Source: a virus. From it: a stretch of 64,000 nucleotides of DNA. Both the position numbers and the translations under genes were made by a program. The notes beneath the pieces are model-generated. The model was given only the letters and a program-made list of their open reading frames with translations. It searched no databases and was not told where the DNA came from. Positions 1 to 64,000 of this stretch are shown here, in pieces (the stretch's first letter is position 1; every line of letters begins with the position of its first letter). The stretch is taken from IMG/VR virus record IMGVR_UViG_3300037010_001227, positions 149,190 to 213,189 of that record, one strand, 5' to 3'.

Positions 1-680
1 TAGAGTTTTTACTATAATGTTTTAAAAAATGTTTTTTAAGTGTTTCACAAAACTGTGTGGTTCCAAGAATAGAGATAGATAGTTGCCCAGCTTTAGTCAT
101 ATTTACAGAACCGTTACCATCAAAATAACCACGAACAAAGTGTGGTATTAGAGAATCTGGTAGAAACGTTGGAAAAGTTACTTTAAGACTTTTGGCTTTT
201 ACTAATCCCAACGTTTCTACCTGCTTACTAATATGTTTATTGGTTATAGATAGACAATATGTTGCTTTAGATTGATACTGTTTATCTTTAACTGTATTCA
301 ATCTTGAGGGTCTAAAGGTTAATGGTTTTGGTGTGTAATATGGATAAGATTGCTTAACTGTTCTAAAAGAGTTTTATCTGATTCTGTTAATATAAGTCTT
401 ACAGAATTGGTTTCTGGACTATTACAACCATCAGCATATAGAATACCAAGAAAATATGCTTTTTCAGGTGTATTAATACTATCAAAATAATCTTTTTTGA
501 GTTGATATTTTCTACTTCGCTCATTCATAGATATAATAGTTACATTTTGGTTTTCAAAAAATTAAGTAACCCTGTGCAAGAAACACCATAATCTGGAGCC
601 ATTGATAGTGCTAACTCACCATTTACATATCTACTAATCAACCCATCTTTTACAGCTAATAACTTTGATACTGCTGGCAT
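1..680 (-). pseudogene. Decayed LAGLIDADG homing endonuclease (runs off the window start)
   Basis: Three reading frames join into one LAGLIDADG-type endonuclease. An N-terminal helix-turn-helix-like part (from an ATG at 680) ends near 545. A second piece (528-319) carries the first LAGLIDADG-like motif, FLGILYADGC. A third frame (about 325 down to 1) carries the second motif, FVRGYFDGNGSV. At least two frameshifts (near 545 and 325) separate them, so no full enzyme can be made. The C-terminus lies outside the window. In intact relatives the paired acidic motifs form the DNA-cutting site. It lies opposite to the surrounding phage genes, as mobile endonucleases often do. Confidence 0.8.
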
Positions 681-720
681 ACTATTAATTGTGTTTGGAA
701 GGTTACCATGGAGTAAAATA

Positions 721-996
721 ATGAAACTACCTCAGTTGTCTCCCTTGAATTTTACTTATTGCTCTTGGGAAGCTGGTGCATTTCATAAAGAACTTGGCAT
801 TGAACTACGGTATGAAAAACTAAATCAAGAGCATGTTCGACGTGTATTTAAAGAACATGCTCTTGGTTGGTGTCCTGCTGAGAAATTAACAGTAAGACCT
901 AAAGTTGATCATGTTGCAATAATGCTTGAAGTTCAAGGTCAACTTGGATGGTTTCATTTGACCAATAATGAATTTAATCTAATATTTGGAGATTAA
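721..996 (+). CDS. Hypothetical small phage protein
   Basis: A 91-residue soluble protein of unknown function. An upstream in-frame GTG at 691 exists, but the ATG at 721 has a GGAG ribosome binding site about 7 bases before it and is preferred. The C-terminus (LGWFHLTNNEFNLIFGD) resembles the ending of the small tandem paralogues at 6.2-7.2 kb, where a hydrophobic stretch precedes an EF-containing strand. The stop is directly followed by the ATG of the next gene, so the two are probably co-translated. Confidence 0.7.
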   Translation: MKLPQLSPLNFTYCSWEAGAFHKELGIELRYEKLNQEHVRRVFKEHALGWCPAEKLTVRPKVDHVAIMLEVQGQLGWFHLTNNEFNLIFGD

Positions 997-1272
997 ATGT
1001 TTACTCCTTGGGATATAAATCAACCACCAGATTTTGTAAATGAGTTGGGTATTAAATGGTGGTTTGACGCTGAAACTACTAAGTGGGCACACAGAAAGGA
1101 TTCTAAAGGAATTTCTCTACCTGATATTCATTGTTTTTTCATTGAAAAACCTGATGGCTATAAATCTCGTGTTTTAATTCAAAATAATAAAGACATTTAT
1201 GAATCTCAGTCTCTTGAAGCAGTTGCTTGTCGTATTGACATTTTAAAATGCATTAAACAAGAAGAAGTATAA
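997..1272 (+). CDS. Hypothetical protein
   Basis: A 91-residue protein beginning immediately after the stop of the upstream gene. It is rich in Trp near the N-terminus and mostly polar, with no signal peptide or membrane segment. I recognise no domain. The following 280 bases hold only a decayed short ORF. Confidence 0.65.
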   Translation: MFTPWDINQPPDFVNELGIKWWFDAETTKWAHRKDSKGISLPDIHCFFIEKPDGYKSRVLIQNNKDIYESQSLEAVACRIDILKCIKQEEV

Positions 1273-1280
1273 ATGAAAAT

Positions 1281-1469
1281 ATGACTCCTAGTTAAACTTT
1301 AAATATATCTTATACTGAAAGTCTTAAAAATCTGTTTGGTGAGATAAAACTTATTATGCTGTTTAAATGGAGTATTTTAAGTTATAATCCTGTAATAAAT
1401 TCAATCAACCTTTTAAAATACACTGAAGGTATAAAAGAAATTACAGTATTTAAACTAGGTGGATTTTAA
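1281..1469 (+). pseudogene. Short ORF with one in-frame stop
   Basis: Starting at ATG 1281, 62 codons stay in one frame to a TAA at 1467, interrupted only by a TAA at codon 5. The encoded peptide (after the stop: TLNISYTESLKNLFGEIK) looks like ordinary protein. I read this as a small gene killed by a nonsense change. The family is unknown. Confidence 0.45.
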
Positions 1470-1559
1470 TAAAGGATGTAAAAATAGTAATTATTGGTAA
1501 ACTCGTGCTGTTGAATCAGCAGTCAAACTATTATTTCGTTCATTTCGTAGGAGATCAAT

Positions 1560-1958
1560 ATGAATATCCACCAAAAATACTATAGTAAGACTATGGAAGA
1601 AATGCTTACTTTAACAGAATGTGCTGTTCGTGCAGATTCTTATTCATCTCGCATGCTTTGGGTTGAAAATAGAACTCATTTTGATCCTAAACATATCAGA
1701 ACTTGGGAACAAATCAATTTTGGATTTAGTCCAACTATTGATTATGTTAAACTGACAAATTCAGAATATACTGATGAAGAGTATCCAATTTGTGTGGAAT
1801 TGTTTTGGGCTGAAGTTTCTAGCAAACTGATCCTTTTTTATCATTGTTGTTCCATGGTGTCACACTATGCAATTGTAGAAGAGTGGATTGACAAGATGTG
1901 CCCAAATAAGAAACATAAAACTGATGCAATGAATTTTTATACTTGTTTTAGAGACTAA
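1560..1958 (+). CDS. Hypothetical protein
   Basis: A 132-residue soluble protein with a good ribosome binding site (TAGGAGATCAAT) before ATG 1560. It has several scattered Cys and Trp residues but no recognisable motif and no membrane segment. It is flanked on both sides by decayed small ORFs, which suggests it is a gene retained under selection in an eroding accessory block. Confidence 0.7.
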   Translation: MNIHQKYYSKTMEEMLTLTECAVRADSYSSRMLWVENRTHFDPKHIRTWEQINFGFSPTIDYVKLTNSEYTDEEYPICVELFWAEVSSKLILFYHCCSMVSHYAIVEEWIDKMCPNKKHKTDAMNFYTCFRD

Positions 1959-2223
1959 ATGCATTATATACTGGATTTTAATTTCATCTATTTTCTATGC
2001 TTGAGAATACTTTTCTAACCGGTATACTCTTGAACCTAGAATACCTTGGGTGCTATTAGTAGTAACATCATATTCTATTGGAGTTCTTTTATGGCTACCT
2101 GCTGCAATACATCAGAAAAATCATTTGAGTATAGCAAGCACTATTTGGCCTGTAGTTGCATTAACAATGACAGTTTTAATAGGCTTGTTTTTATTTAATG
2201 GACATTTGAGTTTAGTAAATTAG
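1959..2223 (+). pseudogene. Decayed small membrane protein
   Basis: An ATG directly after the previous stop (1959) starts a frame that shifts near 1971. From there 83 codons run to TAG 2221 with a single TGA inside. The peptide contains two hydrophobic spans (PWVLLVVTSYSIGVLLWLPA and a second beginning TIWPVVALTMTVLIGLFLF), so the parent was a two-pass membrane protein. One frameshift plus one nonsense codon make it non-functional. Confidence 0.55.
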
Positions 2224-2272
2224 ATAGGACTCTTTCTGGGAGTAGTAGCAATACTATATTACTAAGTGTATA

Positions 2273-2689
2273 ATGGACAAAACACTATTTAAATCAACTG
2301 GTAAATTACATTACTCAATAACAGATGTAGGATACAAATTAATAGTTGCTGTAGATCCTGGAATAGCGATGTATTATCGTAGTATGATTCCCAAATACAT
2401 CGCTATTCCCAGACCACAGAAATATCCTACTCATATATCCGTTGTGAGAAAGGAAATCCCGCCAAATCTACAGTTCTGGGGAAAATATAACGAGGAACTT
2501 GTCGAATTTTTCTATAGCCCTGTTATCCATAATGACGATAGGTATTTCTGGCTTAATGCTTTTTGCACTCGTTTAGAGGATATTAGAGCAGAGTTAGGAT
2601 TACCTATATCCTCTAAATACACAAGACCTCCTACTGGGTTTGAAAAGTGTTTCCATATCACGATAGGTAATATAAAGGAAGTAAAATGA
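2273..2689 (+). CDS. 2H phosphodiesterase, Acb1-like (candidate anti-CBASS protein)
   Basis: A 138-residue protein with the two short motifs of the 2H phosphoesterase fold: H54-I-S56 (in YPTHISVVRKE) and H128-I-T130 (in KCFHITIGN), 74 residues apart. Family knowledge: T4 57B/Acb1 is a phage 2H enzyme of about 150 residues with paired H-x-T motifs at similar spacing. It degrades cyclic oligonucleotide signals of bacterial CBASS defence. Length, motif spacing, the conserved-looking STGKLHY start and a C-terminal TIGN strand all fit. The first motif has Ser instead of Thr, which is allowed in 2H proteins. The alternative is another 2H RNA-repair enzyme. The function is inferred. The stop overlaps the ATG of a 23-residue membrane peptide. 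Confidence 0.72.
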   Translation: MDKTLFKSTGKLHYSITDVGYKLIVAVDPGIAMYYRSMIPKYIAIPRPQKYPTHISVVRKEIPPNLQFWGKYNEELVEFFYSPVIHNDDRYFWLNAFCTRLEDIRAELGLPISSKYTRPPTGFEKCFHITIGNIKEVK

Positions 2690-2757
2690 TTACCTTAGAC
2701 AAGGTTTTATTTAGTGTACTATTCATTATCTACATAGTACTAATAGAGCTTGTGTAG
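2686..2757 (+). CDS. 23-residue single-pass membrane peptide
   Basis: The ATG overlaps the stop of the 2H phosphodiesterase gene (ATGA). The peptide is almost entirely one hydrophobic segment (VLFSVLFIIYIVLIELV) behind a short polar start. The overlap argues for coupled translation with the upstream gene. It could also be the beginning of a decayed longer gene, since the next 180 bases contain broken coding sequence. Confidence 0.4.
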   Translation: MITLDKVLFSVLFIIYIVLIELV

Positions 2758-2758
2758 C

Positions 2759-2937
2759 GGTAGAAACATTAAATTTGGTTTCTCTACTTCAGGAATAGCT
2801 GATATAATTGAGAAAAGAAACTATTATTTGAAACAGTAACCATTAGCGATGAACAACAGGTCTTAAATATCCCTGCCTGCCATTTCAAGCGATATTGCGG
2901 TGGTGCAGGTAATTGGAAGATTCATACTAACTTTTAA
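2759..2937 (+). pseudogene. Fragmented small ORF
   Basis: Two adjacent frames give protein-like text: GRNIKFGFSTSGIADIIEKR, then, after a shift near 2820, KLLFETVTISDEQQVLNIPA ending at TAA 2935. Neither has its own start. Probably a frameshifted small gene of unknown family. Confidence 0.35.
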
Positions 2938-2962
2938 TCACAAATCTCTTTGAGGTAAGAAA

Positions 2963-3169
2963 ATGGCAGAGGGCCAGACAATACCAAAACTCTATATGGT
3001 AATTGGTATGTTCAACGATAATATTTATGGTAAACATACCTCTTATACAGACGCTTCAAAACAGGCTTCTGACCTCTGTAAAACTGCTCCAGACAAAGAT
3101 TTTATTGTATTTGAAGCAGTTACTCGGCATAAAGCTGTTCTTATGGTTGAATCTATACCTATGAGATAG
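2963..3169 (+). CDS. Hypothetical small protein
   Basis: A 68-residue soluble protein starting at ATG 2963 behind a GAGGTAAG ribosome binding site. It has the look of small phage proteins built from one alpha/beta unit: a hydrophobic strand LYMVIGMF, a polar helix and a second strand FIVFEAV. No known motif. Confidence 0.65.
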   Translation: MAEGQTIPKLYMVIGMFNDNIYGKHTSYTDASKQASDLCKTAPDKDFIVFEAVTRHKAVLMVESIPMR

Positions 3170-3295
3170 TTATGAATCAAATTATTGTAACTTACTTTTT
3201 TTACAATGGTAATTCAATCTTTAGTTAAACTTGCGGGCACGGCAGGCGGCAGTGGTGGGTTCTATCCCTGTAAATGGAGATAAAATGAAGATAAA

Positions 3296-3394
3296 GTGAA
3301 GATTACTTGTAGTATTGCACTATAAGTAACTGATAGAATTTGGCTAATTAATCAAAATGGAACAATAGAACTTTATGCTACTTTGGAGCAATAA
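3296..3394 (+). pseudogene. Very short ORF with one nonsense codon
   Basis: From GTG 3296, 32 codons stay in frame to a TAA that overlaps the ATG of the next gene (TAATG). They are broken by one TAA at codon 10. The tail RIWLINQNGTIELYATLEQ reads like real protein. The overlap with the next start supports a former gene. The interval 3170-3295 before it is non-coding as far as I can see, with a short GC-rich patch near 3235-3280. Confidence 0.3.
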
Positions 3395-3774
3395 TGACAA
3401 AGGAAGAGATTGATAAACTTGCCATTATTTATAAAGGCAATAACATTGGATATTTAAATCCAACTCTTATCAAGAAAAACAGTATTACAGACAACGAAAT
3501 AGAAGAGTTAAAACGTCTTCATTGTATCAAAGCTCATATTTTTGAGCAAATGGAGAAAACAGACGATCCAAAGTTACTCAAATCATTTGCTAAAGATGTA
3601 ACAGAAACAGAGTTTGCACTTCAAAAAACCTGGCGTTTCATTCCTGATGAAACAATGCATGAATGGTATAAAGTTCCTAAATGCCAATGCAGTAAGATGG
3701 ATAACGCAGAACGACGTGGGACAAAATACCAAGTTATTAATGGTAATTGCCCTGTTCATGGTAGTGCAGAATGA
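3394..3774 (+). CDS. Conserved phage protein with C-terminal Cys/His zinc-site-like motif
   Basis: A 126-residue protein. The N-terminal half is helical and charged. The C-terminal half carries FALQKTWRF followed by KCQCSKMDN and, at the end, CPVHG. That Cys-x-Cys ... Cys-Pro-x-His-Gly pattern can bind zinc, and it recurs in a family of conserved phage proteins of unknown role. The start ATG overlaps the previous TAA. A second small ORF overlaps its 3' end. Confidence 0.75.
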   Translation: MTKEEIDKLAIIYKGNNIGYLNPTLIKKNSITDNEIEELKRLHCIKAHIFEQMEKTDDPKLLKSFAKDVTETEFALQKTWRFIPDETMHEWYKVPKCQCSKMDNAERRGTKYQVINGNCPVHGSAE

Positions 3775-3889
3775 TTACATTACCGTTCTATACAGTAGTG
3801 GAGAAGTTCTGTTTCTAAGTGAGATAGTAGAAGAAGTATATGGCTGGCTTCCAATTCCTGAATGTCCTTTTGCACCGGATAAATCATGA
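3758..3889 (+). CDS. Small ORF overlapping the upstream gene's end
   Basis: A 43-residue ORF in a different frame, from ATG 3758 (or GTG 3764) to TGA 3887. After the overlap it reads NDYITVLYSSGEVLFLSEIV and ends PECPFAPDKS, which looks like a real small protein. The TCATGACC junction couples it to the next gene. The start is uncertain. Confidence 0.45.
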   Translation: MVVQNDYITVLYSSGEVLFLSEIVEEVYGWLPIPECPFAPDKS

Positions 3890-4077
3890 CCCCGCGAAGA
3901 AAAGAACTTATTAACGGAGTTAAAATAGAAGAATACTATTGGGCAGGTGATTATCCATGTTATGTTGATAATCTTTTGTCTAAAGATTCTTATAATATAA
4001 CAAAAGAATTGTTATTATCTGGTAAAAAACCAAACTTAGTCACTGCACCTAGGAGAAATAATGAAGATTGCTGCTGA
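3886..4077 (+). CDS. Hypothetical small protein
   Basis: A 63-residue basic protein whose ATG overlaps the end of the preceding small ORF. Its 3' end overlaps the nucleotidyltransferase gene by 17 bases, carrying that gene's AGGAGA ribosome binding site inside its own reading frame. No recognisable motif. Confidence 0.55.
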   Translation: MTPRRKELINGVKIEEYYWAGDYPCYVDNLLSKDSYNITKELLLSGKKPNLVTAPRRNNEDCC

Positions 4078-5065
4078 TAAGATTGTATTTAGTGGCCTTG
4101 CTGGTTCCAGACTTTATGGAGTAGCTAATGCTAACTCGGATACAGACATTAAATGCGTGTTTGCACATAGTTTAGATGGTCTTATTTTGAATGAAAAAGA
4201 CACGGATAGAATAAAAGATCCTTCTGTAAATAGTGAGACTGAGTGGTTTTCAATTAGAAAGTTCTCCAGCCTTCTTGCACAGAACCAGACTGTAGCAATT
4301 GAACTTCTATTTATTCCACAGTCTCATATTATTACTACATCAGCAGCTTGGGAAGAACTTCTTGAGAATAGAGATAAGATTATCTCCAAAAACATTATGC
4401 CTTTTGTAGGATATGCACGAAATCAGGCTCGTCTATATTCTGTAAAGGGTGATAGACTTGAATTTCTGCATGAAATTAAAAAACTTGTAGAACAATTCAA
4501 GAAAACTTGTGTTGCTTTAGAACCAACTTGTATTGGAATTACAGAATATCTAAATACATTTGATATTCTTGATACATGGATTGATAAGGATTTTATTTCC
4601 TTTGAAACAAGAAAAACACCTAATGGTAAAGATAACAAAATGGTGATGATTCTTGGGCGAGGGTTTGAAGAATTTTGCACTCCAGACCTCTGGTTAGAAC
4701 GAATCGAAACTCAAATCAATAAATACGGTGAACGTGCTGAAATGGCTGAAGAAAACAAAGGCCATGATTTAAAGGCAACTTACCATGCTGTTAGAATCAT
4801 TCAAGAAGCAATGGATCTTCTTGATACTGGAATATTAGAGTTTCCGCGACCAGAAGCTCAGTTACTTCGTGAGATTCGTAATGGTAAGTATGATTATCGT
4901 TACACTTGTGATCTAATTCAGGCTATGACTAAAGAATTAGAAATCAAAATGACAGCATCTACTTTACGAGAAACTCCAGACAAGAATTGGTTAACTTCTT
5001 GGGCACTTCGTTATCAACGTGCTTATGTTGTAGATGATTTTGAAGTTATCGCTAAAATCAATTAG
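4061..5065 (+). CDS. Predicted nucleotidyltransferase (COG3541 type)
   Basis: A 334-residue protein of the DNA polymerase beta-like nucleotidyltransferase superfamily. The N-terminus holds the core motif GS at residues 15-16, followed by D27-T-D29 (in GSRLYGVANANSDTDIK), the metal-binding pair used to transfer a nucleotide. The remaining 250 residues are helical with many charged positions. Relatives of this group are common in large phages, and their substrates are not settled. Two further nucleotidyltransferases lie in this window (26.4 and 48.7 kb) but belong to a different branch. A strong AGGAGA site precedes ATG 4061. Confidence 0.85.
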   Translation: MKIAADKIVFSGLAGSRLYGVANANSDTDIKCVFAHSLDGLILNEKDTDRIKDPSVNSETEWFSIRKFSSLLAQNQTVAIELLFIPQSHIITTSAAWEELLENRDKIISKNIMPFVGYARNQARLYSVKGDRLEFLHEIKKLVEQFKKTCVALEPTCIGITEYLNTFDILDTWIDKDFISFETRKTPNGKDNKMVMILGRGFEEFCTPDLWLERIETQINKYGERAEMAEENKGHDLKATYHAVRIIQEAMDLLDTGILEFPRPEAQLLREIRNGKYDYRYTCDLIQAMTKELEIKMTASTLRETPDKNWLTSWALRYQRAYVVDDFEVIAKIN

Positions 5066-5074
5066 GATTATATA

Positions 5075-5365
5075 ATGAGCCGACGAGATGTGCAAGTAAT
5101 TGATGATCGTTATGATATTCTTACTAAAGAGAATGCAGAACTAAAACGTTAATTAATTGCCATTTCGTCGGTAGCTAAATAGCTTGACAGCATGAGAGAT
5201 AATGAAAGTGCTAAATTGAAAGCTGAGATAGTTGACATAACTCTTTATGTTGACGAGGCTACACTAACTCGCACTAAAATGTTAGCTGAACGCAGATATG
5301 GTCTTGTTTATTATTATTATAAAGCTGTTGTTTTAGTAGGACAGCAAGCCAGTCTTAATTTTTAA
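5075..5365 (+). pseudogene. Coiled-coil-like small gene with two in-frame stops
   Basis: From ATG 5075, 96 codons run in one frame to TAA 5363, interrupted only by a TAA (after NAELKR) and a TAG (after SSVAK). The polar, heptad-like sequence (ENAELK, DNESAKLKAEIVDI) suggests a coiled coil. No frameshift is needed, so the gene was lost by nonsense changes alone. Confidence 0.55.
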
Positions 5366-5441
5366 GGGTTTACTGGAACATAGCCCAAACGAACCTTGGT
5401 ATACGGTTAACTGGGCTTTGGTAATGCTGTAAAATACCTTA

Positions 5442-5481
5442 TTAGTTGTAGTAAATATATACCTTTTACTTCTACAACTAA
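5442..5481. other. Perfect 10-bp inverted repeat (stem-loop)
   Basis: TTAGTTGTAG (5442-5451) and CTACAACTAA (5472-5481) are exact reverse complements around a 20-base spacer that can pair further (TAAA with TTTA). No T-tract follows, so it is not an obvious intrinsic terminator. It lies in the 240-base non-coding interval before the metallophosphoesterase gene. A weaker hairpin (AGCCCA ... TGGGCT) lies just upstream at about 5378-5415. Confidence 0.5.
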
Positions 5482-5609
5482 AAGATATTCACATATTACG
5501 AGAAATCCAGTATGCAGATTACAACTAACAAAAACAATTATTAATTTGTTTAAAAACAATTTTGTGTAAATAACAATTTACCTGTTACGAACAGAAAATG
5601 GAATAATAT

Positions 5610-6209
5610 ATGATATTCATAACAAGTGACTTACATATAGGACATAAGAGGATATTGGAATTATGTCCTAATCGACCGTTTAAAACTGTCGATGAAATGA
5701 ATGAAAAATTAGTAGAAAACTTTAATGACGTTGTATTAAAAACAGATATTGTCTATTGTCTTGGTGATTTCTGTATGGGAGATAGAATACAAAATCTAAA
5801 ATATCTTTCAAAGTTCAACGGACAGTGGCATTTAATCGCAGGCAACCACGATTATCCTTATGATCATCGAGATAGGGAAAAGTGGTTAAAGATTTATTCT
5901 GATGCTGGCTTTGAATCAATTCAAAGAGTAGCTGTGCTAACAGATGTTAAACTTAAACACTGGACAAAACCCATCCGACTACAACACTTTCCTTTGCTTG
6001 AAGCCGGAATCCAGGATCATATTGATTCCAAAGTCAGGTTTGCACATGACAGGCTTCCAGATAATGGTAGCCTTCATCTTTCTGGCCATACTCATAGTAC
6101 TAATAAAATAGCGTGTAAAAATAATATTCATGTTGGTTGCGATGCCTGGGATTTTCGTCCTGTAAGCATCATTGATATTATACACCTTCACAATGAGCAA
6201 GGTTGGTAA
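5610..6209 (+). CDS. Calcineurin-like metallophosphoesterase
   Basis: A 199-residue enzyme with the ordered metal-binding motifs of the family: D7-x-H9 (TSDLHIGH), G52-D53 (CLGDFCMGD), GNHD (AGNHDY) and a late GHTH (LSGHTHS). These bind two metals and hydrolyse phosphodiesters or phosphomonoesters. Small phage members may act on nucleotides or nucleic acid ends, but the substrate cannot be told here. The length is typical for the compact YfcE-like branch. Its stop overlaps the start of the first member of the small paralogue array. Confidence 0.9.
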   Translation: MIFITSDLHIGHKRILELCPNRPFKTVDEMNEKLVENFNDVVLKTDIVYCLGDFCMGDRIQNLKYLSKFNGQWHLIAGNHDYPYDHRDREKWLKIYSDAGFESIQRVAVLTDVKLKHWTKPIRLQHFPLLEAGIQDHIDSKVRFAHDRLPDNGSLHLSGHTHSTNKIACKNNIHVGCDAWDFRPVSIIDIIHLHNEQGW

Positions 6210-6439
6210 TGACCCATTGGAGATTGTTTTTACTACCAGAAGGTCCATTTTTTGAACGGCAATTTATAACAAAAGAAGCTGTCGTTCTCTTTATAAGAGA
6301 TAATTTATTTTTTTGTTCCAATATTAAGAAGCCTTATAATAAAGATTTCTTAATCGCGGCGCCCGATATGGTTTCATTTATTCCAGAAGAATATACTGAG
6401 ATAGAAAAATGTTTATTAGAAATAGTGGAGGTAGAATAA
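6209..6439 (+). CDS. Small paralogue array, member 1
   Basis: A 76-residue protein. The ATG at 6209 overlaps the metallophosphoesterase stop (TAATG) and is preferred to an upstream TTG at 6203. It begins THWRLFLLPEGPFF and ends EIEKCLLEIVEVE. This fits the pattern of its three downstream neighbours: an N-terminal strand ending in (h/l)P(e/k), and a C-terminal hydrophobic strand. Function unknown. Confidence 0.65.
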   Translation: MTHWRLFLLPEGPFFERQFITKEAVVLFIRDNLFFCSNIKKPYNKDFLIAAPDMVSFIPEEYTEIEKCLLEIVEVE

Positions 6440-6679
6440 ATGTATGCAATAATTCATTTGGGGACATCTGAACGAGTTGTTGAATCCACCAATAAAAATT
6501 GGTTACACAATATTGTTGATGGGTTCAAGATTTGTAAACATAATAAAACATACAATTGGAGAATAGTCCGTCCTGAATATAATGTAACCAAGATAGATTA
6601 TACTGTTTATTCTAAGTGTGAGTTTGAGATAATGTCAATTGAACATTCTACGGGAGATAAACTCTGTTATGGCATATAA
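6440..6679 (+). CDS. Small paralogue array, member 2
   Basis: A 79-residue protein starting one base after the previous stop. The N-terminus MYAIIHLGTSE aligns with the strand-turn of members 1, 3 and 4, and CEFEIMSIEH with their EFDII ending. It has a short C-terminal extension that overlaps the next gene. Function unknown. Confidence 0.65.
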   Translation: MYAIIHLGTSERVVESTNKNWLHNIVDGFKICKHNKTYNWRIVRPEYNVTKIDYTVYSKCEFEIMSIEHSTGDKLCYGI

Positions 6680-6914
6680 ACTTTTTCATATCCCAGAATC
6701 TACTTTCGTTGAATTTCTATTTGACGGAATTAGATCAAAAACCAACTGGAAAAAGTGGTTAAAAAATAACAAAATTTGTTATTATCCAAAAGCTAAAGCA
6801 TATGGTTGGAGGAGTAATTCTTGTGCAAAAAAGGTTACTAGTTATCCAGGTAAAGATATAATTCTACTTAACAGTAAAGAATTTGATATTATTGAGGTAA
6901 AAGATGCAAAATGA
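6669..6914 (+). CDS. Small paralogue array, member 3
   Basis: An 81-residue basic protein. ATG 6669, inside the end of member 2, gives a start MAYKLFHIPESTFVEF that matches the family pattern and is chosen over an upstream in-frame ATG at 6639. It ends NSKEFDIIEVKDAK. Many Lys and aromatic residues lie between. Function unknown. It overlaps member 4 by 11 bases. Confidence 0.65.
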   Translation: MAYKLFHIPESTFVEFLFDGIRSKTNWKKWLKNNKICYYPKAKAYGWRSNSCAKKVTSYPGKDIILLNSKEFDIIEVKDAK

Positions 6915-7188
6915 TATTAAATGGGCACTGTTTCATGTGCCTAAGTCAGATGTTATATTTGTATCAGAAACAAGACACTTCATTGAAGAAACTCTGAATA
7001 ACTATTGTATATACCTTCAAAATGGTGTATACTTTTACACAGCACAAGAAGATTTTCCTCATAAAGAAAAGGAAGCAATCAAGCTTGATAAAGCTGAGTT
7101 TGATCTTCTCAAAATTCAAGTATTACAATCAACGGACACGGTATTTTCTTACAAGGTTTTAGAGCACGCTAAAATGGACAAAAAGTGA
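6904..7188 (+). CDS. Small paralogue array, member 4
   Basis: A 94-residue protein beginning MQNDIKWALFHVPKSDVIFV, clearly parallel to member 3 (YKLFHIPES), with LDKAEFDLLKIQ near the end. It has a C-terminal tail that overlaps the open frame of the next small ORF. The four genes in a row with shared start and end strands indicate tandem duplication. Function unknown. Confidence 0.65.
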   Translation: MQNDIKWALFHVPKSDVIFVSETRHFIEETLNNYCIYLQNGVYFYTAQEDFPHKEKEAIKLDKAEFDLLKIQVLQSTDTVFSYKVLEHAKMDKK

Positions 7189-7240
7189 GCTTAAGCAGCT
7201 ATTTGCATCACGATTAAATAAAGAACAATTTGCCTCTAAG

Positions 7241-7369
7241 ATGGCAGAACGTGGAACTCATATTATAACTCCTGATATGGCTTCTACATTAGACTATCGG
7301 ACAGATCGATCAAGATTCTTTGTTAAGCTTGATCCAACTGGTATTGTTATTGGAGGAGATTTTGGATGA
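7241..7369 (+). CDS. Small I78-like inhibitor-type ORF, start uncertain
   Basis: The ATG at 7241 gives 42 residues, including TPDMASTLDYRTDRSRFFVK and DPTGIVIGG. The RTDR(S/L)xFxVxxDxxG pattern resembles the small I78-type peptidase-inhibitor fold. The frame is open further upstream to about 7160 (ending LNKEQFASK before the ATG), but no ATG, GTG or TTG is found there. Either the start has been lost by a one-base change just after the upstream gene, or the short form is real. Confidence 0.4.
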   Translation: MAERGTHIITPDMASTLDYRTDRSRFFVKLDPTGIVIGGDFG

Positions 7370-7475
7370 CTGGAACTGCTTGCTCATTACTGATATTCAA
7401 ATGAATGGACCTGAAAGACTGTTAATAGGACTCTATCAAAAAAAGTATTGTGAACAGATAAAACTGGAAGAGTGA
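7362..7475 (+). CDS. 37-residue ORF with TTG start
   Basis: A TTG at 7362 sits just after GGAGGAG (7352-7358), a very strong ribosome binding site, and opens 37 codons (DDWNCLLITDIQMNGPERLL and on) to TGA 7473. An ATG at 7366 with the same site gives only 12 codons. The following ORF starts with GTG overlapping this stop. Confidence 0.4.
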   Translation: MDDWNCLLITDIQMNGPERLLIGLYQKKYCEQIKLEE

Positions 7476-7564
7476 AAATAGCAGTTAACAAAAGTAATGA
7501 AATAGCATGGTCATACTGTTTCATTACTGCAAGCGACTTTAATAATAGATTCCTTGCCTCATGA
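7472..7564 (+). CDS. 30-residue ORF, GTG start
   Basis: A GTG overlaps the previous TGA (GTGA) and opens 30 codons ending FNNRFLAS. It is part of a chain of very short overlapping frames that leads to the DHH phosphoesterase gene. It may be a real micropeptide or the rest of a decayed gene. Confidence 0.3.
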   Translation: MKIAVNKSNEIAWSYCFITASDFNNRFLAS

Positions 7565-7600
7565 ATATGACTATATTAAACATTGTAATAGGAGGGTTTG

Positions 7601-8602
7601 ATGAATGTTACGCAGAACTTGATCAACAACATCCTTAAAGCTAAGACAGTTTACTATCATTCTGGTTGTCCAGACGGTATTATTGCAAGGGAGTTTATTT
7701 TTCGAACATTAACTGAAGGTATGAATAAACCTTGCACGGCTGTGTTTGAACCATATTTTCCTGGTAATAAGTTGACTGTAACTGACAACTGTGTTTTCAT
7801 TGATGTTGCTCCAATTCAAGAGCAATATGAAGACTTTTTAAAAGCTGGTAGTGTTATTATGGACCACCATATTACCAATAAGCCAAGCAATTATGATGAG
7901 CTGGATATTGCTTATCCAGATCAACTTAGATTTGGTCTGAATGCAAACAATGAGAGTGGAGCCCAACTTGCTTTTGAATGTTTGGAGTTTCACCTAAAAG
8001 CAAAGGGCTATATTGGCTTTACAGGTAGTATTGAACGACATATTGCCAATCTTATTGCGATTGGTGATTGTTGGGATACTAAAAGTCCTTTTTTTGAAAA
8101 AGCCAGATTCCTTGGTCAATACATTGCAATGTATGGGAATGATTATGACAAAGGTATCCCTGGACAAAACTTCATTGAACAAGCCTACGAATATGGTAGA
8201 CTAAGAAAGAGAAGTTTTGAGCGGACGGTCAAGAAAGTTATTATCCAACAGTTTTCAATGAGTGTTCCTGAAAGAGTAATGAAAATTGCTTTTATGAACA
8301 CTCATGATGGAATATCTGATGTGTCTGAAATACTTAGAATAGAACAGAATATTGATCTAATTGTTGGTTGGATTATCCAAAAGATACTGATTGACGGTGT
8401 TCCAACTGACGTAATTTCTTACTCACTTCGATCTAATGACAAGTTTGACTGTTCTAAGTTTGCTAAATACTGCAATATTCGTGGTGGAGGTCATCCAAAA
8501 GCAGCTGGATTTATTATCAACCTATCTGAAACAAACAGACTTAATGGTATGGATTATTTTATGCAACTTCTAGCTACTTACTCACCTAAAAGTTATGTTT
8601 AA
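7601..8602 (+). CDS. DHH-family phosphoesterase
   Basis: A 333-residue protein. ATG 7601 follows AGGAGGG and is preferred to the TTG three bases upstream. The N-terminal DHH domain shows HSGCPDG (residues 20-26), FIDVAP near 66 and MDHH near 87, all metal-binding positions. The C-terminal DHHA1 part has the RGGGHPKAAGF motif that binds the substrate phosphate. Such enzymes cleave nucleotide substrates (nanoRNA, pAp or cyclic dinucleotides). In a phage, degradation of signalling dinucleotides or of short RNAs is conceivable but not shown. The gene end overlaps the next small gene. Confidence 0.85.
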   Translation: MNVTQNLINNILKAKTVYYHSGCPDGIIAREFIFRTLTEGMNKPCTAVFEPYFPGNKLTVTDNCVFIDVAPIQEQYEDFLKAGSVIMDHHITNKPSNYDELDIAYPDQLRFGLNANNESGAQLAFECLEFHLKAKGYIGFTGSIERHIANLIAIGDCWDTKSPFFEKARFLGQYIAMYGNDYDKGIPGQNFIEQAYEYGRLRKRSFERTVKKVIIQQFSMSVPERVMKIAFMNTHDGISDVSEILRIEQNIDLIVGWIIQKILIDGVPTDVISYSLRSNDKFDCSKFAKYCNIRGGGHPKAAGFIINLSETNRLNGMDYFMQLLATYSPKSYV

Positions 8603-8780
8603 TATAGAACCACATGCATTTAGCAAACGAATTAAGATGATGCCTTATGTGGTTTGTTCGAAATGTGGTATGGTGAAACTAAATAACCCATTTTCTTTAT
8701 GGTGTATTAGAATGGGTTGTGACCACGAAGAACATCCAGACTATAACAATCAACGAAGTAAGGCATTACATGTATCTTGA
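8595..8780 (+). CDS. Small Cys-rich (zinc-ribbon-like) protein
   Basis: A 61-residue basic protein overlapping the DHH gene by 8 bases. It contains CSKCG and, 16 residues later, CIRMGCDH, four Cys in a zinc-ribbon-like arrangement. Many phages carry such mini zinc proteins of unknown role. Confidence 0.6.
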   Translation: MFNIEPHAFSKRIKMMPYVVCSKCGMVKLNNPFSLWCIRMGCDHEEHPDYNNQRSKALHVS

Positions 8781-8936
8781 ACTTGAATTACACAACAAGA
8801 CTTATACATCTATAAAAATAATAGATGTTAAGGATTCATAGGGACTTATTAATAGGTTTTCAATCAATTCATGAGTGGTCATGGATCTCTTAGTTTAAAT
8901 CTTATTAATGGTAATATATTAGTGTTAAGTAAGTAG
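8770..8936 (+). pseudogene. Frameshifted small ORF
   Basis: An ATG overlapping the previous gene's end opens LELELHNKTYTSIKIIDVKD, then a TAG. After a shift near 8870 another frame reads SGHGSLSLNLINGNILVLSK to TAG 8934. The second part has a two-strand, Gly/Ser/Leu pattern like that in the pseudogene at 54.4 kb. Probably a broken beta-rich small protein. Confidence 0.4.
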
Positions 8937-8943
8937 CACCTAA

Positions 8944-9048
8944 ATGCAGGAACACTCACAATCGTGGAATGATTTGTTTGTTGCTGCTATTACTAAACCT
9001 CACGGTTTCATCACATTTTCAATCCTTCTAAGGAGACTACAATGGTAG
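8944..9048 (+). CDS. 34-residue ORF leading into the next gene
   Basis: From ATG 8944 to TAG 9046, overlapping the start of the following gene by 7 bases. It reads SQSWNDLFVAAITKPHGFIT in its middle. There is no good ribosome binding site. Listed because the overlap is of the kind seen between real genes here. Confidence 0.3.
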   Translation: MQEHSQSWNDLFVAAITKPHGFITFSILLRRLQW

Positions 9049-9482
9049 AAGAGACACAGCCTAGAGATTACAGAGAGATTCGTAAGTGGATTAAGGGATT
9101 CCATCGGGGTTCTTATAATCTTATTGGGTTTCTGATGGCTTCTTATAATAAGGAAACTGAGTCAGTTAGAGTTGGTTGGAGTTTTTGTGCTCCAACAGAT
9201 GTTTTCAGTAAGAAAGTAGCTGAAAACATTGCTCGTGGACGTATCGACAAGATGACTACAGCTCGTATCCCCAAGCGTTATCTGGATGAAGTTGAAATAT
9301 TCGTTCAGACTTGCAAAGCATATTACAACACGAATGAAATCTATGTTTGTTGCGGTAATACTTGCGATACTGATCCAGGCTATTTTGATGAAGAAGATTG
9401 CAATTGTTCTATTTGTGATACGTGTGAGGATTTAGATTGCAAAGAATGTACAGAGTGTGATGGTTGTTCAGAGTATGATTAA
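9042..9482 (+). CDS. Hypothetical protein with Cys-rich acidic tail
   Basis: A 146-residue protein with a strong AAGGAG site before ATG 9042. Residues 1-110 are a mixed fold that includes VGWSFCAPTDVFSK, a segment I associate with a widespread phage family of unknown function. Residues 115-146 are a tail with ten Cys among Asp and Glu (CCGN, CNCSICDTC, CKECTECDGC). That spacing would suit metal binding (zinc or iron-sulfur), but no known domain matches. The tail is unusual next to an otherwise ordinary protein. Confidence 0.7.
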   Translation: MVEETQPRDYREIRKWIKGFHRGSYNLIGFLMASYNKETESVRVGWSFCAPTDVFSKKVAENIARGRIDKMTTARIPKRYLDEVEIFVQTCKAYYNTNEIYVCCGNTCDTDPGYFDEEDCNCSICDTCEDLDCKECTECDGCSEYD

Positions 9483-9489
9483 ACAAGCG

Positions 9490-9640
9490 GTAGGAGACTG
9501 TTAGTCAATGCTGAGGTCTAAATAACCAACTGTCAGAAGTGCCCAACTGCAAGACTGAAAGAACTCCTAAAGCAGGTTTTGCACACGAGTATTACGGTTC
9601 AAGTTCACCCTTTCAAACAACAGTAAGGAAAATGTCGTAA
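9490..9640 (+). pseudogene. Decayed small Cys-containing ORF
   Basis: One frame reads ETVSQC, then TGA, then GLNNQLSEVPNCKTERTPKA and GFAHEYYGSSSPFQTTVRKM to TAA 9638. The sequence after the stop looks like a compact zinc-binding protein whose first Cys pair is interrupted by the TGA. The start is unclear. Confidence 0.4.
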
Positions 9641-9658
9641 TAATAGTAACGGGGTGGT

Positions 9659-9787
9659 ATGTATAGTAAATAAACTTATTACAACAAATAGAACAATCTA
9701 AAATGGCCATCTGAAGCACCACACGGTAATCAGATATCAGATTGGTGTCCACTTTCACAGGAGAAATATGAAGACCCAGCCTATTAA
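9659..9787 (+). pseudogene. Small ORF with two in-frame stops
   Basis: From ATG 9659, 42 codons stay in frame to a TAA inside the next gene, interrupted by TAA (codon 5) and TAG (codon 11). It reads LKWPSEAPHGNQISDWCPLS near the end. The frame is kept and only nonsense changes separate it from an open gene. Confidence 0.45.
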
Positions 9788-10292
9788 GACATTTGAGTTT
9801 GTAGTTGCAATAACTTCAGAAGAACCAAAGAAGGTTGAAATACCTTCTATTACAGCACTAAGTAACCATCTTCAGTATCTGATTGATCATCAGGCTGGAA
9901 GTTGGATTGGTCAGGATTGGGTTCCTGAACAGTATTATAATCCACAGCTTGATTATTCAATTAAAGAACTTGAAAATTTCTTTAAGACTCAGGCTAATGT
10001 TATTGCAAAGTGTAAGGAAACTCAAGTTAAACTTGAGAAACTTTACAGTGACCTTTGTAGGGAAATTGAAGAAGAAAAAGAAGAAAAAGAATTCAAAATT
10101 GGTGATAGGGTTATTCGAAATTGTCCTCCTGTTGACATTGGACCATATAGCATCATGAACGGTGAAATTGGAACAATCGTAGCAATTTCACCTAATGTAA
10201 ATAATTGTTATCGTGTTATTTGGGATAGATTTCCAAAATTCAAATGTTCATATAGTAAAAATCATTTACTGAAATATGGAGGAGGTCGTTAA
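9768..10292 (+). CDS. Hypothetical protein with C-terminal SH3/KOW-like barrel
   Basis: A 174-residue protein. Residues 1-60 include a Trp-rich surface (SWIGQDW), 60-100 form a charged helix ending in a run of Glu/Lys, and 105-174 (FKIGDRVIRN ... GEIGTIVAI ... YRVIWD) have the spacing of an SH3-like beta barrel, often used for nucleic acid or protein binding. A good AGGAG site precedes ATG 9768. The stop overlaps the next gene's ATG (TAATG). Confidence 0.7.
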   Translation: MKTQPIKTFEFVVAITSEEPKKVEIPSITALSNHLQYLIDHQAGSWIGQDWVPEQYYNPQLDYSIKELENFFKTQANVIAKCKETQVKLEKLYSDLCREIEEEKEEKEFKIGDRVIRNCPPVDIGPYSIMNGEIGTIVAISPNVNNCYRVIWDRFPKFKCSYSKNHLLKYGGGR

Positions 10293-10846
10293 TGAGAATA
10301 ATGTTTGTTGGAAAAAAAAGAGCCGGAAAAGATATCGCCACTTCTTTCTTTAGAAGTCATTATGGTGGTTATACCGATAGTTTTGCGGCACCAATTTATG
10401 AGATTATGTATAGTATCCAAGATAAACTTGGTATTGCTCGTCACAAAGACAGAGACATTCTCAAGTTTGTTGGTGCTTTAGGCCGTGCAATTGATCCTAA
10501 TTTCTGGATTAATAAGCTGAAAGAACGAGTTTTTGAATCTGCTCACCGTAATGAGAATGTGTTTATTTCAGACGGTAGATTTGAAAATGAGTTGAATGAA
10601 ATGCGTAAGATGGGATTCATTCTTGTTAAAATTCATTGTTCGGATTCAATCAGAAAGAATCGGCTACTTCCAGAAGATGTAGTTAATGATGCTGATATCT
10701 CTGAAAACGGTTATCCTGCCGATTATCCTTTCGATATGGTAATTACTAATGAAGGGACTCTTGAAGAGTTTCACAACGCTCTTTGGGAACTCGGAAACAA
10801 AGTAACCAAGAATGAAATTAAGCCTAGAACAGTATTTGATTCCTGA
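10292..10846 (+). CDS. Deoxynucleoside monophosphate kinase
   Basis: A 184-residue P-loop kinase of the T4 gp1 type, which converts dNMPs, including modified ones, to dNDPs for phage DNA synthesis. The nucleotide loop is VGKKRAGKD (residues 6-14), close to the GxKxxGKD variant of this family. Further typical stretches are KFVGALGRAIDPNFWI and ISDGRFENEL, the latter forming the magnesium and substrate site. The length is shorter than T4 gp1 (241 residues) but in the range of phage relatives. It sits with the other nucleotide-metabolism genes of this region (deaminase at 12.7 kb, ThyX at 25.7 kb). Confidence 0.88.
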   Translation: MRIMFVGKKRAGKDIATSFFRSHYGGYTDSFAAPIYEIMYSIQDKLGIARHKDRDILKFVGALGRAIDPNFWINKLKERVFESAHRNENVFISDGRFENELNEMRKMGFILVKIHCSDSIRKNRLLPEDVVNDADISENGYPADYPFDMVITNEGTLEEFHNALWELGNKVTKNEIKPRTVFDS

Positions 10847-11225
10847 GCATAGATTTCCAATTCCATTTCATCCTTTCAAGGAATTGGAATGCTATCACTA
10901 CTACGATGGTCCTGTTTGTGCTCTCGTAGAAGATGGAAGACAAAAATATATTTCAATTTATTGGAATGAGAACAGAGAGGCTCAAACTCAAACATTTGTT
11001 TATTTTCCTACGGATGAAGTTACAACAGATGCCTTAGTCAATAATAAAATAACATTGCTAGAGTTTGAACTATCTGTTCCTTATATAATAGTAATACGAG
11101 AATACTTTAAAGATATTTATCCTTCAGCATGTTGGAAAGTATCTCCACTATTAGTAGATCCAAAAGAATTTGCGAGTCCAGGAGTATATATGTTTCTGGA
11201 GCCGCCAGCAGAGGAGAAACAATGA
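10812..11225 (+). CDS. Hypothetical protein
   Basis: A 137-residue protein overlapping the end of the kinase gene by 35 bases. It is beta-rich, with many aromatic residues and a Pro-rich C-terminus (FLEPPAEEKQ). No domain recognised. The end carries the GAGGAG ribosome binding site of the next gene. Confidence 0.6.
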   Translation: MKLSLEQYLIPEHRFPIPFHPFKELECYHYYDGPVCALVEDGRQKYISIYWNENREAQTQTFVYFPTDEVTTDALVNNKITLLEFELSVPYIIVIREYFKDIYPSACWKVSPLLVDPKEFASPGVYMFLEPPAEEKQ

Positions 11226-11830
11226 ATCTAGTAGTAGAAAACATCGGTAAGGAACGGGCTTCTTATGTAATCGGTTTTGAAGGTCATATCAATGCTGAAA
11301 CTAAGGAACCTATTCATATTAGTAAGCGTAGTGTAGAAGTTCTAAAGCAGATGATTGATCTTGGTAACCAGTTTAATGCTGCAAAGCCAATGCTAGAAAA
11401 GGGTGTCTTTGATCGTCTAAAGGGTTTTCCCAATGGCGAAGATATTCTTCTCTATCTTGAAAACAATGGTATTGATGTGTTCGAGTATATCGAAACTGCA
11501 TCAAAGACCTTTGAAGATACCGTCAAGGCAAGTGGAAACACAGGTGAACGTGCAAAGAGGGGTCAGGGATATATTTCCAAATCTCAGAAGTTCGCTAATA
11601 ACAGTGTTGCTAAGTTAGCTTGTCTTCTAGCGCCTGCATCTAAGACTGGCACAGTATCAGACGAACAGCTAATTGCTGGTTTTGACGCTGCTGTTAAGAT
11701 GATGAGTGAAGTAACACAGGAAAACGCTGTAGCTATCGCTCGTAAGATTGCAGAAAAGACTGGCTTGGATAGTGATGGTAGAATAAGGCTTCGCGCAGAA
11801 AGTGTTAAAGAAGAAAATACTGAAGAGTAA
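11222..11830 (+). CDS. Hypothetical protein
   Basis: A 202-residue soluble helical protein. An upstream in-frame ATG at 11129 would overlap the previous gene by about 100 bases. The ATG at 11222, right behind GAGGAGAAACA, is the likely start. The protein is Ala/Lys/Glu rich with long amphipathic helices and ends in an acidic tail. Codon use is unremarkable. The function is unknown. It is the last intact gene before a decayed endonuclease on the other strand. Confidence 0.7.
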   Translation: MNLVVENIGKERASYVIGFEGHINAETKEPIHISKRSVEVLKQMIDLGNQFNAAKPMLEKGVFDRLKGFPNGEDILLYLENNGIDVFEYIETASKTFEDTVKASGNTGERAKRGQGYISKSQKFANNSVAKLACLLAPASKTGTVSDEQLIAGFDAAVKMMSEVTQENAVAIARKIAEKTGLDSDGRIRLRAESVKEENTEE

Positions 11831-11839
11831 GTTGTATTT

Positions 11840-12460
11840 TTAGTTTTGTGCTTCTTGCATTTTAACTTGATTTTCGGGAGAAATTTTTCTATTTTGTTCT
11901 TTAGCGATTTTAGATAATTTCTCCCGAGTTTACTTAGTGTGTAGTTTACCAGGAATCTGTTTGTGAGTATCTGACATTTTTCTGGTTTCTTCTAATATAG
12001 GTTCTCTTATTTTATTGGACTGACGAATTTTCTCTTTAGATTCGTCAGTCCAAACTCTATTTTATTCCATTCAATTAACCGTTGGCGAGCCTCTTCTGAA
12101 ATTGGATGAGGTTTGCCAGTAGCTAATATGGATTTAGCTTTTCGTTGTTCTTCAGTTAGTGGTGATTTCTTTATTACCAACCAGCCTGCTATTATACCCA
12201 TTGTTATAGGAATCAGAAATATCCATAGCACACTGTTCATAAAATAATAGATTTTTAAGTTCACAATATAGTAAAATTTCAAAAATAAAGTTAGCTTCGT
12301 CATGCTTATTCCAAGAGTTTTGTAATCTTGGTGAATAGTGGTTATCAGTTTAACTGGCCATACTAACAAGTTCGAAAGGTTACTATAGAACCTATATATA
12401 TAATTTTCCAGTTACTAAATTACGAAGTTGATACATATCTGATATCTGTGGTAGTGCTTT
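11840..12460 (-). pseudogene. Decayed GIY-YIG homing endonuclease with NUMOD3-like repeats
   Basis: On the minus strand, fragments in several frames line up as one GIY-YIG enzyme. The start is MYQLRNLVTGK followed by YIGS. The next part is HDEANFIFEILLYCELKNLL, with FYEQ following. After that come NUMOD3-like pieces (LTEEQRKAK, ISEEARQRLIEWN, WTDESKEKIRQSNK). At least three frameshifts and several stops lie between. It therefore cannot make the nuclease, which in intact form cuts DNA through the GIY-YIG domain and binds target DNA through the NUMOD units. Confidence 0.78.
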
Positions 12461-12695
12461 GCTTGTCATATATTTACTTGTGTGGATGAATACGACTACG
12501 ATACAGTGGACGCTACTATGACAAAAGTGTTCAAGGTCATTAAACGTTACAGTTGGTAAAGTTGCTGGACAGGGTGGAATTTCTGACCTAGTCCTGTAAA
12601 TAAGACTTTAGAAAAGTGCCTTTCGACCCGATTACATAGTAAGCCGGCTGATTTAAAACAAAACAATCCCACCCAGTCACGCAAAAATTGACCCT

Positions 12696-12719
12696 TGCCT
12701 CTCTTTTGAGGCATTTTTT
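12696..12719 (+). terminator. Intrinsic terminator
   Basis: TGCCTC (12696-12701) pairs exactly with GAGGCA (12708-12713) around a 6-base loop, and six T follow immediately. This is a textbook rho-independent terminator. It ends 18 bases before the deaminase ATG (12738), so that gene must be served by read-through, by a promoter inside this short interval, or by a start further in. Confidence 0.8.
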
Positions 12720-12737
12720 ATGTTTGGAGTTTTTGAA

Positions 12738-13247
12738 ATGAAAATTGCGGGCATGTATCAGTTTGATAATATTCATAATGTTTATGTTAATGTTACACAG
12801 CCAATTGTAATGCTAAGTAATTTACCAGCTTCTATCAAACGTGGATTTGAAGCAGCTCTTGTGGCATCTAATCATTCTGATGGATTGCAAAGAAGATTGA
12901 GAATGGGAGCTGCTATTTATGCTGGCTCCAGACTTTTGAGTATAGGCTTCAATCAGTATCAGAAAACAAAGCCAGGAAATAAGTTCTTCAAAGTTGGAGA
13001 AAATGGTGTGGTCAAAGAGTTTCTAAAGACCATTCATGCTGAACAAAATGCATTGATTAAAATCAGGCATAGAGATTATAGTAACAACAAACTCAGTATG
13101 TATATTTATAGATCTGATTCAAATGGAAATCCTGCTACATCAGCACCATGTCCATTATGTCAAGCTGATATTAAAAAAGCTGGTATAGCTAAAGTTTATT
13201 TTATAGCTCCTGGTGGATATCTTGGTTATTGGAATACTGGTATTTAG
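12738..13247 (+). CDS. Cytidine/dCMP deaminase family protein
   Basis: A 169-residue zinc deaminase. The first zinc site H100-A-E102 (TIHAEQNAL) contains the catalytic Glu, and the second is P137-C-P-L-C141 (SAPCPLCQADI). This is the dCMP/cytidine deaminase signature. In phages such enzymes usually feed dUMP to thymidylate synthase, and a ThyX gene is present at 25.7 kb. An in-frame ATG at 12720 exists, but 12738 is better placed behind GGAG. The first 40 residues form an extension of unknown role before the deaminase core. The substrate (free nucleotide or polynucleotide) is inferred from the family only. Confidence 0.82.
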   Translation: MKIAGMYQFDNIHNVYVNVTQPIVMLSNLPASIKRGFEAALVASNHSDGLQRRLRMGAAIYAGSRLLSIGFNQYQKTKPGNKFFKVGENGVVKEFLKTIHAEQNALIKIRHRDYSNNKLSMYIYRSDSNGNPATSAPCPLCQADIKKAGIAKVYFIAPGGYLGYWNTGI

Positions 13248-13511
13248 TATCTCTTTTTATATACCTACTAAATAATCGTATTTACCACATACTAGCTAAC
13301 GTAATTTGTATTTCTTTATCTAAAGTATTTTATAAAATACACTAAATTGTGTTTATTTCTACCATTTATTTTATTTGTTTCATTCCAGTATACATAGTTT
13401 TTGCATAGTTATACTTATTATCAGAGATAATAATAAATTTATTAATAGCTTCTATTTGCATAAGTCGTTTAGGCTAATATACGCTATGTATCAGACTATA
13501 CAGGATACCAG

Positions 13512-14138
13512 ATGAGAATCTCCGCTAAGGAATATATTAAGCAGTATAGAAGTGGTTGCGAAGATTACATTATGCAGTTTTTCGGAAATAGAGAAGAACT
13601 AGTAATTGAGGGTGGTTTCCTTAAATGGGAACAGGATGCTTCTCAATGGGCTGGGCCTTGGATGGGAAATTTTGTTCTGTATGTAGTTTCTGATTTCAGA
13701 CAAACCAGACTGCCGAAAGAAGAAGAACTTAAAACTAAATATTCCGAATACGTAATGGCTAATATAGATTCGTATCCACAGGATGTTGTTAGTAAGTGTT
13801 TTACTGAAGATCAATTTACCTGTTTCGTAGATGGTAAGAAATGGATAAGAACACAATTAACACTGGATGAACGAAGAGAGATTGTGGCAAATCTCTCCAG
13901 ACAGGAAGTTATGGATCTGAGTTTATCTATTAGAACTCAGATAAATCATTTCAATACAGTTGAAATATTGGGAGATGTTTGTAAAGAGCGTCCTTTTAAG
14001 TTGTATCTTTGCGGAAACAATGATACAGCATATTCTAAAACTTTTGCTACAAAGGAAGAAGCACTCTCAATGTTAGCCAAACTAGAACAAACTTCTAGTT
14101 GGGATATCATCTTTAACTATTTTGTATTCACTAAGTAG
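13512..14138 (+). CDS. Hypothetical protein
   Basis: A 208-residue soluble protein after an AGGA site. It contains a helical middle part (LTLDERREIVANLSRQEVM) and mixed strands elsewhere. No motif is recognised. It is isolated between a 264-base AT-rich non-coding interval (13248-13511), where I see no gene, and a pseudogene. Confidence 0.65.
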   Translation: MRISAKEYIKQYRSGCEDYIMQFFGNREELVIEGGFLKWEQDASQWAGPWMGNFVLYVVSDFRQTRLPKEEELKTKYSEYVMANIDSYPQDVVSKCFTEDQFTCFVDGKKWIRTQLTLDERREIVANLSRQEVMDLSLSIRTQINHFNTVEILGDVCKERPFKLYLCGNNDTAYSKTFATKEEALSMLAKLEQTSSWDIIFNYFVFTK

Positions 14139-14146
14139 AAGCATTT

Positions 14147-14342
14147 ATGACCAGTGCTGATGCACGATTCAAACACGATTCAAACACGATGAACTAATGT
14201 TTCGATTATTTATCAAACGAGACAATAATACAATAATACAATAACTCAAGAAGAAAATAAAAATCTTCTAGAATAAATGGATAATCTATGGTATGATCTA
14301 TCTGAAGATGAACTGGATAAAGTTAATGCCTTAGTAAGGTAG
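14147..14342 (+). pseudogene. Small conserved phage ORF broken by tandem duplications
   Basis: Read across frames, the parent protein is recoverable: TSADARFKHDELMFRLFIKR, then ITQEENKNLL, then MDNLWYDLSEDELDKVNALV. The last part matches a very common small phage protein type. The breaks are visible. An 11-base unit (ACGATTCAAAC) is repeated in tandem near 14167-14190, an 8-base unit (AATAATAC) is repeated near 14224-14245, and a TAA replaces a codon before MDNLW. Each duplication shifts the frame. Confidence 0.6.
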
Positions 14343-14372
14343 ACCGTAAACAACTATGAATTAAAGGAACCT

Positions 14373-14804
14373 ATGATGGGACGGAAAGCGTATAGAGCAG
14401 TAGATTTAGACGGAACTCTAGCATATTATACTAAATATGCTGGAGCTACTGTTATAGGAAAACCTATTGAACCAATGTTAGCTCAGGTAAAGAAGTGGCT
14501 TGAAAACGGTGATAGAGTGGCTATTTTCACGTCAAGAGTAGATCCTTCAGCAAAAGACCATAGAGAAGCTACTCTTGCTGTTGAACATTGGTGTAAAATT
14601 CATATTGGGCGCATTCTTCTTGTTACTGCTGTAAAGTCAAAAGATTTTACACATTTCTATGATGATCGAGCACAACAGGTTATCAAGAACAAAGGTATTA
14701 TAGTAGAATCACCCAACTTTGACGAAATAATTACTGACATTAATGATAATGGAAACCGTGCCGAAAGTATTCGTGTAGCTGGAGGATTAAATGGCAACTT
14801 CTAA
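14373..14804 (+). CDS. HAD-superfamily phosphatase
   Basis: A 143-residue compact HAD protein. Motif I is D11-L-D13-G-T (AVDLDGTLAYY), supplying the nucleophile and acid/base Asp. TSRVD near 54 fits motif II, a Lys-containing region follows, and FYDDRAQQV gives the late Asp pair that binds magnesium. The cap is minimal, as in phage polynucleotide phosphatase-like or nucleotidase proteins. The substrate is unknown. AAGGA precedes tandem ATGs at 14373 and 14376, and either may be used. Confidence 0.8.
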   Translation: MMGRKAYRAVDLDGTLAYYTKYAGATVIGKPIEPMLAQVKKWLENGDRVAIFTSRVDPSAKDHREATLAVEHWCKIHIGRILLVTAVKSKDFTHFYDDRAQQVIKNKGIIVESPNFDEIITDINDNGNRAESIRVAGGLNGNF

Positions 14805-14831
14805 GTATTATGGATATTGAGAATGTAAGGC

Positions 14832-15037
14832 ATGAAGAAAGATTTCTGTCTTACTCCTAAATTTGAATTGACAGATAATCAGGTTCTTTATGTGGATTAT
14901 TCAGGGCATGCTGTTGTTATGGACTTGAAGGCTAGTGGTCACCAGATACAATTGATTGGCATCAAATAGCAATGAAACCTGTATGCTATTTTACTCCACA
15001 AGAACTTGTAGATTTGGCCAGACAGCGTATTAATTAA
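14832..15037 (+). pseudogene. Frameshifted small protein gene
   Basis: ATG 14832 opens 45 codons (KKDFCLTPKFELTDNQVLYV and on) to TAG 14967. An overlapping frame from about 14945 continues DTIDWHQIAMKPVCYFTPQE to TAA 15035. Joined by one shift near 14940 they give a single protein of about 68 residues. Two separate mini-genes are less likely because the second has no ribosome binding site. Confidence 0.45.
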
Positions 15038-15045
15038 GGAGTGAC

Positions 15046-15219
15046 ATGAAAATCATACACTATCAAAACATAAATCCCATTATTTCTTACTTTACTGCAT
15101 GGGTCTTAGCTCTTATATTTATGATGAGTTTTGGCTCTGCTAGTTTTTATCATGCTTTTGCTACTATTGTTGCGGCCCAGTTTATTATTTGGGCTAATGA
15201 CATCTTAAAGGGTGTTTAA
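15046..15219 (+). CDS. 57-residue two-pass membrane protein
   Basis: A clear small gene: AAGGAG lies 6 bases before ATG 15046, and the TAA overlaps the next ATG (TAATG). The peptide has a hydrophobic span from ISYFTAWVLALIFMMSF and a second around AFATIVAAQFIIWA, separated by a short polar turn. Both termini are probably on the same side of the membrane. Function unknown. Several such mini membrane proteins occur in this genome. Confidence 0.7.
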   Translation: MKIIHYQNINPIISYFTAWVLALIFMMSFGSASFYHAFATIVAAQFIIWANDILKGV

Positions 15220-15452
15220 TGAAATTTACAACTGAAAATTCTGCTTATGAGGTGAATTTAGTAAATAAGGAAATTAGACGTTTAAAAGGATCTAGTGATC
15301 CTACTCCACGACAAGGTGAAGATGGTGTATGGAAGAAATACGAAGATATTTCTAAAGTAAGACCTGGGGAACCTGTTATAATTATCTGGCCTCCAGATAA
15401 AGGTTTAGCAAAAACTACTGTAACTTCAGCAGTTGTTAAAATAGGAGTGTAA
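15219..15452 (+). CDS. Hypothetical small protein
   Basis: A 77-residue beta-rich protein whose ATG overlaps the preceding stop. It contains RLKGSSDPTPRQGEDG and RPGEPVIIIWPP, which resembles short phage proteins with one small barrel. The function is unknown. It is followed directly by the next gene. Confidence 0.65.
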   Translation: MKFTTENSAYEVNLVNKEIRRLKGSSDPTPRQGEDGVWKKYEDISKVRPGEPVIIIWPPDKGLAKTTVTSAVVKIGV

Positions 15453-15674
15453 ATGGCTATATTAAAAGGGATTAGAAGCATCTCTGATGTTTACAGGGAT
15501 ATGGATCTTTTAGTAAATATCACTGATGGTAGTGAAGCTTATCATAAAGAGGCAGATGAATTGGTGTGTGAGTTGTTGAGAATCGTTTCTCATTCTAGTT
15601 CCAATAAAACAGCGATGCTAACAATTGCAGACAACTATAGAAAAATCATCACTTATCATGAGAGGTTTAAGTGA
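15453..15674 (+). CDS. Hypothetical small helical protein
   Basis: A 73-residue, largely alpha-helical protein starting right after the previous stop. No motif recognised. Its last codons overlap a GTG that opened a gene now broken by stops. Confidence 0.6.
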   Translation: MAILKGIRSISDVYRDMDLLVNITDGSEAYHKEADELVCELLRIVSHSSSNKTAMLTIADNYRKIITYHERFK

Positions 15675-15904
15675 AACCTTTAAAGTTTCCATACTAAGCT
15701 AAACTTGTATTTCCATTCAACTTAGAGCCACATTATAGACATGGATATCCCTTTTCTGAAGGTGATATTGTCTGTGTACTAGGAGAACTTACTGGAATGG
15801 ATGGACATTATGTTATTGCTTTAAATACAGATAGAGTAGTATTTGGTTTTTCATAGTGATTTCTAGAACCTAGTGATGATAAAACACCAAAGGATATGCT
15901 GTGA
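15671..15904 (+). pseudogene. SH3-like small gene with three in-frame stops
   Basis: From GTG 15671 (overlapping the previous TGA) 77 codons stay in frame to TGA 15902. Stops are TAA at codon 9 and a TAG-TGA pair after VVFGFS. The text EGDIVCVLGELTGMDGHYVI and DRVVFGFS resembles a small SH3-like barrel protein. No frameshift is needed. Confidence 0.5.
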
Positions 15905-15905
15905 A

Positions 15906-16613
15906 ATTACCATTTTGAGCCATATCTACCTAATTCCCATCCTTGCTGAATATAAACATCAATATCTTCTAGTTTAACCATTTTAGCACATTGAAGTTGC
16001 TTATTATGAACATATTTTTACCATAACTTCCATTTCCAGCTCCAGTTCGTAAAATAGCTAATTTAGCTTTAGTTTCTTTTGATTTAGGTCCAAATTTTCT
16101 ATCTTTTATTCAAATAAACTGATAATTCTGTATTTCTAATTCTAATTGAGTTACCATTTTTAGTTACCCAGCAAGTTCCTTTAGATCTTAGATTATCTTC
16201 ATTTTAAGATTTACTCCCTAGTTCTTTAGTTTGTTGTGAACATTTTCTACATAAGTGAACTTGTCATAATAGAGCAACTCGTAAAGAACATGCTTTATTA
16301 TAATCTTCTGTTAGAATAATAGTATCAGGAGTTCTTCCAAGATTAAAACACGACCATGCAAAGGTAGTTTAGGATTCGTTTTGTCACATCGCCATAGTAA
16401 CCAATGGGCTATAAAATGATTTTTAGTAGATAATAATTTGTTATTCCAAGGATTAGCTTTTAATGATTTTATATTCTGGAAATAACCATTTTGGTAAAAC
16501 GTGGTGTTTCTCATATTTTATTTTGGTGATTCACAAATAAGTATAAAATTAGTATACTCATCTATAGTAGATTGATCTGGATGTTTTAATTTTGCTGTTA
16601 AGGTTTGTTTCAT
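15906..16613 (-). pseudogene. Decayed HNH homing endonuclease
   Basis: On the minus strand, ATG 16613 opens a short stretch (KQTLTAKLKHPDQSTIDEYT), then the frame shifts. The next frames give HHVLPKWLFPEYK, the HNH first His pair in a typical setting, and SLKANPWNNKLLSTKNHFIA followed by HWLLWRCDKTNPKLPL. Further fragments with a Cys pair and charged repeats run to about 15906. Many stops and shifts occur. The HxxLPKW ... NHFIAHWLLW pattern is that of phage HNH endonucleases. Confidence 0.75.
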
Positions 16614-16634
16614 ATATTTATTAATTGGAGTCTA

Positions 16635-18107
16635 ATGATGGTAAATATTCCTAAAGTTCTTAATGAAAATTATTGTGCGAGAGTAGTAGAAATTGAAAAA
16701 ATTGTAGCTCTTCCCAATCGGGATAAGATTGTTGGAGCTTTGATTTTTGGCAACCAAGTTATTGTCAGTAAAGATACCAAGGTAGGTGATGTTGGTATCT
16801 TCTTTCCAGTAGAAACTGCACTCTCTGCCGAGTTTATGGCTTTCAACAATTTACATCAAGACAATACCCTTAACAACGATCCTTCTAAGAAAGGATTTTT
16901 TGGTTCTAAGGGACGTGTAAAGTGTCAGAAGTTCGGTGGTCATAAATCTGAAGGTTTCTTTATCCCTCTTGATTCTCTTGAGTATGTGTTTCATGCTCAA
17001 ATTACAAAAGATGATCTTCCAGTTGGAACCAAGTTTGAAATACTGGATGGTAAAGAAATCTGTAAGAAGTATGTGATTAAAGACTCTCGAACTCCAAGAG
17101 AACCTGGATCTAAGCAGAAGAAATCTGTTAAACTGAGTCGTCTTGTAGATAATCAGTTCAGACTACATTTTGATACCTTAAATCTTCGGATGAATGCTCA
17201 TAAGCTAAATCCGAATGACTATATCAGTATTTCCAGTAAGTATCATGGAACTTCTTGGGTCGTAGGTAAGGTGTTAGTAAAAGACCCAATCTGGCAACAT
17301 ACTCTTGCTATGAAGATTACTGGTATTGATCTTTACAAGAACAAGAAGATAGCAAAATATCTTAAGTATTTGATTAAGCCAGCTGAAAAGTTTCAGAACT
17401 ATCTGATTGGAACTCTACTAAATGTAGACAACAATTCAAAGCCTTTTTATGATGTGATTTGGTCTTCTCGTAAGGTAGTTAAAAATGCCTTTGCCAATCC
17501 TAATCCAGTTCATTACTACGGTATGGATATCTGGGGTGAAATTGCAGAACATGTGAAAGATCATATTCCTGCCGGTATCACTCTTTACGGTGAGTGTGTT
17601 GGTTATCTCCCTAATGGATCAGCAATTCAGTCAAGTGAAGGTAAGTGTTTTGACTATGGTTGTGAACCAGGAACTTATAAACTCATCGTATATCGTATTA
17701 CTTCTACGAATGCAGAAGGTAAAGTATTTGAGTTCTCTTGGCCACAAATTCTTGAGTTCTGCAATAGGATAAGCCCCTATATTGGTTCTGGAACTTGTGT
17801 AGGTCTTGAAACTCCTAATACTTACTATTACGGTAAGGCTAAGGATTATGCACCACAGATTCCAATTGAAACTCATTGGAATGAAAACTTCCTTGCCAAA
17901 CTTGAGAAAGATTTTATGAAAGATGCCGATTGTCCTTTCTGTAAAAATGTAGTTCCTGAAGAGGGAATTATCATTTCTAAAGAAACTCTCTACGAGAGGG
18001 AATCTTTCAAACTTAAGAACTTTAGATTCCTTAATAAAGAATCTGAAGAACTTGATAAGGAAGTAGTTGATATTGAAACTTCTCAATCTGAAGAAGACCC
18101 TGTGTAG
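16635..18107 (+). CDS. RNA ligase (nucleotidyltransferase ligase family)
   Basis: A 490-residue ligase. Motif I is K202-Y-H-G-T-S, whose Lys takes AMP in the covalent enzyme intermediate. LYGECVGYL in the middle of the second half fits motif IV, and FKLKN near residue 465 fits motif V. The N-terminal 150 residues form an OB-like domain (KVGDVGIFFPVET), the layout of Rnl-type ligases with an extra N-terminal domain. A Cys pair (DCPFCKN) precedes motif V, and the C-terminus is acidic. In phages such ligases repair tRNAs or RNA nicks, and a CCA-adding enzyme and a peptidyl-tRNA hydrolase occur in this window. ATG 16635 follows GGAG. An upstream in-frame ATG at 16605 lacks a site. Confidence 0.85.
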   Translation: MMVNIPKVLNENYCARVVEIEKIVALPNRDKIVGALIFGNQVIVSKDTKVGDVGIFFPVETALSAEFMAFNNLHQDNTLNNDPSKKGFFGSKGRVKCQKFGGHKSEGFFIPLDSLEYVFHAQITKDDLPVGTKFEILDGKEICKKYVIKDSRTPREPGSKQKKSVKLSRLVDNQFRLHFDTLNLRMNAHKLNPNDYISISSKYHGTSWVVGKVLVKDPIWQHTLAMKITGIDLYKNKKIAKYLKYLIKPAEKFQNYLIGTLLNVDNNSKPFYDVIWSSRKVVKNAFANPNPVHYYGMDIWGEIAEHVKDHIPAGITLYGECVGYLPNGSAIQSSEGKCFDYGCEPGTYKLIVYRITSTNAEGKVFEFSWPQILEFCNRISPYIGSGTCVGLETPNTYYYGKAKDYAPQIPIETHWNENFLAKLEKDFMKDADCPFCKNVVPEEGIIISKETLYERESFKLKNFRFLNKESEELDKEVVDIETSQSEEDPV

Positions 18108-18120
18108 GAATAATGCAGCT

Positions 18121-18184
18121 AATATTATTAATAATACTAAGTATACTAGTATTAGTACAAGTATTTTGTATTATTAATAATATT
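18121..18184. other. Perfect 17-bp AT-only inverted repeat
   Basis: The 17 bases at 18121-18137 are the exact reverse complement of 18168-18184, around a 30-base AT-rich spacer. The arms are built from ATT/AAT units. It lies just after the RNA ligase stop. No T-run follows. It may be a terminator-like or processing hairpin, or simple-sequence drift. Confidence 0.5.
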
Positions 18185-18300
18185 TAAAATTTATTGGATA
18201 TATAAAAAGAGTAGCTCTGATTTGGTCAAAGTATACCAAACTCTGGAAATATAACAAAATGTTATTTCATTTTTGGATCTGGGATGTAGAGAAATGAAAG

Positions 18301-18444
18301 ATGAGTAATAATTGCACCGGCCGTATAAACTTCCTCAAGTTCAAATTAGATCGTGGGGAAGTTTATGCAATTTGTAAGTTTTATGATTGCAGGCCGAAAG
18401 TGATCGTGGGTCATAACTGTGAACATTTTCTTCCAGTACATTAA
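18301..18444 (+). CDS. 47-residue Cys/His-containing ORF
   Basis: ATG 18301 to TAA 18442. It contains Cys at positions 5, 29 and 34 and ends VIVGHNCEHFLPVH, a possible zinc site. There is no strong ribosome binding site, and it sits in a decaying stretch, so it may be a small true gene or the open part of a broken one. The interval 18185-18300 shows no gene. Confidence 0.35.
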   Translation: MSNNCTGRINFLKFKLDRGEVYAICKFYDCRPKVIVGHNCEHFLPVH

Positions 18445-18458
18445 CTAAAACGTATTAA

Positions 18459-18800
18459 ATGAAAGTTGAAAGGTGCATTGAAAGAGTCACTATAGGTTAC
18501 AAAAAAAATCGTGGTTCTTAGAATTGCCTAATTTTACTGCTATTATGACTCCATGGAAATCTGAATTAGTTTAGGCAGGAAAATTTGATCAAGTATATCT
18601 TGATCAAGTAAGAGATGATAGTCTTCCAGGTATGCCTCGAAGGAGTTATAGGAAACTCATTTAATGGTGAATATATGTTCAAATATAAGTGTCAGAGATG
18701 GTATGATGCTTTGAAAGAACATTGTAGTGAAAATCAAGGTATTTACAATGTCCTAAAAATAGGAGGATTAAATGAAGACAAGAACAGGCTTTGTAAGTAA
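18459..18800 (+). pseudogene. Frameshifted gene of unknown family
   Basis: Three frames join. The first, from ATG 18459, reads KVERCIERVTIGYKKNRGS. The second reads WFLELPNFTAIMTPWKSELV, a TAG, then AGKFDQVYLDQVRDDSLPGM. The third, open from 18615, reads LEGVIGNSFNGEYMFKYKCQ and on to TAA 18798. The protein-like text on both sides of each break indicates one former gene of about 110 residues. Its end overlaps the first Ser-motif gene. Confidence 0.5.
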
Positions 18801-19410
18801 TAGTTCTTCAAGTTCTTTCATTCTTGACTTTGGAAAGTTTATAACAAAAGCTGAGGATCTGTATCCTTTTATTACAATTCCAAATGAAGATCAAGAACTA
18901 TGGAGAGGTTCTGATTATGTAGAACCAACTATAGAACGAGTAGCAGAATACATGTTTGCTGAAATGAAGCTGGTTAATAAACCTAGGCTTTTAAAACTCT
19001 TGGAACAAGAGTTTGATCCAGAACAGTTTATTGAGACTGAAGAAGAAAAAGACAGGTATGCATGGGCTTGTGATGCTAGATGGAATGCTAGAGATGAACT
19101 CCTCGCCCCATTACTTGATAAATTTGGTCTTAACGGTGAATATGAAATTACTAGAGGACCAATTATAAATCTTCAGATGTTCAACCTCGCGTATGGTCCA
19201 ATTCAACTTCAACTAAATAATATTTTAAAAGAAGCTAATGAAGTTAAAGCTATGATATTAGATAAATACATTCCAATAGCATTAGCTAAAATTGGCGATT
19301 CTGAACATATTTACGAAGCAAAATTTGAAGACCATGACGTGATAGGTAGCATGCTTGAACATGATGGACTATTAGATAAGTTCACTATCATGAGATTTAG
19401 TCACCACTAG
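18772..19410 (+). CDS. GFVSNSSSSSF-motif protein 1
   Basis: A 212-residue protein whose first 19 residues carry the shared motif MKTRTGFVSNSSSSSF. The rest is acidic and mostly helical, with no similarity that I can see to the other members outside the motif. An AGGAGG site precedes ATG 18772. The motif is at the extreme N-terminus and is not a signal peptide, because it lacks a hydrophobic core. It is the first of eight such genes in 5.6 kb, which together flank a radical SAM gene. The role is unknown. The motif is widespread in phage and some bacterial proteins, without an assigned function that I know of. Confidence 0.8.
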   Translation: MKTRTGFVSNSSSSSFILDFGKFITKAEDLYPFITIPNEDQELWRGSDYVEPTIERVAEYMFAEMKLVNKPRLLKLLEQEFDPEQFIETEEEKDRYAWACDARWNARDELLAPLLDKFGLNGEYEITRGPIINLQMFNLAYGPIQLQLNNILKEANEVKAMILDKYIPIALAKIGDSEHIYEAKFEDHDVIGSMLEHDGLLDKFTIMRFSHH

Positions 19411-19737
19411 TGAAAACAAGAACTGGTTTTGTGAGCAATTCAAGCTCAAGTAGTTTTGTTATTACTACAAAAGAACCATTAAGTAAACAACACCTTTTGG
19501 AGTTATTTAAAGTTCCTGTAGAGTCTCCTTTATACTATTTTGTTGAAGAAATGGCAGAATGGTTTGAGCGATATTCTGAACAGGTTACAGTAAAACATGA
19601 GCATTGTTAACAAGAAGTTGATTTACGTTGGTTCTGCTTCAGATGATGCTTATGAAGAAATTGAATTATCTATTTGTTCAATGACTATTAATCATATTAG
19701 TGCCGATTTTTCTATTAAGAAAGATGGTAACTACTAA
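19410..19737 (+). pseudogene. GFVSNSSSSSF-motif protein 2, frameshifted
   Basis: A GTG overlapping the previous stop (TAGTG) opens 66 residues: the motif, then PLSKQHLLELFKVPVESPLY and on to a TAA at 19608. An overlapping frame from ATG 19597 continues KKLIYVGSASDDAYEEIELS and on to a TAA at 19735, which overlaps the next ATG. The two pieces read as one protein of about 108 residues with a single shift near 19600. Either this is a recent frameshift, or the C-terminal half is translated separately from its own ATG. Confidence 0.6.
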
Positions 19738-20150
19738 TGAAGATTCGAAAAGGTTTCGTAAGTAACAGTTCAAGTTCAAGTTTCTGTATTTACGGAACTA
19801 GCGTTGATTCACTAAGTGAAATTACTGGAGTATCAGTACAAGAGATTAATGAGAAACGAAAACAAAAGTTTCTAGAGGGTTACGGGAAGCAGCATCCAGA
19901 GCTAGTTCCACAATCTGATGAAGAATGGCAAGAATACTTTGATGAAGATTGTGACTATGCTGATTATGTCAGCGGAACTGGCTTAGAAATCTACAGTAAG
20001 GATGGTTACGAGTATTACATTGGTAAGTCTTGGCATCTTATTGGAGATGATGAGACTGGTAAAGAGTTTAAAGCTGCTGTTGAGGCTAAGGTTAAAACTC
20101 TTATTCCTAAAGCTAAATGTGAAACTTACTTTGAGGAGTATTACTGCTAA
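19737..20150 (+). CDS. GFVSNSSSSSF-motif protein 3
   Basis: A 137-residue acidic protein starting MKIRKGFVSNSSSSSFCIYG. Its ATG overlaps the previous TAA. The C-terminal half contains YYIGKSWHLIGDDETGKEFK, which is shared with member 4 (VSIGREWRFIGDKETGEEFK). These two are therefore full-length paralogues, not only motif sharers. It ends in CETYFEEYYC. Function unknown. Confidence 0.8.
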   Translation: MKIRKGFVSNSSSSSFCIYGTSVDSLSEITGVSVQEINEKRKQKFLEGYGKQHPELVPQSDEEWQEYFDEDCDYADYVSGTGLEIYSKDGYEYYIGKSWHLIGDDETGKEFKAAVEAKVKTLIPKAKCETYFEEYYC

Positions 20151-20611
20151 TGAAAACCCGTCTTGGTTTTGTCTCGAACTCCAGTAGCTCTTCATTTTGT
20201 ATCTATGGTATTCAGTTTGATTCTTATGACGAAGTTCTTCGTAGTTTACAGAAAAGTGATAAAGAGTTTCTACATGGTTTCTTTGTACAGTTCAACAATA
20301 AATATAAACGTGAATTAGAAGATAATGAAATTGCAGAAGTTACTACAATTGATGAATTAATCAATGCTATAAATGAGCTTGGTTACGATATGTGGGAGTT
20401 TTGCGATGATTTGTTTAAAGATGACAAAATAATACGTGTTCACACAGGTAGTGAATATAATGCTGGTATGGTTTCCATTGGAAGAGAATGGCGCTTTATT
20501 GGAGATAAAGAGACTGGAGAAGAGTTTAAGGAAAGCATTCGTAAACGATTAGAGTATTATTTTGGTAAGAAGCTCAAACTTCAAACTATTGAAGAATCTT
20601 TTCGGTGCTAA
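20150..20611 (+). CDS. GFVSNSSSSSF-motif protein 4
   Basis: A 153-residue protein starting MKTRLGFVSNSSSSSFCIYG, overlapping the previous stop (TAATG). It is paralogous to member 3 over FCIYG and over the IGDxETGxEFK block near residue 115. Its serines use a different codon set from the other copies (TCG, TCC, AGT, AGC, TCT, TCA). The middle part is longer than in member 3. Function unknown. Confidence 0.8.
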   Translation: MKTRLGFVSNSSSSSFCIYGIQFDSYDEVLRSLQKSDKEFLHGFFVQFNNKYKRELEDNEIAEVTTIDELINAINELGYDMWEFCDDLFKDDKIIRVHTGSEYNAGMVSIGREWRFIGDKETGEEFKESIRKRLEYYFGKKLKLQTIEESFRC

Positions 20612-20974
20612 ATGAAAACTCGTTCAGGTTTCGTAAGTAATAGTTCAAGTTCAAGTTTCGTAATTCTTGGTGTGAAAGTAGTTGAAGGTTCCAAAGAGTA
20701 TAACCACATTAAGGAACTTTTCTATGATGTTCCAGCAGATGAGGATAATGGAGTGAGTCCTTGGGAATGGGAACTACCTAACAATGTAAGTTATATTACC
20801 ACTGGTGATAACAATGATCAGACTTACTTCGGTGAGTATCTTGCCCAAGGTGAGTATACGGAATTTGAAGAGTTCAGCTTTAATGATCTAAAGAGAAAAT
20901 CTAAGGAATTAGCTGATCTTCTTGAAGTTCCTGAGTCTGACGTAAGACTTGTAGTAGGAACTGAGTATATCTAG
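20612..20974 (+). CDS. GFVSNSSSSSF-motif protein 5
   Basis: A 120-residue acidic protein starting MKTRSGFVSNSSSSSFVILG right after the previous stop. The rest (Trp-rich middle, then a helix FNDLKRKSKELADLLEVPES) is unlike members 3 and 4. It contains no Cys. A 47-base AT-rich spacer follows. Confidence 0.78.
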   Translation: MKTRSGFVSNSSSSSFVILGVKVVEGSKEYNHIKELFYDVPADEDNGVSPWEWELPNNVSYITTGDNNDQTYFGEYLAQGEYTEFEEFSFNDLKRKSKELADLLEVPESDVRLVVGTEYI

Positions 20975-21021
20975 AGCAATTAGCATTAGTAATTATTAGT
21001 AACTTTATTTTGAGGTTGCTA

Positions 21022-21402
21022 ATGAAAGTGAGAACAGGATTTGTAAGCAACAGTTCAAGTTCTAGCTTTTGTATACTAGGCAGATCTGGAGATCTTTACA
21101 AATTTAAGGACTATATGACTTTTACATTCCCAAATTCTTTTAACGTTAACGACTTAGAAGATGAGGGTGATATTTTAAATGAGATTGTATCGTTAGTAGA
21201 AGATATGACTGGTCTTGATTGTCTGTATGGTTTTGAAAATGAACAATGCTATATTGGTTACTCTTTTTCAAATAGTAATCTTTATGATCGATCTGTAAAT
21301 GAACTGATCAAAGAAGTTGATAACAAGTTTAAGTTACTAAACATTCCACAAGAAGTCTTTGACATTGCTACAACACTTCATTATGGCGAGCTTTACCACT
21401 AA
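21022..21402 (+). CDS. GFVSNSSSSSF-motif protein 6
   Basis: A 126-residue protein. An upstream in-frame TTG (21010) exists, but ATG 21022 places the motif MKVRTGFVSNSSSSSFCILG at the N-terminus as in all other copies, and a TGAGG site precedes it. The remainder is acidic with an alternating hydrophobic pattern. The radical SAM gene starts 28 bases after its stop. Confidence 0.8.
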   Translation: MKVRTGFVSNSSSSSFCILGRSGDLYKFKDYMTFTFPNSFNVNDLEDEGDILNEIVSLVEDMTGLDCLYGFENEQCYIGYSFSNSNLYDRSVNELIKEVDNKFKLLNIPQEVFDIATTLHYGELYH

Positions 21403-21429
21403 ACAAAACTAGGAAACCTAGGAGATAGA

Positions 21430-22512
21430 ATGCTTCATTTTACATCAAAAGAATGGCGGTCAGTTCGTTCAGAAAATTACAATTATGATTTCAATACTGT
21501 CACAGGTTTCTTTGCTCGTTGGGGAGCTACAAAAGAAGAAGATCCCATCGTAGCTCCAGCACCTGAAATCTTGGACCTGGAAGTTAGTTATGGTGGTAAA
21601 TGTTTTGGTAACTGTGCCTTTTGTTATAAAGGGAACGGTGGTGATCAGCCTGTAGTTAATATGACTTTAGATCAGTTCAAAGTTATATTTTCTAAAATGC
21701 CAAAAACTTTGACACAAATTGCTTTCGGTATTATGAATATCTCTACAAATCCTGATTTATTTTCTATGATGGAATACGCAAGAGAGAATGGTGTGGTTCC
21801 AAATTACACCTGTCATGGCCTCGACGTTACTCCTGAAATTGCCAAACGAACTTCAGAGCTTTGTGGGGCGGTCGCAGTATCAGTTTATTCCTCAGAAGCC
21901 TCTTATAACGCGATTAAGATGTTTACTGATGCGGGCATGAAGCAAGTTAATATTCACTTTATGTTAAGTGAAGAAACTTATGAAAGAGCGTTCACTATTT
22001 TACATGATCGTCTAACTGACCCAAGACTTGCTGAAATGAACGCGATTGTATTCCTTGGTTACAAACCAAAGGGTAGAAATGCTGGTGGTTTTCATCCAGT
22101 ATCTACTGAGAAATACAAGAAGTTAATTGAATATTGTAATCGTAACAATATCAGTTATGGTTTTGATTCTTGTTCAGCTCCTGTAGTTCTAAAATGCATT
22201 GAGAACTCTGAAGATTATAAGAGGATTTCACAGTTAGTAGAACCTTGTGAATCTTCTTGTTTCAGTTCTTATATTAATGCAGATGGTATTTTCTACGCCT
22301 GTTCATTTTGCGAGGGCGAAGGTATGTGGAAAGAAGGCATTGATGTTTTAAATTGCAATGATTTTGTTAAGGATGTTTGGCAACATCCTAAAACAGTAGC
22401 ATTTCGAGAAATTTTACATCAGAGTACAAAATCTTGCGGTGCGTGCAAAAGTCAATCTATTTGTAGACATTGTCCAATGTTTCCTGTAACAAATTGCCAC
22501 AATGAGCTATAG
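21430..22512 (+). CDS. Radical SAM protein with SPASM-like C-terminal Cys cluster
   Basis: A 360-residue enzyme. Near residue 57 KCFGNCAFCYKG gives the CxxxCxxC set that holds the 4Fe-4S cluster for cleavage of S-adenosylmethionine. Downstream, GGDQP and the strand-rich middle fit the partial TIM barrel. The C-terminal 90 residues hold at least ten more Cys (CESSC, ACSFC, SCGACKSQSICRHC, NC), like a SPASM or twitch domain that binds auxiliary clusters. Such enzymes often modify peptides or proteins. It lies inside an array of eight proteins with a common N-terminal Ser motif, so those are natural candidate substrates, but this is inference. A strong AGGAG site precedes ATG 21430. Confidence 0.88.
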   Translation: MLHFTSKEWRSVRSENYNYDFNTVTGFFARWGATKEEDPIVAPAPEILDLEVSYGGKCFGNCAFCYKGNGGDQPVVNMTLDQFKVIFSKMPKTLTQIAFGIMNISTNPDLFSMMEYARENGVVPNYTCHGLDVTPEIAKRTSELCGAVAVSVYSSEASYNAIKMFTDAGMKQVNIHFMLSEETYERAFTILHDRLTDPRLAEMNAIVFLGYKPKGRNAGGFHPVSTEKYKKLIEYCNRNNISYGFDSCSAPVVLKCIENSEDYKRISQLVEPCESSCFSSYINADGIFYACSFCEGEGMWKEGIDVLNCNDFVKDVWQHPKTVAFREILHQSTKSCGACKSQSICRHCPMFPVTNCHNEL

Positions 22513-22524
22513 TAGTTGAGTGTT

Positions 22525-22564
22525 CCATGAAAGAGCATATACGGTTAATTATGCTCTTTCATGG
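22525..22564. terminator. Perfect 15-bp stem-loop after the radical SAM gene
   Basis: CCATGAAAGAGCATA (22525-22539) and TATGCTCTTTCATGG (22550-22564) are exact reverse complements around a 10-base loop. It starts 13 bases after the radical SAM stop. There is no T-run, so it may be a terminator of unusual form, a processing site or an operator. Confidence 0.5.
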
Positions 22565-22572
22565 AGACTTGA

Positions 22573-23128
22573 ATGCTTTGCAAACAATGTAATACAGAGT
22601 TTATACAAAATAAACCACATCAAGTATATTGTTCAGAAACGTGCAGAAATTCTTACTGGGGTCATACATAAACAGTATGAAAAAAAATAAAAATAAAATA
22701 GCTAAAAAGAATAATAATGATGAATATAGAAAGTATCAAAAAGAATTAACAAAACAACCATATAGAAAACAAGCAAGAAATGACTATTTAAAAGTAAACG
22801 AAAATCTGACATAGTATTTAAATTAAAACACTCTATAAACGATAGATTACGTCACGAATTTTCTAATTTTAGTGTAGTTGAGTTAGAAAGTTATTTAGGA
22901 TATTCTATTTTAGATTTATCTAATTATTTATTCCAAACAGATGAAGAAAAAGAAGAATATCTTGCTGGTAATTTAGAACTTGACCATATTATACCTTATA
23001 ATTGGTATATAGTTTTAGCGTTAGGTGATGGCGAGTTTAAAAAATGTTGGTCCTTTGAAAATTTACGATTATTATCAAGTATAGACAATAAACAAAGAAG
23101 TAAAAAAATTGATTGTGTTTTTAGTTAA
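22573..23128 (+). pseudogene. Decayed HNH endonuclease
   Basis: ATG 22573 opens LCKQCNTEFIQNKPHQVYCS and on, a zinc-finger-like start, before a TAA. After shifts, another frame from about 22790 runs open to TAA 23126. It carries ELDHIIPYN and KCWSFENLRLLSSIDNKQRS, the central His and Asn positions of an HNH nuclease. At least two frameshifts separate the parts. It is inserted inside the Ser-motif gene array, splitting off its last two members. Confidence 0.72.
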
Positions 23129-23166
23129 ACAACAAAAGATAAGTCATCTTTTACCTATAGGAGCTA

Positions 23167-23501
23167 ATGAAATACGGAAATTGTTCTAAATACTTCGGAA
23201 TTAGTGTTATGTAAACCAAAAAAGAAAAATAGAATTTGATTCTTTTGAGTATAGTGTTATAGAAGCTACTGAAAATATAGCTTATCATAGAATGAAATTT
23301 ATGTTTCAACCAAGCGGTAAAACTACTATAGTCTTATCCTGTTTTGGACAAAGTATTTTAGAACATAAATTTGAAACACCAATTTCTGTTATAATATATT
23401 GGCCTTATAATGGAGTAGGTATATCATCAGAAACTTTTGCCCAAAAAGATATACCAGGAAGAAGAACAGTATATTTTACATCTTGTCATAAGGAGTTATA
23501 A
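23167..23501 (+). pseudogene. Frameshifted small protein gene
   Basis: ATG 23167, behind GGAG, opens KYGNCSKYFGISVM and a stop. The frame then shifts near 23225 to IEFDSFEYSVIEATENIAYH and on without interruption to TAA 23499. The open 3' part still has an ATG at 23292 that would give 69 residues. It ends four bases before the next Ser-motif gene. Unknown family. Confidence 0.5.
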
Positions 23502-23504
23502 ATA

Positions 23505-23879
23505 ATGAAAATTCGAAAAGGTTTCGTAAGTAATAGTTCTTCTTGTAGTTTTACTCTTTACGGAGTATATTTAGATCCAGTAGAAGAAGCAGTTTATGCT
23601 AATCTACAAGATGATATTAAAGCAAGATGTTTAATTGAAGCAGAGAAACGTGGAGGTGATCTAGATTTAGAAGTATTTATAAAAGTTATGTGGGAAGAAT
23701 TTAAAATAGAAGCTACTTGGGGTCAAGATCACTATACTCTCTATTTTGGTTTCAGTATTAACGACATGAAAGATGATGAAACTAAAATACAATTTTATGA
23801 TCGGATTGAAAAGTTTTTTCAAAAGATTTTTAAAGAAGTAAGCTGTGATTGGCATTCAGAAGCATGGTATGACTCTTGA
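23505..23879 (+). CDS. GFVSNSSSCSF-motif protein 7
   Basis: A 124-residue acidic protein starting MKIRKGFVSNSSSCSFTLYG. The fourth Ser of the tract is Cys (TGT), the only departure in the array. The C-terminal half (YTLYFGFSINDMKDDETKIQ) recalls the IGDDETGKEF block of members 3 and 4. Clear AAGGAG ribosome binding site. Function unknown. Confidence 0.78.
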   Translation: MKIRKGFVSNSSSCSFTLYGVYLDPVEEAVYANLQDDIKARCLIEAEKRGGDLDLEVFIKVMWEEFKIEATWGQDHYTLYFGFSINDMKDDETKIQFYDRIEKFFQKIFKEVSCDWHSEAWYDS

Positions 23880-23892
23880 GTAATTAAGTAGT

Positions 23893-24071
23893 ATGACAAC
23901 TAAAATATGTAGTAGTAAATGTAAAGATTTAAAGATTTAACAGATTTTTATTCAAACTCTTATAGATAGTAAAGATTATCATACTAATGTTCATAATAAT
24001 GGAGCATATAAACAATAAATAATGAATTTACTATAGTTTTAAATAATTATATAACTACTTTGGATAATTGA
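23893..24071 (+). pseudogene. Decayed small ORF
   Basis: ATG 23893 gives TTKICSSKCKDLKI, a TAA, then QIFIQTLIDSKDYHTNVHNN, and after a shift NNEFTIVLNNYITTLDN to a TGA that overlaps the next ATG. An 8-base tandem duplication (AAAGATTT twice, near 23930) sits at the first break. Unknown family. Confidence 0.45.
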
Positions 24072-24331
24072 TGAAAACAAGAGCAGGTTTTGTAAGTAAC
24101 AGTTCTAGTTCCAGCTTTGTGTTGGATAAAGATCATCTTTCACCAGAACAAATTGATCAGATTAAGAGACATACCAAACTTGCACAAGATTTTGGTATAG
24201 AACATTGGATGATAGAAGAACGAGAGCATATAATCCTGCTAGAAACTTGGATGGATAACTTTAACATGTCTGAGTTCCTGGAACATATTAAGGTTCCAAC
24301 AGAAGCCATATTACGTCACAACAGAGACTAG
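24071..24331 (+). CDS. GFVSNSSSSSF-motif protein 8
   Basis: An 86-residue protein starting MKTRAGFVSNSSSSSFVLDK. ATG 24071 is preferred over a TTG three bases upstream because it restores the common N-terminus. The rest is His/Glu rich and helical (LSPEQIDQIKRHTKLAQDFG). It is the shortest intact member. The next gene starts one base after its stop. Confidence 0.78.
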   Translation: MKTRAGFVSNSSSSSFVLDKDHLSPEQIDQIKRHTKLAQDFGIEHWMIEEREHIILLETWMDNFNMSEFLEHIKVPTEAILRHNRD

Positions 24332-24332
24332 C

Positions 24333-24857
24333 ATGACAAAGGAAGAGTTTATCAGCAAAGCCGTTGAGCGTTCTAAAACTTTTATTAAGGATGCTCAACT
24401 TGACATTAGAAAAATTAGTGAGATGCAATCTCATATTGTTAATTGTCTTTTTAATAATCAGCCGCTATCATATTCTGTAGTGGACAGTGAAGCAAAAGAA
24501 TGTAAGAATATCTACATTATGTTAGATACTCCTTATATCGACCATACAGAAGAAGAAGCGTTCTGTGTATTGGATGTTATTAACTATTACACATTTCCAG
24601 TTACAGCTATTCTTGATTCAATTTCTCTGTCTAAAAAAGGTAAGTTGACAGAAGCTCTTGATATTAGACCATTCATGTTCAGCGGTCCAGCTCCAACTCA
24701 AATTATTTGGTCTGGATCTGATATTTCCACAGTTAAAACTGTAGGTTATCCTTCGCTAACTAATGAAGATGCAGTTGCTGCATTTAAACACTGGATTCAT
24801 TATGTATTCGGTTTACATTTAAATATAGAAACAGGCTACCTGGAGGATTCTTTCTGA
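24333..24857 (+). CDS. Hypothetical protein
   Basis: A 174-residue soluble protein with no recognised motif. It is mixed alpha/beta and acidic. Its stop overlaps the following ATG (TGATG), so the two are probably translated together. It follows the Ser-motif array but lacks the motif. Confidence 0.65.
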   Translation: MTKEEFISKAVERSKTFIKDAQLDIRKISEMQSHIVNCLFNNQPLSYSVVDSEAKECKNIYIMLDTPYIDHTEEEAFCVLDVINYYTFPVTAILDSISLSKKGKLTEALDIRPFMFSGPAPTQIIWSGSDISTVKTVGYPSLTNEDAVAAFKHWIHYVFGLHLNIETGYLEDSF

Positions 24858-25147
24858 TGCTTAGAACTTTGGATTCAACCCAATGTTTGGGTGTAGTGAA
24901 CGGAATTATAGAATACCTGAAAGAAATTGAACGAGCTTCTAATAAACCGTGCTATATGGAACTTATAGATTTTGAAGTAACTACAGAATTTGTAGATTTA
25001 CTCGAATTTGTAGGTTTAGCTTATTTTCAAACAAAAGATTCTTGCGTAATAGCATGGAAGGGTAACATTGACAAAGCAATCTCCTGCATCGACGCCGAAC
25101 GAGAACACAAGCAACTCCGAAACAACCGAAATCTTTTCGGAGAATGA
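24857..25147 (+). CDS. Hypothetical protein
   Basis: A 96-residue protein with three Cys and a basic C-terminus (EREHKQLRNNRNLFGE). It overlaps the next gene by 80 bases, which is long for this genome. No motif recognised. Confidence 0.6.
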   Translation: MLRTLDSTQCLGVVNGIIEYLKEIERASNKPCYMELIDFEVTTEFVDLLEFVGLAYFQTKDSCVIAWKGNIDKAISCIDAEREHKQLRNNRNLFGE

Positions 25148-25466
25148 TAAGCTTGTAGTTTGGGAAATTCCTATTGTTCAGATTTTTAATCTGGTTCATT
25201 GGCCGGACGGTTGTAAAACTGTCCCTACATTTGAACAGCTTGAAGATACTCTTAACATCGTTGAAGGATATAAACAAAGCCCAGAAGAATACGATGAGCC
25301 TGATAAAAAGGCTATTGAGGAATGGCTTAAAAAGAACTCTTTAACTAAATTCAAAAAAGCATACATAGAAGCTGTTCAAGAACATGAACGGCTTGAAAAT
25401 ATTAAACATGACTGGTTTAGAGATAACAAGTTGTTTCCACAACAGTATATGAGAACTGACAACTAA
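25068..25466 (+). CDS. Hypothetical protein, TTG start
   Basis: A 132-residue protein. The frame opens with TTG 25068 behind GGAAGGG and overlaps the upstream gene by 80 bases. Its first 25 residues are a low-complexity Ser/Thr/Asn/Glu stretch, followed by a folded-looking part with several Trp and a charged helical end. The long overlap makes the start uncertain. No ATG occurs early in the frame. Confidence 0.55.
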   Translation: MTKQSPASTPNENTSNSETTEIFSENDKLVVWEIPIVQIFNLVHWPDGCKTVPTFEQLEDTLNIVEGYKQSPEEYDEPDKKAIEEWLKKNSLTKFKKAYIEAVQEHERLENIKHDWFRDNKLFPQQYMRTDN

Positions 25467-25472
25467 GGATTT

Positions 25473-25718
25473 ATGACAAACAAAAAGAAACTGGGATTAT
25501 GTCTTATCCTTGTCTTAATTTCTACTGGTGGAAAGTATGTAACTGCTGGATATATTATTTACCAGTTAGTTTTACATGGGTTTGCTGAATCTTTTATTAG
25601 TTACTACTTGTTACTAATACTTCTGTTGTTCGCATGTTTTAAACTTCAGAAATCATTAGAGGAATTGGCACTAAGTTATATTACTATCGAACCGGATAGC
25701 AATGAAGAAAAACAGTGA
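25473..25718 (+). CDS. Small membrane protein
   Basis: An 81-residue protein with a basic start (TNKKK) and two hydrophobic spans, LGLCLILVLISTGGKYV and SYYLLLILLLFACF, then an acidic tail. The positive start suggests a cytoplasmic N-terminus. It overlaps thyX by 4 bases. Confidence 0.65.
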   Translation: MTNKKKLGLCLILVLISTGGKYVTAGYIIYQLVLHGFAESFISYYLLLILLLFACFKLQKSLEELALSYITIEPDSNEEKQ

Positions 25719-26410
25719 TAACTTTACAAGATCTAACAAAAGAGTTTAAAAAAGATTCTTGGATTTGGGAAACCAACGACAAAGACAAAGTTGAAGTAAT
25801 ATTACCATCAGTAGAAATTATTGATTCTATGGATGGTGTTAGTATTCTTAAGAAATTAGAAAAGATTATTAGAGTAGCATACAAGAGTGAAGATAAAATC
25901 ACTGATACTTCTTATGAGAAGATGCTGAATGTTATTCTAGCAAATAATCATCTATCTACTTTAGAACATGAACATATCACTTTCAAGATAGTGACAAATC
26001 GTGGTGTAACTCATGAATTGGTTAGGCATAGACTAGCTAATTATACACAAGAATCTACACGATATGTTAACTACAGTAAGAAAGGTGGCCAGGTAATTTA
26101 TCCTGCTTGGATGGTTGGTAAGTCTGACAAGGATAAGATGTTCTGGTATGCAAGAATGTGTAGTGCTCTTATGGGATACAATCAAGCTATTACTGAATTT
26201 GGTTGGAAGCCACAGGAGGCACGAGGAATTCTCCCGCATGACGTTAAGACTGAAATCTATTCTACTATGAATTTGCGAGAACTACGGCATGTTGATAGTC
26301 TTCGTGGAGAAGGTGCTAACGCGGCCCATCCAGATATTAGAATAGTTATTTCTGAACTGATGTCACAACTACAATCAAAAATTCCTATTATTTTTGATGA
26401 GAAAGTATGA
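25715..26410 (+). CDS. thyX: Flavin-dependent thymidylate synthase ThyX
   Basis: A 231-residue enzyme that methylates dUMP to dTMP using methylenetetrahydrofolate, FAD and NADPH. The ThyX signature is present as R104-H-R-L-A-N-Y-T-Q-E-S-T-R-Y117, close to the RHRxxSxNxxSxRY consensus, with Ala/Asn and Thr/Gln at two of the variable steps. LSTLEHEHITFKI before it and RGILPHDVKTEIYSTMNLRE after it are the usual flavin and substrate segments. The length is normal. The GTG start overlaps the preceding stop. It is the main step of the thymidylate route, with the deaminase and dNMP kinase genes upstream. Confidence 0.93.
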   Translation: MITLQDLTKEFKKDSWIWETNDKDKVEVILPSVEIIDSMDGVSILKKLEKIIRVAYKSEDKITDTSYEKMLNVILANNHLSTLEHEHITFKIVTNRGVTHELVRHRLANYTQESTRYVNYSKKGGQVIYPAWMVGKSDKDKMFWYARMCSALMGYNQAITEFGWKPQEARGILPHDVKTEIYSTMNLRELRHVDSLRGEGANAAHPDIRIVISELMSQLQSKIPIIFDEKV

Positions 26411-27276
26411 ACGTCGATGTAGGTGTATTAAACAGATTTGATCCCGCATTTGCTAGTCATTTACGTGATATTTTGTCTAATTCATTAAGTATTGAAGAAG
26501 TAAGTAACATTATGGCTAAAGGTAGATATTGCTTAGCTGGAGGTGCTATTAGAAGTTATTATGATGACACAAAGTTAAATGATTTAGACATTTATGTGTT
26601 AGATGATAACACTTGGGATGAAATGAGTAGTCTTGCCCAGGCGTATTCTGCTGAAGAAGACGTAAAAAAATTACGAGCTTCACAACCTGGTATGTATAGT
26701 TTTGGCGCAAGATTCGGAACTTACAAGTATCCATATAAGCACATTGACCATATTTCTTTTGATGGTCTGAAACCAAGAGTAGAATTTTTACGGATCCGTT
26801 ATGTTCCAGACTACAAGAACAGGTTTAATAATAGAGATCTTCCTAAAGTTGCTGACTTGACTGAAGCTGAATTCATCACAGCTACCTCAACGTCAGAAAT
26901 CTTAGAAGGTTTTGATTTTATTTGTTGCACCGCAGCAGTTGAATTTGAAGTTTCTAGTGAAACAAATGATTTGTTTAGTTCTTTAAGAAAAACTCAACAA
27001 GCTATTACAGCAACTAAGAAACTAAGACAACTGGGTATAAAGTTAACAAACTATAAACAACACCCATTGTTTCTGACTTGTATCATCAAGAAAGATTTAC
27101 GACTGACTCCAAGTAAAAATATGCAAAAGTGCGGTATAGCATATAAGAGACTTTACAAATATTTTTCTTATGGATACAGAATTCTTCGTGATTATGATTT
27201 TAAACAGTTAGAAATGCAGAGAGCAGAGGCAGTTCTTTCTGGTTTAGACATAACAATTGCTCAATACGATGTGTAG
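26407..27276 (+). CDS. Nucleotidyltransferase-like protein
   Basis: A 289-residue protein with the head motif of the pol beta/CCA-type nucleotidyltransferases: LAGGAIRSYY (the GG then R pattern) followed by LNDLDIYVLDD, with the D-x-D metal pair. The rest does not match a full CCA-adding enzyme. Similar phage proteins stand alone with unknown substrates. The ATG overlaps the thyX stop (ATGA), and its own stop overlaps the next gene, so this is a translational unit of three. Confidence 0.75.
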   Translation: MNVDVGVLNRFDPAFASHLRDILSNSLSIEEVSNIMAKGRYCLAGGAIRSYYDDTKLNDLDIYVLDDNTWDEMSSLAQAYSAEEDVKKLRASQPGMYSFGARFGTYKYPYKHIDHISFDGLKPRVEFLRIRYVPDYKNRFNNRDLPKVADLTEAEFITATSTSEILEGFDFICCTAAVEFEVSSETNDLFSSLRKTQQAITATKKLRQLGIKLTNYKQHPLFLTCIIKKDLRLTPSKNMQKCGIAYKRLYKYFSYGYRILRDYDFKQLEMQRAEAVLSGLDITIAQYDV

Positions 27277-28018
27277 AAAATACATCTTAAATGTAGCATT
27301 CATTAATAGCTTCTTTTCTTCTTATGGCAACTATAATAGTCAATTTAAACAAATTGTTGCTAAACATGTAATAGAAGTGCATAGAGAACAGTTTGAACTT
27401 CTAGAAAAAGATGTTCCAATGCTTCTACGGCAAGGAAGCAAAATTATTCCAAAACTTTGTAATGCCACAAGTTTCACCACAGAGTTATACACTCAAAACT
27501 ACTTAAAACTGGTTTTGGGTGTTTTATATTATTATGTGGAAGCTTCACATTGGTATAAAGATATAGTTTATAAGAGAGAACAAGGTGATGTGGATTCATT
27601 AATCTTTTTTGAACTATTTGATGCGGAAGAGAACTTACTTTACTCTCCCATGGATTTGTTAAATCCCATTACAATAGATTATGAATCTAGAAGTCATTGG
27701 TTTTGTCGTCGCAATAATTATACGGGTGTTACTAGATGTGAGTTTACTGATGATAAAAATCAAAAGTTTGTTCTAGCAAAATCACAAACAGACTTTAGAA
27801 CAGCAATAGATATGATTGCAACATCTGTTGATATTTATCGTCTTAGAGTAAATCCAAACGCTAACTATCACTATGATGACTTTGACTATCTTAGTTTGCA
27901 GTCTATCTATAGTGAATATACTGAAGATTCCACCTATGTTTTAGGTGAAACAATACCATGTGAGACTGAAAAATCGTTTTTATTCTTGTCACACATTAAT
28001 AATGAACTACTTCTTTAA
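27269..28018 (+). CDS. Hypothetical protein, partner of the upstream nucleotidyltransferase
   Basis: A 249-residue soluble protein. ATG 27269 overlaps the end of the previous gene and is preferred to TTG 27257. It is rich in Tyr and acidic residues, with a helical first half and a Tyr/Asp-rich second half (YHYDDFDYLSLQSIYSEYTE). No motif is recognised. The overlap suggests it is made in proportion to the nucleotidyltransferase. Confidence 0.65.
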   Translation: MCRKYILNVAFINSFFSSYGNYNSQFKQIVAKHVIEVHREQFELLEKDVPMLLRQGSKIIPKLCNATSFTTELYTQNYLKLVLGVLYYYVEASHWYKDIVYKREQGDVDSLIFFELFDAEENLLYSPMDLLNPITIDYESRSHWFCRRNNYTGVTRCEFTDDKNQKFVLAKSQTDFRTAIDMIATSVDIYRLRVNPNANYHYDDFDYLSLQSIYSEYTEDSTYVLGETIPCETEKSFLFLSHINNELLL

Positions 28019-28084
28019 ATCTTGGTTTTACGTAAGTTATAGTTAGCATTTCTAGTGATATTCAGTTTTCGTGTTTCTAATGAA

Positions 28085-28668
28085 ATTATATGTTTACCTT
28101 TGTTTGAATGGAAATTTTAATTTTAGTTTCATTAGAATGCGGTTGAGGTTTATCTGTTTTATAAGTAGATAATTTAGCTTTAGTTTTAGCAGGCATTGGA
28201 ACATCCTTACGACCCTTTGAGACAGCTTTTCGCTATTCAACAGTAAATTTCTACCTACTTGGGATTGTCGAAGTTTTTCTTTATGCTCTTTTGTTAAAGG
28301 TTTCTTTTTCTTGCCTTTACCAACAAGTGACATTTTGAGTTTTGTTTCCTCTGAATGTTTGCGAGGACTTGGTTTAGTTGTTTCTGACATATCTGCTGGG
28401 TTATTACCAACAGCTTGTATGTTATAACCATTTACAACAGAGTCAAATTTATTTATTATTACTTGTGCTATATCAGCAAGAAATGATTTTAAAATAGAGA
28501 GTACAAAATAAGATTCACCATGCAAAATTCCAAGATGATGCTTGTAATTTTGGATTGTGATGATTATCAGCTTTAATGCGCTTTACATACATCGTCTATT
28601 AAGATTAACAATAGAACCAATATAACCTTTATTAGTACTAGTATTAGTAATACAGTAGACACCTGAGG
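28085..28668 (-). pseudogene. Decayed GIY-YIG homing endonuclease with NUMOD3-like repeats
   Basis: Minus-strand fragments begin GVYCITNTSTNKGYIGS (GIY-YIG core) near 28663. They continue LKADNHHNPKLQ and shift. The next stretch is an open frame that includes ITKPSPRK-like and HSEETKLKMSLVGKGKKKKP sequence, then LTKEHKEKLRQSQVGR. These last parts are NUMOD3-like DNA-binding repeats. At least two frameshifts and an early stop break the gene. Confidence 0.75.
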
Positions 28669-28725
28669 TTTTGTTTATTTAGGAACCTCACTACGTTTAA
28701 TTCATCCCATTGTATGGAGATATTA

Positions 28726-29346
28726 ATGGAAACCTACAACAACTCTAAGAGCAATCGTTCTTGTATTGTAGTCCTGAACCAGGCCAATATCACAGGGTTT
28801 CTCAACAATCATGAAAACTCAAATGGCAAAATGCGTATCGACTACAGTAAGCTCTTAGAACAGGCTGCAAATGGTCGAAATCTAATTGGTGCTCTTTGTG
28901 TTTCTCAATGCGATTCACAGATTATGGGGCTTAAGCCCCAGGATTACAAAAAGAAGAACCGGAAGTTCCTGTATTCACTACAGGCATTCGGTTGGACACC
29001 ACTTGAAGTAGAATACAACAGCCTAACTCAAGATGTTACTCAGGTAACTCAGTCAGTTTATAATGCTGTTTGCGAGATGTTATTGGACTCTGAAGGTAAT
29101 CCTAAATATGATCTCGCAAACCTAGACCTTATATTTATTACAGGTTCTAGTCTTTGGTCTACTGTAATCGCACCTTTTAGTGAAAACGGACTTGCAATTG
29201 AAGTTCTGTATCCCAGAAAGTCTACGTCTTCTGCACTATACAGTCAGTTTGTATTCCGTGATCTGTATCCTTTCATCGTAGCTTCTAATACAGAAGTTAT
29301 GTCTCGTCGGCTTGAAGCACTAGCTAACAAGACAACACGGATTTAA
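28726..29346 (+). CDS. NYN/PIN-like domain protein
   Basis: A 206-residue protein with the layout of the NYN (LabA-like) nuclease fold. It has a first strand CIVVLNQANITGFLNN, a central block near TQDVTQ, and a late strand LDLIFITGSSLWSTVI followed by GLAIEVLYP. In active NYN nucleases the first strand ends in Asp-x-x-Asn and the late motif is SGDxDF. Here Asn replaces the Asp and TGSSLW replaces SGDxDF, so it may bind nucleic acid without cutting. The ATG at 28726 follows GGAG. An upstream in-frame ATG (28714) is less well placed. Confidence 0.6.
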   Translation: METYNNSKSNRSCIVVLNQANITGFLNNHENSNGKMRIDYSKLLEQAANGRNLIGALCVSQCDSQIMGLKPQDYKKKNRKFLYSLQAFGWTPLEVEYNSLTQDVTQVTQSVYNAVCEMLLDSEGNPKYDLANLDLIFITGSSLWSTVIAPFSENGLAIEVLYPRKSTSSALYSQFVFRDLYPFIVASNTEVMSRRLEALANKTTRI

Positions 29347-29417
29347 GAATAGAGGAATTAAAACCAAGTATGGACTTGGTTTATTAGTGCCGGAATACCA
29401 AAAATAGAGAAACTTAC

Positions 29418-31400
29418 TTGACAACAGATATTTCGATTTCACCTGAAAAACTATTACAACTTATTTCTGAAACATTTGTAGGTGATTGTCTTACTGAGCT
29501 AACCACTGGAGAATATTCCTTTTCCAGTGGTTTTTCTATTGACAAGAATATCACTGATGAATCTATTTACCGGGATATTATTGATTTTAACTATAATATC
29601 AAATACACTTTTTTCTACCAGCTAGTAGATAGACTCAGTAAAGCTAGTAATAGTTTTAATACAATTAGGGTTAGAGATAACCTAATAAACACCTTTTTTG
29701 ATAAACTATCCAGTATTTATACAGATGCTGCTTCGAATTGTAAGCTGTTCGTAAAAGATAATCAGGTTATTTCTATTATTCTCGGTAGAACATTACCAAT
29801 GAATGCTGGATATGACTATGAACGTGCCGGCATTCCTGAATGTAGTGAAAACTTTGAAATGTCTGAAGGTCAGATATGTTTTGGTCAAGGACAGTGGAAA
29901 GGTTCTAGTGATCCTAAAGATGTAATAGTTATATCTAGAGATTACTTTAGAATCAATGCTTTAGAATATTGTAGTGGCAATCTTAATCTCCTTGTGCATC
30001 CTGAATATGAGCCTTTTTTCTTTGATGATCTCAATTCACAGTATGGCCAAAAGCTTGAATCGTATATTTCAGCTTGCCATTATCCAGAAGATAATTATAA
30101 CTATAACTACTTACTTTCAAGGATTGATTCACCACGAAGAGCAGATAAAAACTCTTGGTATACGAAACGGTCAAAAGATATACGTGTCTTTACGGATTCC
30201 ACAAAATTAAAAGCAGTAAAAGGTTACATCAAACTTCCTATAAAGCATAGTGAAGATTCTATGCAAGCTAAATTTGAAGCAGCTAAAGCTTCAGGAGCAG
30301 AGATTCTGTATAAAGAAATTTCTTTGCTAGACAAAGAAAAACTTATTAAATATGATAAATATGAGATTATTTGCGAAATTGGTCCAATTTTTATCTCCTG
30401 TAAAACTAGTAAATGTCTTGATATCATTAAGAAAACTGAAAATACAAAAACCTTTCGGTTTGATATTTTAAAAAACTTGGTAGGCCCAGTAGCAGATTGG
30501 ATTCTTGGAGATGAACTAAACTATAAGAATCTTAATAATCAGCCATTTCTGTATGTTATACGAAATCTTAATTCAACATTTGTAAATGATATTACATCAG
30601 AAGCTACAGGTTTACTTGGAGTATCTTGGAGAACTAATCCGACTGATGCTCTTACAGCAGTTCGTAATAAGCTAGTAGAAAGAATTCTGTTAGATGAGAA
30701 ACAGTTCAAAGATACTCTAAGACAGCATGTAAAGACTGTGTTCTCTAATAATTCACGGGCACAGTTCCTTGGTCTTGTTCCTGATTTGGCATACAAAGGA
30801 TATAGTAGTCACCCAGGATGGTATATTAAAGAATGTGTTAATGATTCTTTTGGTAGACGCAATCGACGGTTTTCACCGTATTCGTTCAAAGATACTGTTT
30901 TAACTATTGATTTTATTGAATTACTTTCTTCACTATATACTTCAACAGATTACAGATATAGAAGTGTTTTAGGTATTACTAAACAAAGTCAGCTCATGGA
31001 TTACTATCATGATAACTTCATTCCTCAGCCAGATATTGAGAATTCAATAAGCAGCATATCTGATGATCGTTGTTCTAGTGGTTTATTTAAACACTATTTC
31101 CCTAAAGGAACTATTCTTCCTGCAGAATGTATTACTTTATCTACAGAAGCAGTAGAGATTCTAAAAGCAACTGGTTCAATTAGAACTTATAGTGAACTTA
31201 ATACTTGGTTCACATTTGCTAAGAGTTATCTCTCTAACAATACATTCCCATCCTTGCTAGCAAAGATAGATTCAGATCATACTGATATTATCTCTGTTAT
31301 GCATACACTCTGTAAGTTTACTTGTTTCTTACAATATACGGAATGGGCACTTACAGTTCTTGAAGAAGAAGAACTTGTATTGCTCCAACAGCAACAATAG
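29418..31400 (+). CDS. Large hypothetical protein (660 aa) in the MoxR/VWA region
   Basis: A 660-residue protein, among the largest in the window, with no domain I recognise. It is Tyr/Asn/Ser rich, mostly mixed alpha/beta, without signal or membrane segments, and ends ELVLLQQQQ. The TTG at 29418 is the only early start and has only a weak ribosome binding site. The next gene follows 8 bases later, then the MoxR ATPase. Size, intactness and position suggest a substrate or scaffold of the MoxR/VWA machinery, but this is inference from order alone. Confidence 0.65.
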   Translation: MTTDISISPEKLLQLISETFVGDCLTELTTGEYSFSSGFSIDKNITDESIYRDIIDFNYNIKYTFFYQLVDRLSKASNSFNTIRVRDNLINTFFDKLSSIYTDAASNCKLFVKDNQVISIILGRTLPMNAGYDYERAGIPECSENFEMSEGQICFGQGQWKGSSDPKDVIVISRDYFRINALEYCSGNLNLLVHPEYEPFFFDDLNSQYGQKLESYISACHYPEDNYNYNYLLSRIDSPRRADKNSWYTKRSKDIRVFTDSTKLKAVKGYIKLPIKHSEDSMQAKFEAAKASGAEILYKEISLLDKEKLIKYDKYEIICEIGPIFISCKTSKCLDIIKKTENTKTFRFDILKNLVGPVADWILGDELNYKNLNNQPFLYVIRNLNSTFVNDITSEATGLLGVSWRTNPTDALTAVRNKLVERILLDEKQFKDTLRQHVKTVFSNNSRAQFLGLVPDLAYKGYSSHPGWYIKECVNDSFGRRNRRFSPYSFKDTVLTIDFIELLSSLYTSTDYRYRSVLGITKQSQLMDYYHDNFIPQPDIENSISSISDDRCSSGLFKHYFPKGTILPAECITLSTEAVEILKATGSIRTYSELNTWFTFAKSYLSNNTFPSLLAKIDSDHTDIISVMHTLCKFTCFLQYTEWALTVLEEEELVLLQQQQ

Positions 31401-31408
31401 GAGAATTT

Positions 31409-32050
31409 GTGATAGACAAAACATTATTCCATCTAAGATATAAGTTGGCACAGTTTCTTGTGGCTGACATTGTCTTTTCTGGAATAATCAAACAACCTAA
31501 TTTTTCTGATCTCTCTTCATTAGAGTTGATCCAGGAGGATAAGGGGTTTTATCTTACCGCACTACGATTAGTAACAAATCTTACTCAGTTTGATACAAAG
31601 TCTGAACAGGATTCTGAAATGTTCAAACAGAAAATCATTGATGGTAAGACATTGTATTTTAACAAAGGAGTGTTAGAATTAGCAGCTAATAAAAATCTAA
31701 CCGAAGCATTAGCAGAAGCAAAGGATGTAGATGAATTGATTAAGGTAGATCTGTTTGATACCTTAGTTTATCAGAAAATCTATAATGCTTACTTCATGGC
31801 TTTTGAACAGCCAGATTACAACTATCAATTTCTTGATGATGAAACTGCACAGTTAGCAAATTCAAGTATTCCAATCAATGCTTTCAGTTTGTTTGATAAT
31901 AAAACTCTACAAACTATCGAAGGCTTGTTTGATTTTGAAGATAACAAAGCAGTAAGAAAAGTCATTAAGTTCATGAAAGCTCATGAACATATTAAGACTT
32001 ATACGCAGTTTATTGCTTTAGTTGAACGATTTGCAATTGTTAAGAAATAA
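31409..32050 (+). CDS. Hypothetical protein upstream of MoxR
   Basis: A 213-residue, mainly helical acidic protein. The GTG at 31409 follows AGGAGAATTT, a strong site that also sits at the end of the 660-residue gene. No motif recognised. It lies between the large orphan protein and the MoxR ATPase, with only a 60-base AT-rich gap before the latter, and may belong to the same functional unit. Confidence 0.65.
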   Translation: MIDKTLFHLRYKLAQFLVADIVFSGIIKQPNFSDLSSLELIQEDKGFYLTALRLVTNLTQFDTKSEQDSEMFKQKIIDGKTLYFNKGVLELAANKNLTEALAEAKDVDELIKVDLFDTLVYQKIYNAYFMAFEQPDYNYQFLDDETAQLANSSIPINAFSLFDNKTLQTIEGLFDFEDNKAVRKVIKFMKAHEHIKTYTQFIALVERFAIVKK

Positions 32051-32110
32051 TGAATAATATTAGTATTATTAGTAATAACTTTTAACGTAATACAATTTCG
32101 GAGTATACGA

Positions 32111-33415
32111 ATGGCTGACGAAAAGATTGCTAAGGTTGATTATTTCACTTCTGCTTGCCGAATGACCTTAGCACAAGTTCATAAGTTCTTCACAGATGTT
32201 CTTCTAAAAATGGATCCCGCAGATGCTCCTGCTGTTGTCCTTTGGGGCGCACCTGGAATTGCTAAGACTGCCATCATTGAACAGGTTTTTGGAGGTCATG
32301 AATTTGGTCTGGCTACTGTAATTGCTAGTCAGATTGGTCCTCTAGATTCTAACGGACTACCTCACATCGAAAAGCAGAAGATTACCGATGCTTCCGGTAA
32401 CATTGGTGAGACCGATATTACCACTTTTACTCCTACTAACATTTGGGGTCGTGGTAAGAAGAATCTTTTCCTTGACGAACTAAATAACGCACAGCCTTCT
32501 ACTATGGCTGCACTACAGAACCTTCTTTCTTCAAGAATGATGGGTGGTGATAATTTCAACGGAGTTTACATTGTAGCTGCTTGTAATCCTCCTAGCACAA
32601 ATAGTCTTGCTAACGATCTGAACCATCCTTCTGTTTCTCGATGCCTTCACATCATTGTAGACTACACTCTTAATGATTTCATAAACTATGCTATGGAATC
32701 TGGTAAGATTCATCCTGCTATCGTAGCATTCCATAAGAAGACTTCTGGACAGTATCTACAGGCAAAGTGGGAAGTTGTTAAGAATCATGGTTATCAGGTT
32801 CCTGAACCTAGCGCAAATGAGCCTTTCCCCTGTCCTCGAACTTGGACTCTTGCTTCTAATTTCCTTAATGCAATGGCTAAGACTGGAAAGATGGAATATG
32901 CTTTCATACAGCCTATTGTTGAAGGTTGCGTAGGTGTTGCAGCAGCTTCTCAGTTCTCTACTACTTATGCTTATATGAATCGCCTTCCTGATATTGAAGC
33001 TGTATTCGATGGTAAGCTAACTTCCAAGGGAATTGATATGAAGGGTGAAGTAGCAGTAGAATATCTAACTGCATTCTCAGCGATTAATCTTGCTGCAATG
33101 AAGATCGATGAAGCAAAGAGTTCCGGTATAAAGTGCATTATGCCAAAAGCTGATGACGATAAGAAGACTCCTGCTTGGCATCTCCTTGCTGGTCTACATC
33201 GTCTAATTCAGTTCGTTTCCACTGTTTGCTCTCCTGAACTAGGAACTATGGTTATGTCTAACGTAACTGATCGTATTCGCATTCTTCCTTCTTCTTTCCT
33301 AACTGCGATTTATAGCGATATCGACGTTAAGAACGGTCTAACTCGGGCAAAGACTTTCTCTAAGACCGCTCTGACTAATTCTGAGAATCGTAACGCTATT
33401 GCAGGTTCTTTCTAA
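32111..33415 (+). CDS. MoxR-family AAA+ ATPase
   Basis: A 434-residue ATPase. Walker A is GAPGIAKT (residues 46-53), Walker B is FLDEL (120-124), and IVAACNPPS is the sensor strand. These are the marks of MoxR proteins, which work as chaperone-like remodellers with a VWA-domain partner that selects the target. The partner gene is at 34.4 kb. Codons here are noticeably richer in C-ending choices than in neighbours, which fits high expression. A GGAG site precedes ATG 32111. MoxR/VWA pairs are common in large phages, but their target is unknown. Confidence 0.88.
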   Translation: MADEKIAKVDYFTSACRMTLAQVHKFFTDVLLKMDPADAPAVVLWGAPGIAKTAIIEQVFGGHEFGLATVIASQIGPLDSNGLPHIEKQKITDASGNIGETDITTFTPTNIWGRGKKNLFLDELNNAQPSTMAALQNLLSSRMMGGDNFNGVYIVAACNPPSTNSLANDLNHPSVSRCLHIIVDYTLNDFINYAMESGKIHPAIVAFHKKTSGQYLQAKWEVVKNHGYQVPEPSANEPFPCPRTWTLASNFLNAMAKTGKMEYAFIQPIVEGCVGVAAASQFSTTYAYMNRLPDIEAVFDGKLTSKGIDMKGEVAVEYLTAFSAINLAAMKIDEAKSSGIKCIMPKADDDKKTPAWHLLAGLHRLIQFVSTVCSPELGTMVMSNVTDRIRILPSSFLTAIYSDIDVKNGLTRAKTFSKTALTNSENRNAIAGSF

Positions 33416-33436
33416 TACAACTTTTGGAGGTTTAAT

Positions 33437-33595
33437 ATGTTGTATCTAATTATTGCTCTTAGTGCTATTTATATCACAGATACCTAATCTGCACGTAGAA
33501 AAAGAATTGACAACCCAAAAAGTATCAACAAAAATTACAAAACTACCGCATCAATTTTTTTTAACGGTATTCTTGAAATACTCAATAAGTTCTAG
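33437..33595 (+). pseudogene. Small membrane-anchored ORF with one nonsense codon
   Basis: ATG 33437 with a TTGGAGG site opens LYLIIALSAIYITDT, a TAA at codon 17, then ARRKRIDNPKSINKNYKTTA and on to TAG 33593. The frame holds for 52 codons. The parent was a short protein with an N-terminal hydrophobic anchor and a basic tail. Confidence 0.5.
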
Positions 33596-34353
33596 TTTGT
33601 TTCTCTAAAGTAGCTTTACGTGCAGCAACTCTTTTAGCACTTTGTTCTGGTGATTGTTTAGGTCTTGGAACTTTAGACATATTCTTCTTACGTTTTTCAG
33701 ATAGAGAAACTCCAGTTAGTTTATCAAATATCTGTTTACGTAATTCAGCAGAACCAGTTCTACCAGAGTTAGCTGCACTAATTTTAGCTTTAGCTTCTTC
33801 AGAGTGACTTCTACCTAACATAGTTAGATAGTTAGACCTTCTGGTTTACTACCTTTACAACGTTCAGAACGTGTTTTGGCTTCTTCTAATTGTTTAACTT
33901 TAGGTCTAATACTGGCAGCAACGTCAGCAGTAATTTTAGCTCTTGCTTCACGCATTTTAGCTTTAGTTTCTGCTGATTTTGGTTTGCTGCTGGCAATACG
34001 AAGGTTTTCTTTAGTAGTTTCAGAGCATTGTTTACCATATTGGCCATTTAGTTCACCAACATGGTGAACTACAGCAGTTTTATCTATGTTATATCCTGGA
34101 GAATATAAAGAAAAAGATAATTGTTCTTTTCAATCAATTGCTCTTTTTCACAAAGTAAAATAATTTCAAGTTTAAATGAAGTTTCTCCATGTTTCTTCCA
34201 ACTACGTTGTAATTTTTCGTTAGGTGTTTATTAAAACCGTAACATACTTATATGTTTAGCCCAGTGATTTTCAATATTAATGAAAGAGACAATATAAAGT
34301 TTGTTATTATTTGTATTAATGATTTTATAAATTCCGCACGATTTTGTTTTCAT
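33596..34353 (-). pseudogene. Decayed GIY-YIG homing endonuclease with NUMOD3-like repeats
   Basis: Minus-strand ATG 34353 opens KTKSCGIYKIINTNNNKLYI, the GIY-YIG core with the second motif altered to YIVS, then HWAKHISMLRF and stops. Later frames give WKKHGETSFKLEIILL, LKCVKQELK and, at the C-terminal end, GRSHSEEAKAKISAANSGRT with SEKRKKNMSK, which are NUMOD3-like repeats. Several frameshifts and stops. It lies between moxR and its VWA partner, separating genes that normally sit together. Confidence 0.78.
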
Positions 34354-34438
34354 GTGAACCTCATATGTAACTGTGTATGAATGAGAATGTTTAAACAAAA
34401 TATTTCTATTTTATGTAAGTCCTTCAATTGGAGTTAAA

Positions 34439-35758
34439 ATGGATTTCACAGAGTATATAAAATTACATTGGGACGACGTAACTATCCCAGTTGTAAATAT
34501 TTCGAGCCTGAGGCAATTCCTGATTCGGAAGTGTCCATTTTATACTCAGGTTCTACAGTTAGTTAATGTAGAGTTTATTGATAATGCAAAGATTCCTGCT
34601 TGTGGTTATACTAATGGCCACAAGATTTATCTCAATCCTAGGATTTATGCAATTTCTGAAATGTATTCCAAGGAGAATAATATGCCTTGGTTTAAAACCC
34701 CTGAAATGGGTTTTGCATTTATTCTAATGCATGAAGCTGGACACCTTGTTTTTGATAGTTTTGGAAGACAGGGTGGAAGAGATGCAAGAATGTGGAACTC
34801 TGCAACTGATTATCAGATTAATCAGTTCGTAGTTAAACTTCTTAAAGAATCTCAAGTGTTCTCTACTCCACAGTCTTATCAGGAATTTCTTACTGTTATC
34901 ATGAAGAACTTCCTATTAGATCCTGCAAAATATGAGAAGATGAATGCTGAAATGACTTATGATGATATATATAAGATCAAAATAGGTTCTGGTAACGGTG
35001 ATGTTCCTAGTAATGGCACATTAGCTGGTGACCTGGTTGAGCCAGAAGATGATATGACTGATCAGGAACGTATGGATAGAGAGATTGTTAAATCTGAACT
35101 TAAGGACTACGCTACTAAGAACGCTTCTAAGTTAGCAGGTGTTGGTAGCTGTTTCCGAGAGTTTGAATTCTTACAAGAGCCTCCCAAGGTTAATTTGAAA
35201 ATGGTTCTGCGTCAGATTACTGATAAAGAGGTAGCGGACGATTGGGGATGGCATAATCGTGGTTCTCGTATGGATCATTTGCTCGCAGAAGGTTCAAGAC
35301 TTCCTTCTGTAGTTCCTTGTAATCCTGACATAGTGAGAAAGGTGTTCTTTGTTCTTGATTCATCTGGTAGTATGTCAGATGAACAGCTAAATGATGCTCT
35401 CAACATCGTTAAAGACTGCTTAGGGAAGTACACTAGACAGCCTATTTATCTTATTATCCACACAAGTGAAATTGTGTTTAGTAAGGATATTAAGAGCCAC
35501 AACGATGTAATTAAGAAGTTTTCTGGTGGAACTGCTTTTAGACCTGTGCTTGAAGAAATCGCACGAGTTCGTAAGAAAGAACATATTGAGCCTAGCGTAG
35601 TAATTTGGCTAACAGATTACTATGGCGAAATGCGGCCACAAGCAGAAGACCTTCGTAAGGCTGTAAAGAATCCATTTAAGCAGTTTAAATGGATTATCTC
35701 TGGCAGTCGAGAAGTTCCTGATTGCGGAGCCTATTATTACATTGATGATGTTAATTAA
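34439..35758 (+). CDS. VWA-domain protein with HExxH metallopeptidase-like domain
   Basis: A 439-residue protein. The N-terminal half holds H98-E-A-G-H102 in FILMHEAGHLVFD, the zinc-peptidase signature of the DUF2201-type domain. The C-terminal half is a VWA domain with an intact MIDAS: D307-S-S-G-S311, the Thr in GGTAF, and the Asp in WLTDYYGEM. Such proteins pair with MoxR ATPases, here at 32.1 kb. The VWA domain would bind the target through a metal ion while MoxR remodels it. Whether the HExxH site cuts protein is not known. A strong GGAG site precedes ATG 34439. Confidence 0.87.
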   Translation: MDFTEYIKLHWDDVTIPVVNISSLRQFLIRKCPFYTQVLQLVNVEFIDNAKIPACGYTNGHKIYLNPRIYAISEMYSKENNMPWFKTPEMGFAFILMHEAGHLVFDSFGRQGGRDARMWNSATDYQINQFVVKLLKESQVFSTPQSYQEFLTVIMKNFLLDPAKYEKMNAEMTYDDIYKIKIGSGNGDVPSNGTLAGDLVEPEDDMTDQERMDREIVKSELKDYATKNASKLAGVGSCFREFEFLQEPPKVNLKMVLRQITDKEVADDWGWHNRGSRMDHLLAEGSRLPSVVPCNPDIVRKVFFVLDSSGSMSDEQLNDALNIVKDCLGKYTRQPIYLIIHTSEIVFSKDIKSHNDVIKKFSGGTAFRPVLEEIARVRKKEHIEPSVVIWLTDYYGEMRPQAEDLRKAVKNPFKQFKWIISGSREVPDCGAYYYIDDVN

Positions 35759-35893
35759 AGATTATATCGACGAAGTATACAAAAGTATCAATCTGACCAG
35801 TCACATATCCCTTTAGAAACTATAAAATCTGATTTTTCATTATTTGAAAAGCAAATCAGTATTTTAATAGGAAAATTAAATGCTGATGTAAGA

Positions 35894-36190
35894 TTGGTAT
35901 CTAATACTACTGTAGTAACATTTGAAAATTCTTCAGTTAAAATTACTGATGACGCGAGTTTAAAAATTGTAATGAGGGAAGGCCCATATAAAGGCACGTT
36001 ATATATTGGGAATAGACAAAAATGGATTGATTTATATACTTTTTACAGTAGTTCAAACAAATTCAATTGGACTATTTTCTGGACAGTTTTAACAGCTTTA
36101 CTTGGAGCTATTGTAGGTGGAGTAATTTCAGAATATTTTAAGTCATGTAAACCTGGACTAATTCAAAGGAAACATTCATGCCAACTATGA
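35894..36190 (+). CDS. Membrane-anchored protein, N-terminal part frameshifted
   Basis: The open frame extends upstream of the TTG at 35894 (SDFSLFEKQISILIGKLNAD) without a start codon. The natural start appears to be ATG 35748 (LIKDYIDEVYKSIN) in another frame, with a shift near 35790. The C-terminal region has a transmembrane span (TIFWTVLTALLGAIVGGVIS) and a basic tail. So this is a protein of about 140 residues that either has lost its N-terminus by frameshift or is made in a short form. Confidence 0.5.
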   Translation: MVSNTTVVTFENSSVKITDDASLKIVMREGPYKGTLYIGNRQKWIDLYTFYSSSNKFNWTIFWTVLTALLGAIVGGVISEYFKSCKPGLIQRKHSCQL

Positions 36191-36297
36191 CATGGGTAGA
36201 ACTCCAAAGCTACTGCTTTCCAAAACCGACTAAAATAAGCCCTATCAACCTAGGTAGGGCTTATTTACTTATTGCTAATTATTATTATGAGGGTTAA
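36178..36297 (+). CDS. 39-residue ORF
   Basis: ATG 36178 behind AAGGA opens 39 codons to TAA 36295. It overlaps the previous gene's end and runs through a strong hairpin. It could be real (TWVELQSYCFPKPTK) or a by-product of the hairpin sequence. Confidence 0.3.
   Translation: MPTMTWVELQSYCFPKPTKISPINLGRAYLLIANYYYEG
36233..36266. terminator. 12-bp stem-loop, probable terminator
   Basis: AAATAAGCCCTA (36233-36244) pairs exactly with TAGGGCTTATTT (36255-36266) around a 10-base loop. The A-rich and T-rich flanks suit a terminator in either direction. It separates the VWA region from the next gene group. Confidence 0.6.
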
Positions 36298-36299
36298 TC

Positions 36300-36725
36300 T
36301 TGACTCGTACTGTTATAGTAGGATACGAAACCTTTAGTAAATTAAACATAAAAGATTACCCAGATCATTTGATTGAAGTTAGAGTCGATGAAAAGGATCC
36401 AAATACTGTAATAACTATTTTAAGTGTGGATGAAACTGGTTCAAAACTATGCCACGTAGAGCACTATTTATCTTCAGTAGAATTTGCTACGGTCTCAATG
36501 AAGCAGGTTTTAACAATATATGTAAAACGTAAGATTGTTAGCATGTTTCCAGAAACATTTACTCCAGATGACCCAAAACTTCATTCTTATATCAGTCGAT
36601 TAAGTTATGAAGGTATCAAATATGTTTCTGAACATATTGAACAGTTCGCAAAGGAATTCAAAAGCGGTAAAATCGTAATGAAGATTCCTCAGAAACAATA
36701 TCAGAAAGACAAACCTAGGAGGTAA
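36300..36725 (+). CDS. Hypothetical protein
   Basis: A 141-residue protein starting at TTG 36300 behind GAGGG. It is beta-rich at first and helical later, with a basic C-terminus (QYQKDKPRR). No motif recognised. It is first in a run of closely spaced genes up to the HU-like gene. Confidence 0.65.
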   Translation: MTRTVIVGYETFSKLNIKDYPDHLIEVRVDEKDPNTVITILSVDETGSKLCHVEHYLSSVEFATVSMKQVLTIYVKRKIVSMFPETFTPDDPKLHSYISRLSYEGIKYVSEHIEQFAKEFKSGKIVMKIPQKQYQKDKPRR

Positions 36726-36726
36726 C

Positions 36727-37527
36727 ATGACGAAAAAGAAACTAAGACTTCCAAAAGATTCTGAGATTTTGGATGTTATCAAAGAGAAAGTTTTAGTAAG
36801 TCATGCAGTAACTCTAGCAGCAGAAGATTATATCAAACAGGCTGTTACAGATTATCTCACAAGTTATCTACTGCAAGAACTCGGTTTTGTAGTAGTAAAT
36901 AAAGATCCAAAAAACTTAGAATCTTCTATGTTAACGTCTTCATTTCAGCATATAGACGATATTAAATACATTCTTCATGGATGTGTTTCTTCAAAGAACG
37001 GCGCTAAGTTTGTTTCTACTTCAGATGAAAAGCTAACTGAAGAAGAAAAGAAAAGATTGAAGACACGAGAACAACTGTCTATTTGTTCTTTAGAACAGAT
37101 TATTGAAAACACTCAAAACTCTGATGGACAGCCTAGAGTAAAATATATTAAGTTCCGAGAAGATTTACCAGCAAATGCTTCTAGTGCCCAACAGGTTATA
37201 AATATGTTGGCAAAAGAGATCGGTGACTTTGTTTCTGTTCAGAAACCAGCAGAGATTGATTACAAAAAACTTGATTTCTCTAAAATAGCTAATGATAAAG
37301 CATTGGACAAGTTTCTTACTGATATCATTGCTTACGAAGCTGGACTTAAAGATACTCTTGAAGTGGCTTTGGATTTATTTGATCCACTTATTAGAACTCT
37401 TGTATTTGACAAAATGCCAGTTTGGCATGAATTAGCTATTAAAGAAGCTCAAATCTCCAACTTTAACGATATTAGTTTTCAAGTCGTTGAAGATCCTTGG
37501 ATGAACTTATTTAATAACTTAACATGA
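36727..37527 (+). CDS. Hypothetical protein
   Basis: A 266-residue, largely helical soluble protein with an AGGAGG site. It has no recognised motif and contains a charged central segment (KLTEEEKKRLKTREQL). Its end overlaps the next ATG by 4 bases (ATGA). Confidence 0.65.
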   Translation: MTKKKLRLPKDSEILDVIKEKVLVSHAVTLAAEDYIKQAVTDYLTSYLLQELGFVVVNKDPKNLESSMLTSSFQHIDDIKYILHGCVSSKNGAKFVSTSDEKLTEEEKKRLKTREQLSICSLEQIIENTQNSDGQPRVKYIKFREDLPANASSAQQVINMLAKEIGDFVSVQKPAEIDYKKLDFSKIANDKALDKFLTDIIAYEAGLKDTLEVALDLFDPLIRTLVFDKMPVWHELAIKEAQISNFNDISFQVVEDPWMNLFNNLT

Positions 37528-38045
37528 ATTTTACCATAGAAGATTTATTTTTCGATCATAAAGACTTCGTTTTTACTAAACTTATGATAGCCTCCGCTAC
37601 AATAGATGATAAACATTGGGCATCTGTGATAGGTTGTTTGGCGTCTAAATATAAGTTCGCAGTTTCTACCGACACCTTTGCTGGTATGTTAGGGACTGAC
37701 ATAGTGATAATACCGGACCAAAAAGTTTTATTTTCTGCTAAAGTTTTTGAACTCTTTGTCCGATATAACTTTATGAACGATCAGGACGCAGCGGTTCACG
37801 AAATGCTTCGGTCTGAACAGTTTTCAAAGAGGGAGTTGTTTCCTTCAAATAAGTATCCAAATGTTTACCATAGATTTGCTGCTCCAGCAGAAAAACATAG
37901 AAGTCCCACTAAGGGTGTTATCATAATTGATACAGAACTGGACAGTAAGTTTATTACACAGTGGAACTTCTTGAAAAATTACTCCAAATTAAACGGTAAT
38001 ATTAATATGTATCTTAACAAATTAAAGGAACTTTCAAATGAATAA
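37524..38045 (+). CDS. Hypothetical protein
   Basis: A 173-residue soluble protein coupled to the upstream gene by ATGA. It has mixed secondary structure and aromatic residues in the first 50 positions. No motif recognised. Its 3' end carries the ribosome binding site and start of the HU-like gene. Confidence 0.65.
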   Translation: MNFTIEDLFFDHKDFVFTKLMIASATIDDKHWASVIGCLASKYKFAVSTDTFAGMLGTDIVIIPDQKVLFSAKVFELFVRYNFMNDQDAAVHEMLRSEQFSKRELFPSNKYPNVYHRFAAPAEKHRSPTKGVIIIDTELDSKFITQWNFLKNYSKLNGNINMYLNKLKELSNE

Positions 38046-38298
38046 GAGCGATCTAATCCTATCAGTAGCCAGTGCCCAGGAAATTTCCCAGCGTAAAGCT
38101 GGTGAGGTTGTTGATACTGTAATCTCCAGCATCCTAGAAGGTCTGGATAATGATGGTGAAGTAACTCTGCGTGGTTTTGGTAGTCTACAGGTTGTAAAAG
38201 CTGCTCCTAGGACTGGTCGGAATATTAAGACTGGCGAAGCTATTAGCATTCCTGCTCGTAGTCGGGTTAAGTTCAAGAGCTATATCGAACTCGTATAA
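38038..38298 (+). CDS. HU/IHF-family DNA-binding protein
   Basis: An 86-residue histone-like protein. The N-terminal helices (KSDLILSVASAQEISQRKAG) dimerise. The LRGFGSLQVV strand and the beta-arm region RTGRNIKTGEAISIPARSRV with VKFK match the HU/IHF signature (GRNPxTGExIxIPA). It bends and compacts DNA. A phage copy may act in replication, packaging or gene control. The length is slightly short of the usual 90. An intrinsic terminator follows directly. Confidence 0.93.
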   Translation: MNKSDLILSVASAQEISQRKAGEVVDTVISSILEGLDNDGEVTLRGFGSLQVVKAAPRTGRNIKTGEAISIPARSRVKFKSYIELV

Positions 38299-38330
38299 TT
38301 TAATAACAAACTAATTAAAAGATTTATATC

Positions 38331-38361
38331 AAATAGGACTAACATCGTGTTAGTCCTATTT
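38331..38361 (+). terminator. Terminator after the HU-like gene
   Basis: AAATAGGACTAAC (38331-38343) pairs exactly with GTTAGTCCTATTT (38349-38361) around the 5-base loop ATCGT, followed by TTAC. A long perfect stem with a T-rich end, probably an intrinsic terminator for the 36.3-38.3 kb unit. Confidence 0.72.
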
Positions 38362-38397
38362 TACTTTCTAACAATTTAAAATAATAAGGCTATACAA

Positions 38398-38634
38398 ATG
38401 TCAAACCTAAACAAACTTTCCGTAAATTCTTCCAACTACAAGGGAACTATCGGAAAGGAAACTCTTTACATTTGCCAGACTTGCCAGCTACATGAAAAGG
38501 AACTGGCTCTACCTTCACGAAATTACAAGTATTGCAGTGATTGTGGCAATATATCAATAAAGAGTCATCTGGTTGAAAGTTTTAACTGGGTTAACAATAA
38601 GGTTACCCCTAACTTTGATAACAATGAAGAGTAA
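38398..38634 (+). CDS. Small zinc-ribbon-like protein
   Basis: A 78-residue protein with CQTC and, 21 residues later, CSDCG, a four-Cys zinc-ribbon pattern, and an acidic tail. Such mini-ribbons often bind nucleic acids or RNA polymerase. The function here is unknown. It starts just after the terminator of the HU unit. Confidence 0.65.
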   Translation: MSNLNKLSVNSSNYKGTIGKETLYICQTCQLHEKELALPSRNYKYCSDCGNISIKSHLVESFNWVNNKVTPNFDNNEE

Positions 38635-38640
38635 CTCATA

Positions 38641-39183
38641 GTGCCTTTAGTTACAAAAGAACTACTTGAACAAAAATTAACAAAGTGGACATTATCAAGT
38701 CAGGTTCATAAAGTTCTTGGTTTTACAGATGAGCAGGAGCTTGAAGTAAAGACAGAACTTAATACTCTTGCTTCCCTTGGTGTAGTAGATAAAGATGGTG
38801 CCAAGAGAGGTCTTAAATACAGATTAGCTGGTATCGTAGATTCAGAAGGTTCAGAAGAAGAACTTGATGAAGAAGATTCAGAAAAGCTCGTTGAAGAAGA
38901 TAGAAGTGTAAGAAATTATAAAGTAGTTAGACAATCTAACGTTATTGCTACAGAAAAAGCAAACTTTTACGAACTATTGGAATGGATCACTAACGTAGAC
39001 GTTAATAGAGATCCATATCTCAATTCCATGGCATTAGTAGTAAAAAAACTTAGTGATGGCTCTATTGATGTAATCACATATGCTGGAATTATGAAGTTAC
39101 GAGATACTAACTACTCTCCAGACGAATTTAGCAAGTTCATTCACAAGTCAATTACTCCTAAAAACACAAAGGAAACAAAATGA
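38641..39183 (+). CDS. Hypothetical protein with possible winged-helix start
   Basis: A 180-residue acidic protein. The first 60 residues (LTKWTLSSQVHKVLGFTDEQ then TELNTLASLGVVDKDG) have the helix-helix-wing look of a small winged helix. This is followed by an acidic linker and a second mixed domain. The GTG start at 38641 has a weak site. It overlaps the next gene by 4 bases, and that gene encodes an HTH protein. Confidence 0.55.
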   Translation: MPLVTKELLEQKLTKWTLSSQVHKVLGFTDEQELEVKTELNTLASLGVVDKDGAKRGLKYRLAGIVDSEGSEEELDEEDSEKLVEEDRSVRNYKVVRQSNVIATEKANFYELLEWITNVDVNRDPYLNSMALVVKKLSDGSIDVITYAGIMKLRDTNYSPDEFSKFIHKSITPKNTKETK

Positions 39184-40064
39184 TTCTAAAATCTTTCAAA
39201 GACGCTCGTAAGGCTTTTTCTTCTAATCTGACTGCAATTATGGCAGCATTAAATTATACACCAGCTTCTCTATCTATGAAGCTAAATGCTGAAGCTACTT
39301 CAAATGGTAGTGTTAAGTCCATTGTAACTGCAACAGAAATTTCTGAGTGGATGACTAACAAGAAGATTCCAAGCCTTTATGCTGTTTTTAAACTTGCTTC
39401 TTTCCTGCGTGTTTCTATTGATCTTCTAATGGATCCAGAACTAGATGTTATGGAGGTAGCAGCACACAGTTTTGCTTTACAGAGTAGGACTACCCCTAAG
39501 ATTGCAAATAGTCAGGAAGCTAGATTTAAGCCAAATAAGCCAAAGGGTATTCCTATGACTGATATAGTAGAGGTTCTACAACCTATTTCTGAAGCTGAAA
39601 TCCAGCTTGCTCAGAACCACTCTAATAATGCCCTTGGTAAGGATGTTAAGAACACTTTCATCGATTCTCTAACAGATGATGATTTCCTAAATGCAGCTTC
39701 AGCTACTGCTACTGCTATCGTTCCTAAGAAGACTGGTATACAGGCTATTACTTCTCAGCGTGTAGTGGCTCCAGTTAAATCTACTAAGGATCTTGCTAAG
39801 ATTTCTGTAGAGAAGCACACCACAAGCACTAAGTATAATGTTAAGCTCGCTTATGCAATTCTAACTTCTAAGTATTCTGTGAAGGAAGTTGCTAAGGCTT
39901 GTAACATTGGTGCTTCTACTCTTCGTGGTTATATGTATTACAATGTTCCTGTTCCTAAGAATATCGCTTACAAGATTCTAAAGACCATTAAGGCTTGTAA
40001 TTATGCTTCTCTTGGACTGAAATATGATGAAGTAAAACTTAAGTATACTCATCAGACAGTCTAG
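39180..40064 (+). CDS. Two-domain helix-turn-helix regulator
   Basis: A 294-residue basic protein. The N-terminal 85 residues resemble an XRE-type HTH: two helices, then TEISEWMTNKKIPSLYAVFK and LASFLRVSIDLLMDPE, the recognition region and the usual ending. A long linker follows, and then a second HTH-like segment (YSVKEVAKACNIGASTLRGY) near residues 225-260. The arrangement suggests a DNA-binding transcription regulator. A terminator follows immediately. Codons are C-ending rich, as in moxR, which fits strong expression. Confidence 0.75.
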   Translation: MILKSFKDARKAFSSNLTAIMAALNYTPASLSMKLNAEATSNGSVKSIVTATEISEWMTNKKIPSLYAVFKLASFLRVSIDLLMDPELDVMEVAAHSFALQSRTTPKIANSQEARFKPNKPKGIPMTDIVEVLQPISEAEIQLAQNHSNNALGKDVKNTFIDSLTDDDFLNAASATATAIVPKKTGIQAITSQRVVAPVKSTKDLAKISVEKHTTSTKYNVKLAYAILTSKYSVKEVAKACNIGASTLRGYMYYNVPVPKNIAYKILKTIKACNYASLGLKYDEVKLKYTHQTV

Positions 40065-40082
40065 TATTAATTAATCTAAGAA

Positions 40083-40122
40083 AACAACATCCGGGTTTAA
40101 CCGCTCGGATGTTGTTGTATTT
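40083..40122 (+). terminator. Intrinsic terminator after the HTH regulator
   Basis: AACAACATCCG (40083-40093) pairs exactly with CGGATGTTGTT (40106-40116) around a 12-base loop, then GTATTTA. An 11-bp stem right after the stop codon of the regulator gene. Confidence 0.75.
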
Positions 40123-40136
40123 AGAGTTGGGATGGT

Positions 40137-40418
40137 ATGTTTAAGCGTAAAAAAGATAAGGAAAAACCATTAAAGTTTTCTTATACTGTTACCATTACAG
40201 AAGATACTAAAGAAGTTAAAATAACTCATAATTTGGCTTGCAGAGCGGGATCTCTTCCAGTGGCTTATCTAATCAAAGAGCCTGATAACGATAACGAGAT
40301 TAAAATCCCAAACAGCTTTTATAGTTGTGACGCTGTAAAGAATGATCCATATTCTGTAATAGTAAAGGCACACAGAGGGTTTCTACAAGCAGGTTGGAAA
40401 GTAAAGCTGGTTATTTAA
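40137..40418 (+). CDS. Hypothetical small protein
   Basis: A 93-residue basic protein beginning with a Lys/Arg run (FKRKKDKEKPLK), then a beta-rich part. No motif recognised. It stands alone between the terminator and the helicase-gene hairpin. Confidence 0.6.
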   Translation: MFKRKKDKEKPLKFSYTVTITEDTKEVKITHNLACRAGSLPVAYLIKEPDNDNEIKIPNSFYSCDAVKNDPYSVIVKAHRGFLQAGWKVKLVI

Positions 40419-40464
40419 TACTGAGAGTTGGAATTACTTTGCTTTAGTATAGGCATGTAACGGT

Positions 40465-40492
40465 CGATAATTACTAAGGACGGTAATTATCG
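40465..40492 (+). promoter_or_regulatory. RNA hairpin with the ribosome binding site in its loop, before the helicase gene
   Basis: CGATAATTAC (40465-40474) and GTAATTATCG (40483-40492) are exact reverse complements. The 8-base loop TAAGGACG contains the AAGGA ribosome binding site, and the last base of the stem is the first base of the GTG start codon. In RNA this folds the start region so that the site is displayed in a loop. T4 uses a hairpin operator with an 8-base loop to control gene 43 translation, so a translational control site is plausible. That role is inferred. Confidence 0.7.
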
Positions 40493-41961
40493 TGAAAGCA
40501 ACCAAGTATTCTAATTATTGGATTCAGATGGAATTTGAATCCGAAGCTGAAAGAGAAGCCTTAGAACGAGCGACCTCCTTTTCTATTCCAGGTTCTCAAT
40601 TCTCTGCTTCTTATACAGCAGGCTGTTGGGATGGTAAGAAACGATTTCTTACTGCTGCCAACAAACTTCCAATGGGGCTTTTTAAGAGTCTCTTTCCTAC
40701 TCATAGTTTGGTTTATAATACAAACCCGGATTATAGCTTCAATGACCTATCATTTTTTAGAATGAATCCACAATTTGCTGGGCGAAAGTATCAACTTGAA
40801 GCTATAAATACTATTTTTACCGAAAAACGACTTATTATTGCAGCAGTTGTAGGAGCAGGTAAAACTCTTATAGCTGCTGCAACCATCCTGAAGCATTTGG
40901 AAACTTTCCCGAAAGGGAAAGTTTTATTTGTAGTCTATGACAAAAACATTCTAAAACAAACTGCCGATAAGTTCACGGAATACGGTATTCCATATACCGT
41001 GTTTGGTGGTGGCACTAAAGATCTAACTGGTGATGTAGTAATTGCAACTATTCAGACTTTGAATAATCTCAAAAATCCAACAAAGTCATTAGCTGCTTTT
41101 ACTATGTGTTTTTCTGATGAAGCTCATCACTCTAAAGCAAAAACCTCCAAAGATATTTTCTCACGACTTAAGGGTTGTGAATACTATATTGGGTTAACTG
41201 GAACTCCTCCAAAACAAGGAACTTTAGACTATGCTGAGTTAGTTTGCACATTAGGACCAGTTCGATATGAATACGGATTTCAGACAGCTACTACTGCGGG
41301 TAATATTGCTCCTGTTAAGTGTTTCTTCCTTAGAACACCTTTCAGTTTCGATACAGCTGGTAAGACTGTGAACAGAAAGAATTATCAAACTATCTGGGAG
41401 AACGGTATACGGGATAGTGAAATAAGAAACAAGACAATAGCATCTGTTGTTGCTACTATTAATACGTTGTTAAAAACTCCTACATTAATTATGGTAGACA
41501 GAACGGAACATGGTTGTAATATCGGTGAACAGATAAAACAATTCCAAAACATACGTCACCTAGAAATGTATGGTGAAGATTCAATAGTAGTTAGAGAGGC
41601 TAAACGAGAATTTCTAATGAATAATGATATTGACATCTTAATCAGCACCTTAAACAAAGAGGGGGTCGACTTCGCTATATCGCCTGTGGTAGCATTTAAT
41701 GCTGCTGGTAGAAAAAGTTTCGTGAGTCAGATTCAATTCTTGGGAAGAATAGTTAGAAAGAATGAGGATTTTAAATCATTTCGAGTTTACTATGATTTCC
41801 TTGATATTGCACATCCTAAGCTCAAAGAACATTCAGAAGAAAGACTCCAGGCTTGCAGAGATACTGGATCGTCAGTAGTTATTTGTGAAAGTATTAATGA
41901 GCTATTAGCCAAAACTATTGAATACTATAAAGAGTGTGGTTTAAAGGCACCAACGTTTTAA
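40492..41961 (+). CDS. UvsW-like superfamily 2 DNA helicase
   Basis: A 489-residue helicase. After an N-terminal domain of about 100 residues come VVGAGKTLIAA (Walker A, near 122), CFSDEAHHSKA (DEAH, near 205), GLTGTPPKQG (motif III) and, in the second RecA domain, ISQFLGRIVRK-like motif VI (QIQFLGRIVRK near 417). T4 UvsW, of similar layout and length, unwinds branched DNA and R-loops and starts recombination-driven replication. The GTG start lies at the foot of a perfect hairpin carrying the ribosome binding site. It heads the replication gene run. Confidence 0.88.
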   Translation: MKATKYSNYWIQMEFESEAEREALERATSFSIPGSQFSASYTAGCWDGKKRFLTAANKLPMGLFKSLFPTHSLVYNTNPDYSFNDLSFFRMNPQFAGRKYQLEAINTIFTEKRLIIAAVVGAGKTLIAAATILKHLETFPKGKVLFVVYDKNILKQTADKFTEYGIPYTVFGGGTKDLTGDVVIATIQTLNNLKNPTKSLAAFTMCFSDEAHHSKAKTSKDIFSRLKGCEYYIGLTGTPPKQGTLDYAELVCTLGPVRYEYGFQTATTAGNIAPVKCFFLRTPFSFDTAGKTVNRKNYQTIWENGIRDSEIRNKTIASVVATINTLLKTPTLIMVDRTEHGCNIGEQIKQFQNIRHLEMYGEDSIVVREAKREFLMNNDIDILISTLNKEGVDFAISPVVAFNAAGRKSFVSQIQFLGRIVRKNEDFKSFRVYYDFLDIAHPKLKEHSEERLQACRDTGSSVVICESINELLAKTIEYYKECGLKAPTF

Positions 41962-41978
41962 TTGGCTGTAGTGGGAGA

Positions 41979-43331
41979 ATGGAAAAACAAACAATACAAT
42001 TACCCTTTAACAAGAAATTTCAGGCTGGATTAATTGTAGCAATGATTAAGGATTACGATTTCTATCGTAATATCGCTGATGACTTGCTACCAAGTTATTT
42101 AGATGCAGGACAAGCTCATATCAAGCTATTAAAGATTGTAAAGAGCAAAGCATCTTTATACAAGAAGCCTTTAACTATTGACATTATCAGAAATTCGCTG
42201 ATTGCCTTAGAAAAAGAGGGAGTATTTACTGAACCTGAAATCGCTGGCATTAATGCAGTGATTGATACTGGTTTAGGTTTAACTTTATCTGAATCAGCAT
42301 ATGTTAAACGTGAAGCATTTGAGTTTCTAAAGAAACAGGTAGTAGCTAAAGCAGTAAGCGAATCTATTGTTTATTTAGAAGAAAACAAATTAGATGAAGT
42401 CTATACGGCTATTACCGAAGCCTATAAAAAGACTTATGGTATTGGCGAGAACATAGGATATGATTACAAGAATTCTTCTATTTCTGATAGGTATTCTGAA
42501 CCACCAAGAAAAGGTATTTGGTCTTCTGGCTTTGCTAAGTTAGATCAATATATTGATGGTGGTTTTGCTTCTAGTGAGGCTTATACAGTAATTAGTCCTA
42601 CTGGTCGTGGTAAGACAGCCTTACTATGTAATTTTGGTGTAACAGCACTAACACAGAAAAAGAAATGTCTGTTCATTACACTTGAAATGCGAGAAGGTCA
42701 GATTGCACAAAGACAAGACTCAATTCTTTGTGGCTTTAGCGCAACTGAAATTGCAAACAATAGAGAATACCAAATGATTTTGGATCAGCAAATTCAGAAC
42801 AAAATCACAGGTGAGAACTTTATTAAGGGTTTCAACCGGGGTTCTTTAAGTATGGGAGCATTTAGAACATACTTAGATAGGTTCTGTAATGATATGTGGA
42901 AACCAGATGTTCTCATTTTTGATTGGTTAGGTTGCGTAAAATTGACTGGTGGAAAAGATGCCAAGAAACACGAACAGTTAGCAGAAATTGCTGACGATTT
43001 TATTAACCTAACAAGAGATTATGATTTAACTGGTATTTCTGCACATCAGAGTAATAGAAGTGCAGTATCTCAAGATGTGTTTGCTTATGATGTAGTTTCT
43101 GAATCATTCGCATCCTTGTTTGGTATGGATTTAGTGTTAGGTCTTGGTGCTACAAATGAAGCCAAAGATGCTGGTAAAAGAACACTCAGTATTCTTAAAT
43201 CTCGTATGGGTCCAGATTCAGTTTACACTAAGTTGATGGGTGATTTACCTGGTAAACCTTTAACTTTTAGGTTCAAAGAAAGTCTAATTGATGACGATGA
43301 AGAGAAAGAACTTCTTGAGGAGCAGCAATAA
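41979..43331 (+). CDS. DnaB-type replicative DNA helicase
   Basis: A 450-residue hexameric helicase. The frame is open from GTG 41934, but ATG 41979 behind GGGAGA is the better start. The N-terminal 170 residues are helical. The RecA-like core has SPTGRGKTALL (Walker A), PDVLIFDWLG (Walker B) and GISAHQSNRSA, with MGPDS and LTFRF typical of the end of the core. It unwinds DNA at the fork and would work with the family A polymerase encoded just downstream. No separate primase is seen in the window. Confidence 0.9.
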   Translation: MEKQTIQLPFNKKFQAGLIVAMIKDYDFYRNIADDLLPSYLDAGQAHIKLLKIVKSKASLYKKPLTIDIIRNSLIALEKEGVFTEPEIAGINAVIDTGLGLTLSESAYVKREAFEFLKKQVVAKAVSESIVYLEENKLDEVYTAITEAYKKTYGIGENIGYDYKNSSISDRYSEPPRKGIWSSGFAKLDQYIDGGFASSEAYTVISPTGRGKTALLCNFGVTALTQKKKCLFITLEMREGQIAQRQDSILCGFSATEIANNREYQMILDQQIQNKITGENFIKGFNRGSLSMGAFRTYLDRFCNDMWKPDVLIFDWLGCVKLTGGKDAKKHEQLAEIADDFINLTRDYDLTGISAHQSNRSAVSQDVFAYDVVSESFASLFGMDLVLGLGATNEAKDAGKRTLSILKSRMGPDSVYTKLMGDLPGKPLTFRFKESLIDDDEEKELLEEQQ

Positions 43332-43624
43332 TGAAACGTGGTGATATTGTTGTATATACCAGTAAAGACAATGAATTTGGTGATTGGCAAGAACTTCAAA
43401 TTGCTTTTAGCGATACAGAAGTTATAAATATTTTTGGTGAGGTAGGTAGCACTCAGATGTTACCTGGAGAATACGAACAGTCTATAGTCACTATTTATAC
43501 TAAGCTTGATGCAGAATGGCAGAAGTTTTATAACCAGTTTTGTGAAGAAGCAGCTGATTGGAAGCAACAGGTATTAACTGATATTAATGTAACTGAACAG
43601 TTTATCAAAGAACTGGGGCAGTAG
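43331..43624 (+). CDS. Hypothetical protein in the replication run
   Basis: A 97-residue acidic protein whose ATG overlaps the helicase stop. The first half is beta-rich (RGDIVVYTSKDNEFGDWQEL), resembling a small SH3-like unit. The second half is helical with a coiled-coil look. It overlaps the next gene (TAGTG). Possibly an accessory of the replication proteins, by position only. Confidence 0.65.
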   Translation: MKRGDIVVYTSKDNEFGDWQELQIAFSDTEVINIFGEVGSTQMLPGEYEQSIVTIYTKLDAEWQKFYNQFCEEAADWKQQVLTDINVTEQFIKELGQ

Positions 43625-43965
43625 TGGAAGACGTTAAGCATGACCTCCTTAGTATTGAATACACAGAACTCGACAGCGGACTTCCTGCTATTTTAGTGAA
43701 TGGAGAGATTCCATTTGTAGTAACAAGTCTAATGTTTGTAAATAGTTTTGTGACATTTGCTAATAGTGATGTATTAATGTTCCGATTAAATAATCTTTCT
43801 GGAAATAAATTATCCTTCACTATATTGGCGGATTTAGGAGAAGCATCAATTTTAGAACTAAAATATGATAATGTTTTAGTAGGGAATGTGATGCTATTGG
43901 AACTCTTGGATATTATGTATACAATCCAAGCTACATTAAAAACTTTAAAAGAACAGTCTCTATAG
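43624..43965 (+). CDS. Hypothetical protein in the replication run
   Basis: A 113-residue, beta-rich protein with Leu/Val strands throughout, starting from a GTG that overlaps the previous stop. No motif. It ends one base before the polymerase gene. The position suggests a replication accessory role, not shown by sequence. Confidence 0.62.
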   Translation: MEDVKHDLLSIEYTELDSGLPAILVNGEIPFVVTSLMFVNSFVTFANSDVLMFRLNNLSGNKLSFTILADLGEASILELKYDNVLVGNVMLLELLDIMYTIQATLKTLKEQSL

Positions 43966-45834
43966 ATGTCAAAAATACCGGTAATTTCAGTTTTAATTGT
44001 ATGTAAGATTACTGAAGACCAAGCAACAAATAAGATAAAAACTCTTCATGAGTATTTACCAACTGGAACTTGCTTATGTAATACCTTCACACTGTATACA
44101 ACAGAAATACAAGATGTTGTAGCATTCATTGAAGCAAATCCAGAAAAGTTAGATTTAATAATTCAATATGGCTTAGGAAATGACCTCTTATGGGAATCCG
44201 ATAAGTTTAAGGGTATTCCAACAGTATCAAATAATAATTCTTATGAAGAGCTATTTGGTGCTGACCACATAATGAGTGGTGAGTTATTTCCAAAAATCAA
44301 GAAGGTATACACTGGAATAGATGATTATAAGTCACTACCAGAAGGTCTTCATATTGCAAAAACCAAAGAAGATTTGAAATATATCACAGATAAATGTCTA
44401 GCTGAAGCATTTGGTGCTGACACTGAAACAAACTTCTTAAATCCATTTCTGGAAGATCCAAAACCAGAAATGGTCTGTTTCTCTGTGGCTTGGTTGAGTA
44501 ATGAAGATGAAGGTTGGTGTATTCCAACAAACCAAAAACTAATTGATTCTGGTGAATGTGAATACACAGTAGAAGAAGCAATAAGAGCAGCAGAGATAGT
44601 TTTCTTTGAAACAGAACAAGATCAGTATTGGCAGAACTTTCACTATGACGCTCTAGTTCTTTGGGAACTTTTCGGTGGTAGAAAGCCGAAAAATTTTGCC
44701 GCTTGTACAATGTTGCTTTTGAACTTGTATCATAAAGCTATGAAACCATCTTCGTTAGATAAAAACGTTCAGATGGTTGGATTACCAGCATATAAAAATG
44801 CAGCTAAAGATTGGATTGCTGAACAACCTAAACGAAAGAAAGGACAAGATCCTTATACTTTTGCAGATGTTCCTTTAGAAATCATTGGACCGTATGCTGC
44901 ATTAGATGCTTTGGCAGTAGTAAGAATTGTTAACTTCTTAAAAAAGAACTTACCCAACAAACAATGGGCATTCTACTATACTGTTATGCATCCAGTTCTT
45001 TTAAGTTCTCTTGATCTATGTATCCAAGGATATGAAATTTCTAGAGACCGATATATGTATTCTAAATTGTCTGTTGAAGAACAGATTTTAGAAGTATTCA
45101 AACAGACTATTGATGTTGTCAAACCAGAGATTCCAGAGCGGTTTAACATCAATAGTTCAAAGCAGTTAGCAACTTTAATGTATGATAAACTAAACCTCCC
45201 TGTGTTAGCAAAAACAGACGGTGGAGATCCTGCTACTGGTAGTAAAGTATTGGATGATTTGATTTTATTTCATCCTTTCATCTTCTATCTTAGTAAGTTT
45301 AAGAAGTTGATGAAGCTTTATACATCATATGTTTTAGGTTACGAAAACGTATTAGGCCCAGGTTCTAGACACGTTAAGACTAATAGCAGATTCATCTTTA
45401 ATGCTCAGTTGAAACAAATCAATAGAACAGCTAGACTTTCATCTACTAATATGTTTGGGTACAAGAAGACCACCAAAAAAGGTGGCAGCATTCTTACACT
45501 TCCTGGCACTGGGTCAATGGTAAAACATTATTTTGCACCAAGAGAGGTAGTTGCTGTCGAAAATGAATTGTATTCTGAGATTTTAGAAGCTCTTAAACAA
45601 TCCAACGAGGAAGAATATACAAAAGTTATAGCAGCTTTTGAGCTGGATATTACAAAGACAGTTAAGCCGCCTAAAGAAGTAAAAGAAAAGAAACCACGGG
45701 TCACGAAGAAGAAGCAGTTGTTAGCTGCACAACTACAGGCCGCGCAATTGTCAAATCCAACGTTGCTTAGTGAACTTGAGGAAGAAGATGAAAGTAATGA
45801 TTCTGTAGACTCTGATTTACCGTGGAATGAATGA
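43966..45834 (+). CDS. Family A DNA polymerase, N-terminal fragment (3'-5' exonuclease, thumb, start of palm)
   Basis: 622 residues. The exonuclease motifs are intact: ExoI D152-T-E154 (FGADTETNF), ExoII N224 to D228 (NFHYD) and ExoIII Y310 to D314 (YAALD). Then come a helical thumb region and TARLSS (488-493), the counterpart of TGRLSS in the palm, followed by FAPRE (523-527). Here the polymerase core stops. The final 95 residues are a charged, Lys- then Glu-rich tail (KKPRVTKKKQLLAAQLQAAQ) ending DLPWNE. Motifs A, B and C are absent and lie in a separate gene at 53.0 kb. The stop overlaps the next ATG. Confidence 0.9.
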   Translation: MSKIPVISVLIVCKITEDQATNKIKTLHEYLPTGTCLCNTFTLYTTEIQDVVAFIEANPEKLDLIIQYGLGNDLLWESDKFKGIPTVSNNNSYEELFGADHIMSGELFPKIKKVYTGIDDYKSLPEGLHIAKTKEDLKYITDKCLAEAFGADTETNFLNPFLEDPKPEMVCFSVAWLSNEDEGWCIPTNQKLIDSGECEYTVEEAIRAAEIVFFETEQDQYWQNFHYDALVLWELFGGRKPKNFAACTMLLLNLYHKAMKPSSLDKNVQMVGLPAYKNAAKDWIAEQPKRKKGQDPYTFADVPLEIIGPYAALDALAVVRIVNFLKKNLPNKQWAFYYTVMHPVLLSSLDLCIQGYEISRDRYMYSKLSVEEQILEVFKQTIDVVKPEIPERFNINSSKQLATLMYDKLNLPVLAKTDGGDPATGSKVLDDLILFHPFIFYLSKFKKLMKLYTSYVLGYENVLGPGSRHVKTNSRFIFNAQLKQINRTARLSSTNMFGYKKTTKKGGSILTLPGTGSMVKHYFAPREVVAVENELYSEILEALKQSNEEEYTKVIAAFELDITKTVKPPKEVKEKKPRVTKKKQLLAAQLQAAQLSNPTLLSELEEEDESNDSVDSDLPWNE

Positions 45835-46568
45835 TAACCGATAATCCTTTTTTCAGTGACAACCATTGCAATGCTTATATAAGTCAGTTAATAACTAAAC
45901 AAACACATGAATCAGCACTAGAACTTGTAAACATAGATAGTTTCAGGTATTCTGCTTTATATAAAGACCTTGGAATGAATCAGTCAGCAATGACAACTGG
46001 TAATAAATTAAACCAAGCTACTTATGTAACAAGTAATTATTCAACAATAGTTGATGGACATATCTTTAGAGGTAAACACTCTAGTCCTTCAGGGCCACCT
46101 GTTCAGAGCGGAATGTGTAAGGTTTCTTTATATTTGATTCCTGAAGATTCTGCATATGTTGGTGGTTACAGCGCAATTAGTATTGATTGTTTCATAGAAG
46201 TATACAAACTTCTTGGGGCAAGAAGTGTCTGCACAAATGATTCTTTATATTGGTTAAAGGGAAATACTTCTAAATTAGGATTACAGTTAATACTTTCAGC
46301 TGTAAAATGTGAACATGGTGACTATCACGTTGAAACCTATGATTTCATGACAGCTGATTCTAACAAGTATTTTTTAATTAAACTCTTACATATGTTTTTA
46401 GCTTCTTACTCATATATTAACAATCTGTATGACACAAGTGATCTAATATGTAAAGAGTTTTCTGATTTGATTTATAATAATATTGTATTACCTTGGTCAC
46501 CCAATGTTAGTAAGACAATCAGTGACGAAATCAAATATTCCTGGCTTAAGCATCACCTTATATTGTAA
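45831..46568 (+). CDS. Hypothetical protein between the polymerase fragments
   Basis: A 245-residue soluble protein whose ATG overlaps the stop of the N-terminal polymerase fragment (ATGA), so it is probably translated with it. It is Ser/Tyr rich with six Cys, mixed secondary structure and no recognised motif. It is the first gene of the block that interrupts the polymerase. Confidence 0.65.
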   Translation: MITDNPFFSDNHCNAYISQLITKQTHESALELVNIDSFRYSALYKDLGMNQSAMTTGNKLNQATYVTSNYSTIVDGHIFRGKHSSPSGPPVQSGMCKVSLYLIPEDSAYVGGYSAISIDCFIEVYKLLGARSVCTNDSLYWLKGNTSKLGLQLILSAVKCEHGDYHVETYDFMTADSNKYFLIKLLHMFLASYSYINNLYDTSDLICKEFSDLIYNNIVLPWSPNVSKTISDEIKYSWLKHHLIL

Positions 46569-46583
46569 TTTTATATATAACAT

Positions 46584-47341
46584 GCGGAATATATAAAGTT
46601 ACAAATACTATTAATAATCATTTTTACATTGGTTCATCAAGTAATATTCAGTATAGATGATCAAAGTATAAACATGATTTAAAAAACAAAATAAATATTT
46701 TAATAATCATCTTCAAAATGCTTGGAATAACTATACAGAACCTGTATTTGAGTTTTTATTTTAGAAACCTGTAAAAATCTAAATTAGTTGAGCGGGAACA
46801 ATATTTTTGGACTTATGCTATGATAATCATAATATACATTATAACACTAATAAAGTTTCTACTTTAAAGTAATGTTGATTATAAGCATACAACAAATAAC
46901 AAATTCTAAACAAAAAATATCTACTGCCAAGAAAGGGAAGCCTGGTAAAAATACCGTCAGCAGAAACTAAACAAAAAATAGCAGCCTTACTCATTGGTCA
47001 TTTTGTATCGGAAGCAACTAGACAAAAATTGACTGCTAATAGACTTAATATAAAACATACAGAAGAAACTAAAATATTAAAATGTCTATTAGTCATAAAA
47101 CACGTCAGACGTAAAATATCTGCTTCTAGACAAAATATATCAAAAGGAATTAAACAAAAATGAGTGATAGTCATAAAACATTTCTGATAATACAATGCTA
47201 AAAGTTATGACATATCTCCAAAATAATGAAATACCTATAGTACAAGCAGCAAACCAGTTTAATATACCAAAAAAAAGTATTTTGTATCGCAGAACAAGAG
47301 AATATACAAAGTTAATCCTTGACAACAATAACGCTATCTAA
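46584..47341 (+). pseudogene. Decayed GIY-YIG homing endonuclease with NUMOD repeats
   Basis: The text starts CGIYKVTNTINNHFYIGSSS, a clear GIY-YIG core, then a TGA. It continues in another frame with NKYFNNHLQNAWNNYTEPVF, the usual second half of the domain. Later pieces read TKQKISTAKKGKPGK and ATRQKLTANRLNIKHTEETK (NUMOD3-like), and finally YLQNNEIPIVQAANQFNIPK (NUMOD1/HTH-like) to a TAA at 47339. Many stops and shifts. It sits just downstream of the polymerase N-terminal fragment and could mark the event that split the gene. Confidence 0.8.
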
Positions 47342-47936
47342 GAGTAATACTAAAATTGGGAATATTGCTAGTTTTTCTATACCCTCCAAAGTTAGATGCT
47401 TGGGCAAAACACTCTGGTGTGAAAAACATTGTTATGCGTATAAATTAGAAGTTAGATTTCCAAATGTACTATCAAGTTATAAACGTAACTTTGAAGCTAC
47501 AAAAGATATGTTCTTTGTAGATAATATGGAAATAGCAATTAAAAAATTACCAAAGAAAATAAAGATTATCCGTATTCATGTATCGGGTGATTTTTATTCT
47601 CAAGATTATATTTATGACTGGACTAATATAATTGCTAATCATCCTGATTATCAGTTTTATACTTACACCAAAGCTTGGAGGATTACAGAACTTCTTCCAG
47701 CTCTAGAACTTATGAAATCTTTACCAAATCTTACTATGTTTGCATCTACTGATATAGATACGGTAGCAAATGGTGAGAAAGTTCCACAAGGTTGGAGAGA
47801 AGCTTATTCTGGAGATATTCAACCAAAAGGTTCTGTATTTTGTCCAAATCAAGCTGGTAAGATAGACACATGCGAACATTGTAAACTTTGTGTCAAACCA
47901 AAACTAACATCGACAATTTATTTCAAAACACACTAG
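47319..47936 (+). CDS. Phage GP88-like protein
   Basis: A 205-residue protein with a TTG start at 47319. It shows the features of the GP88 group of phage proteins: CLGKTLWCEKHCYAYK near the N-terminus (three Cys and a His), IRIHVSGDFYSQDYI, YTYTKAW, and a C-terminal cluster CPNQAGKIDTCEHCKLC. The Cys set could bind a metal or iron-sulfur cluster. The biochemical role of the family is not established. The first residues overlap the tail of the decayed endonuclease. Confidence 0.8.
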   Translation: MTTITLSKSNTKIGNIASFSIPSKVRCLGKTLWCEKHCYAYKLEVRFPNVLSSYKRNFEATKDMFFVDNMEIAIKKLPKKIKIIRIHVSGDFYSQDYIYDWTNIIANHPDYQFYTYTKAWRITELLPALELMKSLPNLTMFASTDIDTVANGEKVPQGWREAYSGDIQPKGSVFCPNQAGKIDTCEHCKLCVKPKLTSTIYFKTH

Positions 47937-47941
47937 GAATC

Positions 47942-48337
47942 ATGAAAATCGTAAAATTTAAGGATATGCATAGTGGTGGTAGAAATAAAGAATCTTATGC
48001 GTATATCTATATTGAAGCAATGGGAGAAGACACTGCAAGTTTAATATTTTATAATCGGTTTGGTCATAATCCAAATAGAGTCACTTGCACCTGTTGTGGA
48101 GAAGATTATAGTATTGATGAACACAATGATTTATTATTAGCAACTGCATATGAACGTGGATGTAAATATGATGAAACCTTATGTGCTTATGTAGAATGTC
48201 CAGATGTAGATAAGTCTTGGAGACCTTACGAATCTTTATCAAAATATCTAAACCGAGAAGATGTTCTTTTTATTTGTGATGAGGATGTAAAATCAGAAGA
48301 ACGTTGTGGAGAACTTCCTAAACAGGGTTATGTCTGA
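47942..48337 (+). CDS. Conserved phage protein with Cys motif
   Basis: A 131-residue protein. The ATG at 47942 behind AGGA is preferred to an in-frame ATG (47888) inside the upstream gene. The central CTCCGEDYSI segment (two or three Cys) and the following helix LLLATAYERGC are those of a common phage protein of unknown function, with an acidic C-terminus. It follows the GP88-like gene by 5 bases. Confidence 0.7.
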   Translation: MKIVKFKDMHSGGRNKESYAYIYIEAMGEDTASLIFYNRFGHNPNRVTCTCCGEDYSIDEHNDLLLATAYERGCKYDETLCAYVECPDVDKSWRPYESLSKYLNREDVLFICDEDVKSEERCGELPKQGYV

Positions 48338-48348
48338 GTGGACTAAAG

Positions 48349-48735
48349 ATGAATAAAAAATACCAAGTAGTTCTGATGCAGGGACATTTACTCTGTAGCA
48401 CGCTAGAAAATAGGCTATCCCTTCCTCTTGATAATAGTTCATTTAATATTATTAAACTCAATAAAAATGAACTTAAAGAGTATATGAAATCTGCAGTCAT
48501 TTTTTCTGGAACACGACCCCTACATAATAAGTCTTGGACTATTGTGTATAGGTATGATTTGCCACACTACCATCTTGATGGTGTTCTACCAAAACTTCCA
48601 GAAGATTACGTCTGGATTCCTGTAGAGAGATTTAGAGATGGCTCTTATGACTCAAAGGAAACTCAAAATCAATTTCTTCCATCTCATTTAACCAAACTTA
48701 AGCGAATGCTTAATGATATTGAGGCATTAAAATAA
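48349..48735 (+). CDS. Hypothetical protein
   Basis: A 128-residue basic protein with no recognised motif. The stop overlaps the ATG of the CCA-adding enzyme gene (TAATG), so the two are likely co-translated. Confidence 0.62.
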   Translation: MNKKYQVVLMQGHLLCSTLENRLSLPLDNSSFNIIKLNKNELKEYMKSAVIFSGTRPLHNKSWTIVYRYDLPHYHLDGVLPKLPEDYVWIPVERFRDGSYDSKETQNQFLPSHLTKLKRMLNDIEALK

Positions 48736-50018
48736 TGCTTAACATAGATATCCCAATGGATTTGGTAGAGATACTCAAATCCTTTGAAGCTCAAATTCCT
48801 GGAACAGAGTTTAGGTATGTTGGTGGTTGTATTAGAGATACCATTCTTGGGATTAAGCCTAAAGATTGGGATATCGTTACTGATGCTTCTCCTGAACAGC
48901 TTGAGTCTCTTGGATTGTCCAAGGTAGGGAAAGACTTTCCAGTTTTTCTCTACCAACATCCTACTTATGGGCAAATAGAAATAGCTTGTTGTAGGACAGA
49001 GAGAAAAGTAGGAACAGGCCATAACGGTTTTGAAGTTAAAGTCTGTAAATCTTTTGAAGAGGATTTGAAACGACGAGACTTGACAATCAATGCTGTTGCT
49101 TGGCACCATAAGAATGGTGGAACTATTTACTCTCCTGTTCCTCTTGAACTCTTGGAGTATGATTTTGAGAATCATGTTCTCTGCCATGTGTCTCCAGCTT
49201 TTGCTGAAGATCCTTTGAGAGTTTTGAGAGTAGCAAGGTTCCAAGCTAAACTGTCTTGTCAAAATTCTACTATTCAATACTTTTTCAGTGTTGATACGAC
49301 TACTTTGGCATTGATGGCAAGTTTGAAAGATGAGTTAAACAAGGAACCAGTAGACAGAGTAAAGAAAGAGTTTGAGTCTGTAATGCTCGGTTCTAATCCA
49401 AAGAATATCTATCTTTTCTTCGCAACTCTTTATAATAGTAGATGTGGAGACTGGTATAGAGAGATTTGTACTACAATGTCCACACCTACTTCTAAGTTCT
49501 ATATCTTTCCAGAGACTTGTAAACAAAGAGTAGATGCTTTGTATCTTCATTTTGCTGAGGCAGCATATAATTTGGCTGGACCAATAGATACAAAACATAT
49601 GATTGCAGAAGCTAGTTGCAAGAGACTCAAACTTGGTTTGGTTTCTGAAATGAAAACTTATCTAGACTTGAGAACACGAATCTCAGAATTTTCACTTGGT
49701 ATAGCAAACAACAGTTTCTTTTGTTCTCCTCAATTAGCTAAAATGGTAATGCTTTGTAAACAGTTGAATCGCGGTAAGTTTCCGGCTCATATTTACTTTG
49801 ATATGATCCGAGAAATGGCCGCTCCTAGATGGTTTATGAAGAGTAATCATATAAACTATCAAGAGCAGGCTCTTGACATGTTTGAGTATATGTATTTGGC
49901 TTTTACTAATCTCAAGTTTAACAATACACAAACTCCACAAGAGATATTTGCTATCCAAACAGATTGTGTTACTGAGTTTGTTGAGATTTACTGTAAGAAA
50001 ACTATAAAGGATATATGA
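48735..50018 (+). CDS. tRNA nucleotidyltransferase (CCA-adding enzyme family)
   Basis: A 427-residue class II nucleotidyltransferase. The head domain shows YVGGCIRD (GG at 30-31), then D44-W-D46 (KPKDWDIVTDA), the metal pair, and RRDLTINAVAW near 114, the flexible loop motif. FAEDPLRVLRVARFQAKL near 155 is the nucleotide-selection region. The remaining 230 residues are the helical body and tail that hold tRNA. It would add or repair the 3' CCA of tRNAs, in keeping with the RNA ligase and Pth2 genes of this phage. It lies in the block between the two polymerase pieces. Confidence 0.88.
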   Translation: MLNIDIPMDLVEILKSFEAQIPGTEFRYVGGCIRDTILGIKPKDWDIVTDASPEQLESLGLSKVGKDFPVFLYQHPTYGQIEIACCRTERKVGTGHNGFEVKVCKSFEEDLKRRDLTINAVAWHHKNGGTIYSPVPLELLEYDFENHVLCHVSPAFAEDPLRVLRVARFQAKLSCQNSTIQYFFSVDTTTLALMASLKDELNKEPVDRVKKEFESVMLGSNPKNIYLFFATLYNSRCGDWYREICTTMSTPTSKFYIFPETCKQRVDALYLHFAEAAYNLAGPIDTKHMIAEASCKRLKLGLVSEMKTYLDLRTRISEFSLGIANNSFFCSPQLAKMVMLCKQLNRGKFPAHIYFDMIREMAAPRWFMKSNHINYQEQALDMFEYMYLAFTNLKFNNTQTPQEIFAIQTDCVTEFVEIYCKKTIKDI

Positions 50019-50236
50019 GAGATGAACAAATATATATATAAGACTTTACATGCAGGAACTGAACAACGTCTGAATGTGTAAAATAGTATACATCACGATC
50101 AACGTTTTGTAGGTTTGTTATACGTTGTTATACTTGTGATAGAAAGTTTACAAGCAGCTGGAGATATTATAGCTTGCTCTTATAAAATGGACTCGCAAAC
50201 CCTATGTGTTCAGAACTAAAGGTATCAGATGAGTAA
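50015..50236 (+). pseudogene. Zinc-finger-like small gene with four in-frame stops
   Basis: From ATG 50015 (overlapping the previous TGA) 73 codons stay in one frame to TAA 50234, with TAA, TGA, TAG and TAA inside. The text includes VIRCYTCDRKFTSSWRYYSL and NGLANPMCSELKVSDE, a Cys-x-x-Cys zinc site. No frameshift is needed. It overlaps the start of the next gene as a real gene would. Confidence 0.5.
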
Positions 50237-50582
50237 ATATAAAATCTTACTTATACCTGAAGGTAGATGTTTATCAGAAGGTGAAACTACTGTATATGTT
50301 ATTTTAGAGCAAATTAATAATTTAACTAAACTTGCAATGATGTATTATAAAGAATATTTATTTGAGCAACAGCAGGATCCCTTTAGTAACCATGCCAAGA
50401 ATATCATCAAAGACTTAGATGTTGTGTTACAAAAAAGTAGCCTATTACGAGCCTCCTTATGTAAGGAAGCTGTATTTATATCTTACAAAAAAGCTCAACA
50501 GGGATTACTATTTTATTTAGACTTCAATTCTCCAGAAGATAAAAAATATCACTTAACAGAGTTCGAGTTTATTAAGGAATAA
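50229..50582 (+). CDS. Hypothetical protein related to the small paralogue array
   Basis: A 117-residue protein. The start KYKILLIPEGRCLSEGETTV and end KYHLTEFEFIKE match the pattern of the array at 6.2-7.2 kb (strand ending in PE near the N-terminus, EF-strand at the C-terminus). A long helical insert lies between. Function unknown. Confidence 0.62.
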   Translation: MSKYKILLIPEGRCLSEGETTVYVILEQINNLTKLAMMYYKEYLFEQQQDPFSNHAKNIIKDLDVVLQKSSLLRASLCKEAVFISYKKAQQGLLFYLDFNSPEDKKYHLTEFEFIKE

Positions 50583-50583
50583 T

Positions 50584-50952
50584 ATGGCTAAGAAACCATT
50601 AAAAGTTCCCTTTGATCCAATCTCAGGAGAACTTCTTCCTGATGGATATATCCCACACCAAATTTTTGATGACTCTATTAAGGCTTATATAGCAAATCCA
50701 TCCAGTGGAATGGAGATAGATTATAGAGATAATTTTGTTTTTCATACTAAAATGAAAATCGAAAAGATGACGTCTACTTATAGCGGAAGTCCTAAAATAA
50801 TCCTGTCTGAAGTAGATTCAGGTTTCAGATTTAAAATGTATAGCAACGAGTTTAACGACGTAGTTGATAGAATTCAAGAAGGTGGTATTCTTGATTTAGA
50901 TTGGACTTTTTGTAGTAAGGGTGGTAATATTGCTGTCAAAGCTGTTTTATGA
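50584..50952 (+). CDS. Hypothetical beta-rich protein
   Basis: A 122-residue protein beginning AKKPLKVPFDPISGELLPDG. The core is beta-rich, with EIDYRDNFVFHTKMKIEKMT and FRFKMYSNEFNDVVDRIQEG, and ends in alternating strands. A decayed relative is at 54.4 kb. The stop overlaps the next small ORF (ATGA). Function unknown. Confidence 0.65.
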   Translation: MAKKPLKVPFDPISGELLPDGYIPHQIFDDSIKAYIANPSSGMEIDYRDNFVFHTKMKIEKMTSTYSGSPKIILSEVDSGFRFKMYSNEFNDVVDRIQEGGILDLDWTFCSKGGNIAVKAVL

Positions 50953-51092
50953 GCGAAAGAAAATCTATCTCAAAGAAGCAAAAAGTTAAGATTTATAAAG
51001 CTAACAATAGACTTCAGACTATGTGGATGAAGTTGTCAACTAGAGTAAGAAAAAACAAAAAGAAAGATATAACACCATTGAGGGATGAATAA
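50949..51092 (+). CDS. 47-residue basic protein
   Basis: The ATG overlaps the previous stop (ATGA). Nearly one third of the residues are Lys or Arg (ERKSISKKQKVKIYKANNRL and STRVRKNKKKD), suggesting nucleic acid binding. No motif. Confidence 0.5.
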   Translation: MSERKSISKKQKVKIYKANNRLQTMWMKLSTRVRKNKKKDITPLRDE

Positions 51093-51242
51093 GTATACTA
51101 GGAATTATTGCACTTAGTTTTTGCAACTTATCTGTATAGTTATTCAGCTATACAATATGAGTATAATAGAACTTTAAATATATGGTTAGTATTGTTAAAT
51201 CTAACTTTATTTATAATTAGTCTTTATCAATTTCTCAAATGA
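51085..51242 (+). pseudogene. Decayed small membrane protein
   Basis: ATG 51085 opens NKYTRNYCT and a stop. A shifted frame then reads ELLHLVFATYLYSYSAIQYE and LNIWLVLLNLTLFIISLYQF to TGA 51240, with two hydrophobic spans. One frameshift near 51100 broke it. Its end overlaps the methyltransferase ATG. Confidence 0.45.
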
Positions 51243-51778
51243 TTTTACAACCACATAAAACGGCTATTAAGAGAAATAAGCCATCACGAATTGCTAAATA
51301 TATTGTTGAAACTATTATTCCTGAAACAGGTTTTAAATCAATACTAGATTATGGATGTGGAAAAGGTGATGATTGCAATTATTATTTTTCAAATGATTTA
51401 CTTACTAGTGGTTATGACCCCTATTACATTCCGCATCTGAATAATGAATTTAGATATGACATAGTTGCATTAACCTATGTGTTAAATGTAATAGATAATG
51501 AACAAGATAGAATATTAACATTTAAAAAAGCATTAGACAAAGTGAAACCTGGTGGTATTTTTGTTGTTACTGTAAGATCAGACAAATCTATCTTTTATCA
51601 GGCTTCTACAAAATCTTGGAAGTTTCATAATGATGGTTTTATTACATCAGAATCTAAAGGAACCTTTCAAAAAGGATTCTCAATACAAGATTTAATGTCA
51701 TATGCTAATTACTTTAACTTTACAAATGTAGAATCCATATTTGACGACGATTGTGTAAGTATCTTACTTAGGTGTTAA
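51239..51778 (+). CDS. Class I SAM-dependent methyltransferase
   Basis: A 179-residue enzyme with a Rossmann methyltransferase core. ILDYGCGKGDD (near 37) is the SAM-binding loop, followed by SGYDPYY with an acidic residue after the second strand, DIVALTYVLNVIDN as motif IV region, and LDKVKPGGIFVVTVR as the typical later strand. The target (small molecule, nucleic acid or protein) cannot be deduced. It is compact and probably lacks a target-recognition domain. Confidence 0.82.
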   Translation: MILQPHKTAIKRNKPSRIAKYIVETIIPETGFKSILDYGCGKGDDCNYYFSNDLLTSGYDPYYIPHLNNEFRYDIVALTYVLNVIDNEQDRILTFKKALDKVKPGGIFVVTVRSDKSIFYQASTKSWKFHNDGFITSESKGTFQKGFSIQDLMSYANYFNFTNVESIFDDDCVSILLRC

Positions 51779-51780
51779 TT

Positions 51781-52303
51781 ATGAAGGTTTTAGTTGCATG
51801 TGAATTTCAGGTAGAGTAAGGAAGCAAAAGGTCACGATATTCTAAGTTATAATTTACTTCTAATTAAAATTCCTTGACCACATTATCAAGGTGATATTAA
51901 AGATATCATTACTGGTGGTTGAGATATAATGATTGCGCATCCACCTTGCACTTATCTGACTGTTTCTGGTGCAGCATGGTTTTAAAAAGAGCAAGCAGAA
52001 GCATTAGAATTTGTTAAACTTCTTATGAATGCACCAATTGAAAAAACTTGTGTTGAAAAATCCAGTCAGTATTATAAATACTAAACTAAAAACCCAACAC
52101 AAATTATTCAACCTTAGTAAATTGGTCATCCTGAATTAAAACGAACTTATCTCTGGTTAACAAACTTAGAACCATTAGTTCCAACTAATACTGTTGTTTG
52201 TAGAATATGTAACATTCTTAAAATGTCTCCACTAGATAGTTAGAAAGATAGTAGCAAAATTTACCACGGCATTGCAGATGCTATGACAAGTCAACGTGGT
52301 TAA
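51781..52303 (+). pseudogene. Decayed DNA methylase-like gene
   Basis: ATG 51781 opens KVLVACEFQVE. After a shift near 51812 the frame reads KGHDILSYNLLL, PHYQGDIKDIITGG, IMIAHPPCTYLTVSGAAWF and on. Further on come NPTQIIQP and GHPELKRTYLWLTNLEPLVP to TAA 52301. Stops (TGA, TGA, TAA, TAA, TAG-TAA, TAG) replace residues such as Trp in GGWD-like and Gly in PGPH-like contexts, and one A-run insertion lies near 52057. IAHPPCTYL is the catalytic Pro-Cys type motif of phage cytosine methylase-like proteins. The conserved text between stops shows decay is fairly recent. Confidence 0.65.
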
Positions 52304-52309
52304 AGTAAA

Positions 52310-52595
52310 CCGACTTAACTGAAGATGAGCTTGAAGTTCATATTGGTAAAGTTGAGTTTATAGAACAACAAATAGAAAACACATACAACAACAGTGAGAA
52401 AGGGTTTGGAGAGAACAGGCCAGAAATCTTGGTAACTATGACTCTATTCTGAACAAGTTAAAAGAGATAAGAATAGATTGGTAGAAGAAAGACAAAACAA
52501 TTGGTTTAATAAACCCTAAGGAAAAGGCTAAGAAAACCATTCAATACTATCTTTCAAATAATTCTCAATATCAAAACTGTGAGTTGAAATCATAA
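52310..52595 (+). pseudogene. Decayed helical protein gene
   Basis: Two frames joined near 52430: LTEDELEVHIGKVEFIEQQI and GFGENRPEIL, then NYDSILNKLKEIRIDW, a TAG, and KKDKTIGLINPKEKAKKTIQ and on to TAA 52593. No start codon remains. The charged helical text suggests a former protein of about 90 residues, unknown family. Confidence 0.45.
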
Positions 52596-52596
52596 A

Positions 52597-53048
52597 GGCT
52601 AACATAACAATAGGATTTTATCTAGGTAGTTTCAATCCACTTCATTTTAGTCATTAAGGTGTTATTGAAAAGGTATTAAAACTATTTGATATTACAGTTG
52701 TTGCACACGGTGTAAATCTAGAAAAGCATCAAGCTTTAAATGCTGAACAACCTATCAGAATTGCCATAAGTTTAAACTTAATGTTTGATTATAGAGTTCA
52801 TCTGATTAGGTTTTCTGGTCTTTGATTTATGGTTGATGCAATAAAAGATTACGAAACTGATGGAAGGTGGAAAATTATTACAGTAATTCAGTAATTATAA
52901 TGATTTACAATATGAAATGAACCAACAGTATTAGAATAAAGATTTAGGTCTTGGAATCCCTGTTGTATATTTTATTACAGATCAAAACCTGGCTCATATT
53001 AGCAGTTCAGTAATTAGAACAATAGAGCAACTCAAAAAGAAGGTATAG
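52597..53048 (+). pseudogene. Decayed phosphopantetheine adenylyltransferase-like gene (CoaD type)
   Basis: One frame reads ITIGFYLGSFNPLHFSH, TAA, GVIEKVLKLFDITVVAHGVN and LEKHQALNAEQPIRIA, then RVHLIRFSGL, TGA, VDAIKDYETDGRW. After a shift near 52880 come NYNDLQYEMNQQY, TAG, NKDLGLGIPVVYFITDQNLA and HISSSVIRTI. GSFNPLHxxH, the LVD(A/Y) segment and ISSSxIR are the CoaD (PPAT) signatures for joining ATP to phosphopantetheine. Three in-frame stops, loss of the RGLR segment and no start codon make it dead. It complements the intact coaB- and coaC-like genes at 58.4-60.2 kb. Confidence 0.72.
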
Positions 53049-54376
53049 TGATAACGGCGGAATTAGAAAAACTACATCAATCGAATTTCAAGTCTCTAAC
53101 AAAGGCTGGAGTTGACTGGTATAATATTGTAAAAAACAATCCTAAGTTATTAGAAAAATATTTATGCTATTTAAAACTAAAGTCTGAATATATCATGGTA
53201 AACATTGACTTTAGTCAGTTAGAATTATATGTTCTGGCATCTTTAAGTGGCGATCCAGATATGATTGCAACTGTGAACTCTGGACGAGACTTACATGATG
53301 TGAATACTGAAAAGGTGTATGGCATTAGCAAGTCTGAACGTGAAGCTGCTCATAAGCTGGCAGAAGCCAGGTTTAAAGAAAATCCCACAGAAGAGAACAA
53401 TAAGTTAGTTAAATCAGCAGAGATGCTATTAGAAGATTTCAAGACTAAACGTAAGTTTATTAAGGCTCTTAGTTTCTCCCTAACTTACGGAGCAGGAGCT
53501 AATAAGATTGCGAGAGACTTGAAGATTACAATGGCAGAAGCTTTAAAACTAATCAATGACTTCTACAACACATATCCAAAGGTAAAAGAATGGCAGGAAA
53601 AGACCTTCTTATTCGCCATTCGTAATGGATATGTAGAAACTCCTTTTGGTAGACAACGAGGAACTCCACGTATTCATAATAGAATGGATGCTTATGAAGC
53701 TCTGGTTTTAGAGAAGCCAGCAGTAATCAGTAAGTTAAAGAAAGCTGGAGAGTATTGGTCTTTACGAGAAGAACAAAAAGTTTGTAAAAATACTCCAGTT
53801 CAGTCTACTGCAACTGATATGTGTTCTTTATCTTTCTGTATTATTAGAAAAGAGTTCAGAAAGAATCTACTTCGTAGAGCTAATCCATTTTTCTGGGTTC
53901 ATGATGCTAACGTATTTTCCTCTCATATTGATACAGCAGTAGATAATATCAAATATGTTGTAGAAATCATGGAGAACAATGTTAAGTATAAAGGCGATCC
54001 AGTCAACTATCGTGCTGAAGCAGAAGTTGGTTATAATTACGAATACGTAGCTGGTATCAAACGTTCTGAGATTTACAGTGATGCTTTTACTAAAGAACTA
54101 ATTCTGAAGAAATTAGAAGAATCTTTAGTAGCTGATCTTAAAAAGAAGTTCAAGTTGGTTATCAAATCTACTGGCACTTCTATGGATAAAATTAAAGACT
54201 ATGTAGATGCACAACGAGAAGCTAAGGGCCAGTATTTCAACGATCTTGTGGAATCTCTTGGATTAGGTGTTTCTACTCCAGATAATTACATGGCATTAAT
54301 GAACCAAATGACTTTATCAGAATATATAGAAGCTGAAGAGACACGATTAGGTGAAGATGAGGAAGAAGATGAATAA
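53048..54376 (+). CDS. Family A DNA polymerase, C-terminal fragment (palm and fingers)
   Basis: 442 residues with a GTG start behind GAAGG. After a 50-residue lead (LEKLHQSNFKSLTKAGVDWY) comes motif A, D54-F-S-Q-L-E-L-Y61. The O-helix/motif B follows with R135, K139, F143 and Y147 (KRKFIKALSFSLTYG). Motif C is V284-H-D286-A287, where the usual HDE has Ala in place of Glu. Residues 210-250 hold an insertion-like helical segment. The C-terminus ends in an acidic run. Together with the 622-residue product at 43.97 kb it makes one complete family A polymerase. The two presumably associate. Confidence 0.9.
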   Translation: MITAELEKLHQSNFKSLTKAGVDWYNIVKNNPKLLEKYLCYLKLKSEYIMVNIDFSQLELYVLASLSGDPDMIATVNSGRDLHDVNTEKVYGISKSEREAAHKLAEARFKENPTEENNKLVKSAEMLLEDFKTKRKFIKALSFSLTYGAGANKIARDLKITMAEALKLINDFYNTYPKVKEWQEKTFLFAIRNGYVETPFGRQRGTPRIHNRMDAYEALVLEKPAVISKLKKAGEYWSLREEQKVCKNTPVQSTATDMCSLSFCIIRKEFRKNLLRRANPFFWVHDANVFSSHIDTAVDNIKYVVEIMENNVKYKGDPVNYRAEAEVGYNYEYVAGIKRSEIYSDAFTKELILKKLEESLVADLKKKFKLVIKSTGTSMDKIKDYVDAQREAKGQYFNDLVESLGLGVSTPDNYMALMNQMTLSEYIEAEETRLGEDEEEDE

Positions 54377-54393
54377 AAGTTCTTATTAAAAGT

Positions 54394-54696
54394 ATGGATT
54401 ATGCAGATGAATTTGGTATACATGGTTTATTGTATTAGACAAGGAAAATTTAATTATTATGACTCTAGGACTAAAGAATATTTCGACTTTAATAATGGAG
54501 CCGAAATTGATTATAGTTTTAGGACTAATGAATCTGTTGTTTTAGATTCTTAGTATAAGTGGGAATCTGCATTAATTGTAACAGATATTTCTGGTACTTA
54601 GGACGAGGTTCTTTAAAATTATTTGGTAAATGGGGCTTTGGACTAACATTTATTTTAGAACTTTCAGAACAGTTAGATTTTTTGGAAGATACTTAA
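54394..54696 (+). pseudogene. Decayed paralogue of the 50.6-kb beta-rich gene
   Basis: ATG 54394 gives DYADEFGIHGLLY and a TAG. Another frame reads CIRQGKFNYYDSRTKEYFDF and NNGAEIDYSFRTNES, with TAG stops. A third reads GRGSLKLFGKWGFGLTFILE to TAA 54694. The NGAEIDY and late FxF strands parallel GMEIDY and FRFKMY of the intact gene at 50584-50952. Two shifts and several stops. The 70 bases after it hold a still shorter broken frame (SG, two stops, WAIVIILFCI). Confidence 0.45.
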
Positions 54697-54770
54697 GAAA
54701 TGAGTGGATGATAGTGGGCTATAGTTATTATTTTATTTTGTATTCGATAATTGTAAGTTAAAGGACTAAT

Positions 54771-55193
54771 ATGAATAATGAACCAAAACAAGTTATTGTT
54801 GTAAGAAAAGACTTACATATGAGGTCTGGAAAAATTGGAAGCCAGTGTGCCCACGCCTCTATGAAAGTTATTTTAGATGCTGGTATATATGAAACTAGAA
54901 ATAGATATAATAATGAACATCCAGAAAAAATAACATCATTTTCCATTGATTTAAGCGAGGTTCTTAAGCAATGGTTAGAAGGAAAATTTACTAAAATTGT
55001 AGTTAGTGTTGATTCAGAAGCAGAATTGCTTGAACTTCAAAAACAAGCAAAAGAAGCTGGTATTTTGAATGCTCTTATTACTGATTGTGGACTTACAGAG
55101 TTCCATAATGTTCCAACTAATACATGCCTAGCAATTGGCCCTGATTGGCCAGATAAAATTAACAACCTAACTGGACACTTAAAACTACTATAA
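54771..55193 (+). CDS. Peptidyl-tRNA hydrolase, Pth2 family
   Basis: A 140-residue enzyme of the archaeal/eukaryotic-type Pth2 family, which frees stalled peptides from tRNA. It starts KQVIVVRKDLHMRSGKIGSQ followed by CAHASMK, close to the family's lead strand and GKxxxQxxHA helix with the catalytic Lys region. KIVVSVDSEAELLELQKQAK and DCGLTEF with a late TCLAIGPDWPD complete the fold. Pth2 is rare in bacteria but recurrent in large phages. It fits the tRNA-care theme of the window (CCA enzyme, RNA ligase). An AAAGGA site precedes ATG 54771. Confidence 0.88.
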   Translation: MNNEPKQVIVVRKDLHMRSGKIGSQCAHASMKVILDAGIYETRNRYNNEHPEKITSFSIDLSEVLKQWLEGKFTKIVVSVDSEAELLELQKQAKEAGILNALITDCGLTEFHNVPTNTCLAIGPDWPDKINNLTGHLKLL

Positions 55194-55337
55194 TGGGATA
55201 CTTCTCACCAATAAATAGATGTTCATAACCATGCTGGTAATTGGAGTGTAGATCATAATACAACAATGAAATATAGTTTGACAAACTGTAGTATGTGTGA
55301 ACACTTGTTTGAATTACCAACTTATAAAAACGTATAA
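55193..55337 (+). pseudogene. Decayed small Cys-containing ORF
   Basis: The ATG overlaps the Pth2 stop (TAATG) and gives GYFSPINRCS and stops. A shifted frame reads VHNHAGNWSVDHNTTMKYSL and TNCSMCEHLFELPTYKNV to TAA 55335. It contains CSMC and His residues, probably once a small zinc protein. Confidence 0.42.
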
Positions 55338-55373
55338 TTTGTAGTATATATGGCGAGTGGCTTGGAAATCAAA

Positions 55374-55805
55374 ATGAAAAATCTATATATAGACACAGAG
55401 TTCAACGGTTTCAATGGCCGTCTAATTTCAATGGCTATTGTCGCTGATCTTAATAACTATTTCTATGAAGTTATTGATATTGATGATGGCGAACCAATTG
55501 ATCCTTGGGTAGCACAAAATGTAATGCCCAAACTTAATCAGGAGCCACTAAAGAAATTATTTTTTCAGTCTAAACTGATTCTATTTCTAAATCAGTGGCC
55601 TGAAGTAAATATCATTGCAGATTGGCCGGATGATATTTCTCACTTCTGTAAGATTCTTATGACTCAGCCAGGAGTTAAGATCAGAACTCCTAGACTTCAT
55701 TTTGAAGTTAATCCAGACCTTAAAGATGTAATTTCTGAATTGCCACATAACGCTTTAGAAGATGCTAAAGCTATCTATAAATCCAGTTGGGACTACGACG
55801 AATGA
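55374..55805 (+). CDS. DnaQ-like 3'-5' exonuclease
   Basis: A 143-residue compact exonuclease-fold protein. It starts MKNLYIDTEFNG, giving ExoI D7-T-E9. NIIADWPDDISHF in the middle is the ExoII-like segment, and HNALEDAKAIYKS at the end supplies the ExoIII His and Asp. It would trim RNA or DNA 3' ends. The small size suggests an exoribonuclease or nucleotide-end trimming role. An in-frame ATG at 55350 exists, but the ATG at 55374 behind TTGGAAA gives the usual start of the fold. The stop overlaps the next ATG. Confidence 0.8.
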   Translation: MKNLYIDTEFNGFNGRLISMAIVADLNNYFYEVIDIDDGEPIDPWVAQNVMPKLNQEPLKKLFFQSKLILFLNQWPEVNIIADWPDDISHFCKILMTQPGVKIRTPRLHFEVNPDLKDVISELPHNALEDAKAIYKSSWDYDE

Positions 55806-56125
55806 GATACGCAATACTCTGTCTGGCAAATGGAGAATATATTAGAACAAAATCTCCAGCTATTTTTAGATTTTGTGAAACTTTTGTAAGAACTGAATCT
55901 AATTATGATACAATAATGCACAATTGGTATCGTAATGTCAATGAGACAAGAATAGAATTTACTACAAAAGAAGCTGCTGATTGGTTTATTAGACGTAGGT
56001 TATCTTTTAATCCAAATAGAAAAGAAAGTAGTAAGTTGATGGCAATGAATGAGTTGTTTGAATTCAATGGAATAAATCCTCTATCACGCAAAACTGAATA
56101 TGAAATTCATGAGATTCAAAATTGA
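55802..56125 (+). CDS. Hypothetical protein
   Basis: A 107-residue basic protein. The ATG overlaps the exonuclease stop (ATGA) and is chosen over the in-frame TTG at 55787. It is Arg- and Asn-rich, helical in the second half (TKEAADWFIRRRLSFNPNRK). No motif recognised. Confidence 0.62.
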   Translation: MRYAILCLANGEYIRTKSPAIFRFCETFVRTESNYDTIMHNWYRNVNETRIEFTTKEAADWFIRRRLSFNPNRKESSKLMAMNELFEFNGINPLSRKTEYEIHEIQN

Positions 56126-56254
56126 TTGATTTTTTAATATCTTTGGAAAAGTTTAAATAAACCAACAGACCATGTTTTTGGAGTTTCTACAACTTCAAAA
56201 TGTCCTCATTGTGGTAAATCTATTCGTAAATACTCTGGAACTGGACCTCGATAA
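56124..56254 (+). pseudogene. Decayed zinc-ribbon mini-gene
   Basis: A TTG overlapping the previous stop gives IDFLISLEKFK and a TAA. After a one-base shift the text is KPTDHVFGVSTTSKCPHCGK and SIRKYSGTGPR to a TAA overlapping the next ATG. CPHCG is a zinc knuckle. One frameshift broke it. Confidence 0.42.
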
Positions 56255-56619
56255 TGAATACACTCGAAACAATTGAAACCCTTGAAAGAACTTTGCTACC
56301 ATTAATGAAGTTTTTAGCTCCTCAGCTTCAAGAGACTATCAATAAAGATATTGCAAATATTAAAGCTGAAGCAAAGTTGGAAAGGACACGAAATGAAGTT
56401 CTTCTTGAAACCATTGAACGACAAGATAACACAATAGAAGAACTTGAATCTCATATTTCTTTATTGGAAGCAAAAACAGAAGAAGAAGAATCTGACTATA
56501 ATGATCTGTTGACAGTAATAGATGATTGTTATAAGTTTGGATATAATGCGGATCGACTTGAAAAAATCAATGATGAGTACCGAATTCTCTGTCTTAATGT
56601 AAAGGAAGTGGTTCTATGA
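56254..56619 (+). CDS. Coiled-coil protein
   Basis: A 121-residue acidic protein. Residues 25-80 form a long heptad-repeat helix (KAEAKLERTRNEVLLETIER then ELESHISLLEAKTEEEE). The flanks are helical too. Probably a dimeric coiled coil. The function is unknown. It overlaps the next gene by 4 bases. Confidence 0.65.
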   Translation: MNTLETIETLERTLLPLMKFLAPQLQETINKDIANIKAEAKLERTRNEVLLETIERQDNTIEELESHISLLEAKTEEEESDYNDLLTVIDDCYKFGYNADRLEKINDEYRILCLNVKEVVL

Positions 56620-56840
56620 ATAATGAATTAGCAAAAGGTTTTGATATTGTATTCACACCAAATGAATGCAAGGCACAGATTCTAACTGTGTATCGTGATT
56701 ATTACTATCTTCTTTGGTCTGGTAATAATCCCACTTATTATCGTGAAGCAGAGAAGATTAAGAAACTCCATAATGACCTACTTCAGAGCTGTATTCTAGG
56801 TGGAGTTCTAGACGAAGACGAATGGGAGATGCTAGAGTAG
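56616..56840 (+). CDS. Hypothetical small protein
   Basis: A 74-residue helical, Tyr-rich protein coupled to the coiled-coil gene (ATGA). No motif recognised. It is the last gene before a 740-base stretch without an intact gene. Confidence 0.6.
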   Translation: MNNELAKGFDIVFTPNECKAQILTVYRDYYYLLWSGNNPTYYREAEKIKKLHNDLLQSCILGGVLDEDEWEMLE

Positions 56841-56849
56841 TGGTGTAGT

Positions 56850-57560
56850 TAGTTCATAAATAGTTTTACATAAAATAATAAAATATTCCATGGTAAATAT
56901 TATATTTATGGACTCATTGAACGTTATCTATAGTGTATCCTTTTGAGGAGTCAATTCTGTACAAACTAGCGGTGTTGTTATAAATTTGTTTGTCTGCTCT
57001 CCGTCTACTAGTGCCAGAAACTACAGGTAACTTAGTAAAAGCACACAAAGAGTGCTGATTTTATAATAATAAAGTAACTTCTTCTATTGTTATTAAAAAT
57101 GAAATGACTCTTCATTCATCCCTCTTTTAACACTCGTAAAATATCTTTTACTTACAAAATCAGTTCCTTTGTATTGCGGATGTTCTTTTTCTTTGTATTA
57201 TTTCTACACTTGATATAACAATTTGCTTTATAAAAGAACTTTTAGTAGCAATATACGTATTTCCACAAAAACATTCCACCTTTAATTTAGAAGATCTACT
57301 GGAATCTTTTTCTTCATTTACTATGCCAATGACTGTTAAATTACTGTGTGTATTTCATACATTAAAGCAGCACATTGTTTACATACTCTACCACTGAAGA
57401 TAGCTCTTTAACTGGACTATATTAAAAAAGGGTTTAATTATATTTCCGCACTTACATTTTTTGCTATTAATGATATACGGTGAATTTTCAATGATTAAAT
57501 TACCATATATCACCTATGTGAACTTGTTTATAAAAAATCATCTTTTTATGTATATTAATT
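56850..57560 (-). pseudogene. Decayed HNH homing endonuclease
   Basis: Minus-strand fragments read KKCKCGNIIKPFFN, then NLTVIGIVNEEKDSSRSSKL and KVECFCGNTYIATKSSFIKQ, a Cys-paired DNA-binding unit. Later come VVSGTSRRRADKQIYNNTAS and LYRIDSSKGYTIDNVQ, stop, VHK. The RIDxxKGYTxDNVQWVHK pattern is a hallmark of phage HNH endonucleases, here with Trp changed to a stop. Many frameshifts. This fills the 56841-57578 interval, in which I see nothing else. Confidence 0.75.
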
Positions 57561-57578
57561 CATCATATATGGAGAAAT

Positions 57579-58187
57579 ATGTCCAAACCAATCATTGGTG
57601 TAGATTTGGATGATGTAATCTACCCATTTACTACAGAGTTTATGAAGTTTGTCAACAAACAATTAGGTGTAGACAAGACTATTAAAAACTGTCTTGTTTA
57701 TAGCCTAGCTGTAACATATGGGATTCCAGAACAGCAGATTTATGATTTTATTGCCTTATTTATGAATACCAGAGCAGCAAAGAATGCTCTACCAATTCCT
57801 GGAGCAAGAACTTCACTAAAAACACTAAAAGAACATTACGATGTTCATATTGTTACAGCCAGACCAGAAACATTAAATAAGGATACACGAAACTGGCTTG
57901 ATAAAGATTTTAAAGATCTTTATTCAGATATTCATTATTGTAGTTTTTACAGTTTGGGTGATAAAAAGGAAGTAAAACTATCAAAAACAGATGTTTGTAA
58001 ACAACTAAACGCTTTTTGTCTTGTTGATGATAATGTTTGGAATGCCACCGATTTCCATAGAGCTGGATTTTTAGGCGTTTTATTTGGAAACTATCCTTGG
58101 CAAAGTTCTGCTGAACGTGATATAGTAAAAGCATCTAACTGGGCTGAAGTTAAGCAAATATTGGTTGGTAAGGAACATTTAGTATAG
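57579..58187 (+). CDS. 5'(3')-deoxyribonucleotidase-like HAD phosphatase
   Basis: A 202-residue HAD enzyme. Motif I is D9-L-D11-D (IIGVDLDDVIYPF), and IVTARPE in the middle is motif II. A Lys follows in KKEVKLSKTDVCKQ, and FCLVDDNVWN is the late Asp pair. A helical cap follows motif I. This matches phage 5'(3')-nucleotidases that remove phosphate from dNMPs or dUMP. It adds to the nucleotide-pool genes of the phage. An AAATATGGAG-like site precedes ATG 57579. Confidence 0.82.
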   Translation: MSKPIIGVDLDDVIYPFTTEFMKFVNKQLGVDKTIKNCLVYSLAVTYGIPEQQIYDFIALFMNTRAAKNALPIPGARTSLKTLKEHYDVHIVTARPETLNKDTRNWLDKDFKDLYSDIHYCSFYSLGDKKEVKLSKTDVCKQLNAFCLVDDNVWNATDFHRAGFLGVLFGNYPWQSSAERDIVKASNWAEVKQILVGKEHLV

Positions 58188-58411
58188 TAAGAGTATTAAT
58201 TTCTGAGACTAGTAATGGTAATTTTAAAGAACTTGATTTAACGGATTATTTACAAGATAATCTAAGCTTAGATATTAGTGTAATTCGAGGAAATCATGGT
58301 TCTAGACTATCTATAAAATTATTGTTAGACGAAGAATATAAACACGGAGTTTATAAACCAGTTGAACTGTGTGAAAACTCGATAGACATAAAAGGTATTG
58401 TGGAGGATTAA
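58184..58411 (+). CDS. Intact 75-codon ORF without a standard start
   Basis: The frame runs open to TAA 58409, which overlaps the coaB-like ATG (TAATG). The only start candidate correctly spaced behind AAGGA is ATA at 58184 (ATA GTA AGA GTA), as if an ATG had mutated. The product (RVLISETSNGNFKELDLTDY, then YKPVELCENSIDIKGIVED) is protein-like with no internal stop. Either a weak ATA start is used or the gene was silenced by loss of its start. Confidence 0.45.
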   Translation: MVRVLISETSNGNFKELDLTDYLQDNLSLDISVIRGNHGSRLSIKLLLDEEYKHGVYKPVELCENSIDIKGIVED

Positions 58412-59109
58412 TGAAGGTTCTTGTAACATCTGGTGGAACTAAGATTAAAATTGATATGGTTCGTTCTATTACTAATATGAGTAAAGGAACATTTGGAGCA
58501 AAAATCGCAGAAGCTTTTCTACTCCAAGATTCTGAATTAGACGTAGTATTTCTTCATGCGAAAGGTTCTAGATTGCCTTTTGATGAAGCTGATGACTATT
58601 TTGAAAAATATTCAAAGAGTGTTGAGTTCGTAGAATATGAGACTTTTACTGATTACCAAGACAGACTAGATGAACAACTTAAGCTACAACCAGACATTGT
58701 TGTTCTAGCTGCTGCTGTATCTGACTATGGTGTGGCAAATTATGTTAGTGGTAAAATTCGAAGTAAAGAATCTATGACTATTGAATTAACACCACTACCA
58801 AAGCTCATCAGCACAGTAAGAGATACATGTCCAACTGCTGTTATTTGCGGATTTAAACTTCTTGTTAATTCTACACAGGGAGAATTACTTGTAGCTGGAA
58901 TGGAATCTTTGTTTAAAAACAGACTTGACTTAGTTGTTGGAAATGATCTTCGTGACATCAAGGCAAATAACCACAAGCTGACCATCATAGAAGGAACTAC
59001 TAGTGATTGGAAAGCTACTGTATATAAGAAGCATGAGCATAGTCTTCCGAATGTTGTAGTTAACAAGTGTTTTGAACATTTACATATTGAGCGGTGCAGC
59101 GAGCTATGA
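58411..59109 (+). CDS. Phosphopantothenoylcysteine synthetase-like (CoaB type)
   Basis: A 232-residue protein of the CoaB fold, which joins phosphopantothenate and cysteine using CTP or ATP. It starts KVLVTSGGTKIKIDMVRSIT and NMSKGTFGAKIAE, matching the SGGTxxxIDxVRxITNxSSG lead of the family. VVLAAAVSDYGV, GKIRS and LTPLPKLI are the following conserved strands, and VVGNDLRDI the late one. In most bacteria CoaB is fused to CoaC, but here CoaC is the next, separate gene. Its last bases overlap the coaC-like start. Confidence 0.85.
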   Translation: MKVLVTSGGTKIKIDMVRSITNMSKGTFGAKIAEAFLLQDSELDVVFLHAKGSRLPFDEADDYFEKYSKSVEFVEYETFTDYQDRLDEQLKLQPDIVVLAAAVSDYGVANYVSGKIRSKESMTIELTPLPKLISTVRDTCPTAVICGFKLLVNSTQGELLVAGMESLFKNRLDLVVGNDLRDIKANNHKLTIIEGTTSDWKATVYKKHEHSLPNVVVNKCFEHLHIERCSEL

Positions 59110-60155
59110 TGAATATCCTCTTAGGAATAACAGGTAGTGTAGCAGCTACCTTAATTGATAAGTTAACCAAAGAATTTATAGGTCGAGGTCATGACATTAG
59201 AATAGTAGTGACTGACAGAGCTTTCCAATTCTTACCTTCAGAAACTTATCAATTCTATTATGCTGACTCAGATGAGTTCTATCGACCTGGAGAATATCAA
59301 AAGGATGGACTTGTCACGCATATTGATCTTCGTGATTGGGCAGACGTTTTCATAATAGCTCCTTGTAGTGCAAATACCATGGCTAAATTAGCTAACGGTA
59401 TATGCGACAATCTTCTTACCTCTATAGCAAGAGCTTGGGACTATAAGAAGCCCTTCTATATCGCTCCAGCTATGAACACGTTAATGTGGACTAATCCAAT
59501 GACAAAAATCCACATTGACTTTCTTTCAAAAACATTTGGAATAAAAACTATCTGGCCGACATCAAATAAACTTGCTTGTGGTCAATGTGGAATCGGAGCG
59601 ATGGCTCATGTTCATACAATTGCCAATATAGTTGAAGGACATAAGTGGTATATGCCTATTAGTTTTTATGGTCATAATACATTCCTTCCAGAATATCCTC
59701 ATCCAGGAGCTTTTGGAACTACACGAGCAAAATACAACCATACCGGAGTAGACATTTATAGTGATTTATGTCATAGTATAAATGCGGTTGAAGATGGAAT
59801 TGTAGTAGCAATAGAACCATTTACTGGAACTGCTGTAAATATGCCTTGGTGGAATGATACATATCATATTACCATAAAAGGTAAGTCTGGCCTTGTTGTT
59901 TATGGAGAACTCAACCCACATGACTGGATAAAAGTTGGTAGTGAACACAAAGCTGGATATTGTGTTGGATATGTAGAAAAAGTAATTAAAAATAGTCCAG
60001 AAATTCAGCCGGATAATTGGCGGCCAAATATGTTACATATTGAACTACTACATCCAGATGCACCTTGTGTAACAGCATTAGATTGGCCGTTAAATACAAG
60101 TAAACAATCGTATTTGTTAGACCCAACACCATATTTAAAACTATCTCAAAATTAG
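59106..60155 (+). CDS. CoaC-type flavoprotein fused to an M23 peptidase-like domain
   Basis: 349 residues with two domains. Residues 1-180 are a phosphopantothenoylcysteine decarboxylase: LLGITGSVAA start, H72 in THIDLRDWAD, the flavin loop APCSANTMAK (86-94), PAMNTLMW (121-128) and LACGQCGIGAMA (156-167). Residues 185-349 resemble an M23 (LytM-like) peptidase: H212-T-G-V-D216 as the first zinc pair, and H311-I-E in the place of the HLHFE motif, with Met-Leu-His replacing His-Leu-His. One catalytic His is thus absent. I know of no standard fusion of this kind. ATG 59106 overlaps the coaB-like stop (ATGA), preferred to GTG 59094. Confidence 0.82.
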   Translation: MMNILLGITGSVAATLIDKLTKEFIGRGHDIRIVVTDRAFQFLPSETYQFYYADSDEFYRPGEYQKDGLVTHIDLRDWADVFIIAPCSANTMAKLANGICDNLLTSIARAWDYKKPFYIAPAMNTLMWTNPMTKIHIDFLSKTFGIKTIWPTSNKLACGQCGIGAMAHVHTIANIVEGHKWYMPISFYGHNTFLPEYPHPGAFGTTRAKYNHTGVDIYSDLCHSINAVEDGIVVAIEPFTGTAVNMPWWNDTYHITIKGKSGLVVYGELNPHDWIKVGSEHKAGYCVGYVEKVIKNSPEIQPDNWRPNMLHIELLHPDAPCVTALDWPLNTSKQSYLLDPTPYLKLSQN

Positions 60156-60163
60156 GAGAAATA

Positions 60164-60412
60164 ATGAAAAATATTCCTGCTGAAGTTAAAGCATTAGTAA
60201 AAATGGGTTGCGCCGTTCTTTTAGTAGTATTAGCAGTCATTTTCCTTTGTATTAGTGGCATTTCTTGGTTGTTTTTATTCATCTGGAAAACAGTAGCTGT
60301 TGCTAAGTTTGCAGCGCCTGTGTTAACATATTGGAATATATTTGGTATTGTAACTGCCATTTGGTTTGTTGGTGGTCTTCTATTTGGAAATAACAATAAA
60401 AAGTCTAGTTAA
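60164..60412 (+). CDS. Small two-pass membrane protein
   Basis: An 82-residue protein with two hydrophobic spans, CAVLLVVLAVIFLCISGISW (extended to FLFIW) and IFGIVTAIWFVGGLLFG, then a basic tail (NNNKKSS). AGGAGA precedes ATG 60164. It lies between the coaC-M23 fusion and the sigma factor gene. It could act as a small inner membrane partner, e.g. in lysis, but nothing specific shows this. Confidence 0.62.
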   Translation: MKNIPAEVKALVKMGCAVLLVVLAVIFLCISGISWLFLFIWKTVAVAKFAAPVLTYWNIFGIVTAIWFVGGLLFGNNNKKSS

Positions 60413-60423
60413 GAAAGAAGATA

Positions 60424-61188
60424 ATGGAATCTGCTGTAGAAAAAATTGTAATAAATGTTGAAGATTACATTCCTTATGTAGATAGTATTGCATACAGACT
60501 TTGTAGAGCTTTTGGTTGTTTAAATGATTTTGATGATTTAAAATCTTGTGGTTACTTTGGATTAATGGAAGCTGTTAAACGTTACGATGATACTAAAAAC
60601 GTAACGTTTAAACAGTTTGCATATATCAGAATTTCTGGTGCGATTCTTGATGGTATGCGATCTTTATACGCAGGTAGTAAGAAGGCTGTTTCTTTTAAAA
60701 AGAAGCTAGAAGAAGTTTCAACACGATTGAAAACGGATCAAAGTGATATTCTTGCAGAAGAACTAGGAATGTCACTAAAAGAATTCAACAAAAACAAGAA
60801 TAACCTCAATAAAATGTGTAGAGTAACTTTCACAGATCTTTGCGGAAGTGGTAAATCAGCTTCTACTAATCAGATAGAAAATAAAGACGATTTATCTGAT
60901 CTACCACAAATTTTTGCAGATTATTTAACAACTCCTGATGTAGATTCATCTTTGATTTGTGATGAAATTTGGAAGTTTATTGCATCCAGGTATGATGAAC
61001 GTGAATGTGCAATCATGGATATGATTTATAGACAAGAAATGACTATGGCTGAAGTTGGTCATACCATCAATCTAACTGAATGTCGTATTTCACAAATTCA
61101 CGTTCAGATTATTAACGATATCAAGTATAGGTTATTTAAATTACCAAAACGAGAAAAACAAAATGGAAAGAAAGATAAAGATAACTAA
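60424..61188 (+). CDS. RNA polymerase sigma factor (phage, sigma-28/FliA-like layout)
   Basis: A 254-residue sigma-70-family protein. Residues 15-85 give region 2 (YVDSIAYRLCRAFG, FDDLKSCGYFGLMEAVKRYD, FKQFAYIRISGAILDGMRSL), which opens and reads the -10 element. A region-3-like helix block follows (LEEVSTRLKTDQSDILAEEL). Residues 185-245 give region 4 with a helix-turn-helix (RQEMTMAEVGHTINLTECRI and SQIHVQII) for the -35 element. No region 1.1 is present. It would direct host RNA polymerase to phage promoters, as T4 gp55 does. Its 3' end overlaps a 48-residue gene. Confidence 0.88.
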   Translation: MESAVEKIVINVEDYIPYVDSIAYRLCRAFGCLNDFDDLKSCGYFGLMEAVKRYDDTKNVTFKQFAYIRISGAILDGMRSLYAGSKKAVSFKKKLEEVSTRLKTDQSDILAEELGMSLKEFNKNKNNLNKMCRVTFTDLCGSGKSASTNQIENKDDLSDLPQIFADYLTTPDVDSSLICDEIWKFIASRYDERECAIMDMIYRQEMTMAEVGHTINLTECRISQIHVQIINDIKYRLFKLPKREKQNGKKDKDN

Positions 61189-61309
61189 AGCAGAACGAGA
61201 AGAGCATAACCTCTGGCTGAAAGAACAAAAGAAGCTAGATAAAACAACTACTAAGTCAATTGTTACAACATTACCAAAACAAATTAATAAATCTGGACTA
61301 ATACGATAA
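61163..61309 (+). CDS. 48-residue basic protein
   Basis: ATG 61163 lies inside the end of the sigma gene in another frame (site GAAAAACAAA is weak) and runs to TAA 61307. It is Lys-rich and helical (KITKAEREEHNLWLKEQKKL), then TTKSIVTTLPKQINKSG. The location right after a sigma factor would suit a regulator, but this is speculative. Confidence 0.5.
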   Translation: MERKIKITKAEREEHNLWLKEQKKLDKTTTKSIVTTLPKQINKSGLIR

Positions 61310-61317
61310 GGATAACA

Positions 61318-61857
61318 ATGACTTGTATAGTTGGGCTAGTTGATAAAGGTAAAATATGGATTGGAGGAGATTCTGCTGCTGCAAGTGGCACAGAACGACA
61401 TCAATGGAAAAACGCCAAAGTATTTAAGAAAGATAAGTTTATTTTTGGTTACGCTGGATCATTTAGATTTGGCCAAATAATTGAGCATGCTTTTGAAATA
61501 CCTTCAAAATTAGAAGACCAATCTGATTTAGCATACTTTGTAACTACTTTTACTGAATCTCTTATTACTACATTAGAAAATAATAGATTCATGAAAGAAG
61601 ATCAACGAGAGCTAACAGATGCTTCATTACTTATCGGTTACAATGGTTGTTTATATGAGTTCCAAGAAGATTTCACTTTTGGTATTCCAGCAAGAAATTT
61701 TACAGCTATTGGTGTTGGAGATTCCTTTGCATTAGGTGCTTTATACGTTCTGTATGGAACAAATCTAACACCTAAAAGTATCCTAACAAAAGCTCTCGAT
61801 GCTGCAACAACTTATTGTGGTGGTGTAATAGAACCATATACAATTGAATCTGTTTAA
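61318..61857 (+). CDS. Proteasome/HslV-like Ntn hydrolase
   Basis: A 179-residue protein with a proteasome beta-type N-terminus, M-T2-C-I-V-G-L-V, where removal of Met would expose the Thr nucleophile. IWIGGDSAAASG has the Asp-Ser-Ala block that follows in the fold, a Lys near KVFKKDKFIFGYAGSFR could be the catalytic Lys, and LIGYNGCLYEF and IGVGDSFALGALY are the later sandwich strands. Phage members of this superfamily are known only as predicted peptidases. Whether it cleaves host or phage proteins is unknown. A strong terminator follows. Confidence 0.78.
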   Translation: MTCIVGLVDKGKIWIGGDSAAASGTERHQWKNAKVFKKDKFIFGYAGSFRFGQIIEHAFEIPSKLEDQSDLAYFVTTFTESLITTLENNRFMKEDQRELTDASLLIGYNGCLYEFQEDFTFGIPARNFTAIGVGDSFALGALYVLYGTNLTPKSILTKALDAATTYCGGVIEPYTIESV

Positions 61858-61860
61858 TTG

Positions 61861-61892
61861 AAAAAAGCCCGGAATCATCCGGGCTTTTTTTT
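61861..61892. terminator. Strong bidirectional terminator
   Basis: AAAAAAGCCCGGA (61861-61873) pairs exactly with TCCGGGCTTTTTT (61878-61890) around ATCA, with two more T after it. GC-rich stem, A-tract on one side and T-tract on the other, so it works in both directions. It separates the + strand replication region from minus-strand genes. Confidence 0.92.
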
Positions 61893-61945
61893 GGTCTTTT
61901 TAAAAATAAAAAAATTATGAATAGCTCATATTGAAACTTTACAAC

Positions 61946-62431
61946 TTATAATCCTAAACTTTGCTTAAGAGAGTCTATGTTTTCAGGTTTGAAAGCAACT
62001 AAAAATATTTCGCCGGGAGTAGTAGAATTAGATGATTTATTACCAAAAATATCTGGATCAAATTCAGGAGAAGTTTCACAAGGTTCATCTTCACAAACCT
62101 CTAGATCTTCGATTACATCAGTTGTTTCATCTGTGTCAGTATTTTCTACTGACTCTTCTTCAGCTTCCTCAAAAATTGAGATTAAGTCAAGATCATACAT
62201 ATCTATAAATTCTTGTATAGAATGTGTAATACTTTCTTCACAACCATCCTCAGAGGCTTTAAAATTTGGAATAGAACTTACTATAATATCATATGTTTTA
62301 GGAAGTAACTTTTTTGAAATAATTGCTGCTGCTTCTTCGTCTACTTTAGCTGGAACTTCGCCTAAAGCTACTAAAATCTTGGAAGCACTTTCATTTTTAA
62401 TAAGAGTAAGAGTGAATATTTGGTCGTTCAT
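61946..62431 (-). CDS. Hypothetical acidic protein
   Basis: A 161-residue protein. Residues 1-75 look folded (QIFTLTLIKNESASKILVAL then EEAAAIISKKLLPKTYDIIV). Residues 85-130 are a highly acidic, Glu/Asp/Thr-rich stretch (FEEAEEESVENTDTDETTDV), probably disordered. The end is a short folded piece. It is on the opposite strand to the replication genes and may belong to the virion-gene group, judging only by strand and neighbours. Confidence 0.65.
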   Translation of the reverse strand: MNDQIFTLTLIKNESASKILVALGEVPAKVDEEAAAIISKKLLPKTYDIIVSSIPNFKASEDGCEESITHSIQEFIDMYDLDLISIFEEAEEESVENTDTDETTDVIEDLEVCEDEPCETSPEFDPDIFGNKSSNSTTPGEIFLVAFKPENIDSLKQSLGL

Positions 62432-62447
62432 AAATGTTTTTCTAAGA

Positions 62448-63479
62448 TTAATTGTAGAAAATGTCTAATGGTCCTGAGTAGTTTCTACTTTCATACTGAC
62501 TTGTTCTATTTCTATTAGGGGCAACATCTTCATCTTCTAAAGCACCAGCTCTAGCTATACGTTGTTTAACTGCTGGATCTTGTAACTTAGCAGCACCTTG
62601 TGTATAAGATGCCATATCCTCTTCCGCTTGATTTCTTGCAGGGGGTGCTGGTGGTAATCCATCAGGACCAGAAAGAGGTGTTCGTGGAGTTGGAGGAACT
62701 GGTGCTTTTGCTGGCTCAGAAACAGGTTCAGGTGCTTTTGCTGGCTCAGAAACAGGTTCAGGTGCTTTTGCTGGCTCAGAAACAGGTTCAGGTGCTTTTG
62801 CTGGCTCAGAAACAGGTTCAGTTGGTGCGGGAGACTCAACAGGAGTAGATGCCGCTGATGGCGCTTCGGTTTTCGCTGGTGAGGCCGCTACAACAGGTCC
62901 AGTGGACATTAAATTAGCCTTCTCTATATGAGTTAGCATGTCTTTTTCGTCACTATTAATAGTGTTCATAATACCGGCGGCTTCAGAAGCAGTGATTACT
63001 TTTCTACCACTAAGATCATTTTTGGCCTGAGTTAGTGTAGTAATAGTTTTAGTCAGATAGTCATTTAAAGTAGTCTTTAGATTCCATGGAGCATTATCAA
63101 CAGCTCCTATAGTAACATGTTGTCTTTCTGCAAAGGCTCTCTGTTCTGGAGTAGCAATAGTGTAGCCTGGATAATGTCTCATCACATCTTTGGCTGCTTG
63201 GCTGTCTGGTTTGACTTCTGGAATGCCTACAAATTCATTACCTTTCACCAGTAACATACCATTTCTAATAATGGAGGCATCTGTTCCGATAGCATCACCA
63301 ACAGCGTGAACTTTATCAGAAATCTTACCTTTTGTGTTTCTAATGCCATTCGCGGCATACCTTGCTTTATCTTTTATAACATCTAATAAGTTCTCTTCTA
63401 ATGGCTCTGAGTTTACCTTCTCACAGGTTAGATTGAGATCTTTTAATACAGTTAGGACAACAGATTCTACAGACTTCAT
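62448..63479 (-). CDS. Hypothetical protein with Pro/Glu/Ala repeat region
   Basis: A 343-residue protein. Residues 1-190 are a globular-looking helical part (MKSVESVVLTVLKDLNL, GNEFVGIPEVKPDSQAAKDV). Residues 200-275 are a Pro/Ala/Glu-rich linker with four 10-residue repeats (PEPVSEPAKA), encoded by identical 30-base tandem repeats. The C-terminal part is polar (QYESRNYSG). Such linkers keep domains apart in structural or envelope-spanning proteins. The ATG overlaps the stop of the gene to its right. Function unknown. Confidence 0.68.
   Translation of the reverse strand: MKSVESVVLTVLKDLNLTCEKVNSEPLEENLLDVIKDKARYAANGIRNTKGKISDKVHAVGDAIGTDASIIRNGMLLVKGNEFVGIPEVKPDSQAAKDVMRHYPGYTIATPEQRAFAERQHVTIGAVDNAPWNLKTTLNDYLTKTITTLTQAKNDLSGRKVITASEAAGIMNTINSDEKDMLTHIEKANLMSTGPVVAASPAKTEAPSAASTPVESPAPTEPVSEPAKAPEPVSEPAKAPEPVSEPAKAPEPVSEPAKAPVPPTPRTPLSGPDGLPPAPPARNQAEEDMASYTQGAAKLQDPAVKQRIARAGALEDEDVAPNRNRTSQYESRNYSGPLDIFYN
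62701..62820. repeat. Four identical 30-bp tandem repeats inside a gene
   Basis: Positions 62701-62730, 62731-62760, 62761-62790 and 62791-62820 are the same 30 bases, beginning GGTGCTTTTGCTGGCTCAGA. On the minus strand each encodes ten residues, PEPVSEPAKA. The copies show no differences at all, so the expansion is recent or kept uniform. The unit is a multiple of three, so copy-number change keeps the frame. Confidence 0.95.
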
Positions 63480-64000
63480 TATTTTACCGCTCCAGTGCTT
63501 AGTGCCGCAATAACTAACTTAGCAACCCATAATAGGAGGCTGCCGGCAAAGATTAATACTAATTTACTACTTAAAGCAGTTTGTAGTTTTACAACCACTT
63601 TGTCAGTAGGAGAATATTCAGTTCCATCTTCTTTTAAACCAGCTGATTTATATAAAGGAGCTAGTTTTTTATCTAGATGTTGTTTACTTGTATCATTTCG
63701 TGCATCAAGTGCTCTTAATAATTCTTGTTGTGTAGATATAAGAGTTTCTGTCTTAGTTAGTAACTCTTTTAAGTCTACTCTAATTTCATGGAGTTCATTA
63801 TCTTTATTTAGATCAGATGAAATTAGGTCTGTGACGCCTTTTGCGTATTCTACGTTAGCCTTAATTACTAAAGACAGTGCTGTTAATAAAGACTCATTTG
63901 ATACTTCTTGTCGTTTGCTAATTAGTGCTTCCTCTTCAAGAGAAGAAGCGCCGTCTTGAATATCGGTTGATCTAACCCTAACTACTCTTTTAACGTTCAT
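63479..64000 (-). CDS. Coiled-coil protein with C-terminal membrane anchor
   Basis: A 173-residue protein whose ATG is the last three bases of the window. Residues 25-115 are helical with coiled-coil character (SLVIKANVEYAKGVTDLISS, LKELLTKTETLISTQQELLR). Residues about 145-170 form a hydrophobic segment (LVLIFAGSLLLWVAKLVIAA) near the C-terminus, so it is probably a tail-anchored membrane protein. The stop overlaps the next gene's ATG. Function unknown. Confidence 0.68.
   Translation of the reverse strand: MNVKRVVRVRSTDIQDGASSLEEEALISKRQEVSNESLLTALSLVIKANVEYAKGVTDLISSDLNKDNELHEIRVDLKELLTKTETLISTQQELLRALDARNDTSKQHLDKKLAPLYKSAGLKEDGTEYSPTDKVVVKLQTALSSKLVLIFAGSLLLWVAKLVIAALSTGAVK

Follow-up and report, generated by a model that had tools for sequence, protein, structure and literature searches.

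A radical SAM gene among unrelated small phage proteins with a common N-terminal tail points to an undescribed protein-modification system

Why should a phage carry eight proteins that begin with the same residues and then diverge, set around a single radical SAM gene? Here, we address this question for a window of 64,000 nucleotides (the whole stretch of viral DNA analysed), in which a first-pass annotation had reported eight reading frames opening with MK[T/I/V]RxGFVSNSSS[S/C]SF. All eight lie where it placed them, around the radical SAM gene and on the plus strand (Table 1). One member of the array needs correction: the gene at 19410 has a GTG start and is frame-disrupted relative to its own family; what is left of the match to that family continues at 19597-19737, in the +1 frame. 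The window has eight occurrences of the pattern GFVSNSSSSSF where 0.09 would be expected, and the rest of the 213-kb phage record has none.

Table 1. Leader-protein genes and the radical SAM gene of the window
Feature	Position	Strand	Remarks
Leader protein 1	18772..19410	+	212 aa, singleton cargo; leader MKTRTGFVSNSSSSSF; phrog_7397 on residues 1-31
Leader protein 2	19410..19610	+	GTG start, 66 aa; frame-disrupted; 12-member cargo family
Leader protein 3	19737..20150	+	137 aa; IGDxETG cargo family, 29 members
Leader protein 4	20150..20611	+	153 aa; same cargo family as proteins 3 and 7
Leader protein 5	20612..20974	+	120 aa; 5-member cargo family
Leader protein 6	21022..21402	+	126 aa; singleton cargo
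Radical SAM/twitch-SPASM enzyme	21430..22512	+	360 aa; CxxxCxxC 58/62/65; auxiliary-cluster Cys 248, 273, 291, 348
Leader protein 7	23505..23879	+	124 aa, NSSSCSF leader; cargo family of proteins 3 and 4
Leader protein 8	24071..24331	+	86 aa; MDNFDM cargo family, 28 members

Across 325 proteins, the leader has the consensus MK[ITV]RxGFVSNSS[ST]xS[FY], with M1, R4, S11 and S12 conserved in 100% and N10 in 99.7%. One caveat to these figures is that the search pattern already required R4, a start codon and either S or T at positions 11 and 12. Residues 1-16 are near-invariant, and conservation is gone past residue 18. Over residues 6-16, the eight window copies differ on average at 11.25 of 33 nucleotides versus 0.25 of 11 amino acids, and both serine codon boxes, AGY and TCN, are present among the 325 homologues at Ser 9, 11, 12, 13 and 15, that is, at every serine position tested. 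Nucleotides diverge with almost no amino-acid change and both boxes occur: selection acts on the leader at the protein level. Conservation at the DNA level, for example as a regulatory site, is ruled out by the mixed codon boxes and by window copies that differ at a third of their bases.

Downstream of the tail, nothing is shared. The 310 leader proteins compared split into 102 cargo families that have residues 1-18 alone in common, which excludes a single expanded full-length family. A "true expanded family" had been inferred from an IGDxETGxEF block in the third, fourth and perhaps seventh proteins. All three do belong to one cargo family, but the block marks just one among ~100 such families; the other five proteins each represent a different family or a singleton, and the inference fails for the array, whose members have only the leader in common. 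Leader proteins are small (median 133 aa), and their cargo is strongly acidic and largely unannotated: 98 of 100 representatives have no Pfam match, and those of the remaining two are weak. AF2 modelling, which covered one cargo family only, predicts a confident folded domain for leader protein 3 (pLDDT 88), with no match in the PDB; residues 1-12 are without structure, residues 1-10 are of low confidence, and a strand runs from residue 13. In a search for leaderless forms, 33 ORFs were flagged as cargo homologues without the strict motif. Most of those inspected are contig-edge or split fragments or carry G6/F7-substituted leaders, and a few weak matches are unresolved. A match to the darobactin-precursor NCBIfam (E=1.7e-4) was taken as chance, since no darobactin-like core could be traced.

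Is the enzyme more than a neighbour? The first-pass annotation proposed that it acts on the leader proteins, and held that this would be refuted if the motif occurred mostly without a radical SAM gene nearby. We find the opposite, whichever partner is used for selection. Leader genes lie within ~10 kb in 73 of 80 viral loci selected by the enzyme alone, versus 0 of 240 control loci (Fisher p ~1e-64); after clustering at 70% identity, the linkage persists in 61 of the 65 viral clusters. Conversely, of 44 viral records picked by motif alone and 100 kb or longer, the window counted in, 38 encode the phrog_7293 enzyme. Control large records (n=26) gave one weak enzyme match and no motifs; a DNA-polymerase motif control was added, since the first random 14-mer control yielded few long contigs. 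We did not find phrog_7293 in six motif-positive records of 114-262 kb, the completeness of which is not established, and ~20 kb separates the leader genes from the enzyme in pseudoteven phages, RB16 and KP15 among them. In cellular genomes we found nine loci, from Asgard and other archaea, Treponema and Izimaplasma; every one of them pairs enzyme and leader, and the MDNFDM cargo family of leader protein 8 adjoins the enzyme in Treponema/Spirochaetia as well. The ATG-start leader pattern occurs in just 8 of 227 Asgard genomes; the six Asgard genomes with a strong enzyme match all have a leader. Up to 10 leader genes are seen per locus, nearly always on the strand of the enzyme (367/369).

Additionally, a sister enzyme clade (enzyme clade support 1.0) pairs with a variant, D-type leader, DF[VI][ST]NSS, indicating that leader and enzyme co-vary. 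This pairing is seen in Bacillota (L528), in Asgard archaea (L509, and an array of six in L540), in Spirochaetota (L543) and on Alphaproteobacterial plasmids (L535-L538); no leader was found within 13-14 kb of three further sister-clade enzymes (L507, L510, L512). These data bear on the idea that the tail directs targeting or assembly, whether for virion packaging or to a membrane or phage compartment, with the radical SAM gene as a passenger. Phages do use short constant N-termini in this way, T4 capsid-targeting sequences being an example. However, tail and enzyme are also paired in Asgard archaea, Treponema and plasmids, and tail variants follow enzyme clades, which makes a pure targeting signal very improbable.

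What kind of enzyme is it? By cluster motif and fold, the window protein meets the criteria for the radical SAM superfamily. It matches phrog_7293 with E=3e-98 and falls below the cut-offs of the general profiles (PF04055, E=3e-5; SPASM PF13186, E=0.056). Sister enzymes exceed the PF13186 cut-off, and one (L535) scores well above that of PF04055. The second cysteine cluster noted previously is borne out: C58, C62 and C65 together with C248, C273, C291 and C348 are invariant in a 67-member alignment, with variable spacing between the first and second cysteines of CxxxCxxC in some members. On the latter four residues, the SPASM/twitch criterion of a C-terminal auxiliary cluster domain is met. 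A single auxiliary cluster appears conserved and the enzyme looks twitch-like, cluster content being predicted from the cysteines. In the AF2 model (pLDDT 94) the N-terminus forms four short strands, and the best Foldseek matches are TigE, CteB, SkfB, SuiB and anSME (the last with E ~1e-8). Viperin is also among the matches, at rank 13, and PADLOC scores a weak resemblance to pVip (E=0.013 for the window enzyme, 4e-12 for L535), as might be expected of a viperin-like nucleotide-modifying protein whose leader-bearing neighbours are unrelated to it. We give this reading hardly any credence. Ranks 1-12 are all peptide or protein maturases, the leader association would be unexplained, and the four invariant auxiliary-cluster cysteines are, to our knowledge, absent from viperins; the criterion for a viperin, a model match without SPASM cysteines, is not met.

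The locus resembles RiPP systems in that conserved-leader precursor genes adjoin a maturase-type enzyme, and the predicted fold is that of the RiPP radical SAM/SPASM maturases SuiB, SkfB, CteB, TigE and ChlB. Two other RiPP traits, removal or export of the leader and a short core peptide as product, are not seen. We found no conserved protease, RRE or transporter partner in 79 loci, and thus no sign there of leader removal or export. The commonest other neighbour family, present in at most 9 of these 79 loci, consists of antisense ORFs over the enzyme gene, and the next ones reach at most 6. With no conserved third gene, this is not an ordinary RiPP pathway. The window enzyme itself has no PqqD match in Pfam, a search that is not RRE-specific. 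Unlike RiPP precursors with their short core peptides, the putative substrates here are larger proteins of ~100 unrelated families, and the tail starts at Met1 with fixed spacing. It is still possible that the tail is merely a handle, recruiting one promiscuous enzyme to modify variable cargo residues. The gene logic is as in RiPPs, and the linkage data fit this too. Yet past position 18 no residue is common to the cargo, the sole cargo modelled is a folded domain, no protease or RRE partner was found among the neighbours, and near-invariance over 16 residues, including the serine run, seems to exceed what recognition needs. We regard a mere handle as unlikely, without dismissing it.

An enzyme found beside otherwise unrelated proteins with a shared tag, as in many large phages and in a few archaea and bacteria, points to an undescribed protein-tagging or modification system. 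We consider it probable that the two components form such a system, in which the enzyme modifies a tail that many otherwise unrelated small proteins have in common; neither its chemistry nor its biological role is proven. A peptide modifier is supported by the linkage, by leader/enzyme co-variation and by the maturase folds, the modification itself being an inference. The radical SAM/SPASM-type (twitch-like) enzyme would act in trans on otherwise unrelated small acidic proteins, recognising them through the constant N-terminal tail, which is predicted, for one cargo family, to be disordered on a folded domain and may dock in the enzyme. Because nothing downstream is common to the cargo, we would place the modification in the tail itself, most probably inside V8-S9-N10-S11-S12(-S13), as an oxidation or a crosslink in the vicinity of these residues, although biochemical or mass-spectrometric evidence is lacking. 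The tag would presumably remain on the mature protein, because no protease gene accompanies the system. In phages, the tagged acidic proteins could then serve in host takeover or counter-defence, and in cells as components of conflict modules. A more general scheme is conceivable, and we put it forward only tentatively, stopping short of favouring it: phages, and some archaea and bacteria, would place one shared modification at the N-terminus of unrelated acidic effectors, a set that is open-ended and evolving and that gains cargo by fusion to the 16-18 residue tail. This would amount to a radical-based PTM platform with interchangeable cargo, employed in phage-host conflict.

Partial parallels exist. 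anSME is a radical SAM enzyme that acts in trans on larger proteins, targeting Ser or Cys in a short motif. Its fold matches the phage enzyme; however, its target is of the CxPxR/SxPxR type, whereas the phage motif is N-terminal and Ser-rich. The anSME profile TIGR03942 does not match the window enzyme, Pfam detects no sulfatase domain among cargo representatives, and the anSME criterion is not met. ProcM and the prochlorosins likewise combine one promiscuous enzyme with many substrates that have a constant leader and a diverse downstream part, but the chemistry is different, and here small proteins take the place of short variable peptides. In VMAP ternary conflict systems (PMC7159879), a radical SAM-SPASM gene is likewise coupled to a substrate with a motif, the FxSxx peptide; these systems include a peptidase and carry their motif in a C-terminal peptide.

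We found no published description of phage modules of an enzyme and shared-tag proteins among the open-access literature searched, and no paper for the strings GFVSNSSSSSF, SNSSSSSF, TNSSSSSF or FVSNSSS. The string FVTNSSS returned one unrelated paper, on a hemp peptide. The phage clusters phrog_7397, which contains leader proteins, and phrog_7293, which contains the enzyme, are both listed as of unknown function and are unlinked in the library; a probable partner and role can now be assigned to each, and to ~100 cargo families of which hardly any match Pfam. If correct, our reading would take radical SAM modification beyond peptides and individual protein families, to a tag that marks many unrelated proteins, in a module that spans phages, Asgard archaea and bacteria. 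The predicted N-terminal modification is testable in RB16, a classic E. coli phage. Finally, the Alphaproteobacterial sister locus adjoins an Avs2-like STAND NTPase, so that a role in phage-host conflict is directly testable.

The first-pass annotation read this region as eight leader-protein ORFs arrayed around a radical SAM gene, and its coordinates for all nine are confirmed (Table). The GFVSNSSSSSF pattern occurs eight times in the window, against 0.09 expected, and within the 213-kb phage record it is confined to this cluster. The enzyme is a member of phrog_7293; matches of the leader proteins to phrog_7397 cover mainly the first 20–45 residues. Both clusters are annotated as unknown function.

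Table. Coordinates of the array and of individual features in the window
Feature	Position	Remarks
Leader proteins 1–8	18772–24331	
Leader protein 2	19410–19737	GTG start; frame-disrupted relative to 12-member family
C-terminal half of the family match of leader protein 2	19597–19737	+1 frame
Radical SAM/twitch-SPASM enzyme	21430–22512 (+)	360 aa

Whether the frame disruption in leader protein 2 is real or a sequencing error is undecided.

The earlier annotation also proposed testing whether motif and radical SAM gene co-occur in other genomes, and they do. Among 80 viral loci selected by the enzyme, the strict leader motif lies within ~10 kb in 69, or in 73 when variants at G6 and F7 are allowed; in four of the remaining seven, leader genes occur at another place in the record, and the last three lie at contig ends or are short fragments. 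By comparison, leader genes were found at none of 240 control loci, for which the selecting sequence was a random 14-mer or a motif of family-B polymerases. The enzyme is encoded in 38 of 44 motif-selected records of >=100 kb (window included), and 26 large control records contained no leader motif and one weak, partial enzyme match. Linkage holds after clustering at 70% identity (61/65 viral clusters). Viral loci carry 1–10 leader genes, and 367 of 369 leader genes at viral and cellular enzyme loci share the enzyme's strand. Some caveats are that IMG/VR records are possibly fragments, and that the patterns used to gather related loci are biased towards certain enzyme motifs. Six motif-positive viral records (behind loci L022, L029, L046, L052, L089 and L110) lack phrog_7293; that of L110 contains the motif five times, plus five other radical SAM matches. 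In isolated phages, 173 of 50,697 records contain the enzyme, almost all of them from pseudoteven-like phages; 176 records match the leader region of RB16, with an almost identical breakdown by organism (breakdowns, not single records, were compared). RB16 is a better test phage than RB43, because its enzyme gene is one intact ORF, whereas that of RB43 reads as two overlapping pieces in its record (L132, 92715–93864).

A separate clade (support 1.0) comprises the more distantly related enzymes, which pair with a variant, D-type leader, MK[IVL][RK]xDF[VI][ST]NSS. Such pairs occur in Bacillota (L528), Asgard archaea (L509, L540), Spirochaetota (L543) and on Alphaproteobacterial plasmids; at L540 (genome G232), six D-type genes (MKIKxDF[VI]TNSSS) surround the radical SAM gene. 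Three sister enzymes have no leader within 13–14 kb. Among the sequence data, it is this matching of leader types to enzyme clades that argues most strongly for recognition of the leader by the enzyme, an activity we infer.

Among 325 different leader proteins encoded at loci with the enzyme, M1, R4, S11 and S12 are invariant (100%), followed by N10 (99.7%), S9 (98.5%), K2 (98%), F7 (96%, the remainder mostly H or Y), V8 (96%, otherwise I), G6 (95%) and F16 (94%, otherwise Y). Position 14 is the most variable of the Ser run, and conservation is ~0.5 bit from residue 19 on, except at position 20 (0.9). The relaxed search pattern partly inflates these values, as it fixes the start codon and R4 and limits the choice at positions 7–12 and 16. 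Residue usage is nearly uniform even inside the choices allowed, and a less strict, independent pattern led to the same result. The scan also demanded a start codon at fixed spacing; in hits gathered without this requirement, MKxRx still directly precedes GFV. All six Ser codons occur at every Ser position tested, and over residues 6–16 the window copies differ at 11.25 of 33 bases versus 0.25 of 11 residues, which indicates that selection acts on the leader as protein.

In an alignment of 67 enzymes, C58, C62 and C65 are invariant, as are C248, C273, C291 and C348, which may serve one conserved auxiliary cluster. At L426 (9896–10831), the enzyme ORF starts with an apparent intein C-terminus, GILTHN then CYKSN, exactly at the active-site cysteine motif. 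The AF2 model (pLDDT 94.4, pTM 0.92) has a predicted fold resembling those of peptide or protein modifiers, the closest being TigE, CteB, SkfB, SuiB (TMq up to 0.71) and anSME; a sequence search found no closely related characterised enzyme.

The cargo is diverse: the 310 proteins sort into 102 families, of which 74 have a single member, and 98 of 100 representatives had no Pfam match, the other two matching weakly. Its median net charge is -9.0 per 100 aa, against -1.0 in conserved same-strand neighbours (p=6e-34), an acidity that recalls nucleic-acid-mimic inhibitors. In the AF2 model of the IGDxETG family (members 3, 4 and 7), the sole cargo family modelled, the tail is disordered (residues 1–10, pLDDT 55), a strand starts at residue 13, and the folded domain is confidently predicted; a PDB fold search with it gave no match. 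No other gene family recurs at enzyme loci, and hence nothing points to a leader protease, an exporter or a recognition protein apart from the enzyme.

As the most likely mechanism, we propose that the invariant tail is a flexible peptide offered to a peptide-maturase-type radical SAM enzyme. Any common modification would have to sit in the tail, since nothing beyond residue 18 is common to the cargo. Our first guess for the site is N10-S11-S12, because this stretch is near-absolutely constant in both leader types; F7, nearly always an aromatic residue, could act as a crosslink partner. In mature form, the acidic proteins would all carry the same modified N-terminus. In phages, these variable arrays of acidic proteins without known function resemble accessory genes for host takeover or counter-defence. 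No chemistry data are available; modification, site and these roles, including that in cells, remain inferences.

A leader gene adjoins the enzyme in all nine cellular loci found, in Heimdall- and Lokiarchaeota, Thermoplasmata, Izimaplasma, Treponema/Spirochaetia and one further archaeon, whose contig carries genes that we take to encode ribosomal proteins. Across 227 Asgard genomes, the leader is present in 6/6 with a strong enzyme match (p ~1.6e-10). In the tree, cellular enzymes of the G type (GFVSNSS-like) are interspersed with those of phages, a pattern compatible with exchange, and the MDNFDM cargo of member 8 recurs in spirochaetes. On the Alphaproteobacterial plasmids, a SMEK-domain STAND NTPase matching Avs2 models (E=6e-27) precedes the leader/enzyme pair, a neighbour that points to a role in conflict for the cellular versions. 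In Agrobacterium, Rhizobium and Rhodobacter plasmids (L535–L538), the putative operon of NTPase, D-type leader protein and radical SAM/SPASM enzyme, with an extra small gene in 3/4, looks like an undescribed defence-type module.

Follow-up and report, generated by a model that had tools for sequence, protein, structure and literature searches.

Family A DNA polymerases, such as Klenow, Taq and T7, are the textbook single-chain polymerase. In the window analysed here, a stretch of 64,000 nt at the end of a 213,189-b T4-like virus record (linear and possibly incomplete), a family A DNA polymerase is divided between two genes, PolA-N and PolA-C, with a gap of 7,213 nt between them (Table 1). This raises the question of whether the polymerase is broken, is restored to one chain, or works in two pieces. 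As argued below, it is very probable that the phage makes its replicative family A polymerase as two chains, which would assemble into one active exonuclease-polymerase.

Table 1. Features of the split polymerase locus, with positions in the window
Feature	Position	Strand	Remarks
DnaB-like replicative helicase	41934..43331	+	PF03796; upstream of PolA-N, order kept in second virus
PolA-N gene, 622 aa	43966..45834	+	ATG start; 3'-5' exonuclease, thumb, TARLSS, first palm strand
TARLSS	45427..45444	+	R490 equivalent to TGRLSS arginine; T488/R490 nearly or fully invariant in alignment A7
PolA-N tail, residues 528-622	45547..45831	+	beyond break; first part conserved in second virus
245-aa ORF, no assigned function	45831..46568	+	overlaps PolA-N stop codon
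Decayed GIY-YIG homing-endonuclease-like gene	46583..47310	+	PF01541 at 46583-46804; beyond 46804 by inspection
Six intact ORFs (next four rows)	47319..50952	+	ORF calls, profile searches
GP88-like ORF	47319-47936	+	
Two ORFs	47888-48337 and 48349-48735	+	
tRNA nucleotidyltransferase-like ORF	48735-50018	+	
Two ORFs	50229-50582 and 50584-50952	+	
Methyltransferase-like ORF, 179 aa	51239..51778	+	PF13489, E 7e-9
Pseudogene stretch	51800..53040	+	DNA-methylase-like, then nucleotidyltransferase-like remnant; named by inspection only
PolA-C gene, 442 aa	53048..54376	+	GTG start; palm and fingers, motifs A-C, C-terminal extension
PolA-C lead, residues 1-47	53048..53188	+	predicted helical; before motif A (YIMVNIDFSQ)
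Motif A aspartate D54 (NIDFSQLELY)	53207..53209	+	invariant in alignment A6
Motif B (R135, K139, Y147)	53450..53488	+	invariant in alignment A6
Motif C (H285 D286)	53900..53905	+	invariant in alignment A6

Both ORFs are open where the initial annotation had placed them, and both score above the Pfam cut-off for family A (PF00476). PolA-N covers positions 22-125 of the DNA_pol_A profile and is the only one of the two to match DNA_pol_A_exo1, while PolA-C matches the DNA_pol_A profile up to position 379 of 381. The division of motifs described in the initial annotation, with the exonuclease motifs and TARLSS in PolA-N and motifs A, B and C in PolA-C, was borne out, and the residues are intact: D152/E154, Y310/D314 and R490 of PolA-N are invariant or nearly so in alignment A7, and the invariance of the PolA-C catalytic residues was judged across the 54 sequences of alignment A6. 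Thus the motifs that a single-chain family A enzyme carries on one chain are found on separate ORFs, and this holds in two viruses (see below). The PolA-N core and tail were modelled confidently, the PolA-C model is confident overall (pLDDT 87), and Foldseek searches with each matched Klenow/Taq/Bst. The break falls in the turn at the protein surface that connects the F-x-P strand to the strand of motif A (in Klenow ...FIAPE / DYVIVSADYSQ, the slash marking the break).

The body of PolA-N comprises residues 1-527, ending ...YFAPRE, and is followed by a tail of 95 residues. In the AlphaFold2 model, helices are predicted in the tail region at residues 526-546, 548-558, 562-566 and 581-594, with pLDDT of about 82-92 for residues 530-570. 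The model of the PolA-C lead has modest confidence (pLDDT 54-67). Both additions, which the initial annotation had noted, are real and partly conserved in a second virus, the lead being about 47 residues long (50 in the initial annotation). An AGAAGG lies just upstream of the PolA-C start codon; a scan for sigma-70 promoters gave matches no better than chance level.

A viral-contig scan with a motif-A-based alignment revealed that a second virus, IMG/VR 3300028666_000375, has its polymerase split in the same way, within a replication cluster collinear with that of this phage. The proteins are 46% (N gene) and 53% (C gene) identical between the two viruses. In the second virus 3.8 kb separate the halves, and no genes shared with the gap of this phage were detected between them. 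Because the second virus has the same arrangement, chance or sequencing error can be ruled out as its source. The sequence does come from a metagenome contig, but the split recurs in an independent virus, whose N half (100% identical) and post-N junction are found again in a contig from another metagenome, and we regard an assembly or sequencing artefact as having a negligible probability.

Comparison of the two viruses also bears on whether the halves are maintained. Third codon positions are about 40% identical, against 33-61% identity of the amino acids, and for residues 1-46 of the PolA-C lead the values are 39% identical and 65% similar amino acids and 39% identical third positions. Protein conservation thus extends to the tail and lead although third positions are near-random, which makes the split an old one; judged by these comparisons, purifying selection acts on both halves, tail and lead included. 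The fission would predate the divergence of the two known members of the lineage, with different genes having entered each gap since. That the polymerase is instead broken and decaying, the phage relying on a host or other polymerase, might be suggested by the several real pseudogenes in the gap, but neither half has a disrupted reading frame or a lost catalytic residue, and the same pair survives in a virus at 46-53% identity with third codon positions close to random, so that we consider decay highly improbable.

These two viruses are the only known members of the split lineage; further IMG/VR viral_contigs scans and a genome_contigs scan yielded no third. Single-protein IMG/VR scans with each half gave no match, the 8-residue patterns used having fallen in variable stretches. 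In the relatives detected by their major capsid protein (61-66% identity), which are partial contigs, neither polymerase nor helicase was found, so they are uninformative on the split. As for the closest unsplit homologue, to which the initial annotation had looked for mapping the break, no close one emerged from the viral_contigs scans, and alignments to unsplit family A polymerases reached no more than about 30% identity.

The content of the gap, eight intact ORFs and several pseudogenes, agrees with the initial annotation. A GIY-YIG remnant is present as it had claimed, but not directly after PolA-N, because the intact 245-aa ORF precedes it. This ORF had no family match in profile searches and no significant match to the ORF that follows the N gene of the second virus; we considered homology of the two and found it unsupported. 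The remnant is interrupted by two stops (one TGA and one TAA, within 46583-46804) and is 75% identical over 24 aa to an intact GIY-YIG ORF of the second virus. Insertion of a homing endonuclease as the origin of the split is possible but unproven: the remnant in this gap comes after one intact ORF, the related intact gene of the second virus sits between two helicase genes, outside the polymerase gap, and further GIY-YIG copies are scattered through the genome.

The gap also bears on whether one chain is restored from the two ORFs, either by RNA splicing of exons (a group I intron, perhaps in trans) or by a split intein. Introns and inteins are common near this place in phage family A polymerases; in SPO1 a group I intron precedes motif A, and in phage GXN1 motif A itself is interrupted by an intein-like insert. 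However, no Rfam intron model, group I included, matches the gap of either virus even at E<=5, whereas the same tool detected the SPO1 control intron (E 4.6e-4). Neither PolA-N nor PolA-C has a reported intein family, and by inspection the tail and lead lack intein motifs (no Cys/Ser start block and no HN end block). Moreover, eight intact genes occupy the gap, and the tail, which ends at its own stop codon, and the lead, which has its own start codon, are conserved at the protein level. Joining into one chain is therefore very unlikely.

If both products are made and remain two chains, they might still act separately, PolA-N as a free exonuclease and PolA-C as a polymerase or other enzyme. 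The exonuclease domain is indeed structurally separate in family A enzymes. PolA-N, however, retains the thumb and the TARLSS palm strand, which are useless to a lone exonuclease, PolA-C is without a thumb, and both parts are conserved in both viruses; we thus consider separate action unlikely, though less so than the other alternatives. The other polymerase that the initial annotation had wished to exclude was sought in the whole record: matches to the DNA_pol_A profile are confined to PolA-N and PolA-C, and no second PolA, PolB or PolIII polymerase was detected in the 213 kb, which are linear and possibly incomplete, so that another may lie beyond them. A search with DNA_pol_B_2 gave no match, but its controls gave none either. 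Since there is one split polymerase, both of its halves are selected and no other polymerase was detected, assembly is the best reading.

In the assembled enzyme, both chains would be expressed. PolA-N would supply the exonuclease for proofreading, together with the thumb and the palm's first strand, on which the TARLSS arginine sits; the fingers and the remaining palm, and with them motifs A, B and C, would come from PolA-C. The active site would be complete in neither chain alone: PolA-N has the thumb and TGR arginine, PolA-C the catalytic aspartates and the O-helix. The chains would pack together at the natural interface of the palm, and the helical tail and helical lead, added at the break, may serve as an extra docking element. 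Docking of tail and lead through opposite charge was rejected as a general explanation: the charges are -4/-5 and +4 in this phage, but -3 and -1 in the second virus.

Split phage polymerases are already known, in family B (phage 25) as well as family A (MEP401), and this phage presents a new variant. The OM43 phages MEP401 and MEP402 have a split family A DNA polymerase, for which the authors suspected an intron (PMC10580990); our Rfam intron search of the MEP401-type split polymerase gave no match. We found the same type in Alcaligenes phage QDWS535, ctOsX528 and ct2os315. Like this phage, the MEP401 type has two same-strand polymerase genes downstream of a DnaB-like helicase, with the exonuclease and TGRLSS in the first and motifs A-C in the second, and may have variable genes between the halves (about 3.6 kb in ct2os315), while in QDWS535 the ORFs overlap and in one phage of this type they meet at TAATG. 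Both types are broken at one and the same turn ahead of motif A (...FLSRYGE / MILNADAKALE and ...MFVSRF... / MLVSIDAGQIEW, compared with ...FAPRE / ...YIMVNIDFSQ here). Unlike this phage, these phages are smaller (genomes of 43-50 kb) and have at most a small tail or lead at the break. In trees of both halves the MEP401 type groups with the unsplit HMO-2011/HTVC033P (support 100/99), apart from this lineage, and the AU test disfavours a single clade of both split groups (p 0.020 for C and 0.044 for N). The cuts were thus apparently arrived at independently, as far as the trees can tell, and not inherited from a common split ancestor.

Other phage enzymes are also encoded in pieces. In the T4-like Aeromonas phages 25 and 44RR, the replicative polymerase gene 43 is likewise in two genes (43A/43B), and the phage 25 products co-purify and the polymerase is active (PMC2988022); these polymerases are of family B, in contrast to family A here, and the break is associated with a seg endonuclease in phage 25 and an untranslated spacer in 44RR, compared with a 7-kb block of unrelated genes here. 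NrdA of Aeh1 is an essential enzyme that functions despite consisting of two polypeptides (PMC2988022); it is a ribonucleotide reductase, not a polymerase, with the mobE homing endonuclease in the break. Split inteins accompany fractured genes such as that of the MIJ3 polymerase, which is encoded in separate ORFs (PMC6892783); it is of family B and has intein halves, whereas none was seen in this phage. The group 2.2 jumbo phages have a split minimal PolIII alpha, predicted to be a two-protein polymerase encoded by distant genes (PMC7824862), which, unlike here, occurs alongside a family B polymerase.

On balance, we lean slightly towards the view that two or more independent splits of family A polymerases have occurred at one surface turn just before motif A, which would be a natural split point, and that the T4-like lineage has made of this an obligate two-subunit replicase with a dedicated helical docking module formed by the PolA-N tail and the PolA-C lead. 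A natural two-chain form that has stayed stable over long divergence, and that another phage group apparently reached independently at the same place, would show where the family A fold tolerates cutting, illustrate how the fission of a gene can become established in phages and provide biotechnology with a natural model for split polymerases; annotation pipelines may label such halves partial, intron-split or broken. Two sets of candidates that resembled other split polymerases were set aside. Of the half-length PHROG families phrog_2573 and phrog_12241, phrog_2573 best matches SPO1 exon 2, and L044, judged by the position of its break, is probably an intron-interrupted SPO1-type gene.

The window covers bases 149190-213189 of a linear virus record of 213,189 bases, and the phage is T4-like by its gene content: a gp20 portal, a gp23 major capsid protein, a tail sheath and a RecA-type recombinase were identified, together with a weak match to gp32. 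Both polymerase ORFs, PolA-N and PolA-C, were found where the initial annotation had placed them (Table). In profile searches of the whole record, DNA_pol_A matched PolA-N and PolA-C only, and DNA_pol_B and PolIII alpha gave no match while the controls worked; as the record may be incomplete, this absence of a second polymerase is not proof. Alignment with 53 other family A polymerases showed that PolA-C carries the invariant columns of motif A (D54), motif B (R135/K139/Y147) and motif C (H285/D286), and in the same kind of alignment PolA-N retains D152/E154, Y310/D314 and R490 of TARLSS. The proposed division, with the exonuclease residues and TARLSS on one product and motifs A, B and C on the other, was thereby borne out. 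The family A polymerase of this T4-like phage lineage is thus a real, conserved case of natural splitting. Split phage polymerases are already known from a family B pair, for which co-purification and activity were shown, and OM43 phages are on record with a family A pair. What the present case adds is its T4-like lineage, helical additions at the break that are conserved, a gap between the genes that is large and varies in content, and the evidence of two lineages cut at the same turn.

Where a TGR motif was recognised in the unsplit polymerases at other IMG/VR loci, it lies mostly 35-50 residues before motif A on one chain. The PolA-N body ends in ...GSMVKHYFAPRE and the PolA-C body starts with ...YIMVNIDFSQ; therefore no core residue is missing, as judged by eye (the automatic alignment was misled by the tails), and the break falls in the turn between two palm strands, equivalent by eye to ...FIAPE/DYVIVSADYSQ in Klenow. 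Beyond it, PolA-N has a C-terminal tail of 95 residues, as initially annotated, and PolA-C an N-terminal lead of about 47. The AlphaFold2 model of PolA-C has a mean pLDDT of 87, mostly above 90 in palm and fingers, and its lead forms four short helices at 54-67. That of PolA-N averages 76, with a helical tail at about 82-92 over residues 530-570. In Foldseek both models match Klenow, Taq or Bst.

A motif-A-based IMG/VR scan yielded, among the matches listed, a second virus whose polymerase is split in this way (contig 3300028666_000375, locus L040), in which PolA-N (607 aa) and PolA-C (431 aa) lie on one strand 3.8 kb apart and are 46% and 53% identical to those of the window, respectively. 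Its N half and the next few hundred bases have a 100% identical copy in a contig from another metagenome. The upstream replication cluster is collinear between the two viruses over about a dozen genes, among them a helicase-like gene, a DnaB-like helicase and the short gene preceding PolA-N, and the gap contents differ; the window genome's counterpart of the sigma-factor-like gene sits elsewhere. The methyltransferase-like and probable nuclease genes in the second virus's gap are a possible restriction-modification pair. Between the two viruses, third codon positions of the polymerase bodies are 38-51% identical against 34-61% for amino acids; the corresponding values are 39% against 39% (65% similar) in the lead and 40% against 33% (56% similar) in the first half of the tail. 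Thus both halves, lead and tail have been preserved as protein, the silent positions being largely randomised, and this pattern is the strongest evidence for a functional split gene. The searches covered one BLAST collection of phages and the listed matches of the IMG/VR scans; further members of the split lineage may exist.

Table. Positions of the polymerase genes and other features in the window, in locus L040 of the second virus and in the whole record (G000)
Feature	Position	Content
PolA-N	window 43966-45834	exonuclease profile and first third of DNA_pol_A
PolA-C	window 53048-54376	remainder of DNA_pol_A
Window gap		GP88-like, tRNA nucleotidyltransferase-like and methyltransferase-like genes; pseudogenes
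GIY-YIG remnant	window 46583 onward	two stops
Decayed genes	window 46583-47310, 51800-53040	
Second virus gap	L040 7594-9777	DNA-methyltransferase-like gene, then probable nuclease (by inspection); sigma-factor-like gene
Small-ORF family	window 50229-50582, 55787-56125; L040 163-2768; many in genomes G013/G014	tandem, ~65-140 aa
CoaBC-like genes	window 58411-59109, 59094-60155	adjoining
CxxxCxxC ORFs	G000:C1:3044-5589, 146577-147461, 148089-149060	radical-SAM-like (by inspection)

Joining of the halves by splicing, at the RNA or the protein level, is unlikely, since no Rfam intron was found in the gap of either virus at E<=5, in a search that does detect the SPO1 polymerase intron (E 4.6e-4), intein end motifs are absent from the break, and each half carries its own conserved end. 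The split polymerase most likely works as two chains. In Klenow and Taq, the primer-template is contacted by the thumb and by the arginine of TGRLSS, whereas the metals are held by the motif A and motif C aspartates. With the TARLSS arginine and thumb on PolA-N and these aspartates on PolA-C, a polymerase active site would form only when the two associate. The best reading is a putative heterodimeric exonuclease-polymerase, for which the helical tail and lead would be natural docking candidates. Among other family A polymerases, that of Streptococcus phage vB_SagM-GXN1 (PQ819873.1) has an intein-like insert within motif A (QPDF...VVHQ/SQNEVRAL), a few residues away from the window polymerase's break, and in IMGVR_UViG_3300005711_000004 about 2.6 kb, probably an intron, separates the N and C parts at an SPO1-like break.

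The initial annotation pointed to homing-endonuclease insertion as a known source of genes in pieces in phages. A GIY-YIG remnant does lie in the gap, and over 24 aa it is 75% identical to a gene that is intact in the second virus; as to cause, however, that gene stands between two helicase genes outside the polymerase gap, and more copies are found at other places in the window's genome. The fission may be the work of the endonuclease, or the endonuclease may have come in afterwards; for Aeromonas phage 25 the same doubt is on record about gene 43 (PMC2988022). Sequence outside called ORFs makes up 30% of the polymerase gap against 13% of the genome. In the decayed genes, stops often replace expected tryptophan codons by inspection (TGG to TGA or TAG).

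The family A polymerase of OM43 phages MEP401/402 is also split, and its authors suspected an intron (PMC10580990). The break in MEP401, ...TLFLSRYGE/MILNADAKALE, is at the same turn as in the window, and the related phages QDWS535, ctOsX528 and ct2os315 are cut at that place too. The ORFs of QDWS535 join at TAATG, which excludes an intron there; an R67 dihydrofolate-reductase-like ORF lies between the halves in ctOsX528, and about 3.6 kb with seven genes, one a cytosine methyltransferase, in ct2os315. A DnaB-like helicase is just upstream of the N half in all four (about 1.1 kb away in QDWS535). The polymerases of QDWS535 (OK172329.1) and ct2os315 (MW202796.1) are annotated as two genes. In both the C-half and N-half trees this group joins the unsplit HMO-2011 and HTVC033P (100/99 in both), apart from the window's lineage, and a single clade of all split rows was rejected (p 0.020 for C, 0.044 for N). 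Given the modest p-values, the long branches and a grouping that was tested after a first tree, it is probable, not certain, that the two lineages split independently at the same turn.

Other genes were also noticed. A large tandem family of small ORFs, starting like MSKYRILCIETGEYL or MTKILYIPNGEYI, numbers dozens in the second virus against few in the window. Two genes resemble the two activities of CoaBC, a protein of coenzyme A biosynthesis; one (58411-59109) matches a CoaBC-like gene of Methanothermobacter phage psiM100, and the other was recognised by inspection. Several ORFs of the record have radical-SAM-like motifs, and a 484-kb uncultured phage (LR756508.1) encodes a short, very divergent, family A polymerase-like ORF of 456 aa, below the Pfam cut-off.
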